Of a DNA stretch of 64,000 nucleotides, positions 1-64,000 are shown in pieces. The notes under the pieces were generated by a model. The model ran no database searches, was not told the origin of the DNA, and worked only from the letters and a program-made list of their open reading frames with translations. The first letter of the stretch is position 1, and each line of letters begins with the position of its first letter. The stretch is from a virus: the IMG/VR virus record IMGVR_UViG_3300035670_013167, positions 42,764-106,763 of that record. One strand, given 5' to 3'. The position numbers were made by a program, and so were the translations under genes.

Positions 1-90
1 CTTAATAAATATGATGTTTATATGTGCGATAATGACAGCGTGTATGTGCCAATAGATTTAGAAAACTTAAAAGTAAAAAATAAAGCATAA
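1..90 (+). CDS. C-terminal fragment of an unidentified protein
   Basis: An open frame enters from the left edge and ends at TAA (88-90). The 29 visible residues read LNKYDVYMCDNDSVYV and end in KVKNKA. No family can be assigned. It lies 33 nt upstream of the next gene on the same strand and so may share its transcript. Confidence 0.5.
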   Translation, partial: LNKYDVYMCDNDSVYVPIDLENLKVKNKA

Positions 91-123
91 ATATATGAGT
101 ATTATTTTTTTGGAGAAAAACAA

Positions 124-1281
124 ATGAAATCTTTTCTTGATTATTTAAACGAAGAAAAACTAAAAGGAAGTCAACATAAATTAGACATTAATAAAAATGG
201 AAAATTAGACAAGTTTGATTTCAAAGCATTACAAAATAAAAATAAAATTAAAAAAGAATATGTTAATGATCAAGGAAAATTAATAGAAAAACCAGAAGTA
301 AAAAAAATAGCAGATTATGACGGACCAAATCCTAAAAGCCCACCAGAAAAAAATGCTGCATCCTACAAACCGGCAAATGACAACACAAAATCTCCCACTG
401 TAGATGTAGAAAAAAATGGACTAGGAGAAATGGGAGATCAAAAATTAAAATACGAACCAAACACAGAATACAAACAAGAAATAGTAAAAGCTTCTTGGGC
501 AAAAACTGAAAACTTCTTAAATAAAACAAAAGGAATGTCTTTATCAGAGTTTACCAAATATATGCTTGATGAATGCGGTTGCGGAGCCGTTCAGGATGAA
601 GAGCTTCCTTATGTAACAGCTTACACAACAGGAAAATTTCAACCACATCCTCCAGAAGCGGTCAAATACGTTGTTGTTCTAGCAAATAAAAATAATAATA
701 TATTAGACAACATGATAAGAGAAATGAAATCAACCGGGATGTTGGGAAAGCTTATGCAGGCTTTGCTGGAGAATCCAGAAGCTTACGATGAATTAACAAA
801 CTTATTAGGCGATTCTCAACAAGGACCTAGCAGATGTAAATTGTTGGCAAAATCAATGAGCAATTCCTATCAAAACTTCTTAAAAGATCAAAGCTCAATG
901 TACGAATCAGTAAGCTCTCCAATCGGATTTGACGTGGAAGACGATGATATGGACATGGAAGACGATGATATGGACGATGATATGGACATGGAAGACGATG
1001 ATATGGACATGGAAGACGATGATATGGACATGGAAGACGATGATATGGACATGGAAGACGACGATATGGACATGGAAGACGACGATATAGACATGGAAGA
1101 CGACGATATGGACATGGAAGACGACGATATGGACATGGAAGACGACGATATGGACATGGAAGACGACGATATGGAAGAAAAAGAATTAGATGCAACAAAA
1201 TTTGCACCAAGAATTAAGAAAAAATTCGCCCATAATCATTTATTAGATGCCATGAAAGAATTTGATCATTTTAGAAAGTGA
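124..1281 (+). CDS. CTS-tagged acidic repeat protein with an EF-hand-like loop
   Basis: 385 aa; ATG is preceded by GGAG at a good distance. It starts MKSFLDYLNEE, the T4 capsid-targeting-like motif shared by many proteins here. Residues about 22-33 (DINKNGKLDKFD) fit an EF-hand or dockerin calcium loop, with acidic or amide side chains at positions 1, 3, 5, 9 and 12. A middle region (about 115-260) has no recognised domain. Residues about 272-356 are a tandem repeat of DDDMDME, followed by a basic tail ending HFRK. The stop codon TGA coincides with the terminal bases of the adjacent TnpB element, so the natural C-terminus may have been cut by that insertion. The function is unknown. An injected, metal-binding or DNA-mimicking acidic protein is an inference. 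Confidence 0.85.
   Translation: MKSFLDYLNEEKLKGSQHKLDINKNGKLDKFDFKALQNKNKIKKEYVNDQGKLIEKPEVKKIADYDGPNPKSPPEKNAASYKPANDNTKSPTVDVEKNGLGEMGDQKLKYEPNTEYKQEIVKASWAKTENFLNKTKGMSLSEFTKYMLDECGCGAVQDEELPYVTAYTTGKFQPHPPEAVKYVVVLANKNNNILDNMIREMKSTGMLGKLMQALLENPEAYDELTNLLGDSQQGPSRCKLLAKSMSNSYQNFLKDQSSMYESVSSPIGFDVEDDDMDMEDDDMDDDMDMEDDDMDMEDDDMDMEDDDMDMEDDDMDMEDDDIDMEDDDMDMEDDDMDMEDDDMDMEDDDMEEKELDATKFAPRIKKKFAHNHLLDAMKEFDHFRK
935..1175 (+). repeat. 21-bp tandem coding repeat (DDDMDME)n
   Basis: About eleven copies of a 21-bp unit encode DDDMDME, with one shortened copy near 973. The first copies use GACGATGAT and the later ones GACGACGAT for the same residues. This points to stepwise expansion of a founder unit, by slippage or unequal recombination, with the 3' copies the most recent. 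Long ORFs on the opposite strand here are artefacts of the repeat. Confidence 0.9.
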
Positions 1282-1400
1282 ACTACCCACCCGCTAAAGC
1301 GAGTGGGCTTCAAGTTTCATAGCCTTGTCTAACGACAACGACTCCACTTGTTTTTGTTTATTGAGCGACTTGGTTCCCAAGCCACTCATATTCAAACCTT
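1279..1400 (-). ncRNA. Predicted omega RNA (TnpB guide) region
   Basis: In characterised TnpB systems the guide RNA overlaps the 3' end of tnpB and runs past the right-end hairpin, with the first bases beyond the element acting as guide. Here that would place the scaffold over the tnpB tail and the 1286-1307 hairpin. The guide would then read into the minus strand of the acidic gene's 3' end, starting TTTCTAAAATGATC. The extent is inferred from family knowledge, not seen directly. Confidence 0.4.
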
Positions 1401-2460
1401 GTTTTAGTATGTTGAGACTAGCGTTATAGTCTCGGTCAATGTTCTTTCCGCAAACGCATTTCCATTCACGGTCTTTCAGCGTCAACTCTTGATTGATGTG
1501 TCCACAATCATAGCAAGTTTTACTGCTCGGAAAGAATCTGTCTATTTTCACAATTGTTCGCCCGTACCATTCTGCCTTGTAGGATAGTTGACGAACAAAC
1601 TCTCCCCAACCGCAATTCATCACTGATTTTGCCAACTTATGATTACGCATAATGCCTTTAACATTAAGGTCTTCTACGCATATGACTTGGTTTTCGTCAA
1701 TCAACTTTTTGGAAAGTTTATGCAAGAAGTCCGTTCTATTGTTGGTGATTTTTTCATATATCTTGGCTAGTTTTATTCTTTGTTTATTTCTAGTTGATCC
1801 TCCTTTATTCTTTTTGCTTAACTGTTTTTGGTTGTATTTCAAATTCTTTTCTAGTTTGTGGTAGTGTTTGGGGTTGTCAAAAACTTCGCCGTTGGAACAA
1901 ACAACAAAATTTTTGATGCCCAAATCAATGCCTATTTTGTTCTTGTTTTTCTTGAGTTTATTTTGCCCAACCTCACAAGTCAACGAAACGAAGTATTTGT
2001 TGGTGGAAGTCTTGGATATGGTAATGAACCTTATCTCTCCAAATTCACGATGGATGTTTAGTTTGATTCCTTCCTTGAATTTGGGGAAATATATCTTGTC
2101 TTTTTTGATTGAAATGTGTTGCGGAACTCTAAATGACTGTTTCTTGTGCTTTGACTTGAAAATTGGAAACTTGGTTTCTTTCCTGAAGAACTTGTTGTAT
2201 GCTGTATCTAAATCTCGTAATGTATGTTGCAATGTTTGGCTGTTCACTTCCTTGAGCCAGTTGTATTCAGTCTTCTTTTTAACTTTGGTTAGTTCATTGG
2301 CACAATCGTAATAGTTCAATGTCTTTTTGTTGTCCAAATATTCTTCTTTTCGTCTGTTCAAGAAGTAGTTCCACACAAACCTTCTGCAACCAAAGTGCTG
2401 GCTCAGTTTTTCTTTTTGGTCTTTTGTGGGTAGTAGTTGAAACTTGAACGACTTTAGCAT
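1294..2460 (-). CDS. tnpB: TnpB RNA-guided endonuclease (IS200/IS605 OrfB)
   Basis: 388 aa, the usual TnpB length. The N-terminus MLKSFKFQLLPTKDQKEKL is typical. The RuvC acidic residues are present in GIDLGIKNF, CVEDLNVKG and DRDYNASLNIL, and a four-cysteine zinc ribbon (CYDCG, CVCG) sits between the last two. TnpB proteins are RNA-guided dsDNA nucleases and the ancestors of Cas12. Nothing in the frame looks broken, so activity is plausible. The stop codon lies inside the loop of the terminal hairpin, as in other family members. Confidence 0.95.
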   Translation of the reverse strand: MLKSFKFQLLPTKDQKEKLSQHFGCRRFVWNYFLNRRKEEYLDNKKTLNYYDCANELTKVKKKTEYNWLKEVNSQTLQHTLRDLDTAYNKFFRKETKFPIFKSKHKKQSFRVPQHISIKKDKIYFPKFKEGIKLNIHREFGEIRFITISKTSTNKYFVSLTCEVGQNKLKKNKNKIGIDLGIKNFVVCSNGEVFDNPKHYHKLEKNLKYNQKQLSKKNKGGSTRNKQRIKLAKIYEKITNNRTDFLHKLSKKLIDENQVICVEDLNVKGIMRNHKLAKSVMNCGWGEFVRQLSYKAEWYGRTIVKIDRFFPSSKTCYDCGHINQELTLKDREWKCVCGKNIDRDYNASLNILKQGLNMSGLGTKSLNKQKQVESLSLDKAMKLEAHSL

Positions 2461-2526
2461 ACAATGGTATGTACGCAGACCGATTCAAATTTATACGATA
2501 ATTATGGTTTTTGTAAACGGCAAATA

Positions 2527-2763
2527 TTAAAGTCTTTCCGAAGTCTGCACCCAGTGGTAGTACTCGCTGCTCGCACCAAGACTTTTGATCGCTTCTGAAA
2601 TATAACCATAAGTAGAACGATGTGATGCCGCCTCTGGAGGAAAATCTGTATTTTCGTCCGTGTCTGCTCGGTTACAAGCCTCTAGAACCGAAAATAGCAT
2701 ATCAACAGCTTGTTTCTTTGTTATTTTATTGTTTTGTCCCATCCACTCATTAAAACTTTTCAT
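2527..2763 (-). CDS. Small CTS-tagged protein
   Basis: 78 aa. The start is chosen at 2763 because the ATG follows AAAGGTGAAATT and opens the MKSFNEWMGQN motif. The frame continues 26 codons upstream only through a GT microsatellite. After the tag the protein is soluble and mixed alpha-helical (KQAVDMLFSVLEACNRAD). No known domain was recognised. Packaging in the phage head is inferred from the tag only. Confidence 0.75.
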   Translation of the reverse strand: MKSFNEWMGQNNKITKKQAVDMLFSVLEACNRADTDENTDFPPEAASHRSTYGYISEAIKSLGASSEYYHWVQTSERL

Positions 2764-2797
2764 AATTTCACCTTTCTTGAACGACAGCATATATATA

Positions 2798-2823
2798 GTG
2801 TGTGTGTGTGTGTGTGTGTGTGT
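2798..2823. repeat. (GT)13 microsatellite
   Basis: A 26-bp perfect GT run follows an AT run (ATATATA) in the divergent intergenic region. It sits about 35 bp upstream of the 2763 start codon, where length changes could alter promoter spacing. Confidence 0.95.
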
Positions 2824-2841
2824 AATTTTACCGCCATTCAT

Positions 2842-2864
2842 CCCAGCCCCTAAAGGGGACTGGG
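2842..2864 (-). other. Orphan IS605-like right-end hairpin or terminator
   Basis: On the minus strand CCCAGTCCCC, loop TTTA, GGGGCTGGG resembles the right-end hairpin of the intact TnpB element 1.5 kb away (same TTTA loop, same CCCA/TGGG base). On the plus strand it is followed by TTTTCT, so it could instead be a terminator. A run of eight G (2874-2881) follows. It may be the relic of a second element. Confidence 0.4.
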
Positions 2865-2883
2865 TTTTCTGACGGGGGGGGCG

Positions 2884-2891
2884 TATAAATA
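2884..2891 (+). promoter_or_regulatory. TATAAATA late-promoter-like box
   Basis: TATAAATA lies 3 nt before the ATG of the ATP-grasp gene, inside the string GGCGTATAAATAAAA, which recurs before the gene at 44963. The spacing is shorter than at the other leaderless candidates, so its use as a promoter for this ATG is doubtful. Confidence 0.4.
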
Positions 2892-2894
2892 AAA

Positions 2895-3851
2895 ATGAAA
2901 ATATGCGTTCTTAATGATCCTTCTTGGGACGAGCCATTTAATCCAGAATTTTATTTAAAAAATCACATTTGTGAAAAACACGATGTTTTTTATAAATCTT
3001 CATGTGATTACTTAAAAAGCATATCAAAAAAGTACGATCTGTTCTTGAATTTTTGTGATGCTCCTTTTGTAGAAAAAAGGCCAGGAATAGACATTGTATT
3101 GTGTCTTGAAAAATTAAGAGTGCCATTTACAGGTGCTTACTCGTTTTGTTACGAACCATCAAGAAACAAAATGAAAAATATTTGCAATGGCATTTCAATA
3201 CTTATGCCAAAATCAGCAACAGTTGCAAACTTAGATAGATTATCAGAAAAATTAGTTAGCCATATTGATTATCCAATGATAGTCAAACAGTCAAATAGCT
3301 ACGGAAGCGTAGGTCTTACAAAAAAATCAAAAGTAAATAATTTTGAAGAATTGAGAAATCAAGTTCAAGAAATGCTGTGTCATTTCCAAGCAGTTAGAAT
3401 AGAAGAATTCATAGAAGGAAAAGAATTTAGTTGTCTGATTTCTCAAAATCCACTAGATATAAAAAATCCAATAGCATACGAACCAGTAGAAATTAATTTC
3501 CCAAAAGAAGAATCTTTTAAACATTCCGATCTAAAATGGGTTGATTATGAAAAAATGAATTGCTCGCCTGTTGAGATTTCAGAATTGTCCGAAGAAATAA
3601 AAAATATATGCAAAAAATTATTTATTCATACAAATGGAAGAGGCTATGCGAGATGCGACTTAAGAATGAATAATAAAAAAGAACTATACATGCTTGAAAT
3701 AAACTACCAAGCAGGAATACTTTACTCAAAAGAAAATCCAGGAACGGCAGATATAATTCTATTGAACGAAAAAAATGGACATGAAAAATTCATGGAATAT
3801 TTAATAAAGTCCGCGTTCGTAAATGTTTCGTTGAATAATCACATAATCTAG
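2895..3851 (+). CDS. ATP-grasp ligase (D-Ala-D-Ala ligase-like)
   Basis: 318 aa. The ATP-grasp core is visible: the lysine-bearing strand and glycine loop YPMIVKQSNSYGSVGL (about 126-141), the IEEFIEGKEF strand, and the metal/ATP site RCDLRM...LYMLEIN near 255-275. Layout and length match D-alanine-D-alanine ligase relatives, which join amino acids or peptides through an acyl phosphate. The substrate cannot be read from the sequence. It stands alone on the plus strand, convergent with the methyltransferase 2 bp downstream. With the amidoligase, HldE and glycosyltransferases in this window it may belong to an envelope- or virion-modifying set (inference). Confidence 0.85.
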   Translation: MKICVLNDPSWDEPFNPEFYLKNHICEKHDVFYKSSCDYLKSISKKYDLFLNFCDAPFVEKRPGIDIVLCLEKLRVPFTGAYSFCYEPSRNKMKNICNGISILMPKSATVANLDRLSEKLVSHIDYPMIVKQSNSYGSVGLTKKSKVNNFEELRNQVQEMLCHFQAVRIEEFIEGKEFSCLISQNPLDIKNPIAYEPVEINFPKEESFKHSDLKWVDYEKMNCSPVEISELSEEIKNICKKLFIHTNGRGYARCDLRMNNKKELYMLEINYQAGILYSKENPGTADIILLNEKNGHEKFMEYLIKSAFVNVSLNNHII

Positions 3852-3852
3852 A

Positions 3853-4536
3853 TTATTTTTTAATTATAATAGAAGTTATACTTGTTGGGCCAACTCTAAA
3901 AACTTTTACGGACTTAATATTTTCTTCTAAATATTTTAATTCGCCATCTGAGAGACTATGTGGCTTTGAAGTTTCTACATTAAAATTATTGTGTTTTTCA
4001 AATTGATCTAATAATTCAAGCGGAGTCACATAACCAGGAATTCCCCATCCCCAAGTTTGTGCTTTTTCAGGAACTTCAACTTCAATACTACTGTGCAAGT
4101 CTTCTAATATGTAAACTCCTCCAGATTTCAAAGATCTAAAAAAATAAGCAAATGTTATTTGTTGGTCATAAACATTATGCGATCCATCATCTATTATAAC
4201 ATCATAATTTTGTAGCTTTTTAGAATATTCAATAACTAAATCTCTTCTAGATTGATCAAACCATTCAGTAGTTATTCTTTCTGAATCTTTTATTTCATGT
4301 AAATTTATATCAAGACCTAGTATTTTTGCATTTGGAAAATAATCTCTCCACACTTTTAGGGAATTTCCAGGCACCCAACCAACTTCCTCCCAAAACCCCC
4401 CTATTCCGATTTCACAAAGCAAACTTACTTGGTCCCTAATCGAGCCAAGTGCTTCTTCATATGCGGTATTATAATAATTGTGAGTAAAATCTTTATCAGT
4501 CGGATATTTTTTAGAAATTTCACTTAAAGTTTTCAT
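3853..4536 (-). CDS. Class I SAM-dependent methyltransferase (MycE/CmcI-like)
   Basis: About 227 aa. CEIGIGGFWEEVG is the SAM-binding glycine motif; ILGLDINL is the acidic end of strand 2; YDVIIDDGSHNVYDQQ and GGVYILEDLHSS are typical of the sugar O-methyltransferase/cephalosporin hydroxylase-like group. ATG 4536 is chosen over GTG 4548 because it overlaps the upstream 58-aa gene's stop (ATGA) and GGA lies upstream. Small-molecule or sugar O-methylation is the likely activity; the target is unknown. Confidence 0.85.
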   Translation of the reverse strand: MKTLSEISKKYPTDKDFTHNYYNTAYEEALGSIRDQVSLLCEIGIGGFWEEVGWVPGNSLKVWRDYFPNAKILGLDINLHEIKDSERITTEWFDQSRRDLVIEYSKKLQNYDVIIDDGSHNVYDQQITFAYFFRSLKSGGVYILEDLHSSIEVEVPEKAQTWGWGIPGYVTPLELLDQFEKHNNFNVETSKPHSLSDGELKYLEENIKSVKVFRVGPTSITSIIIKK

Positions 4537-4709
4537 TTTTGATTCCACATCTCCCAGTTTTGTTCTGATTTTTTTTTATTACCTTCTTTATAGCCTTCTA
4601 AATAAGCTTTTTTTAGTAAGCTTAAATTTTTGTCATCTTCAAAATGCTGATTTTTCAACCACATTTCAAATAAATAATTAGGATCTATATAAAAATCATC
4701 AGTGCTCAT
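4533..4709 (-). CDS. 58-aa hypothetical protein, translationally coupled
   Basis: The frame opens at ATG 4709, overlapping the stop of the Sm-like gene (ATGA), and closes with TGA overlapping the methyltransferase start (ATGA). It encodes MSTDDFYIDPNYLFEM and ends WEMWNQK, and is charged with helical potential. Coupling on both sides is the main reason to call it. No family was recognised. Confidence 0.7.
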   Translation of the reverse strand: MSTDDFYIDPNYLFEMWLKNQHFEDDKNLSLLKKAYLEGYKEGNKKKSEQNWEMWNQK

Positions 4710-4987
4710 TCTGTTATCACCATGTTGTTTTTAGGAATTACAATTCCATTTCCAAATTGACCATTATATCCATTTCTTAAATCATCTTCTGGTTCTGACA
4801 TGAGAACAACATGAATTAAAGAAATTTTATACTCTTCATCCTTAGAAAAAGGCATAAGAGGCATGGTGGCGATACCTTCAGGAGTCATTATAAATTTTTG
4901 TGGTTTTTTTAATAAAACAAAATTTTCCTGAACTTCGGCTTCTGAAATTATATCTTCACCCGATACTAATTTTATAACTTTTATCAT
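4706..4987 (-). CDS. Sm-like (LSm) fold protein
   Basis: 93 aa. The start MIKVIKLVSGEDIISEAEV and the later KPQKFIMTPEGIATMPLMPF follow the pattern of phage Sm-like proteins (a strand-rich small barrel; the family is common in T4-like cyanophages). Such proteins are presumed RNA-binding or assembly factors, but the phage members are uncharacterised. The gene begins 2 bp after the dnaE stop and is coupled to the 58-aa gene. Confidence 0.7.
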   Translation of the reverse strand: MIKVIKLVSGEDIISEAEVQENFVLLKKPQKFIMTPEGIATMPLMPFSKDEEYKISLIHVVLMSEPEDDLRNGYNGQFGNGIVIPKNNMVITE

Positions 4988-4989
4988 TT

Positions 4990-7505
4990 TTAATCCTCTG
5001 TTTTTGGTACATCAAAAGGGCAATCATCTTCATCCATTATAACAGGATCTATAGAAAATCTCAACTTCATTTGTTTGCCTCCTCTAGATGGACTTAGAAA
5101 TCTAGAAAAAAGCAAATCATGTTCAATTGGATTAACATCTGTGATACCTAGACAATAACAGACCAAAGAACCAACTACGCTACCGCGACCTGGACCTACA
5201 GCCTCTGACCCGTCTCCATAACCTAGTAATTTTGGACAGATTCTTCTAGCCTCGTCAGTCATCATTTTTTGAATCAAAAAGTAGCTAGCGAATCCTTTTT
5301 GACATATCAATTGATATTCTTCTTTTATTCTGTCTAAATATTTTTTATTTTTAGGCAATCTTCTGAGCTTAAAGCCAATTTGTATGGCTTCTAATAATTT
5401 TTCTTCAGATTCAGGAATATAGGGTAATTTTATAGACCTGTCTAACTCTACACCCTTCGATCTTTGGGCGATTTTAGTTGTATTTATTTTGGCTTGCTCA
5501 AAAATTTCATAAGGAATATCTTCACTATAGTCACTTAGCCATTTTGCATTTAATTCTTCTTCGCTTTTCATCCAAAGATTTTGATCTTGAAGCTCAAACA
5601 AATCTGCCGTTTCGTTTTCTGCTTTTTTTTCTTCTATTTCCTTTAAGGTCTTCTTTGTTTGAACCATTAACATAAGACGCTGCATTTTGCTATCTTCTTG
5701 CAAGCAGTAATGACAATCATTACTTAATATTATTGGCAAATTGTATTTTTCATGAGCTTTAATTATAAACTTGTTATAAGGCTTTTGCTTGTTAAAATCC
5801 AAAAGCATTATTTCAAGATAAAAATTATCTTTGCCAAAAAATTCGATATATCTCTCGACCATTCTAAAGCCTTCTTCTTCGCCGCCACGGTCAAAGGCCT
5901 GTCCTATTTCAGAATTATAACAACAAGATGTAAAAATTAATCCTTCTTTATGATCTTGCAATAATTCGTAATTTATTCTTGGTCTGTAATAGAAGCCTCT
6001 AGTCCATGCGGCAGAAGACAAGTTAACTAAATTACTGTAGCCTTTTTGGCTATAAGCTATGGCTAATAAATGAAAAGATTTTTTAAAGTCTTTTCTTTCT
6101 TCTGGACTCATATGTTCGGTAATTTCCGAAGCTTTTTGTCCGATATTTAAAGTGGGTTGAAGAGGATTGATGTAAAGTTCACAGTTATGAACTATAAAAT
6201 CACTAACATAACTATTATCTTCTTCAACCTCAAAATTAAAAACTTCTATATTTTTTTCTTCTACTGATATACTAGAGATAGGCTTGATTATGTAATTATT
6301 TTTAATAAAGTTTCTTCTATATTTTACATTTTCGGTTATAGGGACAGTATAACAAGTTCTTCCATCTAAAGTTTTATTAGAATACACATTTGACCAAAAA
6401 CCTAAATTAGAAATTATTATTCGAACCTGATACGCGAGGTGGGAGGAGGATGTGCGTAAAGTTTTTTGTTTATTTTTTTTATTTATTTTTTTGCCATCTC
6501 CATCTAACAAGCCATCTAAAAATGCTTTTTGTACTTTTCGTGGCGAATCAAAAATTTGATGAGGGATTTTTTTATTTTTTGATCCCATTCCAATCAAATC
6601 AGACACAACATAACACAAAGGAAGGCAACAAAAACAACAATCCATTTTACTATTTTCTTTATCTTCATAGCACGAAAGATTGATTCCAAATTTATTCAAA
6701 AAATTTGCTGCTCTTTTTGCCAAATCAAGTTCAAAATAATTAAGAGAAAACCTCATGCCGCCTGTAAGCCTGCCATCTTTTTTAGAAAAACTTCCTTCTG
6801 CTGCGAACAGTCCTAAAAAATATGCAAATTCCTCATCTAATTCTATGAACAAAGGAATTTTTTCCCACTTTTTTTGTCCTTTCGAAAAAAATAAATTATC
6901 TATTTTGATTTCATCAGGTTGATATTCTTCTAATTTTATTTTAATATTTTCATGTACATCTTGCATTTGTGGAAATGCAACATAACTAAAATGATTATCT
7001 AGACCCAAACCTGATCTGTGTCTTTTAACAATAATATTCTCTGTTTTTGTCCAAGAATAATTGCCATGTTTGTCAAAAATCATAACTGGGTGGTCTCCAG
7101 TTAGTTGAGTTGTCTTCTTCGATCTTCCTACGCCAGATAATTTGATACTGTAAATTTTACCATTATAATTTTTTTTCATTATTCTCAAAACCGATTTAAA
7201 TCTACCTTTGTGCGTGAGAACTTTATCTCCGACATCTATTTCCGATATGTCCTTAAAACCATCAATTGTATGAATTGGAGTCCCAGCAGGCATACAAGCA
7301 AATATAGGATTTATTCCATACTTTTCACATGCTTGAATTTGCCTTGGAATTCCACCTAGAGAACCATGGTCACTTATACAGAGAAATTGTTGATTGATCT
7401 CTTTGGCTCTTTTAGCATATTCGTGCGCTGTGCCGTATCCGTCAAGAACAGAAAAATCAGAGTTAACTAGTGCAGGTGAAGATGTTCAAAACCAACAATC
7501 TTCAC
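4990..7505 (-). CDS. dnaE: DnaE-type DNA polymerase III alpha, N-terminal part, with intein and frame break
   Basis: Upstream of the intein the frame reads SDHGSLGGIPRQIQACEKYG, the PHP-domain start of DnaE. The C-extein begins CELYINPLQPTLNIGQ and continues to GPGRGSVVGSLVCYCLGITD and LLFSRFLSPSRGG. It then ends at PKTED with no PDIDIDF-type palm carboxylates, so the catalytic half must be encoded elsewhere or is missing. A GTG start at 7505 follows AGGAG (7514-7518) and gives VKIVGFEHLHLH, then TAG. The continuation SDFSVLDGYGTAHEYAKRAK is in another frame, 8 nt on (7462-7469). No usable start exists in the second frame before the intein. Possible explanations are recoding (bypass or -1 shift), a recent mutation, or a sequence error. 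Confidence 0.8.
6184..7296 (-). mobile_element. Intein with LAGLIDADG endonuclease in DnaE (371 aa)
   Basis: It starts at Cys in CMPAGTPIHTIDG (block A), has the block B-like TGDHPVMIF, two LAGLIDADG motifs (FLGLFAAEGSF and FLDGLLDGDG), and ends VSDFIVHN before +1 Cys of CELYIN. Splicing would restore INPIFACELYINP, a conserved DnaE stretch in the PHP domain. All splice-junction residues (Cys1, His-Asn, Cys+1) are present. Confidence 0.93.
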
Positions 7506-7509
7506 CTGC
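7462..7509 (-). promoter_or_regulatory. Perfect 12-bp hairpin plus 8-nt frame-breaking insert at dnaE start
   Basis: On the minus strand GCAGGTGAAGAT (7509-7498) and ATCTTCACCTGC (7483-7472) pair perfectly around a 14-nt loop. The 5' arm contains the GTG start codon; the 3' arm encodes the HLHLH metal site. Two bases later an 8-nt block, TAGTTAAC (7469-7462), places a stop directly after the CAC codon. Removing those 8 nt joins HLHLH to SDFSVLDG exactly as in canonical PHP domains. Stop immediately after a take-off codon next to a stem-loop is the layout of T4 gene 60 bypassing. Confidence 0.6.
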
Positions 7510-7560
7510 TTGTCTCCTTTCTGCGTCATTTTTTTTCTCTGCTGCGTGGTGTTGCTTAAA

Positions 7561-7770
7561 CTAATCCTTCTTCAATTGCTTTTTTTTCCAATCTTCCCAT
7601 TTAGAATTAGCTAATGAGACTTTATTTTCTAAAGCAGTTTTTTTATTTTTATAGTCTTCAAAGTATTTTTTAAATTCTTCTTCCAGCAACTTTTTTTCTT
7701 CATGTATTGCGGCAACAGCCTTGCTAAAAACAGCAAATTCTTCAGTTAATAACAATTCAATTTCATTCAT
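7561..7770 (-). CDS. Small coiled-coil protein
   Basis: 69 aa; ATG preceded by GAAAGG. It is a highly charged single helix with heptad-like spacing (EEKKLLEEEFKKYFEDYKNK). It lies between clpP (10 bp) and dnaE on the same strand. No family was recognised. Confidence 0.7.
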   Translation of the reverse strand: MNEIELLLTEEFAVFSKAVAAIHEEKKLLEEEFKKYFEDYKNKKTALENKVSLANSKWEDWKKKQLKKD

Positions 7771-7780
7771 AAAAACCTTT

Positions 7781-8506
7781 CTAATTAATATCTTTTTTCT
7801 TACGGCCTGTTCTTGTTTTGGCTAATGTTTCAAAACCTTTTTCGCCCAAAATACCATCGGCAAATCCGTAATAAACAGCTTCATCAGCAGAAAGATACCA
7901 ATCCGAATTATGTCTTATTTTGGAATCAATAAAATTCATAGTCTTTTTAATTCCATAACTTCTGTCTGTGAAGTATTTTCCCATTATAGCTCTTTGAGCA
8001 AATATTTGCAACATCCTTTTGTTGTATTTTTCATTCTGATCAATAGCAGATTTTACAGCAATCGCATTATCGCTTACAGAAACAGATCCATGATGAATCA
8101 TAACTTCGCAATCTGGCAGTAAGACTCTTTTATCCGCTGCTTGAAGTATAATACCACTCATGGACGAAGCTTGAGCGTACGATAATATAGTCACAGGAGA
8201 AGATATTAATCTAATTATATTAAACATCGCCATTCCATCAGACCAACATCCACCTATTGTGTGCATATGAATTAATATATTTTTATGATTTTGAGCCTCT
8301 AGGATATGCATGTTTTTTATAAACTTGGTGGCCATTCGATAATCTACGCCAGGCTCTTCCTCATCAACACCATCCATATGACCATGCAAATAAATCTCTC
8401 TAGAATGATGATTTACATTATTATTATGAATGTCACTAATCAACTGCTCTATGGCAGTAACTTTTTTGGGCGTATAAATTTGACTCATAAGTGTATCTGT
8501 GGGCAT
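7781..8506 (-). CDS. clpP: ClpP-like serine protease
   Basis: 241 aa. ATG 8506 follows AGGTG; an internal ATG at 8488 is the alternative. The ClpP/crotonase fold is visible: IYLHGHMDG oxyanion strand, TIGGCWSDGMAMFN, nucleophile region YAQASSMSG (Ser115), then MIHHGS (His138), and YLSADEAVYYGFADGI near the C-terminus. ClpP forms barrels that degrade substrates fed by AAA+ partners; in phages, ClpP-type proteases also act in head maturation. Its position just before the SpoVR-DUF444-PrkA operon on the same strand, separated by a palindromic terminator, makes a proteolytic role in that module or in processing CTS-tagged proteins worth considering, but neither is shown. Confidence 0.88.
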   Translation of the reverse strand: MPTDTLMSQIYTPKKVTAIEQLISDIHNNNVNHHSREIYLHGHMDGVDEEEPGVDYRMATKFIKNMHILEAQNHKNILIHMHTIGGCWSDGMAMFNIIRLISSPVTILSYAQASSMSGIILQAADKRVLLPDCEVMIHHGSVSVSDNAIAVKSAIDQNEKYNKRMLQIFAQRAIMGKYFTDRSYGIKKTMNFIDSKIRHNSDWYLSADEAVYYGFADGILGEKGFETLAKTRTGRKKKDIN

Positions 8507-8549
8507 TTGAGTTACACCTATATTTAGACATAATAAAATCCATAATGCA

Positions 8550-8585
8550 TTTTTTTAATAAATTATTAATAATTTATTAAAAAAA
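8550..8585. terminator. 36-bp perfect AT palindrome (bidirectional terminator-like)
   Basis: T7-AATAAATTATT-AATAATTTATT-A7 is a perfect palindrome touching the SpoVR stop codon. As RNA it forms an 18-bp AU stem with a U tract on either strand. It ends the PrkA-DUF444-SpoVR operon just before clpP and could also form a cruciform. Confidence 0.6.
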
Positions 8586-10205
8586 TTAATAAGAGTCATA
8601 ATTTGGAGATCCTATTCCCAAATATTGGTCTCTTTCTACAACGTCAATTACATCCTCTCCTAAACACCTATAAATAAGCTCTGTGCCGTCTGCGGTCTTG
8701 GTCGATAGGCAGACATCATTTTTCCATAAATACCTCAGAGATTGAATTACAGGCCTTATATAGGGGTCGTAAAGCGGTCTGCCGTCCGATTTGTGCTCTA
8801 AAAATAAAATTCCTTTTCCTTTGTGATTACAATCAGTTAGATAAATTTCGGGCAATCCGCCATTTGTGTATCTTTGAATTAATTTTTTTTTAATTTTTTT
8901 ATGATCTCTACTTTCTATTTTATATTCGCCATTCGGATATTTTTTCCATTCAAAAAATTGATACTTTTCACAAAATTCAGGAGTAAAAAACTCCATAATA
9001 AAAGTCAAATCATTATAGAACTTTCTAACTTCAAAAACCTTATCATGACCCAAATTTAATTTTTTATCCCAATTTTCTTTCTCTCTAATATCTTCGCAGT
9101 CTTCCCACTCAGTGCCAAATTGTCCTTTATTCCATCTTTCTTCAATATCCAAAAATAAACAAAAACCTAATTTATAAGGATTCATAGAATATTTTCCACC
9201 AAGAACCCCCATTTTATGATGAGAGTATTCTATAATTCCAGAACTTTCATGACTCTGGCCTAAAGCACTGAATCCTTGTTTTGCCATTATATTATAGTCA
9301 CAGAAAGAAGCCCAACCCTCATTTATAGTTTTGGTCAACCTCTGGGGGGCGAAGTACATACTCTCATCATAAAGCATAGCGACTATGTCTGCTTCCCAAG
9401 GCTTGAGGGGAGCATAATCCCTAATAAACCTCATTATGTCCTTCGTAGAATTATTAAATATATCTAAATATTCCGCAGCTTCTATTTTTTGAATTTTTTC
9501 TTGTTGCTTGTTTATCCAATCTTGTGGATTTAAATAGTCATCCATATAGTCATGGTCTTCTTTTGACTTTAATCTACTCGGATGTCTATAAATTCTTTCA
9601 TCCTTTATTATCGGATTTTTAATTTTTTTTCTTTCCCAAGATTTTGAAAAATCTATTAAAGTTTCAATTCTCAAGACATGATCTATAAATTCTGTTACTC
9701 TTTCTTTGCCCCAACGACTCATGTACTCTCTAATTCTGGTGCCGTGGTTAGCCAATTGATTCATCATGTTTTGGCTTGTTTGAGAAAAATAAATATTATT
9801 CTTAAAAAAATCAGCGTGGCCTAAAGCGTGAGCAACCACAGTAACATTATCGACCAAAGTATTAGAATCTAAACAATAAAGGTATACTGGGTTTGTGTTA
9901 ACTACCATTTCGTATATCTTATGCATTCCATAAACATATCCTCTTTGTAGCTCTTCATATTCCATTCCCCATCTCCAATGAGGAAAGCGAACAGGAAACC
10001 CTCCATATGCTGCTATCTCACTAATTTCATCATAAGTCAGCATTTCAACAACAGTTGGATAAAAATCACAACCAAAATCACTTACTTTTTTATAAATTTC
10101 AGGCAATAATTTTTTAAGTTCAGGAGGAAGAGAAACTCCTGGAATTGTGTTGTCTCCCATTAAGACAGGAGACCCATGCATAAATTTTTCAGATTTTTTA
10201 TTCAA
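8586..10205 (-). CDS. spoVR: SpoVR family protein
   Basis: 539 aa, close to bacterial SpoVR/YcgB (about 500 aa). Characteristic stretches are MLTYDEISEIAAYGGFPVRF, YVYGMHKIYEMVVNTNP, VTVVAHALGHADFFKNN, LTKTINEGWASFCDY and a C-terminal IYLTDCNHKGKG. The start is TTG at 10205: it overlaps the DUF444 stop (TTGA) and follows AGGAAAGG. SpoVR is a conserved companion of PrkA and YeaH in bacteria; its biochemical function is unsettled. All three are present here in order, as in bacterial operons. It is the last gene before a palindromic terminator. Confidence 0.95.
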   Translation of the reverse strand: MNKKSEKFMHGSPVLMGDNTIPGVSLPPELKKLLPEIYKKVSDFGCDFYPTVVEMLTYDEISEIAAYGGFPVRFPHWRWGMEYEELQRGYVYGMHKIYEMVVNTNPVYLYCLDSNTLVDNVTVVAHALGHADFFKNNIYFSQTSQNMMNQLANHGTRIREYMSRWGKERVTEFIDHVLRIETLIDFSKSWERKKIKNPIIKDERIYRHPSRLKSKEDHDYMDDYLNPQDWINKQQEKIQKIEAAEYLDIFNNSTKDIMRFIRDYAPLKPWEADIVAMLYDESMYFAPQRLTKTINEGWASFCDYNIMAKQGFSALGQSHESSGIIEYSHHKMGVLGGKYSMNPYKLGFCLFLDIEERWNKGQFGTEWEDCEDIREKENWDKKLNLGHDKVFEVRKFYNDLTFIMEFFTPEFCEKYQFFEWKKYPNGEYKIESRDHKKIKKKLIQRYTNGGLPEIYLTDCNHKGKGILFLEHKSDGRPLYDPYIRPVIQSLRYLWKNDVCLSTKTADGTELIYRCLGEDVIDVVERDQYLGIGSPNYDSY

Positions 10206-11383
10206 GATTTTACCTTTCCTAAAAGATCAACTATTGATTTCTTAATTTGAGAATCTCTATCGTCCTCTGACAATTGCATGTTTGGCAAACTATGTGCTGG
10301 ATGTGCTATTTGAGTTGTAACCAAATTTGAAAAATTACTTTGATCTATAGCTTGCTTTAAGCTTCCATCGTAGTTCCAAGCTAATACTTGTGTTATTCCC
10401 ACCATGTTGACAATTTTAGAATTAAAATCATCTTGTAAAATTTTTATAAATTGCTGATTGTCCCCGTCCCAATTTTCACCATCTGTAAAATAAAATAAAT
10501 AAATATTCCACTTTAAGGGATTGTATCTGTTTTCAAACATTTTTTGAATTAATTTTAGTGCTGACGAACAAGTTGTGCCTCCGCCATATCTGTACTTGTA
10601 GAATCTGCTTTCATCGACTTCTTTGGCAACGGTATCATGCCAAACATACACTCGCTCTACTTTTTCATAAAATCTTCTAATCCATACATCAATCCACCAA
10701 CTCATATCACTAACAATATCGCATTTATATTGATCCATTGAGGCAGATCCATCTCTAGCAAAAAATATAACTGCATTGCTTGAAGGTATTTTTATCTCAT
10801 TGAATTGACGGTATCTCTTATCGCTATTAATAGGAGTTATAAGTTTTACTGGATGAGCAAATCCTGGTATGTCGTGGAGATTATTTATGGAACCATCAGA
10901 ACATTGTCTTTTTAAGGCTTGCCTAAGAGTTCTTGCATTGTGCCTTAAGGACTCAGGGCCAGTCAGCGATATATTATTATATTTCTTAATAATTTCTTCA
11001 TAAGTGTCACTAGGCTTTGGCTTCATGTCGGGAAGTTGCAATTCTTCTTGAAGAAATTTCAAAACCTCTTCAAGATCAACAGCAATCTCTATGCCTTCGC
11101 CTTCTTCTTGTCCGGCTTTATTGCCTTTTCCGTCTCCTTGATCTTTATCTTTTCCTATGACCTTACCATTTTCTCCTTCTCCTCTTCCTATTCCTCCGCT
11201 TCCATTATCACCAAAAACAATATGCGGAATATCTATTTTTGGAATAGTTAATATAACTTTACCATCTTTACCGCGATTCCTAAAAATACTTCCATTTTTA
11301 ATGTATTTTTTTAATTCTTTTCTTTTTCTGCCGGCATATACGTCATGGAACTCTTTATGGTCTTCATGTATTCGGCGGGGCAT
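10202..11383 (-). CDS. yeaH: DUF444 (YeaH/YhbH) family protein with VWA-like domain
   Basis: 393 aa. The family start MPRRIHEDHKEFHDVYAGRK, a glycine-rich charged linker (about 55-95), then a von Willebrand A-like C-terminal half with FFARDGSASMDQYKCD (MIDAS DxSxS), YRYGGGTTCSSAL and YFTDGENWDGDN. DUF444 proteins are encoded with the PrkA kinase and SpoVR across bacteria. A regulatory or adaptor role is usually assumed. AGGATG precedes the start. The gene lies 14 bp after prkA and is coupled to spoVR. Confidence 0.95.
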   Translation of the reverse strand: MPRRIHEDHKEFHDVYAGRKRKELKKYIKNGSIFRNRGKDGKVILTIPKIDIPHIVFGDNGSGGIGRGEGENGKVIGKDKDQGDGKGNKAGQEEGEGIEIAVDLEEVLKFLQEELQLPDMKPKPSDTYEEIIKKYNNISLTGPESLRHNARTLRQALKRQCSDGSINNLHDIPGFAHPVKLITPINSDKRYRQFNEIKIPSSNAVIFFARDGSASMDQYKCDIVSDMSWWIDVWIRRFYEKVERVYVWHDTVAKEVDESRFYKYRYGGGTTCSSALKLIQKMFENRYNPLKWNIYLFYFTDGENWDGDNQQFIKILQDDFNSKIVNMVGITQVLAWNYDGSLKQAIDQSNFSNLVTTQIAHPAHSLPNMQLSEDDRDSQIKKSIVDLLGKVKS

Positions 11384-11397
11384 TTTTCATCCTTTGA

Positions 11398-14300
11398 TTA
11401 GTCGTTATCAGCAACATCGCCGCGAGCGAAAATTGAACCCACGTAGTCCAAAACATCAGTAGCAGATTGTTCGTTATATCCGTATTGAGATATAAGTCTT
11501 TGCTTTACTGCGTCTATCTTTTCTTGAACATCCTTATCAACAACAGCAGCTCCCTTAATATTTAGAGCCGAAAGCTTGATGTGATCCTTTGTGTCTTCAA
11601 AAAGCTTAGCTTCTAAAGCTTTCTTGAGTTGAGGATTGCTATCCCATCTAAATTGCTTTCCACTATGGGCCAAGTGCCCAATAAATCCTGCTAAAGATCT
11701 TCTAAAATCATCTGCTCCGACTTCGGGAATATCTATCTTCTCTTCTATAGATCTCATTAATCTTTCGTCTGGCTCTTGGTCTTGTTCTGTGAATGGATTT
11801 TTAATCTTAGTGCCATCAATATAAGCCATCACATTATCAATATAATTGCCACATAGCCTTTCGATAGCAGTTTCATCTCCTACAAGAGCCTTTTGAACTT
11901 CTGTTTTCAATATTTGATCCAGTTCTTTTCTAGCCAAGTCTACACACGTAATATATTTAGACTTTTCTTCTTCACTAGTAAATAAAGATTGATGATCTAT
12001 TCCATTTTTCAATTCATTTAGAACCATAAAGAAATTTATATAATCATAATGAGAACTAAGACAATTAGAAATTTTGTCTTGAGTATATCTACAACTTACT
12101 CCCACAAACATGCCTTCATCGGGATATTTATCCTTGAGTTCTTTTATAGAGTCTTCAGTCCAACCAGGAAGAGATCTTCCATCATATAATTTAGCTTTCT
12201 CAACTAGAGTTATTTTGCCATCTTTATCATCTTGAAGTCTGGTTAAGACTGTCCAGAGAGCAGCAATTTCCAAGGTATGGGGAGCAATGTGCTGCTTTAC
12301 TCTTCCTCTACCGTAGTAGTACTCTAGTATCTTAAGTTCTTCGCTCCATCTTAATAAGTACGGAACATCAATCTTCACAGTACGATCTCTCAAAGCTTCC
12401 ATAGTCTGATCGCTTTTTAACTTTTCATACTCTGGATTATTGGTGTGAGAAATTAAAACAGTGTCTATGCTAATTTGTGGAAATTTTTTAGGCTTGATTT
12501 GACGTTCCTGAGATGCTCCAAGCAAATCATATAAAAATTCTTTAGCCAACTTTAGAACTTCGATAAATTCAACAACGCCTCTATTTCCAACACAGTTGTG
12601 AACAACTATATCATTTGCCAAAAACGAATGATCTTCTTCTACCTCAAAATCAAAAACCTGTAGGTCAGAAACATTGTTGAAAGAAATAGATTTAATTTTT
12701 CTTGCATATCCAAAAACAGTTCTGTTGACATCTGTCTCGTATAATTCAATTCCATTTTGCCTAACTTCTTCGGCAAAGTCTTCAAAAATGTCTAAGGACT
12801 TTTTGCCTGACGCTCCTACAACATATGCTTTTTTATGGTTTTCAAAAGCAGGCCTGGCATAGGACGATGATCCCATGCCGCTGGACAGCATAAGAACAGA
12901 AATATCTCTGGCTAATTTTTCTGATATTGTTACGCCCGTTATTGACATTGCGGGCTTACCTTTAATTTTTTTAATTTTTCTGTGGCCGTCTCCATCAAGC
13001 CACCCAGATATCAATCCCATCTTAACTGACTCGTTTGAGGTCATAAATACAGGAGGTATTCTTTTTGTTCCGGCCAAACCCGCACAAAACTTAGAGAAAA
13101 ATTTGGCTAAATTAACATTGTTGACCTCGACTATTCTTCCTGTTTTATTTTTATTAACTAACCTATGAGTGGCATTTACTCCGAAAATACTATTGACCAA
13201 TAGTATTATTTCATTAGCTAAATTTTCTTCTTTAGCGCTCAGATTAAAAATAACCTTTTTACTAGTGCAATTTCCTTCTGCTAAATATAGGCCAAATAAC
13301 CTGGCAAAGGAGTGTGTTACGTGCAAATATCTATTGACTACATTTTTCTTTTCTCCAGTTGGGATTCTAACTTTTTCCACGCCATTTTCAAATGTAGAAA
13401 CAAAATTATCCAAATAAATAGATAAATCAACAACTTGATCAATACAATTTCTATTCCAGCCTATTAACACCCTGTCGTTTTCGTTCAAATCAGAAGCTTT
13501 TTTCCAAACTAAATTGCCGGGCTTCCATCTCCAATTTTGACTACTTTCCATAACCGCAACAGGATGATCTGCGGTCATTGTAATTGGAAAAGGAAAATGA
13601 GAAACATTCAAAGTAACCATTTCCCCAGTATACTTTCTATTCATCGTATCGATAACAGACCTTACATTGCCAAGATGAGTAACAACTTCATCTCCAATTT
13701 TTACATCTTCTATGTTTTTTTCAGACCCATCTCCCATGCGAACCAAAGTTCCAGCAGGAAAACAAAACTCGCCGTCAAAGTTAAATGCTCTTGAATCAGA
13801 ATCGGTGCCAAAGTGGGTCAACTTGCCCCAATTAACATCTCCAGTTAATTCTGTGCTGTCTTGATTTTTTTCATCCTTTGGCTGGAAGGTGGCTATTCCC
13901 ATTCTATCTGATTCCGAATGGTTTTTTCTTATTACTCTTATGTGATTCTCTATAACTTTTTCCCAATCGCCTTCGTACTTAACCAATAGTTCTTTCATGA
14001 ACTTTTTAGATCTCGGATCAAGGTCTCCCTCAACATTTAATTTATACAAATTTATTTTTTCTTTTTCATCCGTTTGATCTGCCAATATTTCATTAAGTTC
14101 TTTTAGAACTTCTTTTCTAATTTCAGAAGGTATTAGCTTTAGTGGATCTTCGTGCATTGGAGATTCGTCTTCTGGCTGCGTGTATAGGCCATCGTCTTTG
14201 CCAGTTGGCAAATTAACCCATTTAAATGTGTACCAAGCTCCATCATCAGTTAGAGAATACTTTTCCAAGCCTCTCTTGATACACCTTAATATTGTTGATT

Positions 14301-14649
14301 TAGAAGATCCAACAGGACCGTGCAAAAGAAGCACTCGACGTTCAGGACCATATCCTCCTGCTGCTCCTTTGAAGAATTGAACGAGTTGATGCAACGTTTC
14401 TTCTAGACCAAAGATGGGAACTTCAGGATCATCAAAAAAACTATAGTGAACGTATGTTTTTCTATACTTCTCTACTTTTTTCGTACCTTTTGACATGATC
14501 ATGTCATAAAGATATTGATAAGCAGTTCTTGCTAATTTAGGATTTTTATAAACTAATGACAAATAATCAGAAAAACTCATTTCCTCGTTTAGTTTTTGAA
14601 AATTATCTTTATTAAATTTATTAGCAATTTTTGATAAGACGTTTTCCAT
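11398..14649 (-). CDS. prkA: PrkA (YeaG) serine protein kinase/AAA+ protein with intein
   Basis: 1083 aa, about 693 after intein removal, near bacterial PrkA (about 640). FFDDPEVPIFGLEETLHQLV and the P-loop GPVGSSKST (111-119) identify the PrkA AAA domain; QISIDTVLISHTNNPEYEKL and ALRDRTVKIDVPYLL follow after the intein, and the PrkA C-terminal kinase-like region completes it. PrkA is a stress- and sporulation-linked kinase, or AAA+ protease partner, in bacteria. AAGGAAG precedes the ATG. A sigma70-like promoter lies upstream (14687-14715). It heads the operon prkA-DUF444-spoVR. Confidence 0.96.
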   Translation of the reverse strand: MENVLSKIANKFNKDNFQKLNEEMSFSDYLSLVYKNPKLARTAYQYLYDMIMSKGTKKVEKYRKTYVHYSFFDDPEVPIFGLEETLHQLVQFFKGAAGGYGPERRVLLLHGPVGSSKSTILRCIKRGLEKYSLTDDGAWYTFKWVNLPTGKDDGLYTQPEDESPMHEDPLKLIPSEIRKEVLKELNEILADQTDEKEKINLYKLNVEGDLDPRSKKFMKELLVKYEGDWEKVIENHIRVIRKNHSESDRMGIATFQPKDEKNQDSTELTGDVNWGKLTHFGTDSDSRAFNFDGEFCFPAGTLVRMGDGSEKNIEDVKIGDEVVTHLGNVRSVIDTMNRKYTGEMVTLNVSHFPFPITMTADHPVAVMESSQNWRWKPGNLVWKKASDLNENDRVLIGWNRNCIDQVVDLSIYLDNFVSTFENGVEKVRIPTGEKKNVVNRYLHVTHSFARLFGLYLAEGNCTSKKVIFNLSAKEENLANEIILLVNSIFGVNATHRLVNKNKTGRIVEVNNVNLAKFFSKFCAGLAGTKRIPPVFMTSNESVKMGLISGWLDGDGHRKIKKIKGKPAMSITGVTISEKLARDISVLMLSSGMGSSSYARPAFENHKKAYVVGASGKKSLDIFEDFAEEVRQNGIELYETDVNRTVFGYARKIKSISFNNVSDLQVFDFEVEEDHSFLANDIVVHNCVGNRGVVEFIEVLKLAKEFLYDLLGASQERQIKPKKFPQISIDTVLISHTNNPEYEKLKSDQTMEALRDRTVKIDVPYLLRWSEELKILEYYYGRGRVKQHIAPHTLEIAALWTVLTRLQDDKDGKITLVEKAKLYDGRSLPGWTEDSIKELKDKYPDEGMFVGVSCRYTQDKISNCLSSHYDYINFFMVLNELKNGIDHQSLFTSEEEKSKYITCVDLARKELDQILKTEVQKALVGDETAIERLCGNYIDNVMAYIDGTKIKNPFTEQDQEPDERLMRSIEEKIDIPEVGADDFRRSLAGFIGHLAHSGKQFRWDSNPQLKKALEAKLFEDTKDHIKLSALNIKGAAVVDKDVQEKIDAVKQRLISQYGYNEQSATDVLDYVGSIFARGDVADND
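12595..13764 (-). mobile_element. Intein with LAGLIDADG endonuclease in PrkA (390 aa)
   Basis: It starts CFPAGTLVRMGDG at residue 296 and contains MTADHPVAV (block B) and LAGLIDADG motifs LFGLYLAEGN and LISGWLDGDG. It ends SFLANDIVVHN before +1 Cys of CVGNRGVVEF. Splicing would give FNFDGEFCVGNRGVVEF, a conserved PrkA segment. All junction residues are intact. Confidence 0.93.
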
Positions 14650-14686
14650 AAAAGCTTCCTTTTAATATTTAAATTAACCTGTGTTT

Positions 14687-14715
14687 ATTATAATAGAAAA
14701 TCAAAACCATAGCAA
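14687..14715 (-). promoter_or_regulatory. Sigma70-like promoter for prkA operon
   Basis: TTGCTA (14715-14710), a 17-nt spacer and TATAAT (14692-14687) lie about 38 bp upstream of the prkA ATG on the minus strand. The exact -10 and ideal spacing suggest transcription by the host polymerase. Confidence 0.6.
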
Positions 14716-14717
14716 TA

Positions 14718-15068
14718 TCATTTTACTTCGCCAAAATACTTTCCGCTAGAAATATCATCAATTTGCCTATAGGGAGTTTTGCCCATATGAGATTTTTTTT
14801 CAGCGTTTTTTCTTTGATCTCTAACTCCACCAGGCCTATCCATATTCCATTTATGTCTATAATCATGACCTTTAGAGTCACTATGCCAACGATCTGTCCC
14901 AACTGGATTCGTAAATTTGACAGAAGGGCATCCTATTAATTCACATATTTTTTTTGACTTGCATTTTGGACACTTGCTCTTTTTTACAACAATTTCTTTT
15001 TCGGACATCGAAGCCCAAATGTCGAAATTTTCTTTGCATTTTTCGCATTCAAATTCATATCTTGGAAT
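14718..15068 (-). CDS. FmdB-like zinc-ribbon protein, apparent AUU start
   Basis: The frame reads PRYEFECEKCKENFDIWASM, then CPKCKSKK, which is the FmdB-family N-terminus (usually M-P-x-Y-E-[FY]-x-C). The codon at the family's Met position is ATT (15068). It follows GAGGTG at a suitable distance and a TATAAATA box further up. No ATG, GTG or TTG lies between the upstream stop and this point; the first ATG (15008) would delete the first CxxC. The four cysteines form one zinc site. The remainder (about 45-116) is basic and contains SDSKGHDYRHKW. Function unknown; FmdB proteins are small regulators or metal-binding proteins. Confidence 0.75.
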   Translation of the reverse strand: MPRYEFECEKCKENFDIWASMSEKEIVVKKSKCPKCKSKKICELIGCPSVKFTNPVGTDRWHSDSKGHDYRHKWNMDRPGGVRDQRKNAEKKSHMGKTPYRQIDDISSGKYFGEVK

Positions 15069-15087
15069 AACGCACCTCTTTCTTTTG

Positions 15088-15095
15088 TATTTATA
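15088..15095 (-). promoter_or_regulatory. TATAAATA late-type promoter for the FmdB-like gene
   Basis: An exact T4 late-promoter octamer on the minus strand lies 19 nt upstream of the AUU start. This leaves room for a short leader with GAGGTG. Confidence 0.6.
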
Positions 15096-15100
15096 ATAGT

Positions 15101-15352
15101 TTATTCTTCGTCTATTCCATCAACTAATTTTTCAAGAAAAGAATAAGTTTTTTTAATTAATTTTATTTTTTTTTCTATGCTATAAAACTTCCAAAAAAAA
15201 GAATTTTCACAAATTTTAATTGCAGAACCAATTAGGTTTTCATTTTCAAGCGGAAACTGTGCCATAGAAAAAAAATCAGGCCCTTGAATGAACTTTTCTT
15301 CATCTTCGTAATCTTCGTTCTCTTCGTCTTCTCCAAAATTAAATCTTTTCAA
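15101..15352 (-). CDS. Hypothetical acidic protein, TTG start
   Basis: 83 aa from TTG 15352, which overlaps the upstream stop as TTGA and follows AGGAGG by 6 nt. An ATG frame extending to 15400 would overlap the previous gene by 52 nt. The N-terminus is acidic (GEDEENEDYEDEEKF) and the C-terminal half helical (WKFYSIEKKIKLIKKTYSFL). No family was recognised. Confidence 0.7.
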   Translation of the reverse strand: MKRFNFGEDEENEDYEDEEKFIQGPDFFSMAQFPLENENLIGSAIKICENSFFWKFYSIEKKIKLIKKTYSFLEKLVDGIDEE

Positions 15353-15837
15353 AAGGACCCTCCTACTAGTTGTTTGTATAAAGGACAAGCTTGCTCCCAT
15401 ATATTTAATACAGCATATTCATTAATTGTTAAATCATATGTAGAAAATCTTTTTAAGGCGTTTTCAAAAGGCGGCTTCTTAATGTTTGCCCATTTATATA
15501 GTTCAAAAGAGCCACATCCGTATCTATAATCCACAAAAACAGAAGAAATATTTGTTTTTGAGGAAACGACATCTAATAAATTTCCATTAAATTCACGAAC
15601 AGCCACTACTGATGGCTTTATTTTTTTTATAAAATTGTTCTTAACTTTAGTTTTCTTTCTAAGAAATCTTACTCGTGCTTTATTCGCCCAATCAAACAAA
15701 AAAGAATTGCCAACAGATATAAAAATATCTGCATTGGGGAGTTGTTTTTGCAAAGAGTACCAAGAAGCAAAACACATCCAAGAATCACAAAAATTAGAAT
15801 CGCATTCTATAATTATAGACAGATCTTTGTCTTCCAT
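15349..15837 (-). CDS. Hypothetical protein, possible glycosyltransferase remnant
   Basis: 162 aa. The opening SIIIECDSNFCDSWMCFASW followed by a Rossmann-like strand (NADIFISVGN) is reminiscent of a glycosyltransferase N-terminus, but no DXD metal motif is seen and the length is short. It is coupled to the acidic gene downstream by a TTGA overlap. No confident family. Confidence 0.6.
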   Translation of the reverse strand: MEDKDLSIIIECDSNFCDSWMCFASWYSLQKQLPNADIFISVGNSFLFDWANKARVRFLRKKTKVKNNFIKKIKPSVVAVREFNGNLLDVVSSKTNISSVFVDYRYGCGSFELYKWANIKKPPFENALKRFSTYDLTINEYAVLNIWEQACPLYKQLVGGSF

Positions 15838-15849
15838 AACATAAAATAG

Positions 15850-15981
15850 TCAAACTGTTCTTTTAATTAATTTGATTTGAGGTTTTGCTGGCTTAAACAT
15901 TCCTCTGGGGTGAATAATATTAGGTTTTGCACCAGATCCTTTTCCACCTTCTCTTATTAATAACCATTCACTAAATTTCAT
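15850..15981 (-). CDS. 43-aa CTS-tagged peptide
   Basis: ATG 15981 overlaps the upstream stop (ATGA). The protein starts MKFSEWLLIREGGKGSGAK, which is the shared N-terminal motif followed by I-R-E-G, a good match to the T4 gp21 prohead protease site ((I/L)xE before a small residue). The remaining 30 residues are basic and proline-rich (HPRGMFKPAKPQIKLIKR). If cleaved as in T4, a basic peptide would remain in the head. Confidence 0.75.
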   Translation of the reverse strand: MKFSEWLLIREGGKGSGAKPNIIHPRGMFKPAKPQIKLIKRTV

Positions 15982-16268
15982 ATTTTTTTATTATTCATTA
16001 ATTTTTCTTTATTTTTTTGATCTACTTTATCTGCCACGTCTTTTATTTTTAGTATGTCGTCCGGCGAAGAATTTGGATCCATAACGGCTTGCTGAGCTAC
16101 GTTTTGAAGAGCTTTAGCAGGATCTTGTTTTTGCTTCATAGCTCCAACCAAAGCATTTTTAACATTCATTTGAATTTTTTTCTCATCATCCTTCTTTTTT
16201 ACATTATTCAAATTATTAGAAGGTTGAATTTCTTCTTTTATTTTAAGCCATTCTGTAAATTTAATCAT
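15978..16268 (-). CDS. CTS-tagged hypothetical protein
   Basis: 96 aa from ATG 16268, chosen because it opens the shared motif MIKFTEWLKIKEE; an earlier in-frame start adds 8 residues. The body is lysine/glutamine-rich and helical (NVKNALVGAMKQKQDPAKAL). CATAAATA lies 4 nt before the ATG and no clear SD is present, as for other tagged genes. The next tagged gene is coupled (ATGA). Confidence 0.75.
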   Translation of the reverse strand: MIKFTEWLKIKEEIQPSNNLNNVKKKDDEKKIQMNVKNALVGAMKQKQDPAKALQNVAQQAVMDPNSSPDDILKIKDVADKVDQKNKEKLMNNKKI

Positions 16269-16275
16269 ATAATAT

Positions 16276-17598
16276 TTATGCTTTATCTTCATTTTTTATT
16301 TTAGATATAATTGAAGAAGTAGAATAACCAGGCTCATTTGGAATAATTACTACTTCTGCCAAATCTTTTCCAACCACATCGTTCACAGAGTAATCAGAAC
16401 CCTTTACAATAATATCCGGTTTTATTTTATTAATTAATTCATAAGGAGTATCTTCTTCAAAGATAATCACTTCGTCAACAAACCTTAAAGATTCAAGCAT
16501 TTTTTTTCTTATATCTTGATTATTTACAGGCCTGTCTTTACCCTTTAATTTTCTTGTAGATTCATCTGAATTTATGCCAACTATTAATTTATTGCCTAAT
16601 TCTTTAGATTTACTCAAACTTTCCAAATGCCCAGAATGCAATAAATCAAACACGCCTGACGTGAAAATAACCTTGTTAAACAAATTATTTGGTTCTATTG
16701 GTTTATTAAATTTATTCTTAACATAAATTGAAGCTCCATCAAAAGCAATTTCTATTGATTTGTTTATAGAAAAGTCACTAAGTAATCCAGAGCACAATAA
16801 AGAAATAAAACAATCACCGGCTCCTATAACAGAAACAGCCTTTGTAGAGCTTTTTGGAAAAAATTCAAAATAATTATTTTCTACACAACCAACAACTCCT
16901 TTTCCTTCTATAGTTATCACTATAATTTCACAATCAGTATCTTTCTTTATAACTTCTATCTGGTCTTTCCAGTGTTCTTTACCAGTTAGTTCAAAAGCTT
17001 CTTTGTAATTAGGCTTTATTAAATCACACCCTCGCCATTTAGAAATTGGACCCTTTTTTGGATCCACTATCTTGAATGCATTTTGCAGAGAATCAAACAT
17101 TTTTTTTATTTCAAAATCATTAAAAATTCCCTTATTGTAATCCGAAAAAATTACAGCGTCGAATTTGTAAACTTCTAAATTCTTAGAAATCTTATTTTGA
17201 AAAAAATTCAATTGACTTTTTGTCAAATTATAATTTTTAGATTCGACATCAATTCTACACAAAGGAAAATCATTTTGATAAAATCTTTTTTTTCTAGGAA
17301 CTTTAGAAAAATAAGGAAGCAAAACACTAAATTCTGTGTTTATGAAACTAAATTCAGACAACAAATCATAAATTTCTAAATCTAAAAATCCAAAATAAAA
17401 TATTTCTTTGTTAAAATTTAAAAATTGATAACAAACATTTGTAGCGCCACCTAATAATCTTTTATCAGGAAAGTAATTTTCGCAATTTAGAATTGGTATA
17501 GGAAATTCAGGACTAATTTTTTCTGCATTTACAAAATGATAATCATCTATTATTGCATCGCCAACAACTGCTATTTTCTTATTTTGTAAATTAAACAT
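16276..17598 (-). CDS. hldE: HldE: heptose 7-phosphate kinase / heptose 1-phosphate adenylyltransferase
   Basis: 440 aa (E. coli HldE 477). The N-terminal ribokinase-like domain has VVGDAIIDDY, LLGGATNV, VIFSDYNKGIF and the anion-hole motif VIGAGDCFISLL. The C-terminal nucleotidyltransferase has FTSGVFDLLHSGH (HxGH) and IKPDIIVKGSDY. The bifunctional enzyme makes ADP-heptose precursor for LPS inner core. It overlaps folA by 8 nt in the thyA-folA-hldE string. A phage copy could feed heptose onto virion or host surface, or alter ADP-heptose levels; both are inferences. Confidence 0.93.
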   Translation of the reverse strand: MFNLQNKKIAVVGDAIIDDYHFVNAEKISPEFPIPILNCENYFPDKRLLGGATNVCYQFLNFNKEIFYFGFLDLEIYDLLSEFSFINTEFSVLLPYFSKVPRKKRFYQNDFPLCRIDVESKNYNLTKSQLNFFQNKISKNLEVYKFDAVIFSDYNKGIFNDFEIKKMFDSLQNAFKIVDPKKGPISKWRGCDLIKPNYKEAFELTGKEHWKDQIEVIKKDTDCEIIVITIEGKGVVGCVENNYFEFFPKSSTKAVSVIGAGDCFISLLCSGLLSDFSINKSIEIAFDGASIYVKNKFNKPIEPNNLFNKVIFTSGVFDLLHSGHLESLSKSKELGNKLIVGINSDESTRKLKGKDRPVNNQDIRKKMLESLRFVDEVIIFEEDTPYELINKIKPDIIVKGSDYSVNDVVGKDLAEVVIIPNEPGYSTSSIISKIKNEDKA

Positions 17599-18124
17599 GA
17601 ATATATTTTATAATTCTAAATTTAGACGAATCAATCAATACAGAATCAACTTTCCAATCAGACCAATTTGCATTTGGAAACTTAACATCGCCCTCGTATT
17701 CTCCTTGGACATGAGTGACAATCATTGTTTTTACAAATTTAGAATCTAAGCTTTCTTTAAATAATCTATATCCGCCTATTATAAATATTTGTTTATCGGC
17801 AAATAAATTTAAACAAATATTCATTGCTCCATCAAAATCAGGAACCACAAAAAAATCCAAAGAATTAGAATGACCATCTACTAAAGTCTTCATAAAAAGA
17901 TCAGGATCGGCCCAATACTTTGAAGAAATTATTATATTTTTTCTATTTGGAAGAGGCCTAAATTTATTTGGCAAACTTTCCCAAGTATTTCTGCCCATAA
18001 CACAGATGTTATTGGTAGTTAGTTTCTTAAAATTAGCCAAATCATCTGGTATGTGCCAAGGTATAGAATTTTTATATCCTATATTATAATTTTTATCGAA
18101 TGCTACAATTATGTTTGCTATCAT
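17591..18124 (-). CDS. folA: Dihydrofolate reductase
   Basis: 177 aa. MIANIIVAFDKNYNIG, PWHIPDDLANFKKLT (acidic substrate residue), VMGRNTWESLP and IFIIGGYRLFKESL are the DHFR signatures. It reduces dihydrofolate produced by thymidylate synthase. Its ATG overlaps the thyA stop (ATGA), as in the T4 td-frd arrangement. Confidence 0.96.
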   Translation of the reverse strand: MIANIIVAFDKNYNIGYKNSIPWHIPDDLANFKKLTTNNICVMGRNTWESLPNKFRPLPNRKNIIISSKYWADPDLFMKTLVDGHSNSLDFFVVPDFDGAMNICLNLFADKQIFIIGGYRLFKESLDSKFVKTMIVTHVQGEYEGDVKFPNANWSDWKVDSVLIDSSKFRIIKYIHV

Positions 18125-18993
18125 ACAGCTACGGGTATATTTATTTTTTCTAATGGATTGTATTCTGATAAAATAAAATCATCAATATTATAAGAAAAAA
18201 TATCTTTTGATTTTTTTATCAATAGTTTGGGAGAATCGGGTGGATTTTCTCTAGAGAGGTACTCTTCAACAGACTTGATTTGATTTTCATAAATATGGCA
18301 ATCCCCCATAAAATGAATAAATTCAAAAGGAGTGCAATTAGTTTGTTGAGCGAGCATAATGATTAAAGAACTATAAAACTGTATATTGGCCGGACATCCT
18401 ATAGGAGCGTCTACAGATCTCTGGTAAAGAATTCCAGAAAGATTCCTATTGTCATCAACAAGAACTTGAAAAAGCATATGACAAGGAGGCAAACGCATTT
18501 TCTCTAAATCTTTTGGATTCCATAAAGTCCAAAGAGTTCTCCGGCAAGAATGATCTTGTTTTATTCTTTCTACTACGAATCTTAACTGATCAAAACCGCC
18601 GTGGCCATAATAAGGACTTTGATGAATTCCCTTGTTATAATTTCCGCCAAAATGTCTCAGTTGAAAACCATAAACGGGACCGAAAACCTCTTCTTCAAAA
18701 CCATGATTTTTTTCAAATTCTTTATCAACCCAAGGAGTCCAAAAATTACAGCCTATTTTTTTCAAGTCTTTATTAGAAGTTGATCCAGACAAAAACCAAA
18801 TCAATTCTGCGAAGACTGACTTGGGCCAAACTTTTCTTTTAGTTATTATTGGAAAATAACCTGTATTCAGCTTATATCTAGCTGACATTCCAAATACAGA
18901 TAATGTTTTTATATTCGTTCTCTTGTTTGTCCTAGAAACTCCATGATCCAATATTTCTTGAAGACAATTATCGTAAGGATGACAAATATACAT
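18121..18993 (-). CDS. thyA: Thymidylate synthase
   Basis: 290 aa, normal length. Catalytic cysteine in RLPPCHMLFQ; arginine pair in SCRRTLWTLWNP; QRSVDAPIGCPANIQFYS and FMGDCHIYENQ complete the folate/dUMP site. It converts dUMP to dTMP. The ATG follows AGGAAAGG, which is part of a structured leader (18994-19180). No td-type intron is present in the gene. Confidence 0.97.
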   Translation of the reverse strand: MYICHPYDNCLQEILDHGVSRTNKRTNIKTLSVFGMSARYKLNTGYFPIITKRKVWPKSVFAELIWFLSGSTSNKDLKKIGCNFWTPWVDKEFEKNHGFEEEVFGPVYGFQLRHFGGNYNKGIHQSPYYGHGGFDQLRFVVERIKQDHSCRRTLWTLWNPKDLEKMRLPPCHMLFQVLVDDNRNLSGILYQRSVDAPIGCPANIQFYSSLIIMLAQQTNCTPFEFIHFMGDCHIYENQIKSVEEYLSRENPPDSPKLLIKKSKDIFSYNIDDFILSEYNPLEKINIPVAV

Positions 18994-19180
18994 CTAAATG
19001 GGCCTTTCCTAAAGCGATCCTTTGGGCTTCGAACCCATCAGTCCCAAAAGACAGGATCAATAATGAGGTAGTTCATCGAATTTATCAACTCAGTCGGCAC
19101 CACCTCAAACCGCTATGGTTTTATCCATAAGTAGGGCTTTAATGTGTCACATTTGCCTGATCAGGTCATCTATTATATTG
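18994..19180 (-). ncRNA. Structured 5' leader upstream of thyA (candidate riboregulator)
   Basis: This stretch has higher GC than its surroundings, no ORF, and many complementary arms on the minus strand: CCTGATCAGG palindrome, AATGTG-A-CACATT, ATGG-ATAAAA-CCAT, TGAGGTGGT paired with ACTACCTCA, and a three-way junction closed by GATCCT/AGGATC. The junction holds GTC/GAC and TGGG-TTCGAAG-CCCA hairpins. A last small stem, GCTTT/AAAGGC, would cover the thyA SD. This suggests a riboswitch- or autoregulator-type leader for the thymidylate/folate operon, but it matches no consensus I could recall. The following 19181-19299 holds nothing recognisable. Confidence 0.5.
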
Positions 19181-19299
19181 TTTTTATATAATTAATCAAT
19201 CCAAGTATTATTTCAAAAAACTTCCACAATCCCAAAGGAAGTAATATTAACCAAGTATAAAAAACAAACAACATAAAATTAATTACTATATTTGCTCTA

Positions 19300-19992
19300 T
19301 CATTTTTCAATTTCTTGAACATAATTAATTTCTACAATTCCATTTTTTATCAACAAATAAGAACAAGGATTTTCAGTCCAACATCCGCTATTATAATAAT
19401 GAACTTTTTCAGAATTATCACAAGTTGCAAAATGACTGTGTCCGCAACAAATAATATCGCACTTTTTAGCAAAACAATACTCTTTCGCTCTTTTGCAAAT
19501 TTGCTCAGAACACCTTAGAAAAGTCTTGCTGTTTCTTTTGGCCAATCTAGACCAATAGAAATCTTTATCAATTTTTTGTAAAAATCTGTAGATGTTGTCT
19601 GCTATTTTTGTTAGTCTTGGATATTTCGATATAAAATTATCAAATATATCGCCATGAATAATTAGTATTTTTTTATCTCCGCTTGTAAAGCAATATTCGC
19701 TTACAAAGTCAACTCCTATTAAATGAGAAATAATTTCAGAAGGGCCGTCATGATTACCGTTTATCCATATAACTTTTAATATTTTAGATAATTTTCTTAT
19801 ATCAGATAATATCTTCCATTGATTTTTTCTTAGTTTTCTAAAATCCCAACTATCAAATAAATCTCCGTTGATAACTAATTTTTTAGAAGGTATTTCTTGA
19901 GATTGTATTTTCTGTAGAAAATCAATAAGATTTTTAGATTGACATACGTTACTGCCCAAATGAATATCACTAATTATTATTGCGTCGTTCAT
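19300..19992 (-). CDS. LpxH-like calcineurin-type phosphoesterase
   Basis: 230 aa. All metal motifs are present in order: ISDIHLGSN, INGDLFDSW, INGNHD, IIHGDIFD and CCGHSHFA. Size and layout match UDP-2,3-diacylglucosamine diphosphatase (LpxH) and related YbbF proteins, but phage members may act on other pyrophosphates. The start overlaps the end of the tagged 55-aa gene. Confidence 0.85.
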   Translation of the reverse strand: MNDAIIISDIHLGSNVCQSKNLIDFLQKIQSQEIPSKKLVINGDLFDSWDFRKLRKNQWKILSDIRKLSKILKVIWINGNHDGPSEIISHLIGVDFVSEYCFTSGDKKILIIHGDIFDNFISKYPRLTKIADNIYRFLQKIDKDFYWSRLAKRNSKTFLRCSEQICKRAKEYCFAKKCDIICCGHSHFATCDNSEKVHYYNSGCWTENPCSYLLIKNGIVEINYVQEIEK

Positions 19993-20137
19993 TTTTCTTT
20001 TCTTTGGGCCATTTTCTTCTAACTAGTCCAATTCCAACGGGCATTTTATAAGGAGCAATATCTCCAACTCCTCCTGTGGGTACAGAAGACATTGTTCCAG
20101 ATTCTAATAATTTTAGCCATTCTTTAAAAGATTTCAA
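19970..20137 (-). CDS. 55-aa CTS-tagged protein with TTG start
   Basis: TTG 20137 overlaps the upstream stop (TTGA) and is preceded by GGAGGA. The product MKSFKEWLKLLESGTMSS carries the shared tag followed by LLES, a good T4-type prohead protease site. The C-terminal half is basic (VRRKWPKEKKNERR). It overlaps the first 23 nt of the phosphoesterase gene in another frame. Confidence 0.7.
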   Translation of the reverse strand: MKSFKEWLKLLESGTMSSVPTGGVGDIAPYKMPVGIGLVRRKWPKEKKNERRNNN

Positions 20138-20517
20138 ACTATTCCTCCCATACTAGGATCAGCTTGTGGTTGGTCTTGCCCTTGCATTATTAATTTTTGA
20201 AGATCATCCATAGAAATCAAAAACTTTTCATCTGATCTTGGTTTAACTTTTTTATCATCTACATAATTAATATTTTTAATTTTCGGATCATTTATTTGTT
20301 TCACCAAAACATGAGTAATTTTTCCATTATCATTTTTTTTAAAATCTAAAATTGAATAAGGGCCTATATTAGTAATATTAGAGCCAAACGAAAAAAAAGA
20401 GGCTACTTTAGGGTCTTTTTTAAAATCATCCGGGTGTATGCCGAGTTGGTCTCTTAGAGCAGAAAAATAATCTTCTTCTTCGTTTTTCAAAAAATTACTA
20501 AAAGATAAATTGTTCAT
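20134..20517 (-). CDS. Hypothetical protein with weak CTS-like N-terminus
   Basis: 127 aa. The start MNNLSFSNFLKNEEEDYF resembles the shared tag with a short extension. Later KKNDNGKITHVLVKQINDPK and a methionine/glutamine-rich C-terminus. CATATATA lies 6 nt before the ATG with no clear SD. Probably part of the tagged set. Function unknown. Confidence 0.7.
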   Translation of the reverse strand: MNNLSFSNFLKNEEEDYFSALRDQLGIHPDDFKKDPKVASFFSFGSNITNIGPYSILDFKKNDNGKITHVLVKQINDPKIKNINYVDDKKVKPRSDEKFLISMDDLQKLIMQGQDQPQADPSMGGIV

Positions 20518-20546
20518 AATTAATATATATGATCGGAGGCTTTTTT

Positions 20547-20936
20547 ATGAATTCACCAAATTTTTCTAATTTTAGACAATTATTAGACTTATGGGATAAT
20601 AAAAAAACTGATTTCAATAAAAAATGTTTTATGGAAGATAATAATTTAGTTTTTTTCTTCAAGAAAGACAAAACTTTATACGGAGCCTCAGAAAACAGCA
20701 GATTAGTCTTCGCAAGAATGAAAAATCCAGAACCAGAAGATAAAAAATGGAGCAAAGATGCAACGTTTTCGGCATATAATTTAGAAGAAGAAAAGCCAAA
20801 TGAAATAGTTTTTGGAGAAAAAGATTTAGATAAAATCAAAGTAATGGACCAAGAAAAAGCAGAAAAAGAATTAGATAAAAAAGGCAAAAAAATGCCTTCA
20901 ATGAGCGATTCAAATGACTCTGTAGAAGAAAAGTGA
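20547..20936 (+). CDS. Hypothetical protein, possible tag variant
   Basis: 129 aa from ATG 20547, chosen because GGAGG lies 7 nt upstream; an earlier in-frame ATG (20529) precedes that SD. N-terminus MNSPNFSNFRQLLDLWDNKK is a loose variant of the tag. The centre is mixed (FFFKKDKTLYGASENSRLVF); the tail is charged (DKIKVMDQEKAEKELDKKGK). Divergent from the preceding gene. Confidence 0.65.
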   Translation: MNSPNFSNFRQLLDLWDNKKTDFNKKCFMEDNNLVFFFKKDKTLYGASENSRLVFARMKNPEPEDKKWSKDATFSAYNLEEEKPNEIVFGEKDLDKIKVMDQEKAEKELDKKGKKMPSMSDSNDSVEEK

Positions 20937-20937
20937 A

Positions 20938-21594
20938 TTAACTTTTATATAATTCAATATCTTTTTTACTTAATTTTATAAATTTTTCTTCTTTTATTCT
21001 TTCGTAAAATTCATAATCTAATCTATAGAAATCATTTAGTTCACGAAGCTTTTCTTGATTTGAAGGAAAATAATCTATTTTTATTTTTTTACCTTCTATA
21101 ATTTGTGTCAGATGTCCAGAATTGTCCTGTTTAAGTTCAAAATTTTCTAATTTAGTGACTTTATTCAAATCTTCAATCAAGCTATTCCACTCTCCAAACA
21201 AATAAACATTAGTATTTTCAGTAAAAAAATCAGTTTGCGGCCTAATATGATTATGATGAATTCCTCTTTGTTTTTTCACAGATCTCATAACATTATCTAA
21301 ATAATTATAAAAATCATTTTCTGTTCTGTTGGAAATCCAGTAGCCGCCCCATCTAAAAGCACTAAATATTCTTTCTAACGGATGTCTAAAAAAAGCAAAA
21401 GAGAAATCAATTTTAATTTCATTTAATAATTTTTTTAATGCAGGCTCTTCCGGAACACTATGATGTTTTACTTGAGGATCTTTTGAAAACTCTTCAAAAC
21501 CATTTCTTAAAAGCAAATTTTTAATGCTGGTTCCGGCCGTTTTTGGAATGTGCCAAAAAAATATTCCAGTTTCATCTTTAGTGTAATACGGCAT
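20938..21594 (-). CDS. Sulfotransferase family protein
   Basis: 218 aa. IFFWHIPKTAGTSIKNLLL is the 5'-phosphosulfate loop and SFAFFRHPLERIFSAFRWGG the 3'-phosphate motif of PAPS-dependent sulfotransferases (carbohydrate type). GHLTQIIEGKKIKIDYF and a C-terminal LRELNDFYRLDYEFYERI complete the family pattern. Likely transfers sulfate to a glycan; whether the target is virion or host is unknown. Confidence 0.85.
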   Translation of the reverse strand: MPYYTKDETGIFFWHIPKTAGTSIKNLLLRNGFEEFSKDPQVKHHSVPEEPALKKLLNEIKIDFSFAFFRHPLERIFSAFRWGGYWISNRTENDFYNYLDNVMRSVKKQRGIHHNHIRPQTDFFTENTNVYLFGEWNSLIEDLNKVTKLENFELKQDNSGHLTQIIEGKKIKIDYFPSNQEKLRELNDFYRLDYEFYERIKEEKFIKLSKKDIELYKS

Positions 21595-21619
21595 ACAAAT
21601 CCTCCTTGATAAGTTTTAA

Positions 21620-21772
21620 TTAAATTTTATTAAACAGTTCTTTAGGATAATAATACTCTTCTAAATTTTCATCTAAAATTAGATAAAAACAATCATGCTC
21701 TTTAGCTTCGTATTCTTTGTTTAATTCCAAAGAAGCAGGATAATAATCATTATTAATACAAATAACTTTCAT
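21620..21772 (-). CDS. 50-aa hypothetical protein, putative leaderless mRNA
   Basis: ATG 21772 is chosen: it gives MKVICINNDYYPASLELNKE and sits exactly 5 nt after TATAAATA (21785-21778) with no SD. The frame extends 16 codons further upstream without support. It resembles short phage proteins with an SH3-like strand pattern (EYEAKEHDCFYLILDE). No function assigned. Confidence 0.7.
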   Translation of the reverse strand: MKVICINNDYYPASLELNKEYEAKEHDCFYLILDENLEEYYYPKELFNKI

Positions 21773-21777
21773 AATAG

Positions 21778-21785
21778 TATTTATA
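21778..21785 (-). promoter_or_regulatory. TATAAATA box 5 nt before ATG (leaderless type)
   Basis: TATAAATA-CTATT-ATG on the minus strand. A T4-type late octamer centred near -10 would put the A of ATG at about +1, so the transcript would be leaderless. Confidence 0.6.
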
Positions 21786-21794
21786 CATATAAAT

Positions 21795-22460
21795 ATGAAT
21801 CTTCCTTTTGAAAACACCAATATAAGAAAATACCAATGCTTTTGCTGCGGATTAGAATTTACAGACTACGAAGAATTTAAGATGCATATAATAGAAAATC
21901 ATGACGAAGGAAGAGAGTATATCGTTTGCCCTTTAGAACATTGCAAAGCTCCTGTTCGAGATTTAAAAATGCATTTTAAATCAAAACATCCAAGTTTTAA
22001 TTTCAATAATATAAAAGGCCAACACAAAGCAATGGTGTGGCATGATTTTTCTAGTAAAGGGAAAAAGAAAACAAAAAAACCAAAATTTAAACAAGGCAAA
22101 TACCAATCAACAAAAACAGGAAAAGTATTGCCATATAGATCTGGCATGGAAGAAAAAGTTTATAAATTATTAGATAGACATGAAGACGTAGCCTCTTTTG
22201 ACTACGAACCGTTTCAAGTTGACTATATTCACCAAGGACAAGCCCACAAATACATACCTGATATATTCGTTACTTTTTTAGATGGTCACAGAGAATTGTG
22301 GGAAGTTAAGCCGTCAAGTCAAACGCATTTAGAAGTAAATAAAAACAAATGGTTCGCAGCTAATGAAGCTTGCAAAATTAGAGGATGGAATTTCGAAGTA
22401 TATACAGAAAAAAAAATCGAACAACTTGAAAAAAAAATAAGAAGTCAAATTATAGACTAA
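21795..22460 (+). CDS. C2H2 zinc-finger protein fused to a TnsA-like nuclease domain
   Basis: 221 aa. Two zinc-finger-like units open the protein (CFCCGLEFTDYEEFKMHIIE.. with paired His, then CPLEHCKAPVRDLKMHF..H). After a basic linker (KKKTKKPKFKQGKYQS), residues about 115-205 show a PD-(D/E)xK pattern: SGMEEKVYKLLDR, FDYEPFQVDYI, KYIPDIFVTF and ELWEVKPSS, as in TnsA-type endonucleases. Probably a DNA-cutting or DNA-end processing enzyme. Eukaryote-style C2H2 fingers joined to this nuclease are unusual. Confidence 0.8.
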   Translation: MNLPFENTNIRKYQCFCCGLEFTDYEEFKMHIIENHDEGREYIVCPLEHCKAPVRDLKMHFKSKHPSFNFNNIKGQHKAMVWHDFSSKGKKKTKKPKFKQGKYQSTKTGKVLPYRSGMEEKVYKLLDRHEDVASFDYEPFQVDYIHQGQAHKYIPDIFVTFLDGHRELWEVKPSSQTHLEVNKNKWFAANEACKIRGWNFEVYTEKKIEQLEKKIRSQIID

Positions 22461-23046
22461 ATTTATTTAATATTAAATTATCAATTTTATTATATAAATC
22501 TTGCAAAGATCCATTGTTGATTATAAAAAAATCAATATATTCGCAACCTTTTGAAGATCCTGTTTTGTTTATTTGACTAACATCTCCTTCAATATTTTGA
22601 GATATGTACCAATTCAAAACTGGTCTGATTTGAGCTTCTGACTGGTTGGGGTCGTCGTTCTCAAATCCAGGCCTCCATACTAAGATATTAACTCCTCCCC
22701 TTTCCTTAATTCTTGATAACTCATTTATATATCTCGCGTCCATGTAGCAACAATTATCAGGATTGTTTTTTACCGCGTATTCTACCCAAACATCAGAATA
22801 AATTTGCCTGAAGCCATCTCCTATAAATTGCAAAGCTTGTCTTACATTTTTATTAAATAATTTAGGAGGTTCTGTTTTTGTTTTCCACTGTTCAACAAAA
22901 TCTATATCAACACCAAAAGCATCGCAAAATATCTTTTTTACCGGTGTGGCAAAAGAAACAGGAATATAATTAATTTTTTTACAAATATATTCGCCTATCT
23001 CATTTTTGCCGTTTCGCATTTGACCAGCAATGGCAATCATTTTCAT
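22450..23046 (-). CDS. Deoxynucleoside monophosphate kinase (T4 gp1-like)
   Basis: 198 aa from ATG 23046, chosen because AGAGG precedes it and MKMIAIAGQMRNGKNEIGEY opens with the P-loop-like GQMRNGKNE. VRQALQFIGDGFRQIYSDVW and VDARY-type helices are typical of phage dNMP kinases, which phosphorylate dNMPs for replication. The P-loop serine/threonine is replaced by Asn (GKNE), a feature seen in this family. Confidence 0.8.
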   Translation of the reverse strand: MKMIAIAGQMRNGKNEIGEYICKKINYIPVSFATPVKKIFCDAFGVDIDFVEQWKTKTEPPKLFNKNVRQALQFIGDGFRQIYSDVWVEYAVKNNPDNCCYMDARYINELSRIKERGGVNILVWRPGFENDDPNQSEAQIRPVLNWYISQNIEGDVSQINKTGSSKGCEYIDFFIINNGSLQDLYNKIDNLILNKFSL

Positions 23047-23127
23047 AATAAAACCTCTTAAATTAATTATACCATCTATAAAGAAAACATTCAATACTTT
23101 TTACTCTATTATCAAGTGAAAAAAACA

Positions 23128-23376
23128 ATGCAAAAAATTTGTAAAAATTGCCGACTATTTAATAAAGAAAAAGAAACATGCGGAGTTGCTATTTTGTACG
23201 AGGGAAGGCAATACCACATGCCAGTAGCTCCACATGATTCCTGCCACATGGAAGAATTAGGAATCGAAGTAAACCAAGTTCGATGGTGGGTAGAAGATGA
23301 AACCGGAAATCCTACAAATGGAAACGGAGTTGTAAAAATAGAATATCCAGAAAATTTTTTTGGTAAAAATTTATGA
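23128..23376 (+). CDS. Small cysteine/histidine-rich zinc-binding protein
   Basis: 82 aa from ATG 23128 (GTG at 23116 is the alternative; neither has a good SD). CKNCRLFNKEKETCG and HDSCHMEELG give four Cys and two His, suggesting one zinc site. The stop overlaps the next start (ATGA), linking it to the cysteine-rich protein downstream. Function unknown. Confidence 0.75.
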   Translation: MQKICKNCRLFNKEKETCGVAILYEGRQYHMPVAPHDSCHMEELGIEVNQVRWWVEDETGNPTNGNGVVKIEYPENFFGKNL

Positions 23377-25274
23377 GCGATTGTAATTTAACAGCTAATT
23401 GTGACGGAACAGGCGATGGAGGCTGTTTTATAGATTGCTGCAATATTGTTTGCCCTCCAGAAAACCCCTGTGCAGAAATAATATTAAAATATTATTGCCA
23501 ACCAATAGGAGCATGTTGTCAACCAGATAGTCAAGATTGTTATAGAACAACTCAATGCCAATGCGAGGCAAACGGAGGAACTTACGAAGGAGATGGAAGC
23601 AAATGCGAACCGGACAATCCTTGCGCAAAATGCGTTCCTCCATGTGACCCAAATTTATGTTTAGAATGTATGCCTGTAGAGTGTACTCCCAATCCTGATT
23701 TAGCAACATGGTGCACAGATGCATCCAGTCCAAACAACCCTTGTGGCGGAAAACCTGGCAATTGGATAAGTGATCTAACTATCGAGAATGGTTGTGGAAA
23801 ATGCGTTTGTCCATGTGACGATTGCAATTATGTTTGTCAAAATGGCCAATGCATAGATGTTGGAGGAGGAAATGGAAATTATAGAACACTAAACGATTGC
23901 TTGTCTGATTGTGGGACTCCTTTCTTTGAAGGAATAAATATTCAAGCAATATTGAGATATGAATGCAAGTCCTATTGCGATGCTGACCTTAATGAAGTTT
24001 GCTGTTTTGGAATTTGCTGTCCAGAAAATAGCGTTTGTTGCGATGATGGAACTTGCTGTCTAGAAGGAGAAACTTGTTGCTACGACGAAGAAACCGCATC
24101 TTATTCTTGTTGCAGAGTGGGAGAAAGTTGCTGTAACGGTAGTTGTTGTCCCGCAGATAAACCGGTTTGTTGTGGAGATGGAACATGTTGTTCTGAGGGA
24201 CAAACATGTTGTTTAGACGAAGGATCAGGAACATATACATGTTGCAATCCAGGAGAAGTTTGCTGTGGAGGAACTTGCTGTCCAGCTGGCAATAATTGCT
24301 GCACAGAAAGCACAACAAGCCCGCCTTATTGTTCACCAGATCCTTGCCCAATACCCGGATGTATGCATCCTGGTTCTCCGAGCTATAATCCTGCGGCGAC
24401 ATGTGATGATGGAAGTTGTAGAACATGTTGCAATGCAGGTCTTTGCGTAGTTTTTGACGAAGATAATGCGGCAAATTGTAACGATGTAGGGAATGGATGT
24501 TGCGACAACTTCTGTGAAACCGCAAACGACTGCTCTCCGACTTACAACACAAGTCCAGGTCAACTAACGAGTTGCGACAAAGACTTTGATGGAACTCCTT
24601 TTATAAATGAGTATCCAGCTTGCACAGAAAGCAATGATTGTATTCAAGGATATTTAGATCCAAATATATTCTCAGAATTAGAAAAAAATACAGAAAATTA
24701 TAATAATTCTCAAGTAGTTACATATAACACCGAGGAGAACGAAGTTTTTAATCAACATAATTTAGAAACTTATCAAACAATTAAAGAATATGACTTTTCA
24801 ATGTTGAATTCTTGTGCATGTGTTTGCCCAGATCCGCCTAGCTATATGGGATTTAAATTAAATTATAAAAATATAAAAATATTAAATGCAGCTTGTACAG
24901 AAAATACAATAACTATAACAACAGACTACGAATGCGGATTGACAGGAGAAAAAACAGTTTCTTTAGCCCCTTGTTGTTGCGAGGGAAGTTTCGACACAAA
25001 CACGTACACAGTCAGTGCAAGCTCTAGTGGAGACTGTTTAGAGTTTGAATGGGACGATACTAATATAAAAATTGGCGAAGCTAGAACAATCACAGTAACA
25101 ATAAACGAAGATTGTGAATGTGTTTTTTGTGGGGCAGAGTGCGTTCCTCAAAACTCGCCATTTATTAAAAAAATAAAAGGAAATAAAATAAAATTATATT
25201 CCGACAAACAAGAAATCCAAAAAAGAATAAATATGATCAAAAAACAAATAATCAAAAATAATAAAAAAAATTAA
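23373..25274 (+). CDS. Large cysteine-rich protein with granulin-like CC repeats
   Basis: 633 aa, with a very high cysteine content. Residues about 200-340 repeat paired cysteines in a granulin-like spacing (EVCCFGICCPENSVCCDDGT, TCCLEGETCC, SCCNGSCCPADKPVCCGDGT). Further Cys-rich blocks flank it, then a less cysteine-rich, strand-rich C-terminal part (about 480-600). No signal peptide. Its disulfide-type pattern suggests an extracellular or virion surface protein such as a fibre or decoration component (inference). A small protein at 44556-44849 shares the Cys-rich, Gly/Ser/Pro-rich style. The start is coupled to the upstream gene. Confidence 0.85.
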   Translation: MSDCNLTANCDGTGDGGCFIDCCNIVCPPENPCAEIILKYYCQPIGACCQPDSQDCYRTTQCQCEANGGTYEGDGSKCEPDNPCAKCVPPCDPNLCLECMPVECTPNPDLATWCTDASSPNNPCGGKPGNWISDLTIENGCGKCVCPCDDCNYVCQNGQCIDVGGGNGNYRTLNDCLSDCGTPFFEGINIQAILRYECKSYCDADLNEVCCFGICCPENSVCCDDGTCCLEGETCCYDEETASYSCCRVGESCCNGSCCPADKPVCCGDGTCCSEGQTCCLDEGSGTYTCCNPGEVCCGGTCCPAGNNCCTESTTSPPYCSPDPCPIPGCMHPGSPSYNPAATCDDGSCRTCCNAGLCVVFDEDNAANCNDVGNGCCDNFCETANDCSPTYNTSPGQLTSCDKDFDGTPFINEYPACTESNDCIQGYLDPNIFSELEKNTENYNNSQVVTYNTEENEVFNQHNLETYQTIKEYDFSMLNSCACVCPDPPSYMGFKLNYKNIKILNAACTENTITITTDYECGLTGEKTVSLAPCCCEGSFDTNTYTVSASSSGDCLEFEWDDTNIKIGEARTITVTINEDCECVFCGAECVPQNSPFIKKIKGNKIKLYSDKQEIQKRINMIKKQIIKNNKKN

Positions 25275-28200
25275 ACATTTTTTGAACATTCTATTATTTC
25301 CAATATTTTTTCTTCTTTCATATTTAACACCTGCTTAACTTTATCAAAATTTCCAACTAAATCTTTAGGAACTCTGAATCCTGCTGCGTATAACTTTTCG
25401 GCTCGTGCCTTTCCTATATTAGGAATTTTACATAAATTAACAAGCTCGGCCCTAACGCCATACGCAATTCTTAGTGAAAGAGTCTTAAAATAATTTTTTT
25501 TATTCCATTTTGCAGCCATATTATCCAAAGCGTTCAATACCGAAGCGGCCCTTTCAAAATCTAATTGCAACCCCCTAGAAAGAGAATTGAATGGTCCAGG
25601 ATCTTTGCCTCGCAACAAACAAAAATAAGCATAGCCGCCTTTTACCGAAGAATCTAAATAAACGTCTCCGAAACTTTTCTTAATTACACTCAAATAATCA
25701 GACATTTCTTCTTTTTCATTTTTAGTAACAAACCCCATCCTTATAGAATCAATATTTCCCAATGCCATAGAAAGAGCATAATCATTATTTTCTAAGTTTT
25801 TCATAAACAAAAATCTAAAATTTCTTCTTAGATCAGAAACATCAAAGGGGCTATAGTAAAACATACTAGAAACTTTGCCTATTGATGTGGCCTCATAAAT
25901 TCCATCAACTTCTTTAATAGCTCCAACCTGCATTAATAATTCTAACGTTTTATCAACAACAGAATCATCAAGATCAACGGCTTGAAATCTTGCCAAAGAT
26001 CTTTCGTACCAATTATGGATATCCTCTATTGTTTTTATTTCGCCATGATGTATTTCACTAACAAGATGAAAAGCTAAAGTTTTATAATGAGGATTATCTT
26101 CATCTCCAATATAATTTAATAACTGAGAATTGATTTCTTGAGGAATTGATAATCTGTCTATATGATGATCAGATGATCTGTCCGGCACAAGAACATAAAC
26201 ATCTCCTTTTGGATCGTATCCTACTCTTCCGGCTCTGCCTGCCATTTGCATAATGTCGTAGGTGTCCACTTCTGTGGTTCCTCTATGCACCCCGGTGATG
26301 ACAACTCTTCTTGCTGGAAAATTGCAGTTATGAGACACAACACCGCCACCAACATAATTATGATATTTATCCACCTCAATATCATACATCTCCTGATTTT
26401 CATCTTTATAAATAATATTAATAATTTTAGAAAACTTAATATTTGAATTTAAAATATTTGTTAGACTAGACTGAATTGGATATCTTTCTGTTATTTTTCT
26501 ACAAGTAGATCTTTTCAAGTCTTGTTTATTTAAACAATTCCACAAATCAACATTAAAATTATCTTTCAAAAATTTGCATTTAAGATTAACTTTATTTTTT
26601 TCAAAGTGATCAATAATAAGATTCCTAACAGGAATAATATCTTTTTCCTCTGGCAATTTGCCCAAAGAACAAACATAATCTCCATAAGATTTTTTATTTT
26701 TGTTTCTAAAGCCTATTGACTTGATAAAATTTATTATTTGATAGTTATAAATCCTAACTCTATAAATATAGTCTCTTCTTGATTTTTGCAATCTTTCTTT
26801 TATGATAACATCTTTCATTTTTTTTCTACCAACACACGAACGAACGCCAAAAAATAATAAAATTTGTTGAACTTGCTGAACAAGTTTTTTAGAAATAGAT
26901 GAAAATTCTATAGAAACTTGACCGTTCCCATGAGAAGAAAACCCCCCATCAGTATCAAATAAGCCTTGAATCAAACCTTTCAAAAATTCTGGATCTTTTC
27001 TTCTCAAAGAAACAATGTCCATTTTATGTTTGTTTCTGCCTGGTTCGAAACAATTAAAGAAATCAACTAGTTTTCTTTTTTTTGAAACCAAATGAAAAAC
27101 ACCAAAAGAATCTTTTCTAGGTCCATTAATTTCTTCGAGTAGCGTTTTTTTAAATAATTCCTTAATGTAATAACAGTGATTTAATTCATCAGAACCAAAT
27201 GCTATGTCCATTACCACTTTATCGGTTTTGTCAGCATATTTGCCGCATTTTGATTTACATCCGTCTCCCATAACATAACCAACCAAATATCCATAATCGT
27301 CAGATTCAATATCGTCCCAAATCTTAATTTCTGCTGGGGTTGCTATATAATCTCCAATTTTATATTTATTTGCACTGAAGTAGTCGGGAGTTTTTCTATC
27401 GACAGCACCAAAAAACTTATGATCTTCACTTACTTTAAAGTTTTCTCCAGAATTCAAAGTAATTTCTATTGTTTTCTTAACTTTTTTAATTCCAGTTCTT
27501 AAAACTTTACAAGGTTTAAATCCATTTTCTGTCATTGACATTACACTGTCTCCGACTAAAATATTTTCTATATATTCAATTCCGTTTTCGGTTAATACTA
27601 AAGTTCCTTTTTCATAACAGCCCCATGCAAGAGTACTAGTTGCTATTATGACTCTTAGACTTCCATTTTTAAATTTATTTTCTACTTCATTTCTTTTTTC
27701 TTTTTCTAAATCGGCATTGTGCAATTCAGATTCTATGTTTAACTGATCTAGATGTTTTTTTATTTTTTGACCAGTGTTTTTAGAATGAACAAAAACTAAA
27801 AATTTATCATCTTTGTATTTTCTTAATATCTCAACAGCCTTATCTATTTTATTATCTTCTTTCATTTCGTATGTTCCTTGGTCTTCGTATTCCTCATAAT
27901 GAATAGAAAGAGGGCAAGGCCTATACTTAGAATTAATTAAATAAGTTTTCTTTTTAGTTAAAGCTTTAGCAAGCCATTCCGAAATTTCATAAACATTAGG
28001 CATAGTGGCTGATAAGCCAACTATTCTACAATCTGGATTAATTTTTGCGAATTTCATTAAGCCAACTTCTAAATGATCTCCTCTGCCCGGGACCGTTAAT
28101 AAATGAAATTCATCTATAACCAAAGTCTTAACTTCTTTTAGCCAATCATTTTTTTCTGACTTATAATTTCTGCATTTTGAATTTAACATCTCAGAAGTCA

Positions 28201-28582
28201 TTATTATGACATCTGAATCTTCCAAGTCTTTTTTTGTCTTCTCATTAAGAACGTAATCTCCAGTACATATAGCCAATTTCAAATCAGAAAAATGATGATT
28301 TGCATCAGTCCAATCGTCTATTTTTTCTTTGGCTAAAGCCTTGAGCGGGGCAAGATACATGACTTTTCCGCCCTTATTTCTAATCTGCTCAGCCATCATA
28401 ATTTCTGAGCAGATTGTTTTGCCGGCAGAAGTTTTTGCAGCAACAACCAAATTGCAATCTTCTTTAAATATTTCACATATTCTACTTTGAACAGGATTAA
28501 ATTTTTCAAAAGGAAATTTTGCATAAGGATATGCAGAAGTTTCAACTAAATCGTTTTGATCTTCTAATTCAATTACTTGCAT
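25271..28582 (-). CDS. Hel308/Ski2-type superfamily 2 helicase with intein
   Basis: 1103 aa, about 672 after splicing. Motif I AAKTSAGKT, motif Ia YLAPLKALAKEKI, motif II VIDEFH, motif III LSATMPN, motif VI QMAGRAGRVGYD, and a C-terminal helix-hairpin-helix LCKIPNIGKARAEKLYAAGF match Hel308-like helicases, which act on forked or recombining DNA. ATG 28582 is preferred because the 51 nt before it form a terminator for the upstream gene; it has no SD. It is the second SF2 helicase here besides UvsW. Confidence 0.92.
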   Translation of the reverse strand: MQVIELEDQNDLVETSAYPYAKFPFEKFNPVQSRICEIFKEDCNLVVAAKTSAGKTICSEIMMAEQIRNKGGKVMYLAPLKALAKEKIDDWTDANHHFSDLKLAICTGDYVLNEKTKKDLEDSDVIIMTSEMLNSKCRNYKSEKNDWLKEVKTLVIDEFHLLTVPGRGDHLEVGLMKFAKINPDCRIVGLSATMPNVYEISEWLAKALTKKKTYLINSKYRPCPLSIHYEEYEDQGTYEMKEDNKIDKAVEILRKYKDDKFLVFVHSKNTGQKIKKHLDQLNIESELHNADLEKEKRNEVENKFKNGSLRVIIATSTLAWGCYEKGTLVLTENGIEYIENILVGDSVMSMTENGFKPCKVLRTGIKKVKKTIEITLNSGENFKVSEDHKFFGAVDRKTPDYFSANKYKIGDYIATPAEIKIWDDIESDDYGYLVGYVMGDGCKSKCGKYADKTDKVVMDIAFGSDELNHCYYIKELFKKTLLEEINGPRKDSFGVFHLVSKKRKLVDFFNCFEPGRNKHKMDIVSLRRKDPEFLKGLIQGLFDTDGGFSSHGNGQVSIEFSSISKKLVQQVQQILLFFGVRSCVGRKKMKDVIIKERLQKSRRDYIYRVRIYNYQIINFIKSIGFRNKNKKSYGDYVCSLGKLPEEKDIIPVRNLIIDHFEKNKVNLKCKFLKDNFNVDLWNCLNKQDLKRSTCRKITERYPIQSSLTNILNSNIKFSKIINIIYKDENQEMYDIEVDKYHNYVGGGVVSHNCNFPARRVVITGVHRGTTEVDTYDIMQMAGRAGRVGYDPKGDVYVLVPDRSSDHHIDRLSIPQEINSQLLNYIGDEDNPHYKTLAFHLVSEIHHGEIKTIEDIHNWYERSLARFQAVDLDDSVVDKTLELLMQVGAIKEVDGIYEATSIGKVSSMFYYSPFDVSDLRRNFRFLFMKNLENNDYALSMALGNIDSIRMGFVTKNEKEEMSDYLSVIKKSFGDVYLDSSVKGGYAYFCLLRGKDPGPFNSLSRGLQLDFERAASVLNALDNMAAKWNKKNYFKTLSLRIAYGVRAELVNLCKIPNIGKARAEKLYAAGFRVPKDLVGNFDKVKQVLNMKEEKILEIIECSKNV
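26327..27619 (-). mobile_element. Intein with LAGLIDADG endonuclease in the helicase (431 aa)
   Basis: It begins CYEKGTLVLTENGIEYI after TSTLAWG, contains VSEDHKFFG, LAGLIDADG motifs YLVGYVMGDGCKS and LIQGLFDTDGG, and ends YVGGGVVSHN before +1 Cys of CNFPARRVV. The insertion is in helicase motif V (splicing restores TLAWGCNFPARRVV), a catalytic site as is usual for inteins. All junction residues are present. Confidence 0.93.
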
Positions 28583-28592
28583 TTTTTTAAAT

Positions 28593-28630
28593 AAAAAAGG
28601 GTGATATGATATATTATACCATATCACCCT
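28593..28630 (-). terminator. Rho-independent terminator with embedded TATAAT
   Basis: AGGGTGATATG / CATATCACCCT (11-bp perfect stem, 11-nt loop) followed by a U run on the minus strand closes the 28654-28926 gene. The loop holds TATAAT, so the same site may also start transcription of the helicase gene just downstream. Confidence 0.75.
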
Positions 28631-28653
28631 CACACATCAAAACGAGAGAATGG

Positions 28654-28926
28654 CTATTTTTTTTCTTTTGATTTTTGTCTTTTATTTTTTTCTATTTCAG
28701 ATTGATCTTGAATAAGATCAACCTTATCAAACCAATCAAATGCAGATTTAGCCTGCATTAGCCACTTATCGATTTCTTTGTCTTTAGCAAACAAATAAGA
28801 AACATCGGCTCGATCTCCACTAACAGGTTGCGTTAGTCTTTCTACAATCAAATCCAATTCGTCATCAGAAAGACGACGAAGATACTCTTTTACTATCAAA
28901 GAATCTTGCTTAGAGTTTTTTTTCAT
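28654..28926 (-). CDS. Hypothetical basic protein
   Basis: 90 aa from ATG 28926 (GGTGGTG upstream). It reads MKKNSKQDSLIVKEYLRRLS, then RLTQPVSGDRADVSYLFAK and a lysine-rich tail. Longer upstream extension is unsupported. The start codon overlaps, in opposite orientation, the start codon of the plus-strand gene. Ends in a strong terminator. No family recognised. Confidence 0.7.
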   Translation of the reverse strand: MKKNSKQDSLIVKEYLRRLSDDELDLIVERLTQPVSGDRADVSYLFAKDKEIDKWLMQAKSAFDWFDKVDLIQDQSEIEKNKRQKSKEKK

Positions 28927-29233
28927 GAACACCACCAATAACACTAAAGATATATTTGATCCAAGAAATCTTGAAAAACTATTAATCAAGGCTTGGACCG
29001 AATTTATCGACGCTAGAAAATTACTGAATTTCTTAAAAATTAATATAAAAGAAAAATTTCATATTAACAACCCTAAAATTCAAACCCTTTTAGTATCCAA
29101 TGTTATTCTAGAACCTCAGGGGATCTTGCTTTGGATTAATTATAATATAATGAATTCTAGTAATCCTGTCAACATTACACATGAAGTTTTACTTAAGGCT
29201 GACGGGACTATAGAAATTACAAAAACTATATAA
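28925..29233 (+). CDS. Hypothetical protein
   Basis: 102 aa; MNTTNNTKDIFDPRNLEKLL, a helix, then a strand-rich domain with VSNVILEPQGILLWINYNI. ATG shares two bases with the divergent gene's ATG (CATG). Convergent, 8-bp overlap with the next minus-strand gene. Function unknown. Confidence 0.7.
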   Translation: MNTTNNTKDIFDPRNLEKLLIKAWTEFIDARKLLNFLKINIKEKFHINNPKIQTLLVSNVILEPQGILLWINYNIMNSSNPVNITHEVLLKADGTIEITKTI

Positions 29234-29531
29234 CATCAAAAATAGTAATATTTTCACCATCTTGAGAAATAGATTTTTGTTCACAAATCATTTTATTTTT
29301 ATCTTCAAATCTTAAGCCCAAATTATATTCATCAATGGAAACTTCTCTACCATTCTGAGAAGCTATGATCCAACAATAATTCGGTTGTTTTTCTAAGTCT
29401 CCATACTTATTTTCTTGAGTTATTCCAACTTCTAACACCATATTATTTGGCAAAAGTAACTGAACTTGACCTTCACTCAATAAGTGATTTATAAAAACTT
29501 CTTGAACTTTGTTTTTATTTATTTTTTTCAT
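29226..29531 (-). CDS. Hypothetical protein
   Basis: 101 aa from ATG 29531 preceded by AAGGAGGG. MKKINKNKVQEVFINHLLSE, then a strand-rich region with VEVGITQENKYGDLEKQPNY-like content. Not recognised; a small globular phage protein. Confidence 0.7.
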   Translation of the reverse strand: MKKINKNKVQEVFINHLLSEGQVQLLLPNNMVLEVGITQENKYGDLEKQPNYCWIIASQNGREVSIDEYNLGLRFEDKNKMICEQKSISQDGENITIFDVI

Positions 29532-29580
29532 GGAATCGCCCTCCTTATAAAATTTGCTAAACATGAAAAACAAGCGATTA

Positions 29581-30027
29581 TTAATAAAGATTTAATTGTT
29601 CTGGCTTCATATAGCTGTACTCAAATCCTTCAAAACTTTTGATTTTTGATTTTTCTTGTATCGGAGATGAAATAGGCCTGCCTCTTTCGTCCACACAAAC
29701 ACTCCAACAATAAATTTTATAGTCTTTTTGATAAAATTCCACTAATGATAAAAGATGGCTTCCCAAAACTTTTTTAGCTAGTTTAGTAACTAATGAAAAA
29801 GGTAAAAAAGGAGCATATTTATTATAAACTTGAAAAGTTTCTAGATAATAATTGCCGTAAAAAGCTTTATTAAAATGAATTATTACAGTATAACCATCAA
29901 CTTCCACTTCATTTTTCTTAAGACAGGCAATATCATATTCATTTTCCATAGGACCTAATGGAAAATTATAACCAACTAAATGGCTAGACAAATTTCTTAG
30001 TATTTCAATTTTATTGTCAAAGCTCAT
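29581..30027 (-). CDS. Hypothetical protein next to amidoligase
   Basis: 148 aa from ATG 30027 (GAGG upstream). MSFDNKIEILRNLSSHLVGY, VDGYTVIIHFNKAFYGNYYL, then YKIYCWSVCVDERGRPISSP. It lies 18 bp after the amidoligase gene and probably shares its transcript. No family recognised. Confidence 0.7.
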   Translation of the reverse strand: MSFDNKIEILRNLSSHLVGYNFPLGPMENEYDIACLKKNEVEVDGYTVIIHFNKAFYGNYYLETFQVYNKYAPFLPFSLVTKLAKKVLGSHLLSLVEFYQKDYKIYCWSVCVDERGRPISSPIQEKSKIKSFEGFEYSYMKPEQLNLY

Positions 30028-30045
30028 GGCTAAAGACCTCAAATA

Positions 30046-30990
30046 CTATTTATCCTTTTCGCACAAATAACTACAAATTTGTTTATCCAATTGCACACAA
30101 TTTAATATCTCTTTAAATTCAAAAAAAGACCTATTTCTAAAAGAATTCCAATAAGAAACATCACTTTTTATATTAGTAAAAACTCTTTGTAAAAACCAAC
30201 TTCCAAGCTCAGAATTATTAATTTCTAAAAATTCAAAAAAATCTTTTGGATCTAGCCAAGATAAAGAATCCGGCAAACCTTTGAGAACAGCTTTAGATAT
30301 AAAATTATCTAAAAACAAAATCCAATTTTTTGCAAAATAAGAATCCAAACAAGCCGCATTATCTGCTATCCTAAACTCTATTGTAGGCCTTCTATTTTTG
30401 ACTAGATGATATGTATTAATACTCAAGTACTTGTTAGAAAGCTTATCAACGATTTCAGAACAGTCTATTTGATTTACATCAAACAAATCCAAAAGACCTA
30501 TACATTGACAATATTTATTTAATTTTCTGGTATCGGGTATAGAGTCGAAAAAAATAGCTTCGCACTTTATCCACCAACAAAGCACAGAGCATAAATTTAA
30601 AGATTTTGCAAAATTAATTTTTCTATGATCAACATAATTCTCATAAAATAAAAAATCGCTAATATCAAAATGAACATGGAAAGAACATCTTGTATCAGCC
30701 ATTATTTTTTCATCTTTTGATAAATATTCTATAACTTCAACAACTTCAAAAAAATCATCAAGAACTGGGCTACACAGTTCTATTCCACAACTTGAGTCTG
30801 GTTTGCATACCCAATTTTTATTATTACAGGTGTACTGCCAATCTGTGATAACAACCTCTTTATTTAATTTTTCAAGCAATCCAGCTACATATTCTATTCC
30901 TTCAGGTTTTTCTTTCTTAAATAATGGATTTATTTTAAAATCTCTTTTATCAAAAGAATTTAATTCTATTTCTATGCCAAATTTTCTCAT
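30046..30990 (-). CDS. Putative amidoligase (carboxylate-amine ligase-like)
   Basis: 314 aa. FGIEIEL at the start, WVCKPDSSCGIELCSPVL (substrate/metal site), CSFHVHFDIS and RRPTIEFRIADNAA follow the order of the amidoligase_2 family, an ATP-dependent group related to glutamate-cysteine ligase that modifies peptides, polyamines or cell-wall components. The usual partner amidotransferase was not seen nearby. With the ATP-grasp gene it suggests peptide- or wall-directed chemistry (inference). Confidence 0.75.
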   Translation of the reverse strand: MRKFGIEIELNSFDKRDFKINPLFKKEKPEGIEYVAGLLEKLNKEVVITDWQYTCNNKNWVCKPDSSCGIELCSPVLDDFFEVVEVIEYLSKDEKIMADTRCSFHVHFDISDFLFYENYVDHRKINFAKSLNLCSVLCWWIKCEAIFFDSIPDTRKLNKYCQCIGLLDLFDVNQIDCSEIVDKLSNKYLSINTYHLVKNRRPTIEFRIADNAACLDSYFAKNWILFLDNFISKAVLKGLPDSLSWLDPKDFFEFLEINNSELGSWFLQRVFTNIKSDVSYWNSFRNRSFFEFKEILNCVQLDKQICSYLCEKDK

Positions 30991-31042
30991 TGATTATTCT
31001 TTATTATTTTTGTACAATATATTATACAAAAAGGAGAACAAA

Positions 31043-31279
31043 ATGAAATGTCTAATGATACAAACAAATGACAATAGAAAATTACTAACTCATCAAAAAA
31101 ACTACAAACATCTTTTGGAATATATAAAAACTTTTAAAGCAAAAACTTTTGTTGTTAAAGTTGCAAGCGAAGAAAAACAAAAAATATTAGATTTAAATAA
31201 GTTAGTTTCGGCGTTATGCGATAAAAACTTTAATATTAAAAATATAAATGTTGAAATTTTAGAAAAAAAATCAAAGTAA
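31043..31279 (+). CDS. 78-aa hypothetical protein
   Basis: ATG 31043 follows AAGGAG; a longer frame from 30803 runs through the divergent gene and is rejected. MKCLMIQTNDNRKLLTHQKN, then YIKTFKAKTFVVKVASEEK. An 8-bp inverted repeat TTTTTGTA/TACAAAAA (31007-31032) lies just upstream and partly covers the SD, a possible operator or hairpin. Function unknown. Confidence 0.75.
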   Translation: MKCLMIQTNDNRKLLTHQKNYKHLLEYIKTFKAKTFVVKVASEEKQKILDLNKLVSALCDKNFNIKNINVEILEKKSK

Positions 31280-32044
31280 GCTATTCAATCTTATAAGTGC
31301 TTTGCCATAAAGAGTATGGCTATTTTGAATTCCCCAAGAAAAATCTTTTATATTCATTATGTATTTTTGTTTTGCATATTGATTCCAAAGATGAAGAACT
31401 AAAAGATTTTTTGGAATTTCATATTCATTCTCAAATATATTTTCTAATTTTCTAAAACTAGGCCTAACAAAACAATCAGGAGGCAAAACTAATATGTCTT
31501 CTTTATTATTAAATTTTGAATATATCATCTGCGGCAGGATGGTAGAAGCTTCTTGCCAACCATTTGGATTGAAGAATTTTTCATAATTATTCATCCAAAT
31601 ATTTAAAAATTTGCTATTTTTATAAGACATCATAACGGCGTTAGAAAACCCCATGTTTCTACCGCATTCTGTAATCTCTTGAGAAATTACAAAATTATTA
31701 TTTAATAATAAGTTGTTGTAATTTCTTATTGTAATTGTATCTATATCTAAATAAATTCCACCTTTATTATGCAAAACAAACATTTTCAGTATGTCTGCTT
31801 TGTGTGGAATTTTAATTATATTTTTTTTACCAATTTTTTCAGGAGCTGTAACTTTTACTATTTCTACTAAATCTTTAGTTTTTTCCCACCAAAAACCCTT
31901 TGGCAATTCGTCGCAATAAAAAAATATTTTTTCTGGTTTTTGTATGAGTTTGCAAGACAAAACAGCAACATGATAAACAAATAAAAAATCTTCACATTGC
32001 TGCTTGTCTCGTAAACAAATAAAGTGAACTATATTTGGGATCAC
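31271..32044 (-). CDS. DXD-type glycosyltransferase (OCH1-like sugar-binding)
   Basis: 257 aa. IPNIVHFICL at the start, then HKADILKMFVLHNKGGIYLD and the LDIDT DXD motif are the signature of the Gly_transf_sug family (alpha-mannosyl/galactosyl transferases). ECGRNMGFSNAVMMS and LHLWNQ complete the family pattern. Transfers a nucleotide-activated sugar. The start overlaps the uvsX stop. The acceptor is unknown; virion or DNA glycosylation is possible. Confidence 0.85.
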   Translation of the reverse strand: MIPNIVHFICLRDKQQCEDFLFVYHVAVLSCKLIQKPEKIFFYCDELPKGFWWEKTKDLVEIVKVTAPEKIGKKNIIKIPHKADILKMFVLHNKGGIYLDIDTITIRNYNNLLLNNNFVISQEITECGRNMGFSNAVMMSYKNSKFLNIWMNNYEKFFNPNGWQEASTILPQMIYSKFNNKEDILVLPPDCFVRPSFRKLENIFENEYEIPKNLLVLHLWNQYAKQKYIMNIKDFSWGIQNSHTLYGKALIRLNSLL

Positions 32045-33225
32045 TTGTCTTCTTCAACCAAATGAGAAATATCACCATTAGAATCTACTTGCTCTACTCC
32101 GTCACTATTAGTAAGAGCGATAGCTTCAGACCATTCTTTTAGATATTCTCTAACTTGATCGGCACTTTCTGCATCTACTAATTTAGGATATTTATATAAA
32201 ACTTCTGGATCCATTGGTGCTGTTTTTGCCTGCTGAAACATGGCCTCTTCTTCTCCACTCCATTCAGGAAGTATTCTGTATCTTCCTTGTCCTTTTGTAG
32301 GCTCAATTCTTTCTGCCATTAGTAGGGCATCCATAAGACCACCAAGAGGATTTATACCAGTGTTAAAAAACAAAGGAATATTTTCTACTTTTACTCCAGG
32401 CGTAAAATGCCTATTCTTTTTATTTGTCACACTCATATTAACACCAAGAGGAAGCTTGGTTTTTTTATCTTGAAATGATTTTGGAGCACCACAACGAAGT
32501 CTTAAAGAAGCATAAAACTTTAAAGCTTCTCCGCCACCAGAAGTAGTTTCATCATTACCATAAATAACTCCAATTTTTTTTCTGACCTGGTTGATGACAT
32601 ACAAAGTTGCATTATTATTATTTAAGAAAGGATTTAATGTTCTCAAAACTTTATTTGCAATTTTAGCTCGTTCTCCAGGCCTTTCATTTCCTCCTGCTGC
32701 TGCTATTTGAGCCTGCGTGGGATTTTCAGGCAATTCTGTCTCGTTCCATTCTCTACTAGATGGATTCACACCAATCGAATCCCAAACAATTCCAATTGGC
32801 TTGTCTGGAAATTTTTCTCGAATTGCATTAACAATAATTGTAATCTTTTTTTCGACTTGCTCTAGTGTAATTGGATCATAAACCAATAAAGAATCTGGGT
32901 CTACGTGTCCACATCTTTCTGCAAATTCAGAGCCACTAGATCTTTCACAATCTAACAATATCGCTATTCCATTCATTTTCTGAATAGAGTGCATAAAGCA
33001 ATATCCTAGAAAAGACTTACCAGAAGCTTCAGGACCATAAGCCTCTACAATCCTGCCGCCTGGAAATCCTCCGCTTATAAATTTACCACTACAAGCATAA
33101 TTTATAGAAAGATTTCCAGTATCAACAAAATAGGGAACTTGACCTGCTCCTCGAAGAGTTTCTCCACCAGTTGAACTCAATATTTCAGCCAACACATCAT
33201 TATCATTATTTTTCTTTTTTGCCAT
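32041..33225 (-). CDS. uvsX: RecA/UvsX recombinase
   Basis: 394 aa. Walker A GPEASGKSF, ILLDCERSSGS, the second nucleotide strand IGIVWDSIGV, YVINQVRKKIG and TSGGGEALKFYASLRLR are RecA-family motifs. The length matches T4 UvsX. Mediates strand exchange for recombination-dependent replication with the SSB, UvsY-like protein, UvsW and gp46/47 also present here. A strong terminator separates it from the upstream SSB gene. The acidic tail is typical. Confidence 0.96.
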   Translation of the reverse strand: MAKKKNNDNDVLAEILSSTGGETLRGAGQVPYFVDTGNLSINYACSGKFISGGFPGGRIVEAYGPEASGKSFLGYCFMHSIQKMNGIAILLDCERSSGSEFAERCGHVDPDSLLVYDPITLEQVEKKITIIVNAIREKFPDKPIGIVWDSIGVNPSSREWNETELPENPTQAQIAAAGGNERPGERAKIANKVLRTLNPFLNNNNATLYVINQVRKKIGVIYGNDETTSGGGEALKFYASLRLRCGAPKSFQDKKTKLPLGVNMSVTNKKNRHFTPGVKVENIPLFFNTGINPLGGLMDALLMAERIEPTKGQGRYRILPEWSGEEEAMFQQAKTAPMDPEVLYKYPKLVDAESADQVREYLKEWSEAIALTNSDGVEQVDSNGDISHLVEEDK

Positions 33226-33250
33226 TATATTTTCTCCATTTTATTTTAAA

Positions 33251-33290
33251 AAATACCCCTGCCCAAGTGCTGCGACAACTTGGGCAGGGG
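33251..33290 (-). terminator. GC-rich Rho-independent terminator between SSB and uvsX
   Basis: CCCCTGCCCAAGT and ACTTGGGCAGGGG (33256-33268, 33278-33290) form a perfect 13-bp stem with a 9-nt loop. On the minus strand it is followed by GTATTTTTT. It would end most SSB transcripts and let SSB be made in excess over UvsX. Confidence 0.9.
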
Positions 33291-33310
33291 CCGAACCAAA
33301 CTACGTGCAA

Positions 33311-34303
33311 CTAAGACAACTTTCTAAGTTCTTCTAAAAAGTCTTTATCAGCCATTTCTTCATCTTCATCGTCGTTTTGTTCAACTTTAGAAGTGGATTT
33401 GGAAACGATTTCTTCAACATCCTCTTCTTCCACAACCTGTTTGACCTTAGGGGGAACAGGAGCCGAAACAGAAGAAGCGGAAGTAGAAGCAGAAGACTTG
33501 AATTTTGATGGATCAAAATTCGAACTTGTTTCCTGTTTCAAACCCAAATGAATCATCAATTCATTTTCTAAATCTTCTGCTGATTTGAGCACTCTCAAAG
33601 AAGCCAAGTCATGAAGATTTTCCATCCACTTTTCACACTCATCAGGATCACCGGCTGGCGACTCGTCTAAGAAATGAGAACTTTCGTAGTTAGGATAAGT
33701 ATTCTCACCAGATTTTCTAATGGTCTTGACTAATTTGAAGTCTCTACCAGTTTTGAAATCAGTAACATCACCTAATCTAGGCTGATTCATTTCTTTGTCG
33801 CCGCAAATTCCTCTAAGAATAGCTTCGTGAACTGTTTTACCAACTGAGAGAATTTTAGGACCAACATTCTTTTTTACATTTCCATTTTCGTCAGTTTCAG
33901 CCCTTACTATTACATTGTAATAGTATCTTTCAATAGGCTTCAATTCTCGATAGGTAGCCTGCATTCTATCTCGTTCTTCGGGCGGGGCTTGTTCTGACTC
34001 TTTCCACAGCCACTTGAGATAGTCTCCAATTGGATTTTCACCAACCCACTTGCCATTTACCTTTTCTCTAGGATCATGAAGGCTCTTACCATTTACCTTA
34101 TGAATTCTTGTCCATTGATAAAAAGGATTTTTTTCTCTATCGAACATTCCATTTGGAGCAGGAGGCAAAATTCTCAAAACAACACTGCCCTTGCCTTCGG
34201 GCATTCTTACAAAGTTTTCCAAAAAAGATCCAGAAGAACCACTAGCTTCTACAGCCTTGGATTCCTTGTATTCTTCACTAAGGGAATTAATATCTAGTCC
34301 CAT
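33311..34303 (-). CDS. 32: gp32-type single-stranded DNA-binding protein
   Basis: 330 aa (T4 gp32 301). The core carries NFVRMPEGKGSVVLRILPP, ERYYYNVIVRAETDENGN and GPKILSVGKTVHEAIL, as in gp32-like OB-fold proteins. A Ser/Ala/Pro linker leads to an acidic tail (EEDVEEIV, NDDEDEEMADKDF). The Cys/His zinc ligands of T4 gp32 are not seen, so this version probably lacks zinc. GGAG precedes the ATG; a sigma70-like promoter and inverted repeats lie in the 114-bp leader, a candidate site for autoregulation. Confidence 0.9.
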   Translation of the reverse strand: MGLDINSLSEEYKESKAVEASGSSGSFLENFVRMPEGKGSVVLRILPPAPNGMFDREKNPFYQWTRIHKVNGKSLHDPREKVNGKWVGENPIGDYLKWLWKESEQAPPEERDRMQATYRELKPIERYYYNVIVRAETDENGNVKKNVGPKILSVGKTVHEAILRGICGDKEMNQPRLGDVTDFKTGRDFKLVKTIRKSGENTYPNYESSHFLDESPAGDPDECEKWMENLHDLASLRVLKSAEDLENELMIHLGLKQETSSNFDPSKFKSSASTSASSVSAPVPPKVKQVVEEEDVEEIVSKSTSKVEQNDDEDEEMADKDFLEELRKLS

Positions 34304-34377
34304 TTTTCTCTCCGTTAATAAAAAGTTAATTGAAAGTTAATAAACGTTACTAACAATTTCACGTTCATTGTTATCAT

Positions 34378-34406
34378 GTTATAAGTAATATCGAATCAAA
34401 AGTCAA
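34378..34406 (-). promoter_or_regulatory. Sigma70-like promoter and leader repeats for SSB gene
   Basis: TTGACT (34406-34401), 17-nt spacer, TATAAC (34383-34378) on the minus strand. Downstream the leader contains AACAAT-N9-ATTGTT and AACGT/ACGTT arms before the SD, a plausible hairpin for translational control of an SSB gene. Confidence 0.65.
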
Positions 34407-34417
34407 TATTTTTTTTC

Positions 34418-34867
34418 TTAATCTTCGCTTTTTTCACCAATTGCTTGTTTTTGAGTAAAATCTATTCTGCCTGATTCTTTTTCTTCTTGAGTCATAGAAT
34501 CTTGAACCTGCTTATCTAAGGCACTTAATTTGTCTTTTAGAGTGTGATAGCCTTCCGCCTCAAGTTTTTCATTAATGGCTTTTTTCTGGTTGATCTCTGC
34601 TAAATACTCATCTTCTAAAGCTTTTAATATCTCAGCATTTTTTTCTAATTTAGATAAAATTTGTTCATTCTTTTTGTCTTCTAAAATCTTTTTCTTTTCA
34701 GGATCTTTAATTATAGGCATTATTCTCTCGCGAAATTTTTTATCTAATTTAGATGATTTTTTATTTTCGCTAGCTTGATTTCTCAATAATTTTCTTCTAG
34801 CTAAAACTCTTTTTTTAGCAATTTCTTCTCTTTTCTTTTTCTTTCTTTCTTGTTGTTTTTTAGACAT
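34418..34867 (-). CDS. Basic coiled-coil protein
   Basis: 149 aa from ATG 34867, which shares its A with the upstream stop (TAATG) and follows AAGGAG; an upstream in-frame extension is rejected. MSKKQQERKKKKREEIAKK is strongly basic, then alternating Lys/Glu helices to the end. It could be nucleic-acid-binding or scaffold-like. No family recognised. Confidence 0.75.
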   Translation of the reverse strand: MSKKQQERKKKKREEIAKKRVLARRKLLRNQASENKKSSKLDKKFRERIMPIIKDPEKKKILEDKKNEQILSKLEKNAEILKALEDEYLAEINQKKAINEKLEAEGYHTLKDKLSALDKQVQDSMTQEEKESGRIDFTQKQAIGEKSED

Positions 34868-35619
34868 TATCTTCTCCTTATATCTGGCATTGATTCTTCT
34901 GTTTTCATGTTTTTCCAAAGATCGATTTCACAACTAGTCGCTCCATGATATTGAGGTTCATCCTCACCAAAACTCAACCCTGCTGGCGGGACTATAAAAC
35001 ACTCGGAACTAACTTCAACTTCTCTGCCGGTATCATCTTTTGTTAAATAATTTAATATACCAGCTCCCAAAGATTTTTCTAAAAAAATTGAATACTTTTT
35101 TCCTACAGTAAACTTATATCCTTTTTGCTCTACCTTTGCTTTTGTCATCAGCTCAGGATCATAAATTTCTTGTCTTATTGCCTTTTTATTTTCTTTCTTA
35201 ACCTGACAAAGATTAACTTTAGGAGTTGGTTCTACATCTTGTTCAACTTCTGGTTTTATTATTTTTTTAATTTTATCTAGCAAAACTTCGTCTTCTAATA
35301 TTTTAGAAACATCTTCGTCTTCTTCAGAATCAGAAGACACAATAGATCCGCTGTCAAAACTAAATTTTTTATTTTTAATTAATATTCCATTTTCGTTTTC
35401 TTTGTAGCTTATTTTTTTCTTTGTATACTCAAATATTTCAATGTCAACAATAAGAATGTTTCTTCTAGCCAACTGCGACATGATTTTCCCAGCTAAAACT
35501 TCTAAGGAAACATCTTCATTATATTTGCCTATTTTAGTAGTTTTAGTTAATATTTCATCCTGATACTCTCCGGGAGTTTCAGCAGATTGTTTGTAGTGAT
35601 AAATAATTTCAAATCCCAT
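34867..35619 (-). CDS. Hypothetical protein
   Basis: 250 aa. A strand-rich N-terminal part (MGFEIIYHYKQSAETPGEYQ), an acidic linker (SSDSEEDEDVSKILEDE), and a C-terminal domain with KFTVGKKYSIFLEKSLGAG and FIVPPAGLSFGEDEPQYHGA. The pattern recalls conserved phage proteins of unknown function. Coupled to the basic coiled-coil gene. Confidence 0.75.
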   Translation of the reverse strand: MGFEIIYHYKQSAETPGEYQDEILTKTTKIGKYNEDVSLEVLAGKIMSQLARRNILIVDIEIFEYTKKKISYKENENGILIKNKKFSFDSGSIVSSDSEEDEDVSKILEDEVLLDKIKKIIKPEVEQDVEPTPKVNLCQVKKENKKAIRQEIYDPELMTKAKVEQKGYKFTVGKKYSIFLEKSLGAGILNYLTKDDTGREVEVSSECFIVPPAGLSFGEDEPQYHGATSCEIDLWKNMKTEESMPDIRRR

Positions 35620-35632
35620 AAAACTAAATTAG

Positions 35633-36250
35633 TTACTTTTGAACAATTCCAACTCCGTATCTTGTTTCGTAAACAATTCCTTCTCTATTTTTAGTTTTAC
35701 AAAAATCTAAAAATATTTTTTTTATTTTTTTATCGTAATCTAAGTAATCAACCACTAAAAATCCATCTAAATTTAAATTATTCCAAAAAATATTTAAGGC
35801 GTCCATGATTTTATCAAAATTATTTTTTTCAGTAATTAATATAAGATCAAAATTTTTCAATTTAGACAAAAATTCATCATCAAATATTGATCCATAATAA
35901 AATTCTTTATTAATTTTTTTTGATATGTCCTTGATATTAGAAAAAGCAAGACGCTCTGAGTAGAAACTTCCATCGTTATTTTGAAAAGCAAAAAAATATT
36001 GAGGACTTTTTGATCCTTGTAAAAAACAACAAATTTCTAATCCTAAATTTAATCCAATTTGCAAAATAGATTTTGGAGCTATATATTTGCCCATATGGTA
36101 ATAAAAAGGCAAATATAAAGGATCTTGATATTGGCCGCTTTTCCTAGAACTTTCATCTACAAGTCTTAATTTATCTAATAAAACTCTTGATGAAATTAAT
36201 TGATTTTTTAATTTTAAATCTAAATCTTTAGAAAAGTCTTTTAGGTTCAT
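35633..36250 (-). CDS. Methyltransferase-like Rossmann protein
   Basis: 205 aa. SILQIGLNLGLEICCFL resembles a class I methyltransferase glycine motif with the GxGxG eroded; FDLILITEKNNFDKIMDAL and LNLDGFLVVDYLDYD fit strands 4-5. The acidic residue after strand 2 is not clear (FFAFQNNDG). Possibly active on an unusual substrate, or degenerate. Overlaps the next gene by 4 nt. Confidence 0.6.
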   Translation of the reverse strand: MNLKDFSKDLDLKLKNQLISSRVLLDKLRLVDESSRKSGQYQDPLYLPFYYHMGKYIAPKSILQIGLNLGLEICCFLQGSKSPQYFFAFQNNDGSFYSERLAFSNIKDISKKINKEFYYGSIFDDEFLSKLKNFDLILITEKNNFDKIMDALNIFWNNLNLDGFLVVDYLDYDKKIKKIFLDFCKTKNREGIVYETRYGVGIVQK

Positions 36251-36507
36251 AAAGAAATAAAAATAGGATCATTTTCTCCAAAATGACTTCCTAAAACATT
36301 ATATTCAAAATACTCAACAGCATCTTTCAAAGGCATTCCGCTATTCGTTAGCACTACGATGCATTTTTCAACATCATAAACAGGAACAATTGGATTTTTG
36401 CCGTTTGTATAACCTATTATAGCTTGATCAAATCCTTCTGCAAAAAGAGCTTCAGGATTTAATTCTGTTATTCTCTCAATTATTTGCTTGTATCTTGTTT
36501 CTTCCAC
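36247..36507 (-). CDS. Conserved phage hypothetical protein
   Basis: 86 aa from GTG 36507 (GGAG upstream). The pattern LFAEGFDQAIIGY, VYDVEKCIVVL and AVEYFEYNVLGSHFGENDPI is one I recognise from many phage and bacterial proteins of unknown function. It overlaps the HhH gene end by 32 nt, consistent with an operon. Confidence 0.8.
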   Translation of the reverse strand: MEETRYKQIIERITELNPEALFAEGFDQAIIGYTNGKNPIVPVYDVEKCIVVLTNSGMPLKDAVEYFEYNVLGSHFGENDPIFISL

Positions 36508-37069
36508 TATATTCTCTCCAAATCATCAGATCATATTCAGCAACAGACATTCCCGACTTTTTTACTAAATCTAAAAATATTTTTTCTATTTCTAGATAAC
36601 TTTTTCTAGTTGGAGTCTGCTGGGGCACATTATAACCGTTATCTCTCAAAAAAGAAAGAATATGAACATCTAAACCAGCGTAACTAGCATTTCTTCTAGA
36701 GTGTATTATAAAACATCTACTAGTTTTCATGCCTATTCCGTAAATATTTTCGAGATCTTCCGCAGAACATTCATGAAGATCTAATCCAGAATTAGCCAAT
36801 TCATAAAATGTTTTAGCCTTATTATTATAACAACCTATCCCATTGTATTTTAATACATTGGGAAGTTCGCTTTTATTAATTTTTCTTATACACTCAAAAG
36901 GATTATATAATTTTATATTTAAATTATTATGAATTGACTGTAATAATTTTTCAAGACATCTACTGGCAGTGAGGGCATTTTTCCCTGCTGCCAAAACCCA
37001 AAATAATAAAACTTCTTCAAGTTCTTCTTTTGTATTTTTGAACTTGGTAATATTAACAGGATCTATCAT
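36476..37069 (-). CDS. HhH-GPD superfamily DNA glycosylase-like protein
   Basis: 197 aa. The helix-hairpin-helix LENIYGIGMKTSRCFIIHSR followed by YAGLDVHILSFLRDNGYNV (catalytic aspartate) matches the HhH-GPD base-excision family. The iron-sulfur cluster cysteines of EndoIII are absent and the lysine nucleophile cannot be assigned. Likely removes a damaged base; it sits in the replication operon and is coupled to the UvsY-like gene by ATGA. Confidence 0.75.
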   Translation of the reverse strand: MIDPVNITKFKNTKEELEEVLLFWVLAAGKNALTASRCLEKLLQSIHNNLNIKLYNPFECIRKINKSELPNVLKYNGIGCYNNKAKTFYELANSGLDLHECSAEDLENIYGIGMKTSRCFIIHSRRNASYAGLDVHILSFLRDNGYNVPQQTPTRKSYLEIEKIFLDLVKKSGMSVAEYDLMIWREYSGRNKIQANN

Positions 37070-37572
37070 GAGTTTTTTCTAACAATATTTTCTACTTCAT
37101 CGTTCATTTCTCGCTTAATCATAATATCTGTACTTAATTTGTCCATTTCTTTTCTTATCATGTGTCCTCTACTTTGGGCATTTTCATGAGCTTTATCCCA
37201 AGATCTCAAGTGCTGTTTAAGCAGAGTAACCTTATGCTTAGCTCCAATAATTTCTTTTTTTAATTCAGAAACCTTTTCTTGTTTTTTTGCATTTGCTTCA
37301 GCCAATTTATCTGTGCATCCTTCTTCTTTTGATTTTTCGTAAGCACAGGCAAATGCAAGTTCGTATTCATATTCCCTGTAGGCCAATAAGGCTTCTGCCT
37401 CGGCTAGTTTTTGAGAAAAATAATCATACCACAAGCCTAAATTTTCCATGAAAGAATTTAATGTAATTTCATTAAAAGACAATCTTGAATTGTCTAATAT
37501 AATTTCCTGATCTCCTACCTTGATAGAAGTTTTAGCAATTGGAGCATCTTTAAAATAATCTAATTCACTCAT
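37066..37572 (-). CDS. uvsY: UvsY-like recombination mediator (tentative)
   Basis: 168 aa, all-helical. NEITLNSFMENLGLWYDYFS, a central coiled coil, and HENAQSRGHMIRKEMDK near the C-terminus parallel the T4 UvsY layout (helix, coiled coil, then a C-terminal helix with SRGFAIK). UvsY loads UvsX on gp32-coated DNA. Location between the DnaB-like helicase and the UvsX/SSB genes supports this. Sequence similarity is weak, so another coiled-coil protein is possible. Confidence 0.5.
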   Translation of the reverse strand: MSELDYFKDAPIAKTSIKVGDQEIILDNSRLSFNEITLNSFMENLGLWYDYFSQKLAEAEALLAYREYEYELAFACAYEKSKEEGCTDKLAEANAKKQEKVSELKKEIIGAKHKVTLLKQHLRSWDKAHENAQSRGHMIRKEMDKLSTDIMIKREMNDEVENIVRKNS

Positions 37573-39214
37573 CAGAATCTTCTCCGTTTTCTATGTTATC
37601 GGGCTGGTCTAGATCTGCGTTATTATAGCCTATGTCATCTTTAAATTTTGATTTATTTTTTTTGTTTTTATTTTTATATTTCATTTTATTCTCAATCTCT
37701 TCTTGTTGACGCTCTTCGTCAGTCTTTCTATTCACAACAGTCATTTGATAAGCTTTCCATCTTCTGTCATATTCGGCTCCGCTAATTTCTTTCATTTCCA
37801 GAGTTTTCATATTATATTCTACATAAAAAGTGAACCTACTTTTGCCATGTCGATGCTTAATAACAAATATTCTGGCTATTGCGGCCTCTTTTTCTCCATG
37901 CATTTGATTTATAGACCAACAGCCATCTAAAGGCCTAATTTGACCATAAGAATCAGCCAAGTTCGTATCATCTATAACTCCTGGTCCTAGTCCCTCTTTA
38001 TTTTGAGCCTCTCTGGCATCTTTATTAGGCTGCATAGCGGTGTATATGCAAACATCTTCCTCAGTCGCCAATCCTCTTAAGTCTCTTACAATTCTATATC
38101 TAGACTCATAAGTGGGCATTCCTGGGTAATCTTTCATTTCACCTATATAATCAATAATTAATAAGTCTGGTCTAAATCCTATCATGTATAGTTGCTGCAT
38201 GTATGCTCTTAAAGTGTTAACGGTCATGCTGCCTGCTGGGAATTGCTTTATTACCAGTAATCTTTTATCTTCCTTATCTTTTGTTTTTTCTTCCATTGCG
38301 TTTCTGATAATGTCGGCATTTTCATGTATTGTGCCTATAGCAATATCACCAACTTGAGCGTCAAATCTTTCGGCTATCTTGTCCTCGTCCATTTCAAGAG
38401 AAACATATAGAACTTTCTTGCCAAGCTCAGTTACATTTTTTAATGCAGCGGTGACTAAAGCCAAGCTTTTTCCAGTACCGCTCAATCCAATCCAAGAATA
38501 TATTTCTCCTCTATGAGGCCCACCCCCTAATAAAGCATCATCAATACTCTTAAATCCGCTTGTAAACCTTTCTTGAGCTTCTTCTTCTTTTTGCATTCGC
38601 AAGAAACGCTCTTCAAATGTTTCAAAATAATTTAATCCCTCGTCAAAATTTCTATCAACGAGCAAAGCTTCTTTGAGAACAGATTGAATTTGCGTCCATG
38701 TTGATTCCTCTTCGGGATCTTTCTTCATTAATTGAAGAGATTTATCAAATGCATTTTTTAAACTCATTAATTTAGCAAAATTAAGTATCTTTTCTAAAAG
38801 ATACTCTCTTGAATCTAAATTTGGAACGTATTTTTCGTATAAAGAAATTGTTTCTGCGATGTAATGATTTTTAATCGTAGGTTCTTTATTTTTTATTGCA
38901 GTCTCTATCTCTTGAATAACAAAAGATCTTTGAGGAAGTATTTTGTATTTTTCTAAGTGATAAAATAAATTTCTACAAAGAAGCTGATGAACTTCGTCAA
39001 CAAAATAATTTGGATTTATTAAATCCCTACATTGCACAGCAAACCATCTATCATTTAGTAAAAGAGCTATTATATTTTTTTGAAATTCTTCTGCCCAATT
39101 ATATTTTATTACGGAATCGCCATCTGGGTTTGTGTGGCTTTTTAATTTATTTTTTTCTTCTTCTGTGAGTTCTTCATCAAAATCGCCAAAATCATATTCA
39201 TCATGTTCTGACAT
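37565..39214 (-). CDS. DnaB-type replicative helicase (T4 gp41-like)
   Basis: 549 aa. N-terminal DnaB-type domain (about 35-180), linker, then the RecA-like motor: SGFKSIDDALLGGGPHRGEI, Walker A IGLSGTGKS, VLYVSLEMDEDKIAERF, Walker B DLLIIDYIGEMKD, IYTAMQPNKDAREAQ and FVIKHRHGKSRFTF. Unwinds the fork 5' to 3'. A poorly conserved charged tail ends the protein. The start shares a base with the guaC stop (TAATG). Confidence 0.94.
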   Translation of the reverse strand: MSEHDEYDFGDFDEELTEEEKNKLKSHTNPDGDSVIKYNWAEEFQKNIIALLLNDRWFAVQCRDLINPNYFVDEVHQLLCRNLFYHLEKYKILPQRSFVIQEIETAIKNKEPTIKNHYIAETISLYEKYVPNLDSREYLLEKILNFAKLMSLKNAFDKSLQLMKKDPEEESTWTQIQSVLKEALLVDRNFDEGLNYFETFEERFLRMQKEEEAQERFTSGFKSIDDALLGGGPHRGEIYSWIGLSGTGKSLALVTAALKNVTELGKKVLYVSLEMDEDKIAERFDAQVGDIAIGTIHENADIIRNAMEEKTKDKEDKRLLVIKQFPAGSMTVNTLRAYMQQLYMIGFRPDLLIIDYIGEMKDYPGMPTYESRYRIVRDLRGLATEEDVCIYTAMQPNKDAREAQNKEGLGPGVIDDTNLADSYGQIRPLDGCWSINQMHGEKEAAIARIFVIKHRHGKSRFTFYVEYNMKTLEMKEISGAEYDRRWKAYQMTVVNRKTDEERQQEEIENKMKYKNKNKKNKSKFKDDIGYNNADLDQPDNIENGEDSDE

Positions 39215-40251
39215 TAATTTTTCTCAAAAATTCTATTATGAGTGTTATTTACCCTAACAAATGTACAACATTTGCTGAAGTCTTTCAAGGTCTCTGTGCC
39301 GACATATGTGCAAGCACTCCTAATTCCTCCCAATAACTCAATAATAGTATCTTCAACAAATCCTTTGTAGGAAACCCAGACCGACCGACCTTCTGAAGCT
39401 CTGTAATTACATTGGCCGCCATTAAACTTCTTCATGGCCTCTTTACTACTCATTCCATAAAAATTCAAAAACTTTTTATTTCCATCATTATCATATTCCC
39501 AATCGCCTTCGCATTCTTCATGGCCACTCAACATTCCCCCCAACATAACAAAATCAGCACCCGCTCCAAATGCTTTTGCAACATCTCCAGATGATGTACA
39601 ACCGCCATCAGCAACAATGTGGCCCCGTAAGCCATGGGCGGCATCTGCACACTCTGCTATACAACTTAGCTGCGGATATCCTACGCCCGTGACTATTCTC
39701 GTTGTACATGCACTACCGCCGCCAATTCCAACCTTAACTATATCGACACCCCCGTTGAGCAATAATTCTTGAACCATCTCAGGAGTGCATATATTACCAG
39801 CCATGAGAACAGAATCTTTAAATTTTTCTCTTATAATTTTACATTTCTCTTCAAAATATTTTGTATATCCATTAGCAACATCTAAACAAATATATTTTGG
39901 AACATACCCTGCCACTTTTATAAAATTATTCAACTTATCGAAATCATCTTCTTTAATTCCTAATGTGTAAAAAGCTTGATGATTCTTAAAGAATTCAACC
40001 AACTGATTCACAGTGTAATGCTTGTGAAGACAAACGCTCATGTCATACTTAGAAAAAACATTCGCCATAGCAAAGGTTCCAGTTGTGCTCATATTAGCAG
40101 CTACTATTGGAACTCCTTGCCATTCAACGCCAGAATTTAAGAATTTAAAGTTTCTAACAAGGCTGACATTTTTTCTACTGGGAGATTCTGATCTTTTTGG
40201 GCGAATCAAAACATCAGAAAAATCTAACTTAATTTCGTTTTCAATTCTCAT
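39214..40251 (-). CDS. guaC: GMP reductase (IMPDH/GMPR family)
   Basis: 345 aa (E. coli GuaC 347). LDFSDVLIRPKRS, VPIVAANMSTTGTFAMA, VKVGIGGGSACTTRIVTGVG (catalytic Cys), HIVADGGCTSSGDVAKAFGA and FVMLGGMLSGHEE identify GMP reductase rather than IMPDH (no CBS pair). Converts GMP to IMP; together with Hpt (45687) it rearranges purine pools. First gene of the dnaB-containing operon, behind a consensus promoter. Confidence 0.95.
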   Translation of the reverse strand: MRIENEIKLDFSDVLIRPKRSESPSRKNVSLVRNFKFLNSGVEWQGVPIVAANMSTTGTFAMANVFSKYDMSVCLHKHYTVNQLVEFFKNHQAFYTLGIKEDDFDKLNNFIKVAGYVPKYICLDVANGYTKYFEEKCKIIREKFKDSVLMAGNICTPEMVQELLLNGGVDIVKVGIGGGSACTTRIVTGVGYPQLSCIAECADAAHGLRGHIVADGGCTSSGDVAKAFGAGADFVMLGGMLSGHEECEGDWEYDNDGNKKFLNFYGMSSKEAMKKFNGGQCNYRASEGRSVWVSYKGFVEDTIIELLGGIRSACTYVGTETLKDFSKCCTFVRVNNTHNRIFEKN

Positions 40252-40278
40252 TTATTAATTTCCTTATAAACAAACTAT

Positions 40279-40306
40279 ATTTTATTAGATTTTAGACTTT
40301 TGTCAA
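40279..40306 (-). promoter_or_regulatory. Consensus sigma70-like promoter for guaC operon
   Basis: TTGACA (40306-40301), 16-nt spacer and TAAAAT (40284-40279) on the minus strand, 28 bp upstream of the guaC ATG, with AAGGAA as SD. Likely an early promoter read by host polymerase. Confidence 0.7.
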
Positions 40307-40322
40307 TCGTAATGGGAGAAAT

Positions 40323-40598
40323 TTGAGAAGAAAAAAACTCATCAATAAAAAAATAAAAAAATTAACAGATAAAAAATGCAAGTTTTGTTTACAAGAAGAT
40401 TATTGCACCCTACAAGTACACAGAATAAAACCTGGCTGCGAGGGTGGAGAATATACAGAGTTCAATACAGTCACCACATGTAGCAACTGTCACAATAAAA
40501 TTCATGATAAAAAAATAAAAATAGATAGAAAGTATCAATCAACAAAAGGATGGATACTTCATTATTGGGATGAAAACGGGAATGAGCATTGGGACTAA
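40323..40598 (+). CDS. HNH endonuclease
   Basis: 91 aa from TTG 40323 (GGGAG upstream). CKFCLQEDYCTLQVHRIKPG and TCSNCHNKIHDKK give the two CxxC knuckles and the HNH (VHRI, N, H) core. A stand-alone mobile-type endonuclease, or one acting on phage DNA. Convergent, with a 4-bp overlap with the next small gene. Confidence 0.85.
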   Translation: MRRKKLINKKIKKLTDKKCKFCLQEDYCTLQVHRIKPGCEGGEYTEFNTVTTCSNCHNKIHDKKIKIDRKYQSTKGWILHYWDENGNEHWD

Positions 40599-40744
40599 AT
40601 AATAAAATTATTAGAAACTAATTTTATTTTAACATAATTTTCATCATAATTTTCTATTTCAACTACGGTTTTTCCTAAAAAACAATCTCCAATTTTAATA
40701 TTTTTTGATTTTTCTACTAAGTAACAATTTTCTTCTAATTTCAA
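40595..40744 (-). CDS. 49-aa hypothetical protein with TTG start
   Basis: TTG 40744 overlaps the upstream stop (TTGA) and is preceded by GGAGGTGG. Product MKLEENCYLVEKSKNIKIGD, CFLGKTVVEIENYDENYVKI; a small strand-rich protein. Called on the strength of SD, coupling and codon use. Function unknown. Confidence 0.65.
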   Translation of the reverse strand: MKLEENCYLVEKSKNIKIGDCFLGKTVVEIENYDENYVKIKLVSNNFII

Positions 40745-41304
40745 TTAGATCCACCTCCTAAATAGTCAAATTCCGAGATAGAGACCATTCCTGTTCTGAT
40801 AGACTTTTCTCTTGTGATTCTTTTGCCCAAATTTTTCTGAGCATTCCATGTTATAGCTTTGCAATAAGTTATAAATTTGGAATCCATAATCAATCCTGCT
40901 TTTTTGTTTGGTCTTTCAGATATTGGAACTAAGCACTTCACTAATTTATCTAATATCTTTTCTTGGTATGGGCCAAACTTTTGACGGTTAGCTCCGTGTC
41001 TAGTTTTGTTTTTCCAAAGATTAGCCAATTGCTTAATCATAGATTTTATAAAATCATCTTTAGCGTACTTCTTGCAAATCTCTAAAGACCTTTCGATATA
41101 GCACTGTCTTTTGTAGTAAGAAGCTGCTCGCAATAAAGCTATTCTCATATCTTGAGCAATATCTTCTTGGCTATCTGTATGGTTGTTTCTGGCATTTTTT
41201 TTAATTAATTGCCAAGCCTGATATTCACAAAGTTCGCCAAATTTATTATCTAATTGCATGTATTCTTCTTCTGTAACAGGAAAAGAATTTTGTATAACTT
41301 TCAT
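40741..41304 (-). CDS. Possible late sigma-like factor (gp55-like, tentative)
   Basis: 187 aa; GAGG precedes the ATG. Helical, with ARNNHTDSQEDIAQDMRIAL and LRAASYYKRQCYIERSLEIC resembling sigma70 region 2 as found in T4 gp55-like late factors. The rest is basic (NKTRHGANRQKFGPYQEK). A late sigma factor is expected if the TATAAATA boxes in this window are genuine. The assignment is by pattern only. Confidence 0.4.
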   Translation of the reverse strand: MKVIQNSFPVTEEEYMQLDNKFGELCEYQAWQLIKKNARNNHTDSQEDIAQDMRIALLRAASYYKRQCYIERSLEICKKYAKDDFIKSMIKQLANLWKNKTRHGANRQKFGPYQEKILDKLVKCLVPISERPNKKAGLIMDSKFITYCKAITWNAQKNLGKRITREKSIRTGMVSISEFDYLGGGSN

Positions 41305-41315
41305 TTTAACCTCTT

Positions 41316-42599
41316 TTAATATTTTATAAGTTTATTTAAATTTTCTCCAAAATGACAAGAAGTTTTCAATTTTAAATTAGGAAACAAATCATCATCTTCT
41401 TCCAAAACTTTTTTACTTAATTCAATGATAGACCTATATTCTTTTTTATTACAAGAAATACAATATCCGTCATGTAAATGAAAGCATATCTTAGCCTTAT
41501 TTGATAAGGCCTCATGCAGCTTTACAAGTTTTCTTAAGCAAATCATGTTTGATGGTGATTGTATACAAAAATTTTTAATTTTATACAACTCGTCTTTTTG
41601 AAATTTTCTTCTTCTACCGAATATATCAGTAGCAAAATTGTTGCTATCGGTAGCTTGGCTTTTAACCCAAGCAAAAGCAACGGGAAAGGATCGTTCTAAA
41701 TTATATATTAGTTTAGTTGCATTTTTTTCGCTAATTCCAATTCTTTTAGATAAAGAAAATGCTCCTTGACCAAAAATAACAGGCAAAAAGATATTTTTAC
41801 ATATTTTTCTTTGATCTTCTGTCGCGTCTTGATTTGTTAGCTTTTTCCAAATTAAATCATATAAATCGTCCTGAGATCTGGTGAACTCCATTAATTTTTC
41901 ATCTTTTGTAATCCAAGCTAAAACACTAACCTCCATGTGTTTATAATCAAAATAAACAAAGTATTCTTGATCGCTTGGCAATCTCAAATTACTCTTTTCT
42001 TTTTCACCCATGGAATGTGGCAAAAAACAATCTTTTAATACTTTTAAATTTTTCATTCTTCCATTAGATTGACCTTCAATTTCATAATAAGAATACACAA
42101 GCCGTTTAGCAGCAACGTCAACAAGAGGATTCGTTTCGATGCTAGGAATAACTCGACAAATTAAAGGGTAAAAAACTTCTTCATAAAACTTCTCAAAGTT
42201 CTTCCAGCCATCTGTTTTTCTTATATAATTCATAAGAAAAAAAGCATCTTTTGAAGAATTTGGCTTTTTTCTAGGCAGACTAAAATAAGAACATATTAAA
42301 TTTAGATCATATACAACTTTATTGAATTGTATATTTATTTGAGATTTTTTTCTGAAGTAAGAGATTATATTTTTTAGATTCCAAGAAATAAGATCGCAAT
42401 TTTTTGTATAAAAATAAAAACTTGCTGCGATGTTTTCTATGTCTTTTTCATTTTGCAAGCCAATAGTGAATTTATTTCCATTAGTTTGAATACTCAAATC
42501 AATTAAAGAATCATCAGTCCAATCAACGTGATCTTGCTCAAAATGAAAAAAAACTTTTGAGTCTTGTATAGATTCTAAAACAGACGCTACTTCTTGCAT
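41316..42599 (-). CDS. Family-A DNA polymerase-like protein with altered motif C
   Basis: About 427 aa. From a TTG at 42623 numbering, GQSNGRM (184-190), motif A FVYFDYKHMEVSVLAW (Asp226), motif B RKICKNIFLPVIFGQGAF (272-289) and motif C FHLHDGYCIS (Asp385) align with PolA polymerases. In motif C the usual HDE is HDG, so the second carboxylate is lost. The N-terminal 200 residues have no clear exonuclease motifs. ATG 42599 was chosen; TTG 42623 is the alternative, neither with a good SD. A split or specialised polymerase is possible; see also the incomplete DnaE. Confidence 0.8.
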   Translation of the reverse strand: MQEVASVLESIQDSKVFFHFEQDHVDWTDDSLIDLSIQTNGNKFTIGLQNEKDIENIAASFYFYTKNCDLISWNLKNIISYFRKKSQINIQFNKVVYDLNLICSYFSLPRKKPNSSKDAFFLMNYIRKTDGWKNFEKFYEEVFYPLICRVIPSIETNPLVDVAAKRLVYSYYEIEGQSNGRMKNLKVLKDCFLPHSMGEKEKSNLRLPSDQEYFVYFDYKHMEVSVLAWITKDEKLMEFTRSQDDLYDLIWKKLTNQDATEDQRKICKNIFLPVIFGQGAFSLSKRIGISEKNATKLIYNLERSFPVAFAWVKSQATDSNNFATDIFGRRRKFQKDELYKIKNFCIQSPSNMICLRKLVKLHEALSNKAKICFHLHDGYCISCNKKEYRSIIELSKKVLEEDDDLFPNLKLKTSCHFGENLNKLIKY

Positions 42600-42626
42600 T
42601 TGCGTATTATATTTGAAAAACAAAGA

Positions 42627-42896
42627 TTAATCTATTGGTTTGATAATTTTTTGAGTTTGTCTAATTAAACGATCTTCATTTTTATATTTGTCATTCTTAA
42701 TTTTTCTTACATTAATTCTTTTTTCTCTTTCTTTTTTACTCACTCCAATAGATCCTTTATTTCTTTTTTTTATAATAGAAAAATAAACATTCTTATTAAT
42801 TTGTTGATCTTTATAAAATTTTTCAATAGCTTCATCTAAGGTAATTCCAAGTTTCTTAGATAATCTTTTTATATTTCTTCTATGTTTTTTTAACAT
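42627..42896 (-). CDS. Basic hypothetical protein
   Basis: 89 aa, strongly basic: MLKKHRRNIKRLSKKLGITL, IIKKRNKGSIGVSKKERE. An N-terminal helix-turn-helix-like stretch (LGITLDEAIEKFYKD) suggests nucleic acid binding. It lies 3 bp before the polymerase gene frame. TTATAATT lies just before its ATG. No family recognised. Confidence 0.6.
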   Translation of the reverse strand: MLKKHRRNIKRLSKKLGITLDEAIEKFYKDQQINKNVYFSIIKKRNKGSIGVSKKEREKRINVRKIKNDKYKNEDRLIRQTQKIIKPID

Positions 42897-42952
42897 TTAA
42901 TTATAAGTGCGCACCTAGGGTATAATCCCTAGAGATCTTATCCTTTAACACT

Positions 42953-43156
42953 TTAGTTAATTAGGGGATCTATATTGGGATTGAGTGTTTTAAATTGATC
43001 TTTGTATTCTACCTTTTCAGTTTCTTCACTTAACTCCCTTGGATATTTTTTATTACTATCTCGTATGACCATGACCCTATACCCTGTTGATAGATCTACT
43101 ACTATCTGGTTACATGGAAAACCCGTAGAGGGAAAAATATCCTTTTCGTTAAGCAA
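42953..43156 (-). CDS. 67-aa hypothetical protein, TTG start
   Basis: TTG 43156 follows AGGGAAG. MLNEKDIFPSTGFPCNQIVV, then LSTGYRVMVIRDSNKKYPRE. A plausible small strand-rich protein with less A-rich codons than neighbours. Between it and the next minus gene (42897-42952) lie GTGCGCAC and CTAGGG-TATAAT-CCCTAG, a palindrome around a -10-like hexamer. Confidence 0.5.
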   Translation of the reverse strand: MLNEKDIFPSTGFPCNQIVVDLSTGYRVMVIRDSNKKYPRELSEETEKVEYKDQFKTLNPNIDPLIN

Positions 43157-43185
43157 TTCAGCTTCCCTATATTAATCAAAATTGA

Positions 43186-43359
43186 TTAAAAGCTTAGAAA
43201 CACTGGGGGAGTTTTTAACCCCATTGGTTCGTCTGACACACCTGTTACTTTTTCTTTTTCAAGACTTTTTGCCAATTACGAATTAGCCCGTGCAAGTTTC
43301 AGGTAAAAACAACGGTAAAGATCAATTAACTCACTAGAAATAAATTCTAGACCGTACAT
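43186..43359 (-). pseudogene. Interrupted small ORF (in-frame TAA) in a 265-bp gap
   Basis: One frame runs from ATG 43359 (MYGLEFISSELIDLYRCFYL, KLARANS) to TAA 43278-43276. It continues without a break as LAKSLEKEKVTGVSDEPMGL, KTPPVFLSF to TAA at 43186. TTG right after the internal stop could restart it. The rest of 43157-43421 holds a 6-bp hairpin CTAGAA-ATAAA-TTCTAG and GGGG/CCCC arms but no clear gene. It may be a decayed gene, two tiny ORFs, or a structured RNA. Confidence 0.3.
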
Positions 43360-43421
43360 AAGTTATGATAATGTAGTAAAACCGTTTGACGAATTGTATC
43401 TGTTTTTTTAGAATAGTCAAT

Positions 43422-44072
43422 ATGAATGAGTTAGAATTAATTCTGAAGTACAAAATGAACGATTTAGAAGCAAAAGCTTTTAAAATTTGTTTAATGTGGC
43501 AAGATTTATGCAAAAAAGAATTTCCTAATGAAAGATATTTAAAAATATCTAAAACAAAAGATCCAAGAAAAACAACTTTATTTAAATATGCATATAAATT
43601 AATTAGAGAAACAAAAGGATTATTAACAAGCGATAAAGAATATTATATTTATATTCTTGCTCAATTACAAATATTAAAATTGATGAAAGAAGGCGATATA
43701 CATGCTTTAATTGAACCTCAAATTCTTGTTGGTGATAAAGCTTGGAAAAGATGGAAAATTTGGAAGAAGAAATATGACAAAAAAGTAAATGAAATAAAAG
43801 ACTATAGAGATGTCGGATTAGTAACTAGCGAAAGACAAATAAAAATCGAATTAAAAAGAACTTTAGAATTTTTAAATAAATTAGATTATTCATCTATAAA
43901 AAAATCAGACTTTGAAAGATGGGTAAGTACAAAACAAATTTCTCCTTATTATGTAATTTTATCTCCTTTTGCTAAAAAATTTATTACAGAATTTGATTAT
44001 GAATTATACAAACCTTCTATAACTCCTAAAGTTGAGGAATTTTTTAAGAAAGAATTTAGCCATGAGTTTTAA
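43422..44072 (+). CDS. Hypothetical helical protein (helicase-loader-like?)
   Basis: 216 aa from ATG 43422. MNELELILKYKMNDLEAKAF, then KYAYKLIRETKGLLTSDKEY and ALIEPQILVGDKAWKRWKIW. Size and all-helical layout recall T4 gp59 helicase loader (217 aa) but no diagnostic motif is shared, so this is only a suggestion. The next gene overlaps its end by 11 nt. Confidence 0.6.
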   Translation: MNELELILKYKMNDLEAKAFKICLMWQDLCKKEFPNERYLKISKTKDPRKTTLFKYAYKLIRETKGLLTSDKEYYIYILAQLQILKLMKEGDIHALIEPQILVGDKAWKRWKIWKKKYDKKVNEIKDYRDVGLVTSERQIKIELKRTLEFLNKLDYSSIKKSDFERWVSTKQISPYYVILSPFAKKFITEFDYELYKPSITPKVEEFFKKEFSHEF

Positions 44073-44502
44073 AAATCACAGTATATTTGGACCAAAAAAA
44101 GAAGAAGAACATATTAATAAAATTTTTATCAAAAAGAATAAAAAAGGAGAATGGTCTTTTGAAAAAAATGGTCAATTTTACAACATGAGTCCGGCCGAAA
44201 TTACCAAATATTCTTTTTCGCCAATAATATCAGGAGCAGATAAATTAATTAATAATGCTTGTAAAATAAAAAATATAAACTCAAATAAAGGAATGTATCT
44301 GTATTTTTCAGAAGAAGAATTTATAGATTGTGATGTTAGAATGGAATTTGATGAAAAATTATTTGATGGTTGGCTTTATAATATTTATTCTGAAAAAATA
44401 TCTGTAGACAAAGGACAAAAAGCTTGGGCATGTGATTATTTAAAATTATATTACAAAGAGCCACCAAAAAAAGTTTATTTAAAACTAGAAGAAAAATCAT
44501 AA
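44062..44502 (+). CDS. Conserved-looking hypothetical protein
   Basis: 146 aa from ATG 44062; an upstream frame start at 44032 lies deeper in the previous gene. MSFKNHSIFGPKKEEEHINK, EWSFEKNGQFYNMSPAEITK and DVRMEFDEKLFDGWLYNIYS. A mixed alpha/beta protein without a recognised family. Ends at a palindromic terminator. Confidence 0.7.
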   Translation: MSFKNHSIFGPKKEEEHINKIFIKKNKKGEWSFEKNGQFYNMSPAEITKYSFSPIISGADKLINNACKIKNINSNKGMYLYFSEEEFIDCDVRMEFDEKLFDGWLYNIYSEKISVDKGQKAWACDYLKLYYKEPPKKVYLKLEEKS

Positions 44503-44539
44503 ATTAAAATTTAAAATATATACAAATAAAATTTTAATT
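44502..44539. terminator. AT-rich inverted repeat between convergent genes
   Basis: AATTAAAATTT (44502-44512) and AAATTTTAATT (44529-44539) are perfect 11-bp arms, 16-nt loop, between convergent genes. A likely bidirectional terminator of the same AU-only type as at 8550-8585. Confidence 0.55.
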
Positions 44540-44555
44540 CTATTGTATAATTTAT

Positions 44556-44849
44556 TTAACAAGATCCCCAAAATACTACATATGTGTCTCCACAAGAAGG
44601 AGCAGAAACTCCATACACTATACTATTTCCGTCCCATAAATGTCCAACACCCTGAGGAGTAGAGGGACACGAGCAGTCATTAACTTCTCCAACCTTTACG
44701 CATTTATTGCTAAGGTTCCATTGTCCTTGATCTCCGGAACATGTGTATTCGCAACCCATGTAATAAAATGGATCGTTAGGGCTTCCTTCTGCATCTCCGT
44801 TGTAACATCCGTTTTTTGCACTTAAAACACTAAATATTGGCTCATTCAT
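44556..44849 (-). CDS. Small cysteine-rich protein
   Basis: 97 aa; AAGGAA precedes the ATG. Eight cysteines (NGCYNGDAEG, GCEYTCSGDQGQWNL, NDCSCPSTPQ, APSCGDT, WGSC), Gly/Ser/Pro-rich, no signal peptide. Similar in style to the large cysteine-rich protein at 23373. Probably a disulfide-stabilised virion or extracellular domain (inference). Confidence 0.75.
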   Translation of the reverse strand: MNEPIFSVLSAKNGCYNGDAEGSPNDPFYYMGCEYTCSGDQGQWNLSNKCVKVGEVNDCSCPSTPQGVGHLWDGNSIVYGVSAPSCGDTYVVFWGSC

Positions 44850-44949
44850 GATTTATTCCTTTTTTTAAAATTGTTATATTATTAAATGACACGAACATAA
44901 CGAAAAGCAACCTTTTAAGATTATTTATTTTTATTTATAAATTAAGGCG

Positions 44950-44957
44950 TATAAATA
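44950..44957 (+). promoter_or_regulatory. TATAAATA box 5 nt before ATG (leaderless type)
   Basis: TATAAATA-AAAAT-ATG precedes the tagged gene at 44963. No SD lies between box and start. The same GGCGTATAAATAAAA string occurs at 2880-2894. Confidence 0.65.
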
Positions 44958-44962
44958 AAAAT

Positions 44963-45268
44963 ATGAATTTTAGGCAATTTTATGAAATGGCTAGTTTTAC
45001 TTTACCTCATTCTATAAATATAGATGGAGAAAAAGTACAAGCTATAGATATGCAATTTGAACTAAGTCCAAAAACCTTAGATAAAAATGGCAAAGTAATG
45101 AATCAAGGATCTAAATTTATTGCTAAAATGCCTAATTCTAGTGATTATTTAGTTTATAATGGCGAAGGATATTCGATCTTTGCCGACAGAGATAATTTAT
45201 ATAATTTATTAGAAAAAGGCTATGAATTAATTCCAAAAGATTGGTGGAAAAAAGCTAGATTTATTTAG
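44963..45268 (+). CDS. CTS-tagged hypothetical protein
   Basis: 101 aa. MNFRQFYEMASFTLPHSI carries the shared tag (F-x-x-F-Y-E). The body is strand-rich: IDGEKVQAIDMQFELSPKTL, FIAKMPNSSDYLVYNGEGYS. Expressed from an apparent leaderless late promoter. Convergent, overlapping the HNH gene by 8 bp. Confidence 0.75.
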   Translation: MNFRQFYEMASFTLPHSINIDGEKVQAIDMQFELSPKTLDKNGKVMNQGSKFIAKMPNSSDYLVYNGEGYSIFADRDNLYNLLEKGYELIPKDWWKKARFI

Positions 45269-45638
45269 ATTCAAATTCTATTAATAATTTTTCTACTTCT
45301 TCTATAGAATTAATATAAATTTCTATTTTGTCTCTCGTTCTTTCATTTGAAGAATGAGTTTTTTCCATATGACAATTATGACATAATAAAATACACTTTT
45401 TCATTTCTTCTATTAATTCTGAAGGTTTGTGTTTTTTAGAATAAAGTCGATACATCCCACCAGCACTAGATCTTTTAGAATATCCATTTTTAACATGCTC
45501 AGATTTATCTTCTCCGGGCAAATGATCAAAACACAAACAAGAAGGATGTTTGTTATAACCGCAATTTTGACATCCTACTGATATTTTATAAATGTCTACA
45601 ATTTTATGTCTATAATCTTTTATATTTTTACTATTCAT
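45261..45638 (-). CDS. HNH-type endonuclease-like zinc protein
   Basis: 125 aa. GCQNCGYNKHPSCLCFDHLP and CILLCHNCHMEKTHSS give the CxxC pair and the HNH-like DH...N..H residues. Resembles phage homing-type HNH proteins. Its substrate is unknown. Confidence 0.8.
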   Translation of the reverse strand: MNSKNIKDYRHKIVDIYKISVGCQNCGYNKHPSCLCFDHLPGEDKSEHVKNGYSKRSSAGGMYRLYSKKHKPSELIEEMKKCILLCHNCHMEKTHSSNERTRDKIEIYINSIEEVEKLLIEFESK

Positions 45639-45686
45639 GATACAATCTAGAAATCAACATTAAACTATATTATATTAAATATTAAA

Positions 45687-46193
45687 ATGATTATCAATAG
45701 CAAAAAGTTTAAAAGATTCATAACTAGCAAAAAAATAAAAAATAAAATAAATTTTATAGCCAAAAAAATAAACAAGGACTACAAAGATAAAAATCCTTTG
45801 TTCTTATGCATACTAGATGGATCATTTATGTTTGCATCTCAACTTTACAAAAAAATAAAAGTTGAATCTGAAATAAGCTTTGTAAAAATAAAATCTTACA
45901 AAGGCACCAAATCAAATGGAATAAATAATTTAATAGGAATAAATCAAGATCTAGAAGATAAAGATGTTGTGATAGTAGAAGATATTGTAGACACGGGCAA
46001 AACTATAAAATATATACTTAACAATATAAATTGTAGATCAATTAGAATCGCAACTCTGTTATCAAAACCAGAAGTTCATAATCTAAAATTAGATTATGTT
46101 GGGTTTGAAATACCTGATAAATTTGTAATTGGCTATGGTTTAGATTATAATGGTTTAGGAAGAAATTTAAAGGAAATATATCAAATATCATGA
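45687..46193 (+). CDS. hpt: Hypoxanthine(-guanine) phosphoribosyltransferase
   Basis: 168 aa. The PRPP loop VVIVEDIVDTGKT, LCILDGSFMFASQLYKKI and FVIGYGLDYNGLGRNL are HPRT signatures. Salvages hypoxanthine or guanine to IMP/GMP. Overlaps the next gene by 4 nt (ATGA). Works with GuaC in purine salvage. Confidence 0.93.
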   Translation: MIINSKKFKRFITSKKIKNKINFIAKKINKDYKDKNPLFLCILDGSFMFASQLYKKIKVESEISFVKIKSYKGTKSNGINNLIGINQDLEDKDVVIVEDIVDTGKTIKYILNNINCRSIRIATLLSKPEVHNLKLDYVGFEIPDKFVIGYGLDYNGLGRNLKEIYQIS

Positions 46194-47230
46194 TAAATGA
46201 AATTTTTTTAGAACCTGTTATGTATGTTTATGTTTTGAGTGGAGAAAACTTAAAGAAAAAATCTAATAATGAAGATTATTGGAAAATAAAAGTATTGACC
46301 ACTCTTGATAGTCCTAAGGAAATTGACCTAAAAATATGGGAATGCGGCCCTAATCCTAGCGATAATAATGATTTGCCACAAAAAGGCGATTACTTAAAAA
46401 TAATTATAGAAAATTTAGAGGAATTTGAAAAAGAGTACAAACTTCCGGCAAGTAGATTTTCATCAACAATTGGCCGTGGGAAAAACTTGAGCAATATTAA
46501 AATAGACAAATCAAAAATCCCAGAAGAATACTTGAACAAACTTGTTCTAAAGTGTGCGAGTCCAAAGCAAATTAAAAAAGCATGGTCGATAATAGATTCG
46601 AATGAGTATTGGGAATGCGAAGAAAATTATAAATTTATAATGACCGTTTTAGACCGTGTAGGAAGAAAAAAAATTGAAGAAGCACCTGCTGCTAAATCTT
46701 GTCATCATAATTACAAAGGCGGTCTATTAATTCATACTAGCGAGGTACTAAGAAGTGCTAGATATAATGTATTAAGTAAGCAACCTCATTATGATTTTAT
46801 AAATTACGATGTTGTTTGCGGAGCGGCAATATTACATGATATTGGCAAAATAAATACGTTTATGTGTGATGAGCTTAATGTTCCTGATAGTTCTGAAGAA
46901 GAGTCTTTACTAGGACATCCTTACTATTCAATGTTTTATATTAAAAAAATAGCAGAAGAAATTAATTTTGAAAATAAAGAATATATTAAAGAATTGCTAC
47001 ATTGCGTTGCTTCTCACCACGGCAGGCCAGAATGGGGAGCAATAAAAGAAGCAAAAACCCCTGAAGCTCTAATTTTACATGACGCAGATAATGAAAGCAG
47101 TACAATTGAATCCTTTAAGGATTTATTATTAAAATCAACAAATGATCAAAAGTTTATGAAACATTTTGGAGATAATTTTTATATAACTTACAAAGCTAAA
47201 AAAATGAAATCGGAAGGCAAATTAAATTAA
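46190..47230 (+). CDS. YhaM-like HD-domain 3'-5' exoribonuclease
   Basis: 346 aa. An N-terminal OB-like domain (about 1-100) is followed by an HD domain: CHHNYKGGLLIHTSEV, CGAAILHDIGKINTF, LLGHPYYSMFYI, ASHHGRPEWGAIKEAKTPEA and ILHDADN. The domain order and GRPEWGAIKEAKTPEA-type segment match YhaM. Could degrade RNA or ssDNA, or hydrolyse nucleotides. Confidence 0.85.
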   Translation: MINEIFLEPVMYVYVLSGENLKKKSNNEDYWKIKVLTTLDSPKEIDLKIWECGPNPSDNNDLPQKGDYLKIIIENLEEFEKEYKLPASRFSSTIGRGKNLSNIKIDKSKIPEEYLNKLVLKCASPKQIKKAWSIIDSNEYWECEENYKFIMTVLDRVGRKKIEEAPAAKSCHHNYKGGLLIHTSEVLRSARYNVLSKQPHYDFINYDVVCGAAILHDIGKINTFMCDELNVPDSSEEESLLGHPYYSMFYIKKIAEEINFENKEYIKELLHCVASHHGRPEWGAIKEAKTPEALILHDADNESSTIESFKDLLLKSTNDQKFMKHFGDNFYITYKAKKMKSEGKLN

Positions 47231-48216
47231 TACAAACCGATATATTCTACCGGAGCATCTTTTATTACTTGGTAATATTTTATTGGTCCATCTAAAGTTT
47301 TTATTAAGTATTTGTTATTTATTTTAATTTTATAAATATCTCTTCTTTCATCTGTGCCGGACAGATCACCAGCCAAACCGTCAACATGATTGAAGCTATT
47401 TGATAAAAATATATTGGCTGGCAAATAATCTGTTTTATTATAAAATTCTCTATCTTTAGTTGGCCTTGCTGTATACAAGGTTAATATTTGATTTTTTTTA
47501 TTTGGGTTTTGAAGTTGTGAAATTAAATTAAAATAATCTTGTTTTTCCTCGTTACTTGTAAAAAGATATTCTGACTCTTCTTCGTCTGCTTCTAATATGT
47601 CTTCTATGGTGAATTTTTCATCTTGTTTCCAAATTTGAAAATCTCCATTTTTATTTCCCACCTTAATTTCAGCACTATCTGAAGAAGATAAAAAATCCTC
47701 ATCAGATGAATTATAAATTGGAAATATTGTTACTTTGGATCCATTCCAATCTAAATTTGATATTGCTTGATCTATTTTATTTTTTATTTCAAGCATATTT
47801 TGATTTGTTTTTTCTAAAACATTATTTAATAAATTATAATATTCATTTTTATCTATTTTTCTATCGTCCAAAGAGTCCAGATACCTCCAGAGATATCTCA
47901 TTACATTAAAAACTTTGTATCTATCATCACCGGACAAAGATCTTTGCCAATCCCACAGATCATCGCTCCATGTTTTTGCTACTGATCTTGTGGACGAATT
48001 GGGCAATTGAACAATCAATTCATTTATTTTTGGGTAGTCTTTTAGTTCTTTTTTTATATAATTTAGATCTAATTTGAAATTTTTTAATTCTTCGGTTTCA
48101 TTTTCATAATCACTAAAAAAATCTTCTATTTTTTTAGTGATTATTTTCTTGAGATTATCTATATTGATTTGAACCAAATTATTTATATTTTCTAGGAATT
48201 GATAAAAAGTTTTCAT
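47227..48216 (-). CDS. CTS-tagged protein with ADP-ribosyltransferase-like C-terminus
   Basis: 329 aa from ATG 48216, which overlaps the GNAT stop (ATGA). MKTFYQFLENINNLVQI is among the closest matches to the T4 tag. A long helical region follows. The C-terminal about 90 residues (ILTLYTARPTKDREFYN, LPANIFLSNSFNHV, IKYYQVIKDAPVEYIGLY) have an R...SxS...E spacing recalling the ADP-ribosyltransferase fold, as in T4 Alt, which is also tag-bearing and injected. The catalytic assignment is weak and needs structure comparison. Confidence 0.7.
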   Translation of the reverse strand: MKTFYQFLENINNLVQINIDNLKKIITKKIEDFFSDYENETEELKNFKLDLNYIKKELKDYPKINELIVQLPNSSTRSVAKTWSDDLWDWQRSLSGDDRYKVFNVMRYLWRYLDSLDDRKIDKNEYYNLLNNVLEKTNQNMLEIKNKIDQAISNLDWNGSKVTIFPIYNSSDEDFLSSSDSAEIKVGNKNGDFQIWKQDEKFTIEDILEADEEESEYLFTSNEEKQDYFNLISQLQNPNKKNQILTLYTARPTKDREFYNKTDYLPANIFLSNSFNHVDGLAGDLSGTDERRDIYKIKINNKYLIKTLDGPIKYYQVIKDAPVEYIGLY

Positions 48217-48632
48217 ACATTGCACTCTATAAAAATAGGAGAATAAGCAGAGGCGTCGTAATCATTTGAAATAATAGCAACATCTCCAAAAAAAACATGA
48301 TTAATTTTGTAAACTTCTATATCTTCTCCATATATGTCTTCTGCATCTTTTAGATTTATAAAAGCCAGAGTTTTTCCAAATTTTTTTAAAATATTATATA
48401 TTCTTCCATCAAGATCATGTTGTTCTGTGTATATTTTTTTAATATTATTTTTTTTACAAATTTCAACAAGATTATATATTAATTTTGTTCCTATGCCTTT
48501 TCCTTGTAGGTTATCAGGAACAGATAATCCCGCAATATATGCATAGTTTGAACCTAGTTTATAAGAAAGAAAAGAATCTCCTTCTTGAATGTTTTTATTT
48601 ATATTTTCTAGGAATTTATAAAAGCTAATCAT
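48213..48632 (-). CDS. CTS-tagged GNAT acetyltransferase
   Basis: 139 aa. MISFYKFLENINKNIQEGD is the tag; the GNAT core follows at once: YAYIAGLSVPDNLQGKGIGT (motif A, acetyl-CoA loop Q-x-x-G-x-G), then LIYNLVEICKKNNIKKIYTE. It transfers acetyl groups. The tag suggests the enzyme is packaged and delivered with the DNA to modify a host target early; this is an inference. Flanked by other tagged genes on the same strand. Confidence 0.85.
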   Translation of the reverse strand: MISFYKFLENINKNIQEGDSFLSYKLGSNYAYIAGLSVPDNLQGKGIGTKLIYNLVEICKKNNIKKIYTEQHDLDGRIYNILKKFGKTLAFINLKDAEDIYGEDIEVYKINHVFFGDVAIISNDYDASAYSPIFIECNV

Positions 48633-48633
48633 T

Positions 48634-49260
48634 TTATTCCCAACTTATTCTTTTGCTGCTTTTTTTTCTTCTAGTTCCTTTTTTATTGCAAGCTGATAAA
48701 GTTGGTCTGCAAGCTGGGTATTCTCTTTCTGCTCCTTTGCCTGCTTTTTTTCTTCCGCAAGGAACTAAATTTCCTTTTTTACTAGCTTTGCAATCAATCC
48801 AACCGCCAGTTTTTCTGTCGAACCAGCCTTTTAGCCCTCTTTCTTTTTCTAATTTGAATGTGTTTTCCTTGAAATCTTCTGGTTTTGTGTTTTCTTTAGC
48901 AATAGATTTTATCCTAGCAATAAATAAATTTAGATCTGTTCTTTCTGGTATTTTTTTATGCATATCAATCAAAGCTTTTCTTATTTCTTTTGATGGCGCT
49001 GTTTCTGCATCTATGCCTTTATATTTTAATGACATTATTGCTTGCATTGCATCATCATATTGTTTCTTTTCTTTTAGAGATTCATTTATTTCTACTTGCT
49101 CTTTTTTTGTTTTATTTCCCCAATTTTTAGCTCCTACTTTGCGACAACGAACCAGCGCACCCGAGGCATAAGCGCTAGGAAAAACTGAATATCTATTTTT
49201 TACTTTGTGATAACAGGCATCTTTTTCTTCTCTTATTTCTAACCACTCTGAAAATTTCAT
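48634..49260 (-). CDS. CTS-tagged basic protein with CYHKVK motif
   Basis: 208 aa; GAGGTCGGAA precedes the ATG. MKFSEWLEIREEKDACYHKV joins the tag to a motif (CYHKVKNRYSVFPSAYASGA, LVRCRK) I recognise from many phage proteins of unknown function. A second such motif, GWFDRKTGGWIDCKASKKGN, and a basic C-terminus (KKGTRRKKSSKRISW) follow. Probably nucleic-acid-binding and packaged (inference). Confidence 0.8.
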   Translation of the reverse strand: MKFSEWLEIREEKDACYHKVKNRYSVFPSAYASGALVRCRKVGAKNWGNKTKKEQVEINESLKEKKQYDDAMQAIMSLKYKGIDAETAPSKEIRKALIDMHKKIPERTDLNLFIARIKSIAKENTKPEDFKENTFKLEKERGLKGWFDRKTGGWIDCKASKKGNLVPCGRKKAGKGAEREYPACRPTLSACNKKGTRRKKSSKRISWE

Positions 49261-49333
49261 TTCCGACCTCTTTATTGGTATTTTTTAGTATTAATCATTG
49301 ATCTATATTCTATACTTGGGGAGTTTTGTCATT

Positions 49334-49996
49334 TCATGCGTTCAAGTCTTTAGTTAAGTTTCCTATATTTATTTTATATTTTGTGAATCTATCGCCCCAA
49401 AGTGATTTTTGAGGTATTTCTTCTAATATTCTTTTTTCTATTAATCTTGCAATGGCTTTTTGTGTATCATAACTTTGCAAGCCAATTTCTATTTCTCTAA
49501 CTTGTAATTTTGATAACTCATGAAGTAATTTTTTAAAAAATCCTCTTCTTTTTAAATTAGATTCTTCAGGCGAGTATTTCTTATCTATAGGAACAGAATC
49601 CATTCTTGTAATGCTTGCTAATCGACCTTTTATCCAACCGGTTGCACTTCCACCCAACTCGTCTTCGTATTCAAAATCCCTCACAGGAATTTTTCTAGAT
49701 TGCTTCATATCTGGTCCGATATTATTGTAATTAAATTTTGTTGTTCCGGGTGATTGATTAATGTTTTCTAGCCAATTTTTGAAAGATTCATCTTTTTGTG
49801 TTGCTAACTTTTGAAAAGTGTTTACAGGTCTGCTGGGGTCAACAATTATTTTCTTTATTTCTTTTTCTCCATCTTTACTGGTTATTTTGTCCCATGCTTT
49901 TTCTCTAGTATTTTTAGAATATTTTTTAAATACTACTTCTAAACTTTTAGCTATGTCAACTATTGCGTCTTTTACGTTCGTATCGTTTTTCTTCAT
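49334..49996 (-). CDS. Protein with internal CTS-like motif
   Basis: 220 aa. The N-terminal about 67 residues (MKKNDTNVKDAIVDIAKSLE) are followed by DESFKNWLENINQSPG, the tag motif at an internal position. Then comes a body with EYEDELGGSATGWIKGRL and YDTQKAIARLIEKRILEEIP. No start codon sits just before the internal motif, so either a domain was fused upstream or the motif also works internally. Function unknown. Confidence 0.7.
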   Translation of the reverse strand: MKKNDTNVKDAIVDIAKSLEVVFKKYSKNTREKAWDKITSKDGEKEIKKIIVDPSRPVNTFQKLATQKDESFKNWLENINQSPGTTKFNYNNIGPDMKQSRKIPVRDFEYEDELGGSATGWIKGRLASITRMDSVPIDKKYSPEESNLKRRGFFKKLLHELSKLQVREIEIGLQSYDTQKAIARLIEKRILEEIPQKSLWGDRFTKYKINIGNLTKDLNA

Positions 49997-49998
49997 AA

Positions 49999-50448
49999 TT
50001 ACCCCAATCTAATATTTGCAATGTCAGAGACTTTTATATTTTTTAATTTAAGTGTTCCGTGAGCTAAAGGACGATAATACCCAGTAGAATGTATATATTG
50101 CATAGCATAATACAAATAATCAGGCAGCAAATCGTCAGAAATAACTTTTATCCCGATGTGTTCTGGGCTAAAATCTTTTGTAGGACTTCCAACTTTATCC
50201 TCAGTTCCTTTTCTAATTATCCAAAAATCTGCTTCTGGGAAATTCGTTTTCATTTCTGTTTTCTCAGACAAAGTAACAGAAACATTTTCATTTTTATTAA
50301 ATTTCATTTTTAGAATCTTGTTTTTTCTTTTGCACCCTAAGTTTGAAAGTGCTCCTTGGACTTGAAAATTAGGATGTTTCAAGTCTTTGCATGATACGAT
50401 TGAATCAACCGATCCCATCATTTCTAAAAAATCATAAAAATTAAGCAT
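49999..50448 (-). CDS. CTS-tagged HsdS target-recognition-domain-like protein
   Basis: 149 aa. MLNFYDFLEMMGSVDSI is the tag. The last about 75 residues (DFWIIRKGTEDKV, DDLLPDYLYYAMQYIHSTGY, HGTLKLKNIKVSDIANIRL) resemble the second half of a type I restriction specificity (HsdS) recognition domain, where LxPxYLYYxL and a final I-x-x-I-x-I strand are typical. A single packaged TRD could act as a decoy against host type I restriction, comparable in logic to the T4 internal protein IPI (inference). Starts inside the end of the upstream gene. Confidence 0.65.
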   Translation of the reverse strand: MLNFYDFLEMMGSVDSIVSCKDLKHPNFQVQGALSNLGCKRKNKILKMKFNKNENVSVTLSEKTEMKTNFPEADFWIIRKGTEDKVGSPTKDFSPEHIGIKVISDDLLPDYLYYAMQYIHSTGYYRPLAHGTLKLKNIKVSDIANIRLG

Positions 50449-51244
50449 AATTGTACAAAGCTCCAGAGATACAGTCTATTATTTCAGAATTTGGCTGGGC
50501 TGGAGAAAAATACTCGTCCCATTCAGAAGGTTGAGGAATCCATTTGTGGCCTTTGGTGGGAGATTGAACTTCGTATCCTGTAGATCTTATTATTCCGGTT
50601 TTTGGATTATAGTTCATGTCTACGAGAAAAGCTTCTACTCTTGCTGATGTTGGAGCCTCAACTCCTTGTCCTTTGCATTCGAAATGAATTATGTAACTTT
50701 CATTATGTTTTATTTCTTTTACACCTATGAACATTAGTACTTTTGGAATAACACTTGGTTTTTGGCATTCTCTAACTATTTGTACTATTAAATTTTCTAA
50801 GTTGGAATAATCTCCAATGGCCGACTCTAATTGATTTTCATTTGTTTTTTCTACTTCTTCAAATATTTTATGGGCTAAGTTTTCATCGATTCTTAAGTTA
50901 GAATGAAGAACCTCTTTGAAAGGTAATACTTTTTTACAAATCCAAACTTGATTTCCTTCTAAGTTTGTTTGTAGTCTTCTTATTGTTGCTCTAAAAGATC
51001 CTAATGGGCTAATTGTGACTTGAGTTGCTCCATTATTTCTTCCCCACTGAATGTGACTAGAAAAATTTGAAAAAGGATGAGTATCATTTAAATTAATTCT
51101 TAATAATTCTTCCATCATATTTTCTGTATTAATATAATTAATTGGATATTCGTCTTGAACTTGATTGTAAGTTTTATTATTAATTTTTTCAAATCCAAAA
51201 ATGTCTTTAGATTCGTTTATCCAATTTTTAAATGATATTTTCAT
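50441..51244 (-). CDS. CTS-tagged hypothetical protein
   Basis: 267 aa. MKISFKNWINESKDIFGFEK is the tag (INES: a possible prohead protease site). The body is mixed alpha/beta: IQWGRNNGATQVTISPLGSF, ENLIVQIVRECQKPSVIPKV, SYIIHFECKGQGVEAPTSAR. Driven by the minus-strand side of a shared TATATATA box 5 nt from its ATG. Function unknown. Confidence 0.75.
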   Translation of the reverse strand: MKISFKNWINESKDIFGFEKINNKTYNQVQDEYPINYINTENMMEELLRINLNDTHPFSNFSSHIQWGRNNGATQVTISPLGSFRATIRRLQTNLEGNQVWICKKVLPFKEVLHSNLRIDENLAHKIFEEVEKTNENQLESAIGDYSNLENLIVQIVRECQKPSVIPKVLMFIGVKEIKHNESYIIHFECKGQGVEAPTSARVEAFLVDMNYNPKTGIIRSTGYEVQSPTKGHKWIPQPSEWDEYFSPAQPNSEIIDCISGALYNYA

Positions 51245-51249
51245 AGTAA

Positions 51250-51257
51250 TATATATA
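51250..51257. promoter_or_regulatory. Shared palindromic TATATATA box, 5 nt from ATG on both sides
   Basis: One TATATATA octamer serves two divergent tagged genes: plus strand TATATATA-CTATT-ATG (51263) and minus strand TATATATA-TTACT-ATG (51244). Only 18 bp separate the two start codons, so neither gene can have an SD; both mRNAs would be leaderless. Confidence 0.65.
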
Positions 51258-51262
51258 CTATT

Positions 51263-51589
51263 ATGAAAAAGTTCTCTGTTTGGCTAGAAGAAAAAGATTA
51301 TCTAAATGAAGAAAAAGATTATCTAAATGATGCAATTTTAGGCGTTTTTGGGGGAGACTCTATTCTTGGCGACTCTGAAAAAAGATACATCATGAGTAGA
51401 AATACAAATGAATTTAGTAACGAAATATTAAATAATTTTTTGAATTTAGGAGTTTTGAAAAGTTCTTTTGAGAACAATCCTAATAAGATGTTAGATATAA
51501 AAAATATGGTTAAGAATGGAATACTAATAAAAGACTTGATAGACAAGATCAGGGGAGAAAATTTAGCTCCCAATGCGAGGATAGAATGA
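51263..51589 (+). CDS. CTS-tagged hypothetical protein
   Basis: 108 aa. MKKFSVWLEEKDYLNEEKDY carries the tag, then a 7-residue duplication (EEKDYLN twice). The rest is helical: SNEILNNFLNLGVLKSSFEN, MVKNGILIKDLIDKIRGENL. Stop overlaps the next start (ATGA). Function unknown. Confidence 0.75.
   Translation: MKKFSVWLEEKDYLNEEKDYLNDAILGVFGGDSILGDSEKRYIMSRNTNEFSNEILNNFLNLGVLKSSFENNPNKMLDIKNMVKNGILIKDLIDKIRGENLAPNARIE
51287..51328 (+). repeat. 21-bp perfect tandem duplication
   Basis: GAAGAAAAAGATTATCTAAA plus T occurs twice in tandem (51287-51307, 51308-51328), duplicating seven residues just behind the CTS-like tag. The copies are identical, so the event is recent. Confidence 0.95.
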
Positions 51590-52083
51590 TAAGTTTTAGT
51601 GAATTTTTAGAAGGCAAAATGGTGGGTAATCAAACTAACATGAAATTAGTTGGAGACTTAGGTAAAAGTGCAACCAAAGCAGCAGTAGACGCGTTTGTTG
51701 ATTACTCTGGTTATGGTTTGGCTAAAAGTGTTTTTGATGCTGCATTGAGTCAAAGAAAAAATGTTACTAAAAAAATACAAGACGATGCGGCGATTAGAAA
51801 ATCAAAAGAAATAATTAAATCTAGAATCAGCCAAAAAGCACAAAATAGACTTGGGAATATTGATGCCATAGTAGACTCTTACGTGTCTGCTACCGACGAA
51901 TCACAAGCATTTTTGAATGATCAAGAACATCAGCTTGTTGTAAACGCAATATATCAAGCAGTTGATAATGGATCTATAAAATCAGGATTTGCACAAGAAT
52001 TAGTTAATGGCATTTTGCAAGAAAAAATAAATGCTATTCAAAATGTGTTAGATATGAGCAAACCAAAAAAGATTGTTATTTAA
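51586..52083 (+). CDS. CTS-tagged helical protein
   Basis: 165 aa. MISFSEFLEGKMVGNQTN is the tag with FLEG, a likely prohead protease site. The remainder is alanine-rich helix: KSATKAAVDAFVDYSGYGLA, KIQDDAAIRKSKEIIKSRIS. Coupled to the upstream tagged gene by ATGA. Function unknown. Confidence 0.78.
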   Translation: MISFSEFLEGKMVGNQTNMKLVGDLGKSATKAAVDAFVDYSGYGLAKSVFDAALSQRKNVTKKIQDDAAIRKSKEIIKSRISQKAQNRLGNIDAIVDSYVSATDESQAFLNDQEHQLVVNAIYQAVDNGSIKSGFAQELVNGILQEKINAIQNVLDMSKPKKIVI

Positions 52084-52772
52084 TCATACACAATATAGCC
52101 ATTGGAAGTTACTACTCCAAAAACATGAATTAAGTCTAATTCAAAAATTTCTGACTCTGGGATGTGTTTGTACAAAACATGTTCAAAATCTAAATATTCA
52201 TTGTTTTTAAATGCATATATTAGATCATCAATCATTAAATCTATGTATTCTAAAGTTTTTGTAATCTTAGAATATGGAAAGCTCCATAGTCTACTTTCAT
52301 GGTAATATTTTATTTGAGAATTTGGAATGTATGATTCTTTTTTTATCTTTAGAACATGTTTGTCTATTATTTTTTCGTCATTATATACATTTATGTCAAA
52401 GTTAGGACTCAGTTGATATCTGCCTGATATTCTAAATATTCTATCTATTTTTATTTTTGACTTTAGTACGGCTTGTATAGCGTTTCTTGTTAGCACAACA
52501 TCATTAAGAGATTTAGAAGGTCCTAAGTTAGTTGGAGTTCCTAATTCGTTACTTATACCAAATAAAAAAACTTTACTTTTTACTTCTTTTAAAAATTCAT
52601 TAAGATAAATGTCATCTGATTTTTCTCCTCCTTCAATAAAAATTATTTTTGAATTTGGTGCGTAATCTTGTATGCTTCGAAGAGTTCTGTTTGTTTGTTT
52701 TATTCTTGTTTCTGTATTAAATATTCCGAGATTAGTAAAAAGAGCAGAGGTAACTATAAAAGCCGAATTCAT
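52080..52772 (-). CDS. Putative glycosyltransferase-like protein
   Basis: 230 aa. SAFIVTSALFTNLGIFNTET, SIQDYAPNSKIIFIEGG, and IDRIFRISGRYQLSPNFDIN resemble a GT-A-type nucleotide-sugar fold without an obvious DXD. It overlaps the uvsW stop (ATGA). Low certainty on activity. Confidence 0.6.
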   Translation of the reverse strand: MNSAFIVTSALFTNLGIFNTETRIKQTNRTLRSIQDYAPNSKIIFIEGGEKSDDIYLNEFLKEVKSKVFLFGISNELGTPTNLGPSKSLNDVVLTRNAIQAVLKSKIKIDRIFRISGRYQLSPNFDINVYNDEKIIDKHVLKIKKESYIPNSQIKYYHESRLWSFPYSKITKTLEYIDLMIDDLIYAFKNNEYLDFEHVLYKHIPESEIFELDLIHVFGVVTSNGYIVYD

Positions 52773-54169
52773 TTAAAATCCTCAACTTTTACTTCGTGTC
52801 CTTCTTTTTGTAGTATTTTTATTCTTTTTCTACTATGGTTTAATAAGTACTGATTATTGTAAAATATAAAGTCGTAATAATTTAAAACTTCTTTATCGTC
52901 GGCGGTTCTGAGTCCTCTTCCTAATCTTTGAATTATTTGATGGTCAGCCTGACCCCCTGCTGCATTTATTAAGTTGTGTACTTTGACGTTTATTCCGGTA
53001 TTGAATATTTGTTGAGTGCTTATACTTATTGTGTTATCTTTTGATGTTTTTAATTTTTCTATTACAAATTTTCTTGTTTCTAAATCGTCTTTTCCTTGGA
53101 CCCACAAAACATTTGGAATCATTGAAAATAAAGCGTCTCCATGAGCTATTCTATCAACGAGTATCAGCGTTCTGCCTTTAAGGCTCAATGCTAATTTTTT
53201 AACTATCTCATGGAACGACCAATTTTCTGCAATGCCGCGAGTAACTGCATCAATATAAATTTCATATTCTAGTTTAGGTTCTGTAATGGGATAAAATACA
53301 CATTTTGCTTTTGATAAAGTTCCTCTTTCTTGGAGATGTTTAGTAGTGAGTACGCCTCCTGCACTTTTAGATTTTAGTACCGGGCCAAAGTATCCTTTTA
53401 CAAGCCATTTTTGACAAAGATCTTTACCGCCAAACTTAAAAGGAGTTGCACTGATTGCCGCTCTAATTGAACAGTTCTTCATTTTATTGAGATATTTTTT
53501 AGGCTGTTTGCTCATGTTTTCGTGAATTTCATCTACGAGCACAGCATTTATTTTATCTAAAATAGGTTCTATCTTGTGTAAACTTTGAACTGTAGAGCAA
53601 GTTATAATATTTGGTTCTTTATGTTTTCCATATAATCTTCCAACATTTTTTATTCCACATTTTATTATTTCTTCGTAATTTTGTTGAACCAAACTTGTTT
53701 TGTTTGCCAATACAAGCGTAGGGCAATCTGGTGGCAAAGATTTTAGTATAGACAAAAGAACATTCGTCTTCCCCGCAGCAGTTGGAGCACAAATAACTCC
53801 ACGTTTATGTTTGAGCAAAGCGTTTGTTAGATCGACCTGATAATCATAAAGTTTAAAGTCTTTACTTAAGTAATGCTCATCAATTTGATCAACTATAAAA
53901 TTAATTTCTTTTCTGTTGTCTATTGTTTCGTATTTTTCACCAAGGTGATCCAAAGCAGCGATAACCTCAGGTAATAGTCCAGTAAGAAATTTGCCTGTTT
54001 TTTTACTAAAAAATTCTGTATATCCGTCCCATAATTTTTGTTTGTATAATCTGCTATGAAAATAATTTCTTTCACGAAAACGCATATTTTCATGTAAGAT
54101 TTTCAGCATTTCCATGTTGTCTGACAACAACTGACTGTAGCAATTTTCTATTTTTAGGATTGTAGACAT
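52769..54169 (-). CDS. uvsW: UvsW-type SF2 helicase
   Basis: 466 aa (T4 UvsW 503). KLYDYQVDLTNALLKHKRGV, Walker A APTAAGKTNVLL, DEIH box LVDEIHEN, SATPFKFGG, QQIFNTGINVKVHNLINAAG and QRLGRGLRTADD. Unwinds R-loops and branched DNA and promotes fork reversal, switching T4 to recombination-dependent replication. Partner genes uvsX, SSB, 46 and 47 are in the window. Confidence 0.94.
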   Translation of the reverse strand: MSTILKIENCYSQLLSDNMEMLKILHENMRFRERNYFHSRLYKQKLWDGYTEFFSKKTGKFLTGLLPEVIAALDHLGEKYETIDNRKEINFIVDQIDEHYLSKDFKLYDYQVDLTNALLKHKRGVICAPTAAGKTNVLLSILKSLPPDCPTLVLANKTSLVQQNYEEIIKCGIKNVGRLYGKHKEPNIITCSTVQSLHKIEPILDKINAVLVDEIHENMSKQPKKYLNKMKNCSIRAAISATPFKFGGKDLCQKWLVKGYFGPVLKSKSAGGVLTTKHLQERGTLSKAKCVFYPITEPKLEYEIYIDAVTRGIAENWSFHEIVKKLALSLKGRTLILVDRIAHGDALFSMIPNVLWVQGKDDLETRKFVIEKLKTSKDNTISISTQQIFNTGINVKVHNLINAAGGQADHQIIQRLGRGLRTADDKEVLNYYDFIFYNNQYLLNHSRKRIKILQKEGHEVKVEDFK

Positions 54170-54215
54170 AAGATATTTATATCTTATTTTTGAATAAAAA
54201 TCAATATTAAATATT

Positions 54216-54223
54216 AATATATA
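54216..54223 (+). promoter_or_regulatory. AATATATA box 5 nt before ATG
   Basis: AATATATA-ATTTT-ATG precedes the 54229 gene with no SD; one mismatch to the TATATATA form used by tagged genes, same 5-nt spacing. Confidence 0.45.
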
Positions 54224-54228
54224 ATTTT

Positions 54229-55380
54229 ATGAAATTTAATGAAAGAACTTTGTATCACGGAACAATTATAGACAATGAGCCTTCAATTCGTCAATTTGGA
54301 TTAGTAGGAGGATGGCATGGGCCAATTGGGAGTTTTGTAGATGATGCATATGGTTCTGATTACGAAAATATAGAACCGACAGAAGAAGACGAAATAGTAT
54401 TCGCAGCGGATAAAAATAATTTAAATAAAGCTGTAAATGCTATGGTGCATCACATAGGTAAAAAATTAAATAAAAATTTTCATGATGTTAGTGATAATGA
54501 CATAAGAAATCACGGTTTGTTGGTTATTATAAAAGATAGTGAATTAGAACCACACGACCAGGATAAATATCAAGACAACATTCCTAGAGGAGTAGAACCT
54601 GGGGATTATTATGATTCACAAATGGGTGCAGATTTATTTTTAAGAGGATCTTCGCTAATAAGATTTTTAAGAAATAAAGGACAATGGCCCAGAACTTGGG
54701 GTACAAATAGCGGAAATAGGGAAAAAATAACTATGGGAAAAACACAAGCTTCTTGGATGCAAAATAAAACAAATAATAATCAAAAAATTATAAAATTTAA
54801 AGAATGGATCAACCAAAATACAGTAGGAACTGATTTAGTAGATTCTTCTCAAATAGAAAGATTATACGATAAGGCAAAATTATCTGTAAAAATAGTGCAA
54901 ATTTATAGCAAGACTACTAATCAAAATTTATTAAAAAATATTAGCACAATAGCTCCACTTGCAGCCGGTGTTTACGGAATGTACATGAGCAAAGAAAACA
55001 AAAGAGTTATTGGTAAAGAAACAGCGGAAAAAATGAGGTTATTATTTCCCAAAGACATGATGCTCCAACAAAAATTACAAACTCTTCCAAATGCTGTAAT
55101 TAAAAAATACGTTCCAGATGTGGATGATAAACAACTTCAACCAACAGATACGATTAGAGTTAATGTGAAAAAAATAGTTGATAAATTAGGAGATTCAAAA
55201 GAAGCAGTTTTAGAAATAGCAAGCACGATAGTTCACGAAGCAACTCATGAAGTTGAACTTCAAACTACTGGTAAAACAAATGAAATTGGCCCAAAGAATG
55301 CAGAAGCAAAGTTCATTCAATGGGCCAATCAAAATTGGAACATGTTAAGAACAAGAATTCCCGAATTATCTAATTTATAA
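54229..55380 (+). CDS. Two-domain protein: ART-like N-terminus, internal CTS motif, HEXXH metallopeptidase-like C-terminus
   Basis: 383 aa. Residues 1-70 (RTLYHGTIIDNEPSIRQFGL, VFAADKNNLNKAVNAM) look like the ADP-ribosyltransferase-type LYHGT fold of phage proteins. At about 188-200 IIKFKEWINQNT matches the shared tag but internally. The C-terminal part has IASTIVHEATHEVELQT, an HEXXH zinc site with a downstream acidic residue, and a probable membrane-like stretch (TIAPLAAGVYGMYM). It looks like two tagged-type modules fused. Actions on host proteins are inferred from domains only. Confidence 0.7.
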   Translation: MKFNERTLYHGTIIDNEPSIRQFGLVGGWHGPIGSFVDDAYGSDYENIEPTEEDEIVFAADKNNLNKAVNAMVHHIGKKLNKNFHDVSDNDIRNHGLLVIIKDSELEPHDQDKYQDNIPRGVEPGDYYDSQMGADLFLRGSSLIRFLRNKGQWPRTWGTNSGNREKITMGKTQASWMQNKTNNNQKIIKFKEWINQNTVGTDLVDSSQIERLYDKAKLSVKIVQIYSKTTNQNLLKNISTIAPLAAGVYGMYMSKENKRVIGKETAEKMRLLFPKDMMLQQKLQTLPNAVIKKYVPDVDDKQLQPTDTIRVNVKKIVDKLGDSKEAVLEIASTIVHEATHEVELQTTGKTNEIGPKNAEAKFIQWANQNWNMLRTRIPELSNL

Positions 55381-55600
55381 TTTTATCTATAGAAAATATT
55401 CCACAACAAGCGGAAATTATTCCTGCAATGCAAACTGGAAAAGGGCTGGCAAATGTCCAAAATATCCCAGATATTATTGATAATAAGCCAAACAAAACAG
55501 TTAAATAATAAAAATCAAAATAACTAAATATTAGAGACAAAGGCCCAGATAAAATAACTGTTAAAAAAATAATACAAACTATTAAAGCTAATGAAAACAT
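55370..55600 (-). CDS. Small integral membrane protein
   Basis: 76 aa with two or three hydrophobic segments: SLALIVCIIFLTVILSGPLS, YLTVLFGLLSIISGIFWTFA and VCIAGIISACCGIF. It lies directly after the CAP-domain lipoprotein and YqaE-like genes, forming an envelope-protein trio. Function unknown; superinfection exclusion is a possibility. Confidence 0.75.
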   Translation of the reverse strand: MFSLALIVCIIFLTVILSGPLSLIFSYFDFYYLTVLFGLLSIISGIFWTFASPFPVCIAGIISACCGIFSIDKIIN

Positions 55601-55611
55601 AAACCTCCTTG

Positions 55612-56091
55612 TTAGTCAGAAAATACAGCACACCAATAATTTTTTCCATCGCCATCTTTTGATAAACCAAACCCTACTTTTTTATATTTTTTACCTAATA
55701 TGTTGTAGCGATGAACAGGACTCCATAGCCAAGAATTCACAACACTATTTTCATTTTTTTGTCCCCAAGCTATATTTTCTCCAACCCAATTTGAGTCAGA
55801 TGTTGCTTTTTTAAGTTCGGCCATATCTGAATGATATAGCCAATCTTTATTAGCCATTTTTTCAGAATGAGATTGAGCATAATTGCATAATTTTTGATCT
55901 AGTTCTAATTTTTTTATGTTTTTTGTGATTCTTTGATTATTATGTAATTTCAATAATTCTAATTGAAAATCTTCAAAAACATGATCTTCAATTAATTCCT
56001 TTTGAAGTTTATTAATATTCAAATTTTGTTCTGTATCTGCAGAACATCCAAATAAAATAGAACATAGCAATAGGGCTATTAATTTTTTCAT
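55612..56091 (-). CDS. CAP/SCP-domain lipoprotein
   Basis: 159 aa. A signal peptide MKKLIALLLCSILFGCSAD with a lipobox (LFGC) predicts lipid anchoring. The CAP domain follows: LHNNQRITKNIKKLELDQKL, YAQSHSEKMANKDWLYHSD, VGENIAWGQ and NYWCAVFSD. Bacterial CAP proteins (YkwD type) are secreted with debated functions. A phage-encoded lipoprotein would sit in the host envelope. Preceded by an SD (GGAGGC). Confidence 0.88.
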   Translation of the reverse strand: MKKLIALLLCSILFGCSADTEQNLNINKLQKELIEDHVFEDFQLELLKLHNNQRITKNIKKLELDQKLCNYAQSHSEKMANKDWLYHSDMAELKKATSDSNWVGENIAWGQKNENSVVNSWLWSPVHRYNILGKKYKKVGFGLSKDGDGKNYWCAVFSD

Positions 56092-56113
56092 TTTTGCCTC
56101 CTTGCAAAAATAT

Positions 56114-56293
56114 TTATTTTTTAATTATTACATAAACTCCGTGAACTAATCCTGCAATATAGAATCCGAATATAGTTAATACTAAATTGACCCAAAAATG
56201 AGTTGTAAATCCAACCTTGAAGAAAACGCCTAAAGGTGGTAAAATTAATGTGCATAAAAGCAATAATAGATCTTGTCCATCGAAATTTTCCAT
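56114..56293 (-). CDS. Pmp3/YqaE (UPF0057) family membrane protein
   Basis: 59 aa, found by direct reading. AAGGAGG precedes ATG 56293. LLLLLCTLILPPLGVFFKVG and NLVLTIFGFYIAGLVHGVYV form the two membrane helices with the PPLGVF signature of the Pmp3/YqaE stress-related family, which affects membrane potential and ion homeostasis. Together with the CAP lipoprotein and 76-aa membrane protein it forms an envelope-directed cluster. Confidence 0.9.
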   Translation of the reverse strand: MENFDGQDLLLLLCTLILPPLGVFFKVGFTTHFWVNLVLTIFGFYIAGLVHGVYVIIKK

Positions 56294-56325
56294 AAAACCT
56301 CCTTGTATTGTTTACATATTTATAT

Positions 56326-57084
56326 ATGATTATTAATAAAAATAAAAAACAAATAGAAGGAATAAAACAAAGTTGCAAATTAGCTGCTGAATGTTTGAAT
56401 TTTATAGAACCATATGTTGTTCCTGGAATTTCTACTAACGAACTAAATAGCAAATTAAATACATTTATAAGAGACAATGGAGCTATTCCTGCTCCATTGG
56501 GATATGGAGGATATCCCAAAGAAACTTGCATTTCTGTTAATGAAGTAATATGTCATGGAATTCCTAGCGAACAAGTTTTATTAGAAGGCGATATAGTTAA
56601 TATAGATGTTACAACCATATTAAATGGATATTATGGCGACACAAGCAAAATGTACGCTGTTGGAGAAATATCTCAAGAAGCTCAAGATTTAATTAATATA
56701 ACTAAAAAAAGTTTATATGAAGGAATCAAAGCAGTAAAGCCAGATGTTCCATTCAATAGAATAGGATATTCTATTACTCAATTTTTAAAAGATACTAAAT
56801 ATTCTATTGTAGATAAATTTGTTGGACATGGTTGTGGATTAAAATTTCACGAAGATCCCAAAATTTGTCATTACGTGAATGAAAAATACAAAGATATAGG
56901 CCAAAAAATGCAGCCGGGTATGATATTTACAATAGAACCCATGATAAATCTAGGCAGCCCAGATTGCCTGATATTAGAAGACAAGTGGACAGCTGTAACC
57001 ATAGATAAGAAGCTTTCTGCTCAATATGAGCACATGATCTTAGTTACAGAAGATGGTTTTGAAATTTTAACTGAATTAAATTGA
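56326..57084 (+). CDS. map: Methionine aminopeptidase, type I
   Basis: 252 aa from ATG 56326 (no clear SD). The metal ligands are present: NIDVTTILNGYYGDTSKMY (two Asp), FVGHGCGLKFHEDPKI (His), MIFTIEPMINLG (Glu) and QYEHMILVTEDG (Glu). CISVNEVICHGIP carries the substrate-site His. Removes initiator methionine; a phage copy may process abundant virion or early proteins. Confidence 0.95.
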   Translation: MIINKNKKQIEGIKQSCKLAAECLNFIEPYVVPGISTNELNSKLNTFIRDNGAIPAPLGYGGYPKETCISVNEVICHGIPSEQVLLEGDIVNIDVTTILNGYYGDTSKMYAVGEISQEAQDLINITKKSLYEGIKAVKPDVPFNRIGYSITQFLKDTKYSIVDKFVGHGCGLKFHEDPKICHYVNEKYKDIGQKMQPGMIFTIEPMINLGSPDCLILEDKWTAVTIDKKLSAQYEHMILVTEDGFEILTELN

Positions 57085-57094
57085 TATATATTGT

Positions 57095-57457
57095 ATGAAA
57101 ACATTTTACCAGTTTTTATTAGAAGCTCCTACACCTCCCAGCCCACCTCCACCTGGAGGTGCAGCGCCAAGTTCTAACGCTCCGCCTCCTGGAGGCCCTC
57201 CTGGAGGTTTAGGTGGCGGATTAGGAGGTCCTGGACCTTCTTTAGGAGGTCCGCCACTAGGAGGCCCATCTTTGGGCGGAGGTCCATCGTTAGGAGGCCC
57301 ATCGTTAGGTGGAATGGATTCACCACCTGCTCAAGGATCTCCTCAAAATGCCCCTGTACAAAAATATAAAACTACAAATGTTTGGCAAGCTTTAGAAAAG
57401 CTTATAAAAAATAAGAATGGACAAAATCAGAATAAAATGATAGATTCTGATACATGA
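57095..57457 (+). CDS. CTS-tagged Pro/Gly-rich protein
   Basis: 120 aa. MKTFYQFLLEAPTPPSPPPP: the tag is the best T4 match in the window and is followed by LLEA, an ideal gp21-type cleavage site. Residues 14-85 are low-complexity Pro/Gly/Ser with GGPSLGG-like repeats. The C-terminus is basic and helical (VWQALEKLIKNKNGQNQNK). A disordered packaged protein. Overlaps gene 47 by 4 nt (ATGA). Confidence 0.8.
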   Translation: MKTFYQFLLEAPTPPSPPPPGGAAPSSNAPPPGGPPGGLGGGLGGPGPSLGGPPLGGPSLGGGPSLGGPSLGGMDSPPAQGSPQNAPVQKYKTTNVWQALEKLIKNKNGQNQNKMIDSDT

Positions 57458-58530
57458 GAATTCTTATTTTTAGTGATATTCATATTCATCCTCATAAAAA
57501 ATCCGTAGAGCGTCTAGACGATTGTATAAAGGCTCTAGATTGGGTTTTTGAATCAGCAGAAGAAAACAATATAAAAGATATTGTTTTTCTTGGTGATCTT
57601 TTTCATGACAGGCAAAAGATAGATGTTTTGACTTACCAAAAAACATTTGAAGTTTTTGAAAAATATTTACTAAAAAATAAATTTAAATTATATCTTTTAT
57701 TAGGCAATCATGATTTATGGCACAATCAAAAATGGGATGTGTCATCAGTTAATCCGCTAAGAAACTTGCCAGGAGTTTCAGTAATTAATGAACCTTGTGT
57801 TAGGTTTATTTCTGAGGATTATTTATTTGGTTTTTTACCTTATACTCATGATCCAATTAGTGATTTAAAGAAAATAGAAAAACAATGGAAAAGCGAATGT
57901 AAAGAAAAAGAAATCAATCCTCCCAAAATGCTTGGTGGACACATCGCTGTAGACGGTGCTTTGTGGAATGTAAAATACGGCACTACTGCTGAAGTTGCAA
58001 TAGAGCATGATGGAGATATGGTTAAGGTTGGCCCAAATATCTTCAGTAAATGGGATCGAGTTTTTCTTGGGCACTACCACGCAGAACAAAAACTAGCTGA
58101 AAATATCGAATACGTTGGGTCGCCTCTTCAATTGAGTTTTGGAGAAGCATTCCAAAATAAGCATATAATTATTTATGACATAGAAAATAATCAGTGCAAA
58201 TATTTAAAAAATGATTTTAGTCCAAAACATTACATAATTAATGAAGATGAAATTGACGAATACGAATTAGAAGGAAATTTTATAAGACTTGAGGTCTCTG
58301 ATATATCGTCTTCATCCATGGCTGATGTAAGAAAAAATTTAGTTGAAAATAAAAAAGTCGCAACCATGGAAATAAAACAATCTCATAAAAAAGAAGAACA
58401 CGTTGTGACTGACGCTAAATCGATATTGTTTAAGGAAGATGAGATGCTAGAGAGATACGTAAAGCAAACAGACCCAGATTTAGATAAAGAAAAGCTTATA
58501 TCTATTGGCAAGCTGATTATAAACGATTAG
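57454..58530 (+). CDS. 47: Recombination endonuclease subunit gp47 (SbcD/Mre11-like)
   Basis: 358 aa. Metallophosphoesterase motifs FSDIHIHPHK, VFLGDLFHDR, LLGNHDLWH, LGGHIAVDG and FLGHYHAEQ are all present. With gp46 it forms the Mre11-Rad50-type nuclease that resects DNA ends to start recombination-dependent replication. The usual T4 order 47 then 46 is kept. Confidence 0.95.
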   Translation: MRILIFSDIHIHPHKKSVERLDDCIKALDWVFESAEENNIKDIVFLGDLFHDRQKIDVLTYQKTFEVFEKYLLKNKFKLYLLLGNHDLWHNQKWDVSSVNPLRNLPGVSVINEPCVRFISEDYLFGFLPYTHDPISDLKKIEKQWKSECKEKEINPPKMLGGHIAVDGALWNVKYGTTAEVAIEHDGDMVKVGPNIFSKWDRVFLGHYHAEQKLAENIEYVGSPLQLSFGEAFQNKHIIIYDIENNQCKYLKNDFSPKHYIINEDEIDEYELEGNFIRLEVSDISSSSMADVRKNLVENKKVATMEIKQSHKKEEHVVTDAKSILFKEDEMLERYVKQTDPDLDKEKLISIGKLIIND

Positions 58531-58572
58531 TTTGCATTGTAATTAAGTTTTTTTTAATATATAATTGCTTCT

Positions 58573-60573
58573 ATGAAGAATCTTGATTTCAAGCGTATAT
58601 CCGCACAAAATTTTCTTTGTTTTGGATCTGACGGCGTAGAATTTAATTTTGATAACTTTTCCAATATAGTATTAATTAGAGGAAATAATTTAGATATAAA
58701 AGAAATAGACGACAAAGTTGCAAGTAATGGTGTTGGCAAAAGCTCCATCCCAGAAATAATAGTTTATGGCTTGTTCGGAAAAACAATTAAGAATCCAAAA
58801 AAGATTACTCATGAAGATGTTGTAAACAATAAAATTGGAAAAAATTTAAAAATTGAAGTTGTTTGGGGGGATTATCGAGTTGTAAGAACAAGGAAGCCAC
58901 ATTCTCTTAGAATTTGGGAAGATCCAAAAAACGAATGGGGAGACGAAACAGAAATCACGCTAGGAGGAATTCCTGCTACCCAAAAATTAATTGAAGAAAA
59001 AATAGGTCTTAATTATGAAACTTTTGTGAATGTGCTGGTATTCACAGATAATAATGCTGGTAGTTTTCTTGAATGTGATGCGTCTAGTAAAAGAGAAATA
59101 GTAGAAAATTTACTTTCTTTAGACAAGTATAGAAATTTTGCTGAAAAAGCCAAAGACTTAAAAAAAGAAAAAAAAGATTTATTGAAAAGTGTTTTATTTG
59201 AATATGACAACGTATTGTCACAAACAAAACAACTAGAAAATAGATTGAATGTTTCCAAAGATCAAGAAAAACAATGGCAAAAACAAAAAAAAGAAGAAAT
59301 ATTAGAATTAAGACAAAAAATCAATTTATTAAATAAAGAATTGCAAATTGCTGACGTGAGTGGTGAGCTAACGTCTTATTTAGAAGCTCAAAAAGAATTA
59401 GAAAATCTCAATAAAGATTTGCAAGAGGAAGAAAATAAACAAAACGAGATAGAAGAAGCTTTAAGTTTGGCCAAAACTAAAATAAACGATAAAGAAAGAA
59501 ATAAAAATTCTCTTCAAATAAAATTAGATAATATTGAAAATGACTTGGATAAAATTGATGATCAAATAAATGATTGCAAAAAAGAAATTAATAGACTAGA
59601 AAAAAACAAAGGTTCAAAATGTAAATTTTGTTTTGGAGAAATTTCTGAAAAAAATTATAAAAATTATGTTGACCAAATCTTAGAAAAAATTAAAGAATTT
59701 GAAGATAATAAAGAAAAAGTATTAGAAAACAAAAATAATGTTTGTTCTGAAATAGAACAAGAAGATAAAATATTAATAAAACTCAAATCAGCAGTTGGCT
59801 CCGCAAAGACCAACTATGATAACATTATTAAAAAAATAGCTCAAAAAAGAAAAAAAATACAAGAATTAAATAAAATAGATAAGCCAAAAAACAAAGATGT
59901 TTCTGCTAAAATAATAGAAGAAAAAATTAATAATATCAACGAACAAATTATTAATAAAGAAAAAGAATTAGAAGTTAGTCCATTCGTAAAGATTATAGAA
60001 TCTGTTAATAAAGATTTAGAAGAAAACCTAAAATTAACAGAAGAGAAAAAGCAAAAAATAGAAGAAATAGAAAAAGATATTCCTTATTATGATTTTTGGG
60101 TAACTGCTTTTGGAGATTCTGGAATAAGGAAATTTGTTATAGATGGGATTATTCCTGCATTAAATTCTAGGATAGCTTATTGGCTTCAATTTTTAATAGA
60201 TGGTAAAATTAAATTAGAGTTTAATAACGAACTAGAAGAGAAAATAGAAAGAAATCCGGCGGACGGAGATCCTTTTGTTTATCATGCTATGAGTGGCGGA
60301 GAAAGAAGAAGATTAAACCTAGCAGTTTCCCAAGCTTTTGCTTATATTATGAGTCTGAGTTCGGGTGTTTGTCCTTCTATTGTTTTTTTAGACGAAGTAA
60401 CAACTAATATTGATCCAATCGGAGTTCAAGGCGTTTATAACATGATAGCTGAGATGTCTAAAGATCGAAAGGTTTTTATTACTACTCACGATCAAAATTT
60501 ATTGGATTTATTAGAGGGTTGCGATTTAATAAGACTAGAAAAATTCGAAGGATTTACAAAAATAAAAAAATAA
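58573..60573 (+). CDS. 46: Recombination endonuclease subunit gp46 (SbcC/Rad50-like)
   Basis: 666 aa (T4 gp46 560; this is longer, mainly in the coiled coil). Walker A NGVGKSSIPE, long coiled-coil arms with a zinc hook KCKFCFGEI near residue 353, signature AMSGGERRRLNLAVSQAF and Walker B PSIVFLDEVTTNID. ATPase partner of gp47. TAATATATAATT lies 10 nt upstream of the ATG. Confidence 0.95.
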   Translation: MKNLDFKRISAQNFLCFGSDGVEFNFDNFSNIVLIRGNNLDIKEIDDKVASNGVGKSSIPEIIVYGLFGKTIKNPKKITHEDVVNNKIGKNLKIEVVWGDYRVVRTRKPHSLRIWEDPKNEWGDETEITLGGIPATQKLIEEKIGLNYETFVNVLVFTDNNAGSFLECDASSKREIVENLLSLDKYRNFAEKAKDLKKEKKDLLKSVLFEYDNVLSQTKQLENRLNVSKDQEKQWQKQKKEEILELRQKINLLNKELQIADVSGELTSYLEAQKELENLNKDLQEEENKQNEIEEALSLAKTKINDKERNKNSLQIKLDNIENDLDKIDDQINDCKKEINRLEKNKGSKCKFCFGEISEKNYKNYVDQILEKIKEFEDNKEKVLENKNNVCSEIEQEDKILIKLKSAVGSAKTNYDNIIKKIAQKRKKIQELNKIDKPKNKDVSAKIIEEKINNINEQIINKEKELEVSPFVKIIESVNKDLEENLKLTEEKKQKIEEIEKDIPYYDFWVTAFGDSGIRKFVIDGIIPALNSRIAYWLQFLIDGKIKLEFNNELEEKIERNPADGDPFVYHAMSGGERRRLNLAVSQAFAYIMSLSSGVCPSIVFLDEVTTNIDPIGVQGVYNMIAEMSKDRKVFITTHDQNLLDLLEGCDLIRLEKFEGFTKIKK

Positions 60574-60658
60574 AAAAAATTTTTTATTTATCAAACTTAG
60601 ATATATCTTATCAACAACATAATAACGAACAAGAAAACAGCAAAAGGAGATGATTTTT

Positions 60659-61630
60659 ATGATTTTTGAAGAACAGATTAGCCGCAAACCCGACCACTAT
60701 CCTTGGACTCAAGATTTTATTGAAGCTATGCATAATGGATTCTGGACAGATAAAGAATTTAGCTTTCAAAGTGACAAACAGGATTTTATGGTCTCTTTAA
60801 CAGAACAAGAAAAAGAAATAATTGTTCGAGCCTTGGCAACAATTGGACAATTAGAAATATCTGTTAAAAAGTTTTGGGCTAAACTAGGAGACAATTTGCC
60901 TCATCCTAGCCTAAACGACATGGGATATGTCATGGCCAATACAGAGGTCATTCATGGGGACGCTTACGAAAGATTATTGGAAGTTTTAGGAATAGATGAT
61001 GCTTTTGATAAGATTTTAGAATTAGACATCATCAAAGGAAGAGTTAATTACTTAAGAAAACATTTGCATAAATTTCATAATGATAATAAAAAGCAATTTG
61101 TATATTCTTTAATCTTGTTCACATTGTTTGTTGAGAATATAGCTCTTTTTTCTCAATTTTACACCATAAGCTATTTCGGCAGATATAAAAATTTATTAAA
61201 AGATACTAATAAACAAGTCGAATATACCAGCAGAGAAGAAAATCTTCATGCAATGATAGGAATGAAAATAATAAATGCAATCAGAAAAGAACATCCTGAA
61301 TTGTTCGATGAAGAATTAGAAAATAAAATAATAAGCGAAGCAAAAGAAGCTGTTAAATATGAGCTTCAAATTGTGGAGTGGATTGTGAATGGATACAAGT
61401 CTGAAAAACTAAACTCGGAACTTCTTAAAGAATTTATTAAAAATAGAATGAATGATTCTTTGAAGCAAATAGGATATGATTCTATTTTTGATGTGGATAA
61501 AGAATTGCTATCTAAAACAGTTTGGTTTGACGAACAAGTTTTAGGAAATAACAGCACTGACTTTTTTCACAGCAGACCTGTAGAGTACAGTAAAAAGTCA
61601 AAAAGTTTTTCAGAAGAAGATTTGTTTTGA
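60659..61630 (+). CDS. nrdB: Ribonucleotide reductase class I beta subunit
   Basis: 323 aa from ATG 60659, 9 nt after AAGGAG; an ATG at 60650 abuts the SD and is rejected. The iron ligands occur in NTEVIHGDAYERLLEV (with the candidate radical Tyr), LFVENIALFSQF and TSREENLHAMIGMK. Supplies the radical for NrdA. It sits 62 bp upstream of nrdA. Confidence 0.94.
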   Translation: MIFEEQISRKPDHYPWTQDFIEAMHNGFWTDKEFSFQSDKQDFMVSLTEQEKEIIVRALATIGQLEISVKKFWAKLGDNLPHPSLNDMGYVMANTEVIHGDAYERLLEVLGIDDAFDKILELDIIKGRVNYLRKHLHKFHNDNKKQFVYSLILFTLFVENIALFSQFYTISYFGRYKNLLKDTNKQVEYTSREENLHAMIGMKIINAIRKEHPELFDEELENKIISEAKEAVKYELQIVEWIVNGYKSEKLNSELLKEFIKNRMNDSLKQIGYDSIFDVDKELLSKTVWFDEQVLGNNSTDFFHSRPVEYSKKSKSFSEEDLF

Positions 61631-61691
61631 TTTCTTTTTTCTGTTTTTTGTGTATAATGCCCATCCTAATTTCATTACTGGTTAAATTAAA

Positions 61692-63773
61692 ATGAACAAA
61701 GAATATTATTGGTTAAATAACCATAGTCGATTATTTTTAGAACGAGGATATTTAGAAGAAGGAATAACGCCCGAGCAAAGAATCAAGCAAATAGCCGACA
61801 ACGCAGAAAAAATATTAAAAATAAAAGGATTTGCAGATAAATTTGAAAAATATATGAGTTTGGGCTTTTATAGCTTAGCAACTCCAGTTTGGACAAACTT
61901 CGGAAATAAAAGAGGATTGCCCGTCAGCTGTTTCGGCTCATTTGTTCAAGACAAAATGGAAGCCATTCTAACAAAATCTGCCGAGGTTGGCATGATGAGC
62001 AAATTAGGAGGAGGAACCAGCGGATATTTTGGCGAACTAAGACCACGAGGAACAAAAATTAGTGTTGGCGGCGAAAGTAGTGGTGCTGTCCATTTTATGG
62101 AGATCTTTGATAAGGTTGCGGATGTAATAAGCCAAGGAAGCGCAAGAAGAGGTAGCTTTGCGGCTTATATGCCGATTGAACATAACGATATTGAAGAGTT
62201 CTTAAGAATCCGATCAGAAGGTCATCCTATACAAAATATGAGTATAGGCGTCACAGTAACTGATAAGTTTATGAAAGGTCTCATAGAAGGTGATAAAGAT
62301 AAAAGAAAAGTATGGGCAAAAGTTATCCAAAAAAGATTCGAAACTGGCTATCCATATATTATGTTTGTTGATAATACAAACAAGCAAGCTCCAAAAGTCT
62401 ATAAGGATAAAAAATTAAAAATAAAAGCCAGCAATCTTTGTGTTTCAGCAGACACAAAGATTCTTACAAAAGAAGGCGAATTGACTATTGGAGAAAATGA
62501 AAATCAAGAAGTTGAAGTTTGGAACGGTAAAAATTGGTCAAAAACAAAAATAGTAAAAACAGGACAAAATCAAAAATTAATAAAATTTGCTGTTATACTG
62601 AGACAATTCGATGACTTAGACACAGAAACTTTTTCAAGAGTTGAATTAAAAACTACTGAATATCATAAATTTTATCTTAGAGATGGAAAACATGTCGAAG
62701 CAAAAGACTTAAAGCCGGGTGATCTATTGCTTAAGTTTGAAGATGCAAAAGGCAGATTGTTTAGTCCTGAAGTTATTGATATTTATAATGAAAATGAAAT
62801 TGGCGATACTTATTGTGTCAATGAGCCTTTAGAACACAAAGCAGTTTTTAATGGAATATTAACAGGCAATTGCTCAGAAATACAATTGTATTCTGACGAG
62901 GACAATAGTTTTGTGTGCGTATTGTCTAGTCTAAATCTTCTTCATTGGGATGAAATTAAAGAAACAGACGCAGTCGAAACTTTGGTTTATTTTCTAGATG
63001 CTGTAAACGAAGAATTCGTGCAGAAAACAGAAAATATCAAGTATATGGAAGCTGCACATAATTTTGCCAAATCCCAGAGAGCATTAGGAATGGGAGTGTT
63101 AGGATGGCATTCGTTGCTTCAATCTAAAATGATTGCGTTCGAATCTATGCAGGCTAAATATCTTAATACAGAAATATGGAAAACAATTAGAGAAAGAGCA
63201 GATAAAGCCACTGAAGACATGGCAAAAGAATACGGAGAGCCAGAACTACTCCAAGGCTACGGCAGAAGAAATGTTACTACTTTGGCTGTTGCCCCTACCA
63301 CAAGTAGTTCGTTTATTTTGGGTCAGGTTAGTCCTAGTATAGAGCCACTAAATAGCAATTATTTTGTTAAGAATTTGGCAAAAGGAAAATTTACATATAA
63401 AAATCCATACTTAAAAGAAGTTCTTAAGAAACATGATAAAAATAATGATGAAGTCTGGAAAAGTATACTTATCAAGGGCGGAAGTGTTCAACACCTTGAT
63501 TTCCTGACAAAAGAAGAAAAAGAAGTGTTTAAAACTTTTGGCGAGATTAGTCAAAAAGAAATTGTTATTCAAGCTGCTCAAAGACAAAAGTATATCGACC
63601 AAGCACAGTCATTAAATATTATGATTCCTCCCGACACGAGTCCTAAAGAAGTAAATACTCTTTTGATAGAAGGTTGGGAATTAGGATTAAAAACTTTTTA
63701 TTATCAAAGAAGCGCCAATCCCGCCCAAGAATTAGCCAGAAGCATATTGACCTGTGCTTCTTGTGAAAGTTGA
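61692..63773 (+). CDS. nrdA: Ribonucleotide reductase class I alpha subunit, compact, with mini-intein
   Basis: 693 aa, about 549 after splicing, shorter than T4 NrdA (754) and without an ATP cone. Landmarks: SLATPVWTNFGNKRGLPVSC, MMSKLGGGTSGYFGELRPRG, GGESSGAVHFMEIFD, SNLC...SEIQLYS, VCVLSSLNL, APTTSSSFILGQVSPSIEPL and the redox tail LTCASCES. Reduces ribonucleoside diphosphates to dNDPs. The loss of the cone suggests reduced allosteric control. A TATAAT-like hexamer lies upstream (61653-61658). Confidence 0.95.
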   Translation: MNKEYYWLNNHSRLFLERGYLEEGITPEQRIKQIADNAEKILKIKGFADKFEKYMSLGFYSLATPVWTNFGNKRGLPVSCFGSFVQDKMEAILTKSAEVGMMSKLGGGTSGYFGELRPRGTKISVGGESSGAVHFMEIFDKVADVISQGSARRGSFAAYMPIEHNDIEEFLRIRSEGHPIQNMSIGVTVTDKFMKGLIEGDKDKRKVWAKVIQKRFETGYPYIMFVDNTNKQAPKVYKDKKLKIKASNLCVSADTKILTKEGELTIGENENQEVEVWNGKNWSKTKIVKTGQNQKLIKFAVILRQFDDLDTETFSRVELKTTEYHKFYLRDGKHVEAKDLKPGDLLLKFEDAKGRLFSPEVIDIYNENEIGDTYCVNEPLEHKAVFNGILTGNCSEIQLYSDEDNSFVCVLSSLNLLHWDEIKETDAVETLVYFLDAVNEEFVQKTENIKYMEAAHNFAKSQRALGMGVLGWHSLLQSKMIAFESMQAKYLNTEIWKTIRERADKATEDMAKEYGEPELLQGYGRRNVTTLAVAPTTSSSFILGQVSPSIEPLNSNYFVKNLAKGKFTYKNPYLKEVLKKHDKNNDEVWKSILIKGGSVQHLDFLTKEEKEVFKTFGEISQKEIVIQAAQRQKYIDQAQSLNIMIPPDTSPKEVNTLLIEGWELGLKTFYYQRSANPAQELARSILTCASCES
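62439..62870 (+). other. Mini-intein in NrdA (144 aa, no endonuclease)
   Basis: It starts CVSADTKILTKEGELTIG at residue 250 and has a block B-like TTEYHKFYLRDGKH. It ends EHKAVFNGILTGN before +1 Cys of CSEIQLYSDE. No LAGLIDADG or HNH domain is present. The residue before the terminal Asn is Gly rather than His (TGN), a known but less common variant. Splicing would give KASNLCSEIQLY. Confidence 0.9.
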
Positions 63774-63774
63774 T

Positions 63775-64000
63775 ATGGATACTAGAAAAACTTGGTTTTT
63801 AGATTTTGATGGCACTATTGTTTATCAAAAAAGCTACTTGAAAGATGAAGATTATATTCTTCCATCAACCATAGACTTTTTTACTAATGTTGTTAAAGAA
63901 ACTGACTTTGTGATTATAACGACAGGAAGAGAAGAACATCACAAAGAAAGAATTGAAAAATTTATGAAAGGCTTTGGATTGAAATGCGATATGATTATAT
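63775..64000 (+). CDS. HAD-superfamily phosphatase, N-terminal part (cut by window end)
   Basis: ATG 63775, 1 bp after the nrdA stop. KTWFLDFDGTIVYQKSYLKD holds the DxDGT nucleophile motif; DFVIITTGREEHHKERIEKF holds the motif II Thr and following helix. The frame is open at the right edge. Possibly a nucleotidase or polynucleotide phosphatase; not resolvable from 75 residues. Confidence 0.85.
   Translation, partial: MDTRKTWFLDFDGTIVYQKSYLKDEDYILPSTIDFFTNVVKETDFVIITTGREEHHKERIEKFMKGFGLKCDMII

Follow-up and report, generated by a model that had tools for sequence, protein, structure and literature searches.

The window analysed here, a 64-kb stretch of viral DNA, has two divergent genes whose start codons are separated by little more than one palindromic box of the T4 late-promoter type, and other genes in it have a similar box almost directly in front of ATG. 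The locus therefore raises the question of whether this virus makes its late proteins from mRNAs that begin at, or nearly at, the start codon.

Source DNA, relatives and the boxes in the window

The source contig (IMG/VR record G000:C1; 106,763 bases, 31% G+C), of which the window covers positions 42764-106763, comes from a huge T4-type phage and carries T4-type replication genes (UvsX, gp32, gp41 helicase, gp46, and gp47). Its nearest relative within the phage collection is the uncultured phage LR756511.1 (595,163 bases, 42% G+C), in which 63 contig proteins have a match, including gp46 (42% identity over 98% of the query) and a SpoVR-like protein (59%). Gene starts were called by a simple program written for this analysis, with ATG preferred, resulting in 140 starts on the contig and 898 in LR756511. 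Because scans of IMG/VR with single proteins (sigma and gp46 queries) returned none or two weak relatives, LR756511 and a variable-gap DNA pattern were used instead. LR756511 was chosen by protein homology (tblastn) and not by the box, so its boxes provide a fair independent test. The pattern (TATAWATA-N{0,30}-ATG, then codons for MKTFxxW) matched 35 stretches in IMG/VR. Their gaps, derived from the match length (29 fixed bases), form two main groups; one spans 3-7 nt, and the other, at 14 nt, comes mostly from a single group of related contigs. Nine of the 11 lineage contigs were selected with this box-containing pattern (spacings 0-30) and are thus supporting rather than independent evidence.

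Several of the genes concerned encode an N-terminal tag, MKTF/Y-xx-F/W, which resembles the N-termini of the T4 internal proteins IPI (MKTFKEF) and IPII/IPIII (MKTYQEFIAEA), as read from NC_000866. The boxes and genes are as follows (window coordinates; gap, number of nucleotides between box and ATG):

51250-51257, both strands: palindromic late box TATATATA, common to two divergent genes
51245-51262: intergenic region AGTAATATATATACTATT, 18 bp (5 nt, the palindrome, 5 nt), followed by ATG on each strand
50441-51244, minus strand: tagged gene MKISFKNWINES, 267 aa, ATG 5 nt after the box
51263-51589, plus strand: tagged gene MKKFSVWLEEKD, 108 aa, ATG 5 nt after the box (TATATATACTATTATG)
44950-44957, plus strand: late box TATAAATA, gap 5
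44963-45268, plus strand: gene MNFRQFYEMAS, 101 aa, weakly tag-like
21778-21785, minus strand: late box TATAAATA, then CTATT and ATG, gap 5
21620-21772, minus strand: small untagged ORF MKVICINNDYYPAS, 50 aa, the weakest of the four exact-case genes
54216-54223, plus strand: late box AATATATA, gap 5
54229-55380, plus strand: untagged gene MKFNERTLYHGT, 383 aa, downstream of the 54216 box
2884-2891, plus strand: late box TATAAATA, gap 3 to the ATG of gene 2895-3851
16273-16280, minus strand: late box CATAAATA, gap 4 to the ATG of tagged gene 15978-16268 (MIKFTEWLKIKEE)
57083-57090, plus strand: late box GATATATA, gap 4 to the ATG of tagged gene 57095-57457 (MKTFYQFLLEA)
20524-20531, minus strand: late box CATATATA, gap 6 to the ATG of tagged gene 20134-20517 (MNNLSFSNFLKN)

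An earlier sequence-only reading of this DNA had reported exact 5-nt spacing at four sites, all of which were verified (21770-21785 and 51242-51257 on the minus strand, 44950-44965 and 51250-51265 on the plus strand). The AATATATA-N5-ATG at 54216 and the gaps of 3, 4, 4, and 6 nt at 2884, 16273, 57083, and 20524 are also as claimed.

Position of the box relative to start codons

TATAWATA-N5-ATG occurs four times in the window (0.33 expected), a count of four or more being reached in none of 100 shuffles; the whole contig has five occurrences, and none of a reversed-pattern control. For called starts, expected values were obtained from dinucleotide shuffles of the 60 nt upstream of every gene. 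Here, TATAWATA lies at gap 5 before five of the 140 starts on the contig (0.08 expected), and before four in the window (0.04 expected). The shorter TAWATA precedes eight contig genes at gap 5 (0.59 expected), which is the maximum of the gap histogram, and 15 starts at gap 3-8 (3.0 expected). In LR756511, it was found at gap 5 before 25 of the 898 starts (1.5 expected) and at gap 3-8 before 62 genes (8.1 expected). The spacing count that the sequence-only reading had proposed is therefore positive, with an excess of TAWATA at gap 5 in both genomes. Even when the distance from the box to any ATG was counted without gene calls, the result was noisy but the maximum was still at 5. On the other hand, TATAAATA as a bare word is only mildly in excess in the window (19 vs 10.8 expected), which indicates that the signal is the position and not the word.

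The exact form TATAWATA-N5-ATG is rare in LR756511 (four matches), where the box is usually NTAWATA (C or A in front) and often has no leading TA. An initial scoring of this phage as negative, based on those four matches, was dropped after the box had been widened. Each of the nine scan-selected contigs has a box excess at gap 3-7 over all of its own genes; in G007, a distant relative with scarce SDs (4%), the tag match itself has a gap of 14 and the excess is at gap 4. Overall, the spacing is mostly 4-8 nt with a mode of 5, so the exact 5-nt rule proposed earlier is retained as the mode, and some mRNAs would have leaders of a predicted 1-3 nt.

These data bear on one alternative, namely chance in A+T-rich DNA or miscalled start codons. 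The low G+C content of the contig and the mild word excess in the window fit this explanation, but it is contradicted by the shuffle and offset controls, by the same pattern in LR756511 at 42% G+C, and by the retention of boxes in orthologues of 29-50% protein identity. Wrong starts are further opposed by the tag, which lies directly at the start codon in tagged genes. We regard this explanation as very improbable.

Shine-Dalgarno motifs, gene layout and conservation

The absence of an SD, claimed previously for the exact cases, extends to boxed genes on the whole contig, where 0 of 15 has one. Across the lineage, an SD precedes 69% of the starts that have their box at 14-29 nt but 4% of those boxed at 3-8 nt, although the lack in the latter is partly forced, since a box so close to ATG fills the SD position. 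The genes with both a box 14-29 nt upstream and an SD are T4-like, so some genes of this lineage retain leaders.

Gene layout also differs. A divergent upstream neighbour was found for 122 of 234 boxed genes vs 498 of 2559 others (p=6e-26), and boxed genes are seldom located close behind a gene on the same strand. Among 1,387 reciprocal best pairs (box defined here as TANATA), a box at gap 3-8 is present in both members of 72 pairs and in one member of 172 (odds ratio 11). For example, the tagged gene at 50441-51244 and its LR756511 orthologue (29% protein identity) both have TATATA 5 nt upstream of ATG, and the G003 orthologue of the gene at 44963-45268 (53% identity) has a box at gap 4 from its start. 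The best relatives of the 54229-55380 protein (in G011 and LR756511) are partial-length matches with boxes at gaps 4 and 5; PHROG and Pfam searches with this protein gave no match, nor did a Pfam search with the 51263-51589 protein. The arrangement at 51250 is not unique either: a shared box plan was observed in nine divergent pairs from six genomes (the 51250 pair and eight in related phages), with 16-22 bp between the genes. Such regions have no space for a leader and an SD on either side, unless transcription starts within the neighbouring gene.

An alternative is that TAWATA acts in translation, as an A/U-rich, SD-independent ribosome site, and that transcripts start elsewhere and have leaders. 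The box does take the place of the SD, some bacterial lineages are known to translate many genes without SDs, and G007, which has almost no SDs, shows the gap-4 excess. However, a signal of translation would be expected just as often before genes inside operons, whereas boxed genes are over-represented at divergent positions and under-represented closely downstream of a gene on the same strand. Moreover, the word is that of the T4 late box, relatives have a matching sigma family, and SD use is normal in the remaining genes of these phages. We therefore consider a translation signal unlikely and favour a promoter.

Sigma factors and the genes that carry the box

If the box is a T4-type late promoter, a gp55-type sigma factor would be expected. 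The LR756511 protein encoded at 464260-464817 and one G005 protein gave profile matches to PHROG 234 (annotated as late sigma transcription factor), and T4 gp55 itself has this family as its top match. In G004 and G009, gp55-family homologues were detected by alignment. Since the match of the LR756511 protein to PHROG 351, a general sigma family, is of similar quality, the assignment of this protein to gp55 combines size, a common N-terminal segment, and PHROG 234; PHROG 234 was used because aligning the gp55 family to T4 gp55 by hhalign gave a weak result. A search for gp55 on the contig, which is a fragment, found none. In LR756511, gp55 is located ~21 kb past gp46 in the same direction, and gp46 ends ~3.4 kb from the end of the contig, so gp55 may sit in the missing part. 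Two other sigma proteins are encoded on the contig, at 6577-7086 and 12290-12571; the former was the first gp55 candidate and was rejected (regions 2 and 4, PHROG 351). With regard to the partners of gp55 in T4, PF02916 detects T4 gp45 and nothing in these phages, although a diverged clamp may escape it, and a phmmer search with T4 gp33 gave no match outside T4.

The two other sigma proteins, together with the negative gp55 search on the contig, are what could be cited for the view that the boxes are real promoters for a different sigma factor (host sigma-70 or another phage sigma) and not specifically late. Against it, pooled logos have no position upstream of the box above 0.5 bits, except for a weak A/T tract, and no -35 element, and thus no strong upstream element; boxed genes of LR756511 include virion parts; and gp55-family proteins occur in LR756511, G004, G005, and G009. 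Recognition by a different sigma factor appears quite unlikely to us, and a gp55-type late promoter is the reading pursued below.

The box is strongly associated with the tag, being present in 9/19 tagged vs 6/121 untagged genes on the contig (Fisher p=7e-6) and in 28/78 vs 24/820 in LR756511 (p=1e-18). It had been stated that most exact cases lead tagged genes; three of the four window cases are indeed tag-like (MNFRQFYEM at 44963 weakly so), and the gene of the 21778 box on the minus strand is untagged. LxE occurs within residues 6-20 of 40% of tagged proteins vs 11% of internal look-alikes, and the T4 prohead protease gp21 cleaves at sites of this kind. In T4, internal proteins bear a capsid targeting sequence (PMC3012670). 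The tagged proteins are, judging from these similarities, probably packaged in the head and injected. The untagged boxed genes of LR756511 include matches to protein families of the head, the tail, the baseplate wedge, and the head-tail adaptor (Ad2), which suggests that the boxed class is late genes in general. Hence, the earlier proposal that late packaged proteins are made from leaderless mRNAs agrees with the T4-type box, the spacing, the lack of SDs, and the tag association, but its restriction to packaged proteins does not hold.

Comparison with known systems and a possible mechanism

T4 late boxes span -13 to -6 (PMC1524935, PMC2988020). If the T4 distance also applies to a sigma as distant as this one, a gap of 5 puts +1 on the A of ATG, in agreement with what the sequence-only reading had deduced; gaps of 6-8 would then leave 1-3 nt of leader, whereas at gaps of 3-4 transcription would have to begin 1-2 bases nearer the box.

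The classical model, the T4 late promoter (gp55, gp33, gp45; TATAAATA), shares with the present case the box itself, the lack of a strong -35 element, the presence before virion and other putative late genes, and a gp55-family sigma, here found in relatives. They differ in that the T4 clamp family was undetected in these phages, and in the position of the box: in T4 and four other T4-type phages it lies ~14-40 nt upstream, with a leader and an SD, whereas here it lies mostly at 4-8 nt without an SD. In T4, a single box lies at gap 3-7, where 1.4 would be expected, but the 14-29 nt interval contains 22 vs an expected 4.4. In Aeh1, S-PM2, Ochrobactrum phage vB_OspM_OC, and Agrobacterium phage Atu_ph07, 0-2 boxes were found at gap 3-7 and most were farther upstream (the Aeh1, S-PM2, and Atu_ph07 counts cover part of each genome). 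None of the five comparators has a peak at gap 3-7, so a box this close to the start codon is, within the set of phages compared, particular to the present lineage and not a general property of T4-type phages. The Aeh1 late box, CTAAATA from -12 (PMC1524935), resembles the NTAWATA of LR756511 in lacking the leading TA, but Aeh1 boxes are farther upstream, and the 160 kb examined contain no box at gap 3-7. The T4 internal protein genes are similar in their N-terminal tag and in the enrichment of LxE just after it, but their leaders end in an A/G-rich, SD-like sequence. Known leaderless mRNAs (lambda cI, mycobacteria, Deinococcus) likewise have no SD and the start codon at the 5' end (PMC9031893), as is expected here; what sets the present case apart is that an entire predicted late class would be leaderless, controlled by a single promoter type, although other genes of these phages are preceded by SDs. 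The open-licence papers searched contained no description of a T4-type lineage with a leaderless late promoter.

The box, its spacing, the absence of SDs, the conservation in orthologues, the divergent enrichment, the gp55-family sigma in relatives, and the kinds of gene involved are all features of the genomes themselves. Taken together, they make it likely that the boxes are gp55-type late promoters whose mRNAs would have no leader or almost none, so that the lineage as a whole would use a modified T4 late promoter. What we infer from these features is where transcription starts, that translation is leaderless, that gp55 recognises the box, when the genes are expressed, and that the tagged proteins are packaged. 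The box would be a lone -10-type TATA (N-TAWATA), opened by the gp55-family sigma with host RNA polymerase. RNA would start at, or within ~3 nt of, the A of ATG, and ribosomes would initiate on the 5'-terminal AUG without an SD. A palindromic box could fire in both directions and serve two divergent genes. We further conjecture that an SD-less start codon is poorly used inside a longer mRNA, so that early transcripts reading through late genes would not lead to their expression. In T4, certain late genes are protected from such early translation by hairpins in the read-through RNA (PMC3014915), and the absence of an SD could, again as a conjecture, do the same job here.

A more tentative extension is that mRNA architecture acts as a temporal gate: late genes, having neither leader nor SD, would be translated only from RNAs that start at ATG, made once the gp55-type sigma acts, while phage IF3 and bS21 would adjust the host ribosomes to SD-led mRNAs early and to leaderless ones late, and TATATATA would be a minimal two-way promoter giving two leaderless mRNAs from ~18 bp of intergenic DNA. 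This is possible, though we hold it with little confidence.

If leaderless late transcription is correct, translation of an entire temporal class of virus genes would depend on leaderless mRNAs, although the phages use SDs for their other genes. It would offer a natural system in which to study leaderless initiation, might explain the presence of IF3 and bS21 in these phages, and would provide a rule by which start codons can be called correctly in huge-phage genomes. In addition, a late box at most 8 nt from ATG, combined with the tag, may be used to list candidate packaged and injected proteins of uncultured phages.

Huge phages are known to carry IF3/bS21-type genes (PMC7162821), and phage bS21 shows late expression in phages of freshwater Bacteroidetes (PMC9723584); the word "leaderless" is absent from the main text of both papers. 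In E. coli, IF3 counteracts leaderless mRNAs when abundant, yet it is reported to be necessary in some conditions (PMC9031893). A search for IF2 found none. A full-length IF3 is encoded at 28320-28832 and bS21 at 33552-33797 of the contig (contig coordinates), and both families are also present in LR756511, G001, G003, and G006.

Late boxes close to start codons

Three TATAAATA boxes, the TATA boxes of probable T4-type late promoters, were found to share a 5' GCG (GCGTATAAATA) at window positions 2884 and 44950 and at position 1478 of contig G000:C1 (the whole 106,763-base record), and this trinucleotide is a possible extension of the late box in this phage. In the distantly related IMG/VR contig G007 (IMGVR_UViG_3300024320_000003), Shine-Dalgarno sequences are present in just 4% of genes, and boxes located 4 nt before the start codon occur in excess. 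Near-leaderless late genes may therefore also exist outside the huge-phage group.

Genes for translation and a small sigma protein

The following genes were identified:
Contig G000:C1:28320-28832 (locus coordinates L007:8320-8832), minus, outside the window: translation initiation factor IF3, both domains
Contig G000:C1:33552-33797 (L007:13552-13797), minus, outside the window: ribosomal protein bS21
Contig G000:C1:12290-12571 (L006:12290-12571), minus: 93-aa protein, hardly more than sigma region 2
Window 56326-57084: M24 metallopeptidase

Both the IF3 and bS21 families are also present in the 595-kb uncultured phage LR756511 and in the IMG/VR contigs G001, G003 and G006. The M24 metallopeptidase, whose gene adjoins gp47/gp46 (T4-type replication genes) and a tagged gene (N-terminus resembling T4 internal proteins), is possibly a methionine aminopeptidase.

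Inteins and a transposon protein

In a three-gene row, the PrkA gene is interrupted by an intein that includes a homing endonuclease of the LAGLIDADG type, and additional intein-bearing genes and a transposon protein were detected in the window:
Window 8586-14649: SpoVR, DUF444 and PrkA kinase genes, consecutive
Window 4990-7293: DNA polymerase III alpha-like protein, intein-bearing
Window 25271-28582: DEAD-box helicase (UvsW-like), intein-bearing
Window 61692-63773: ribonucleotide reductase large chain, intein-bearing
Window 1294-2460: IS605 OrfB transposon protein, TnpB-type, with a Cas12f1-like domain
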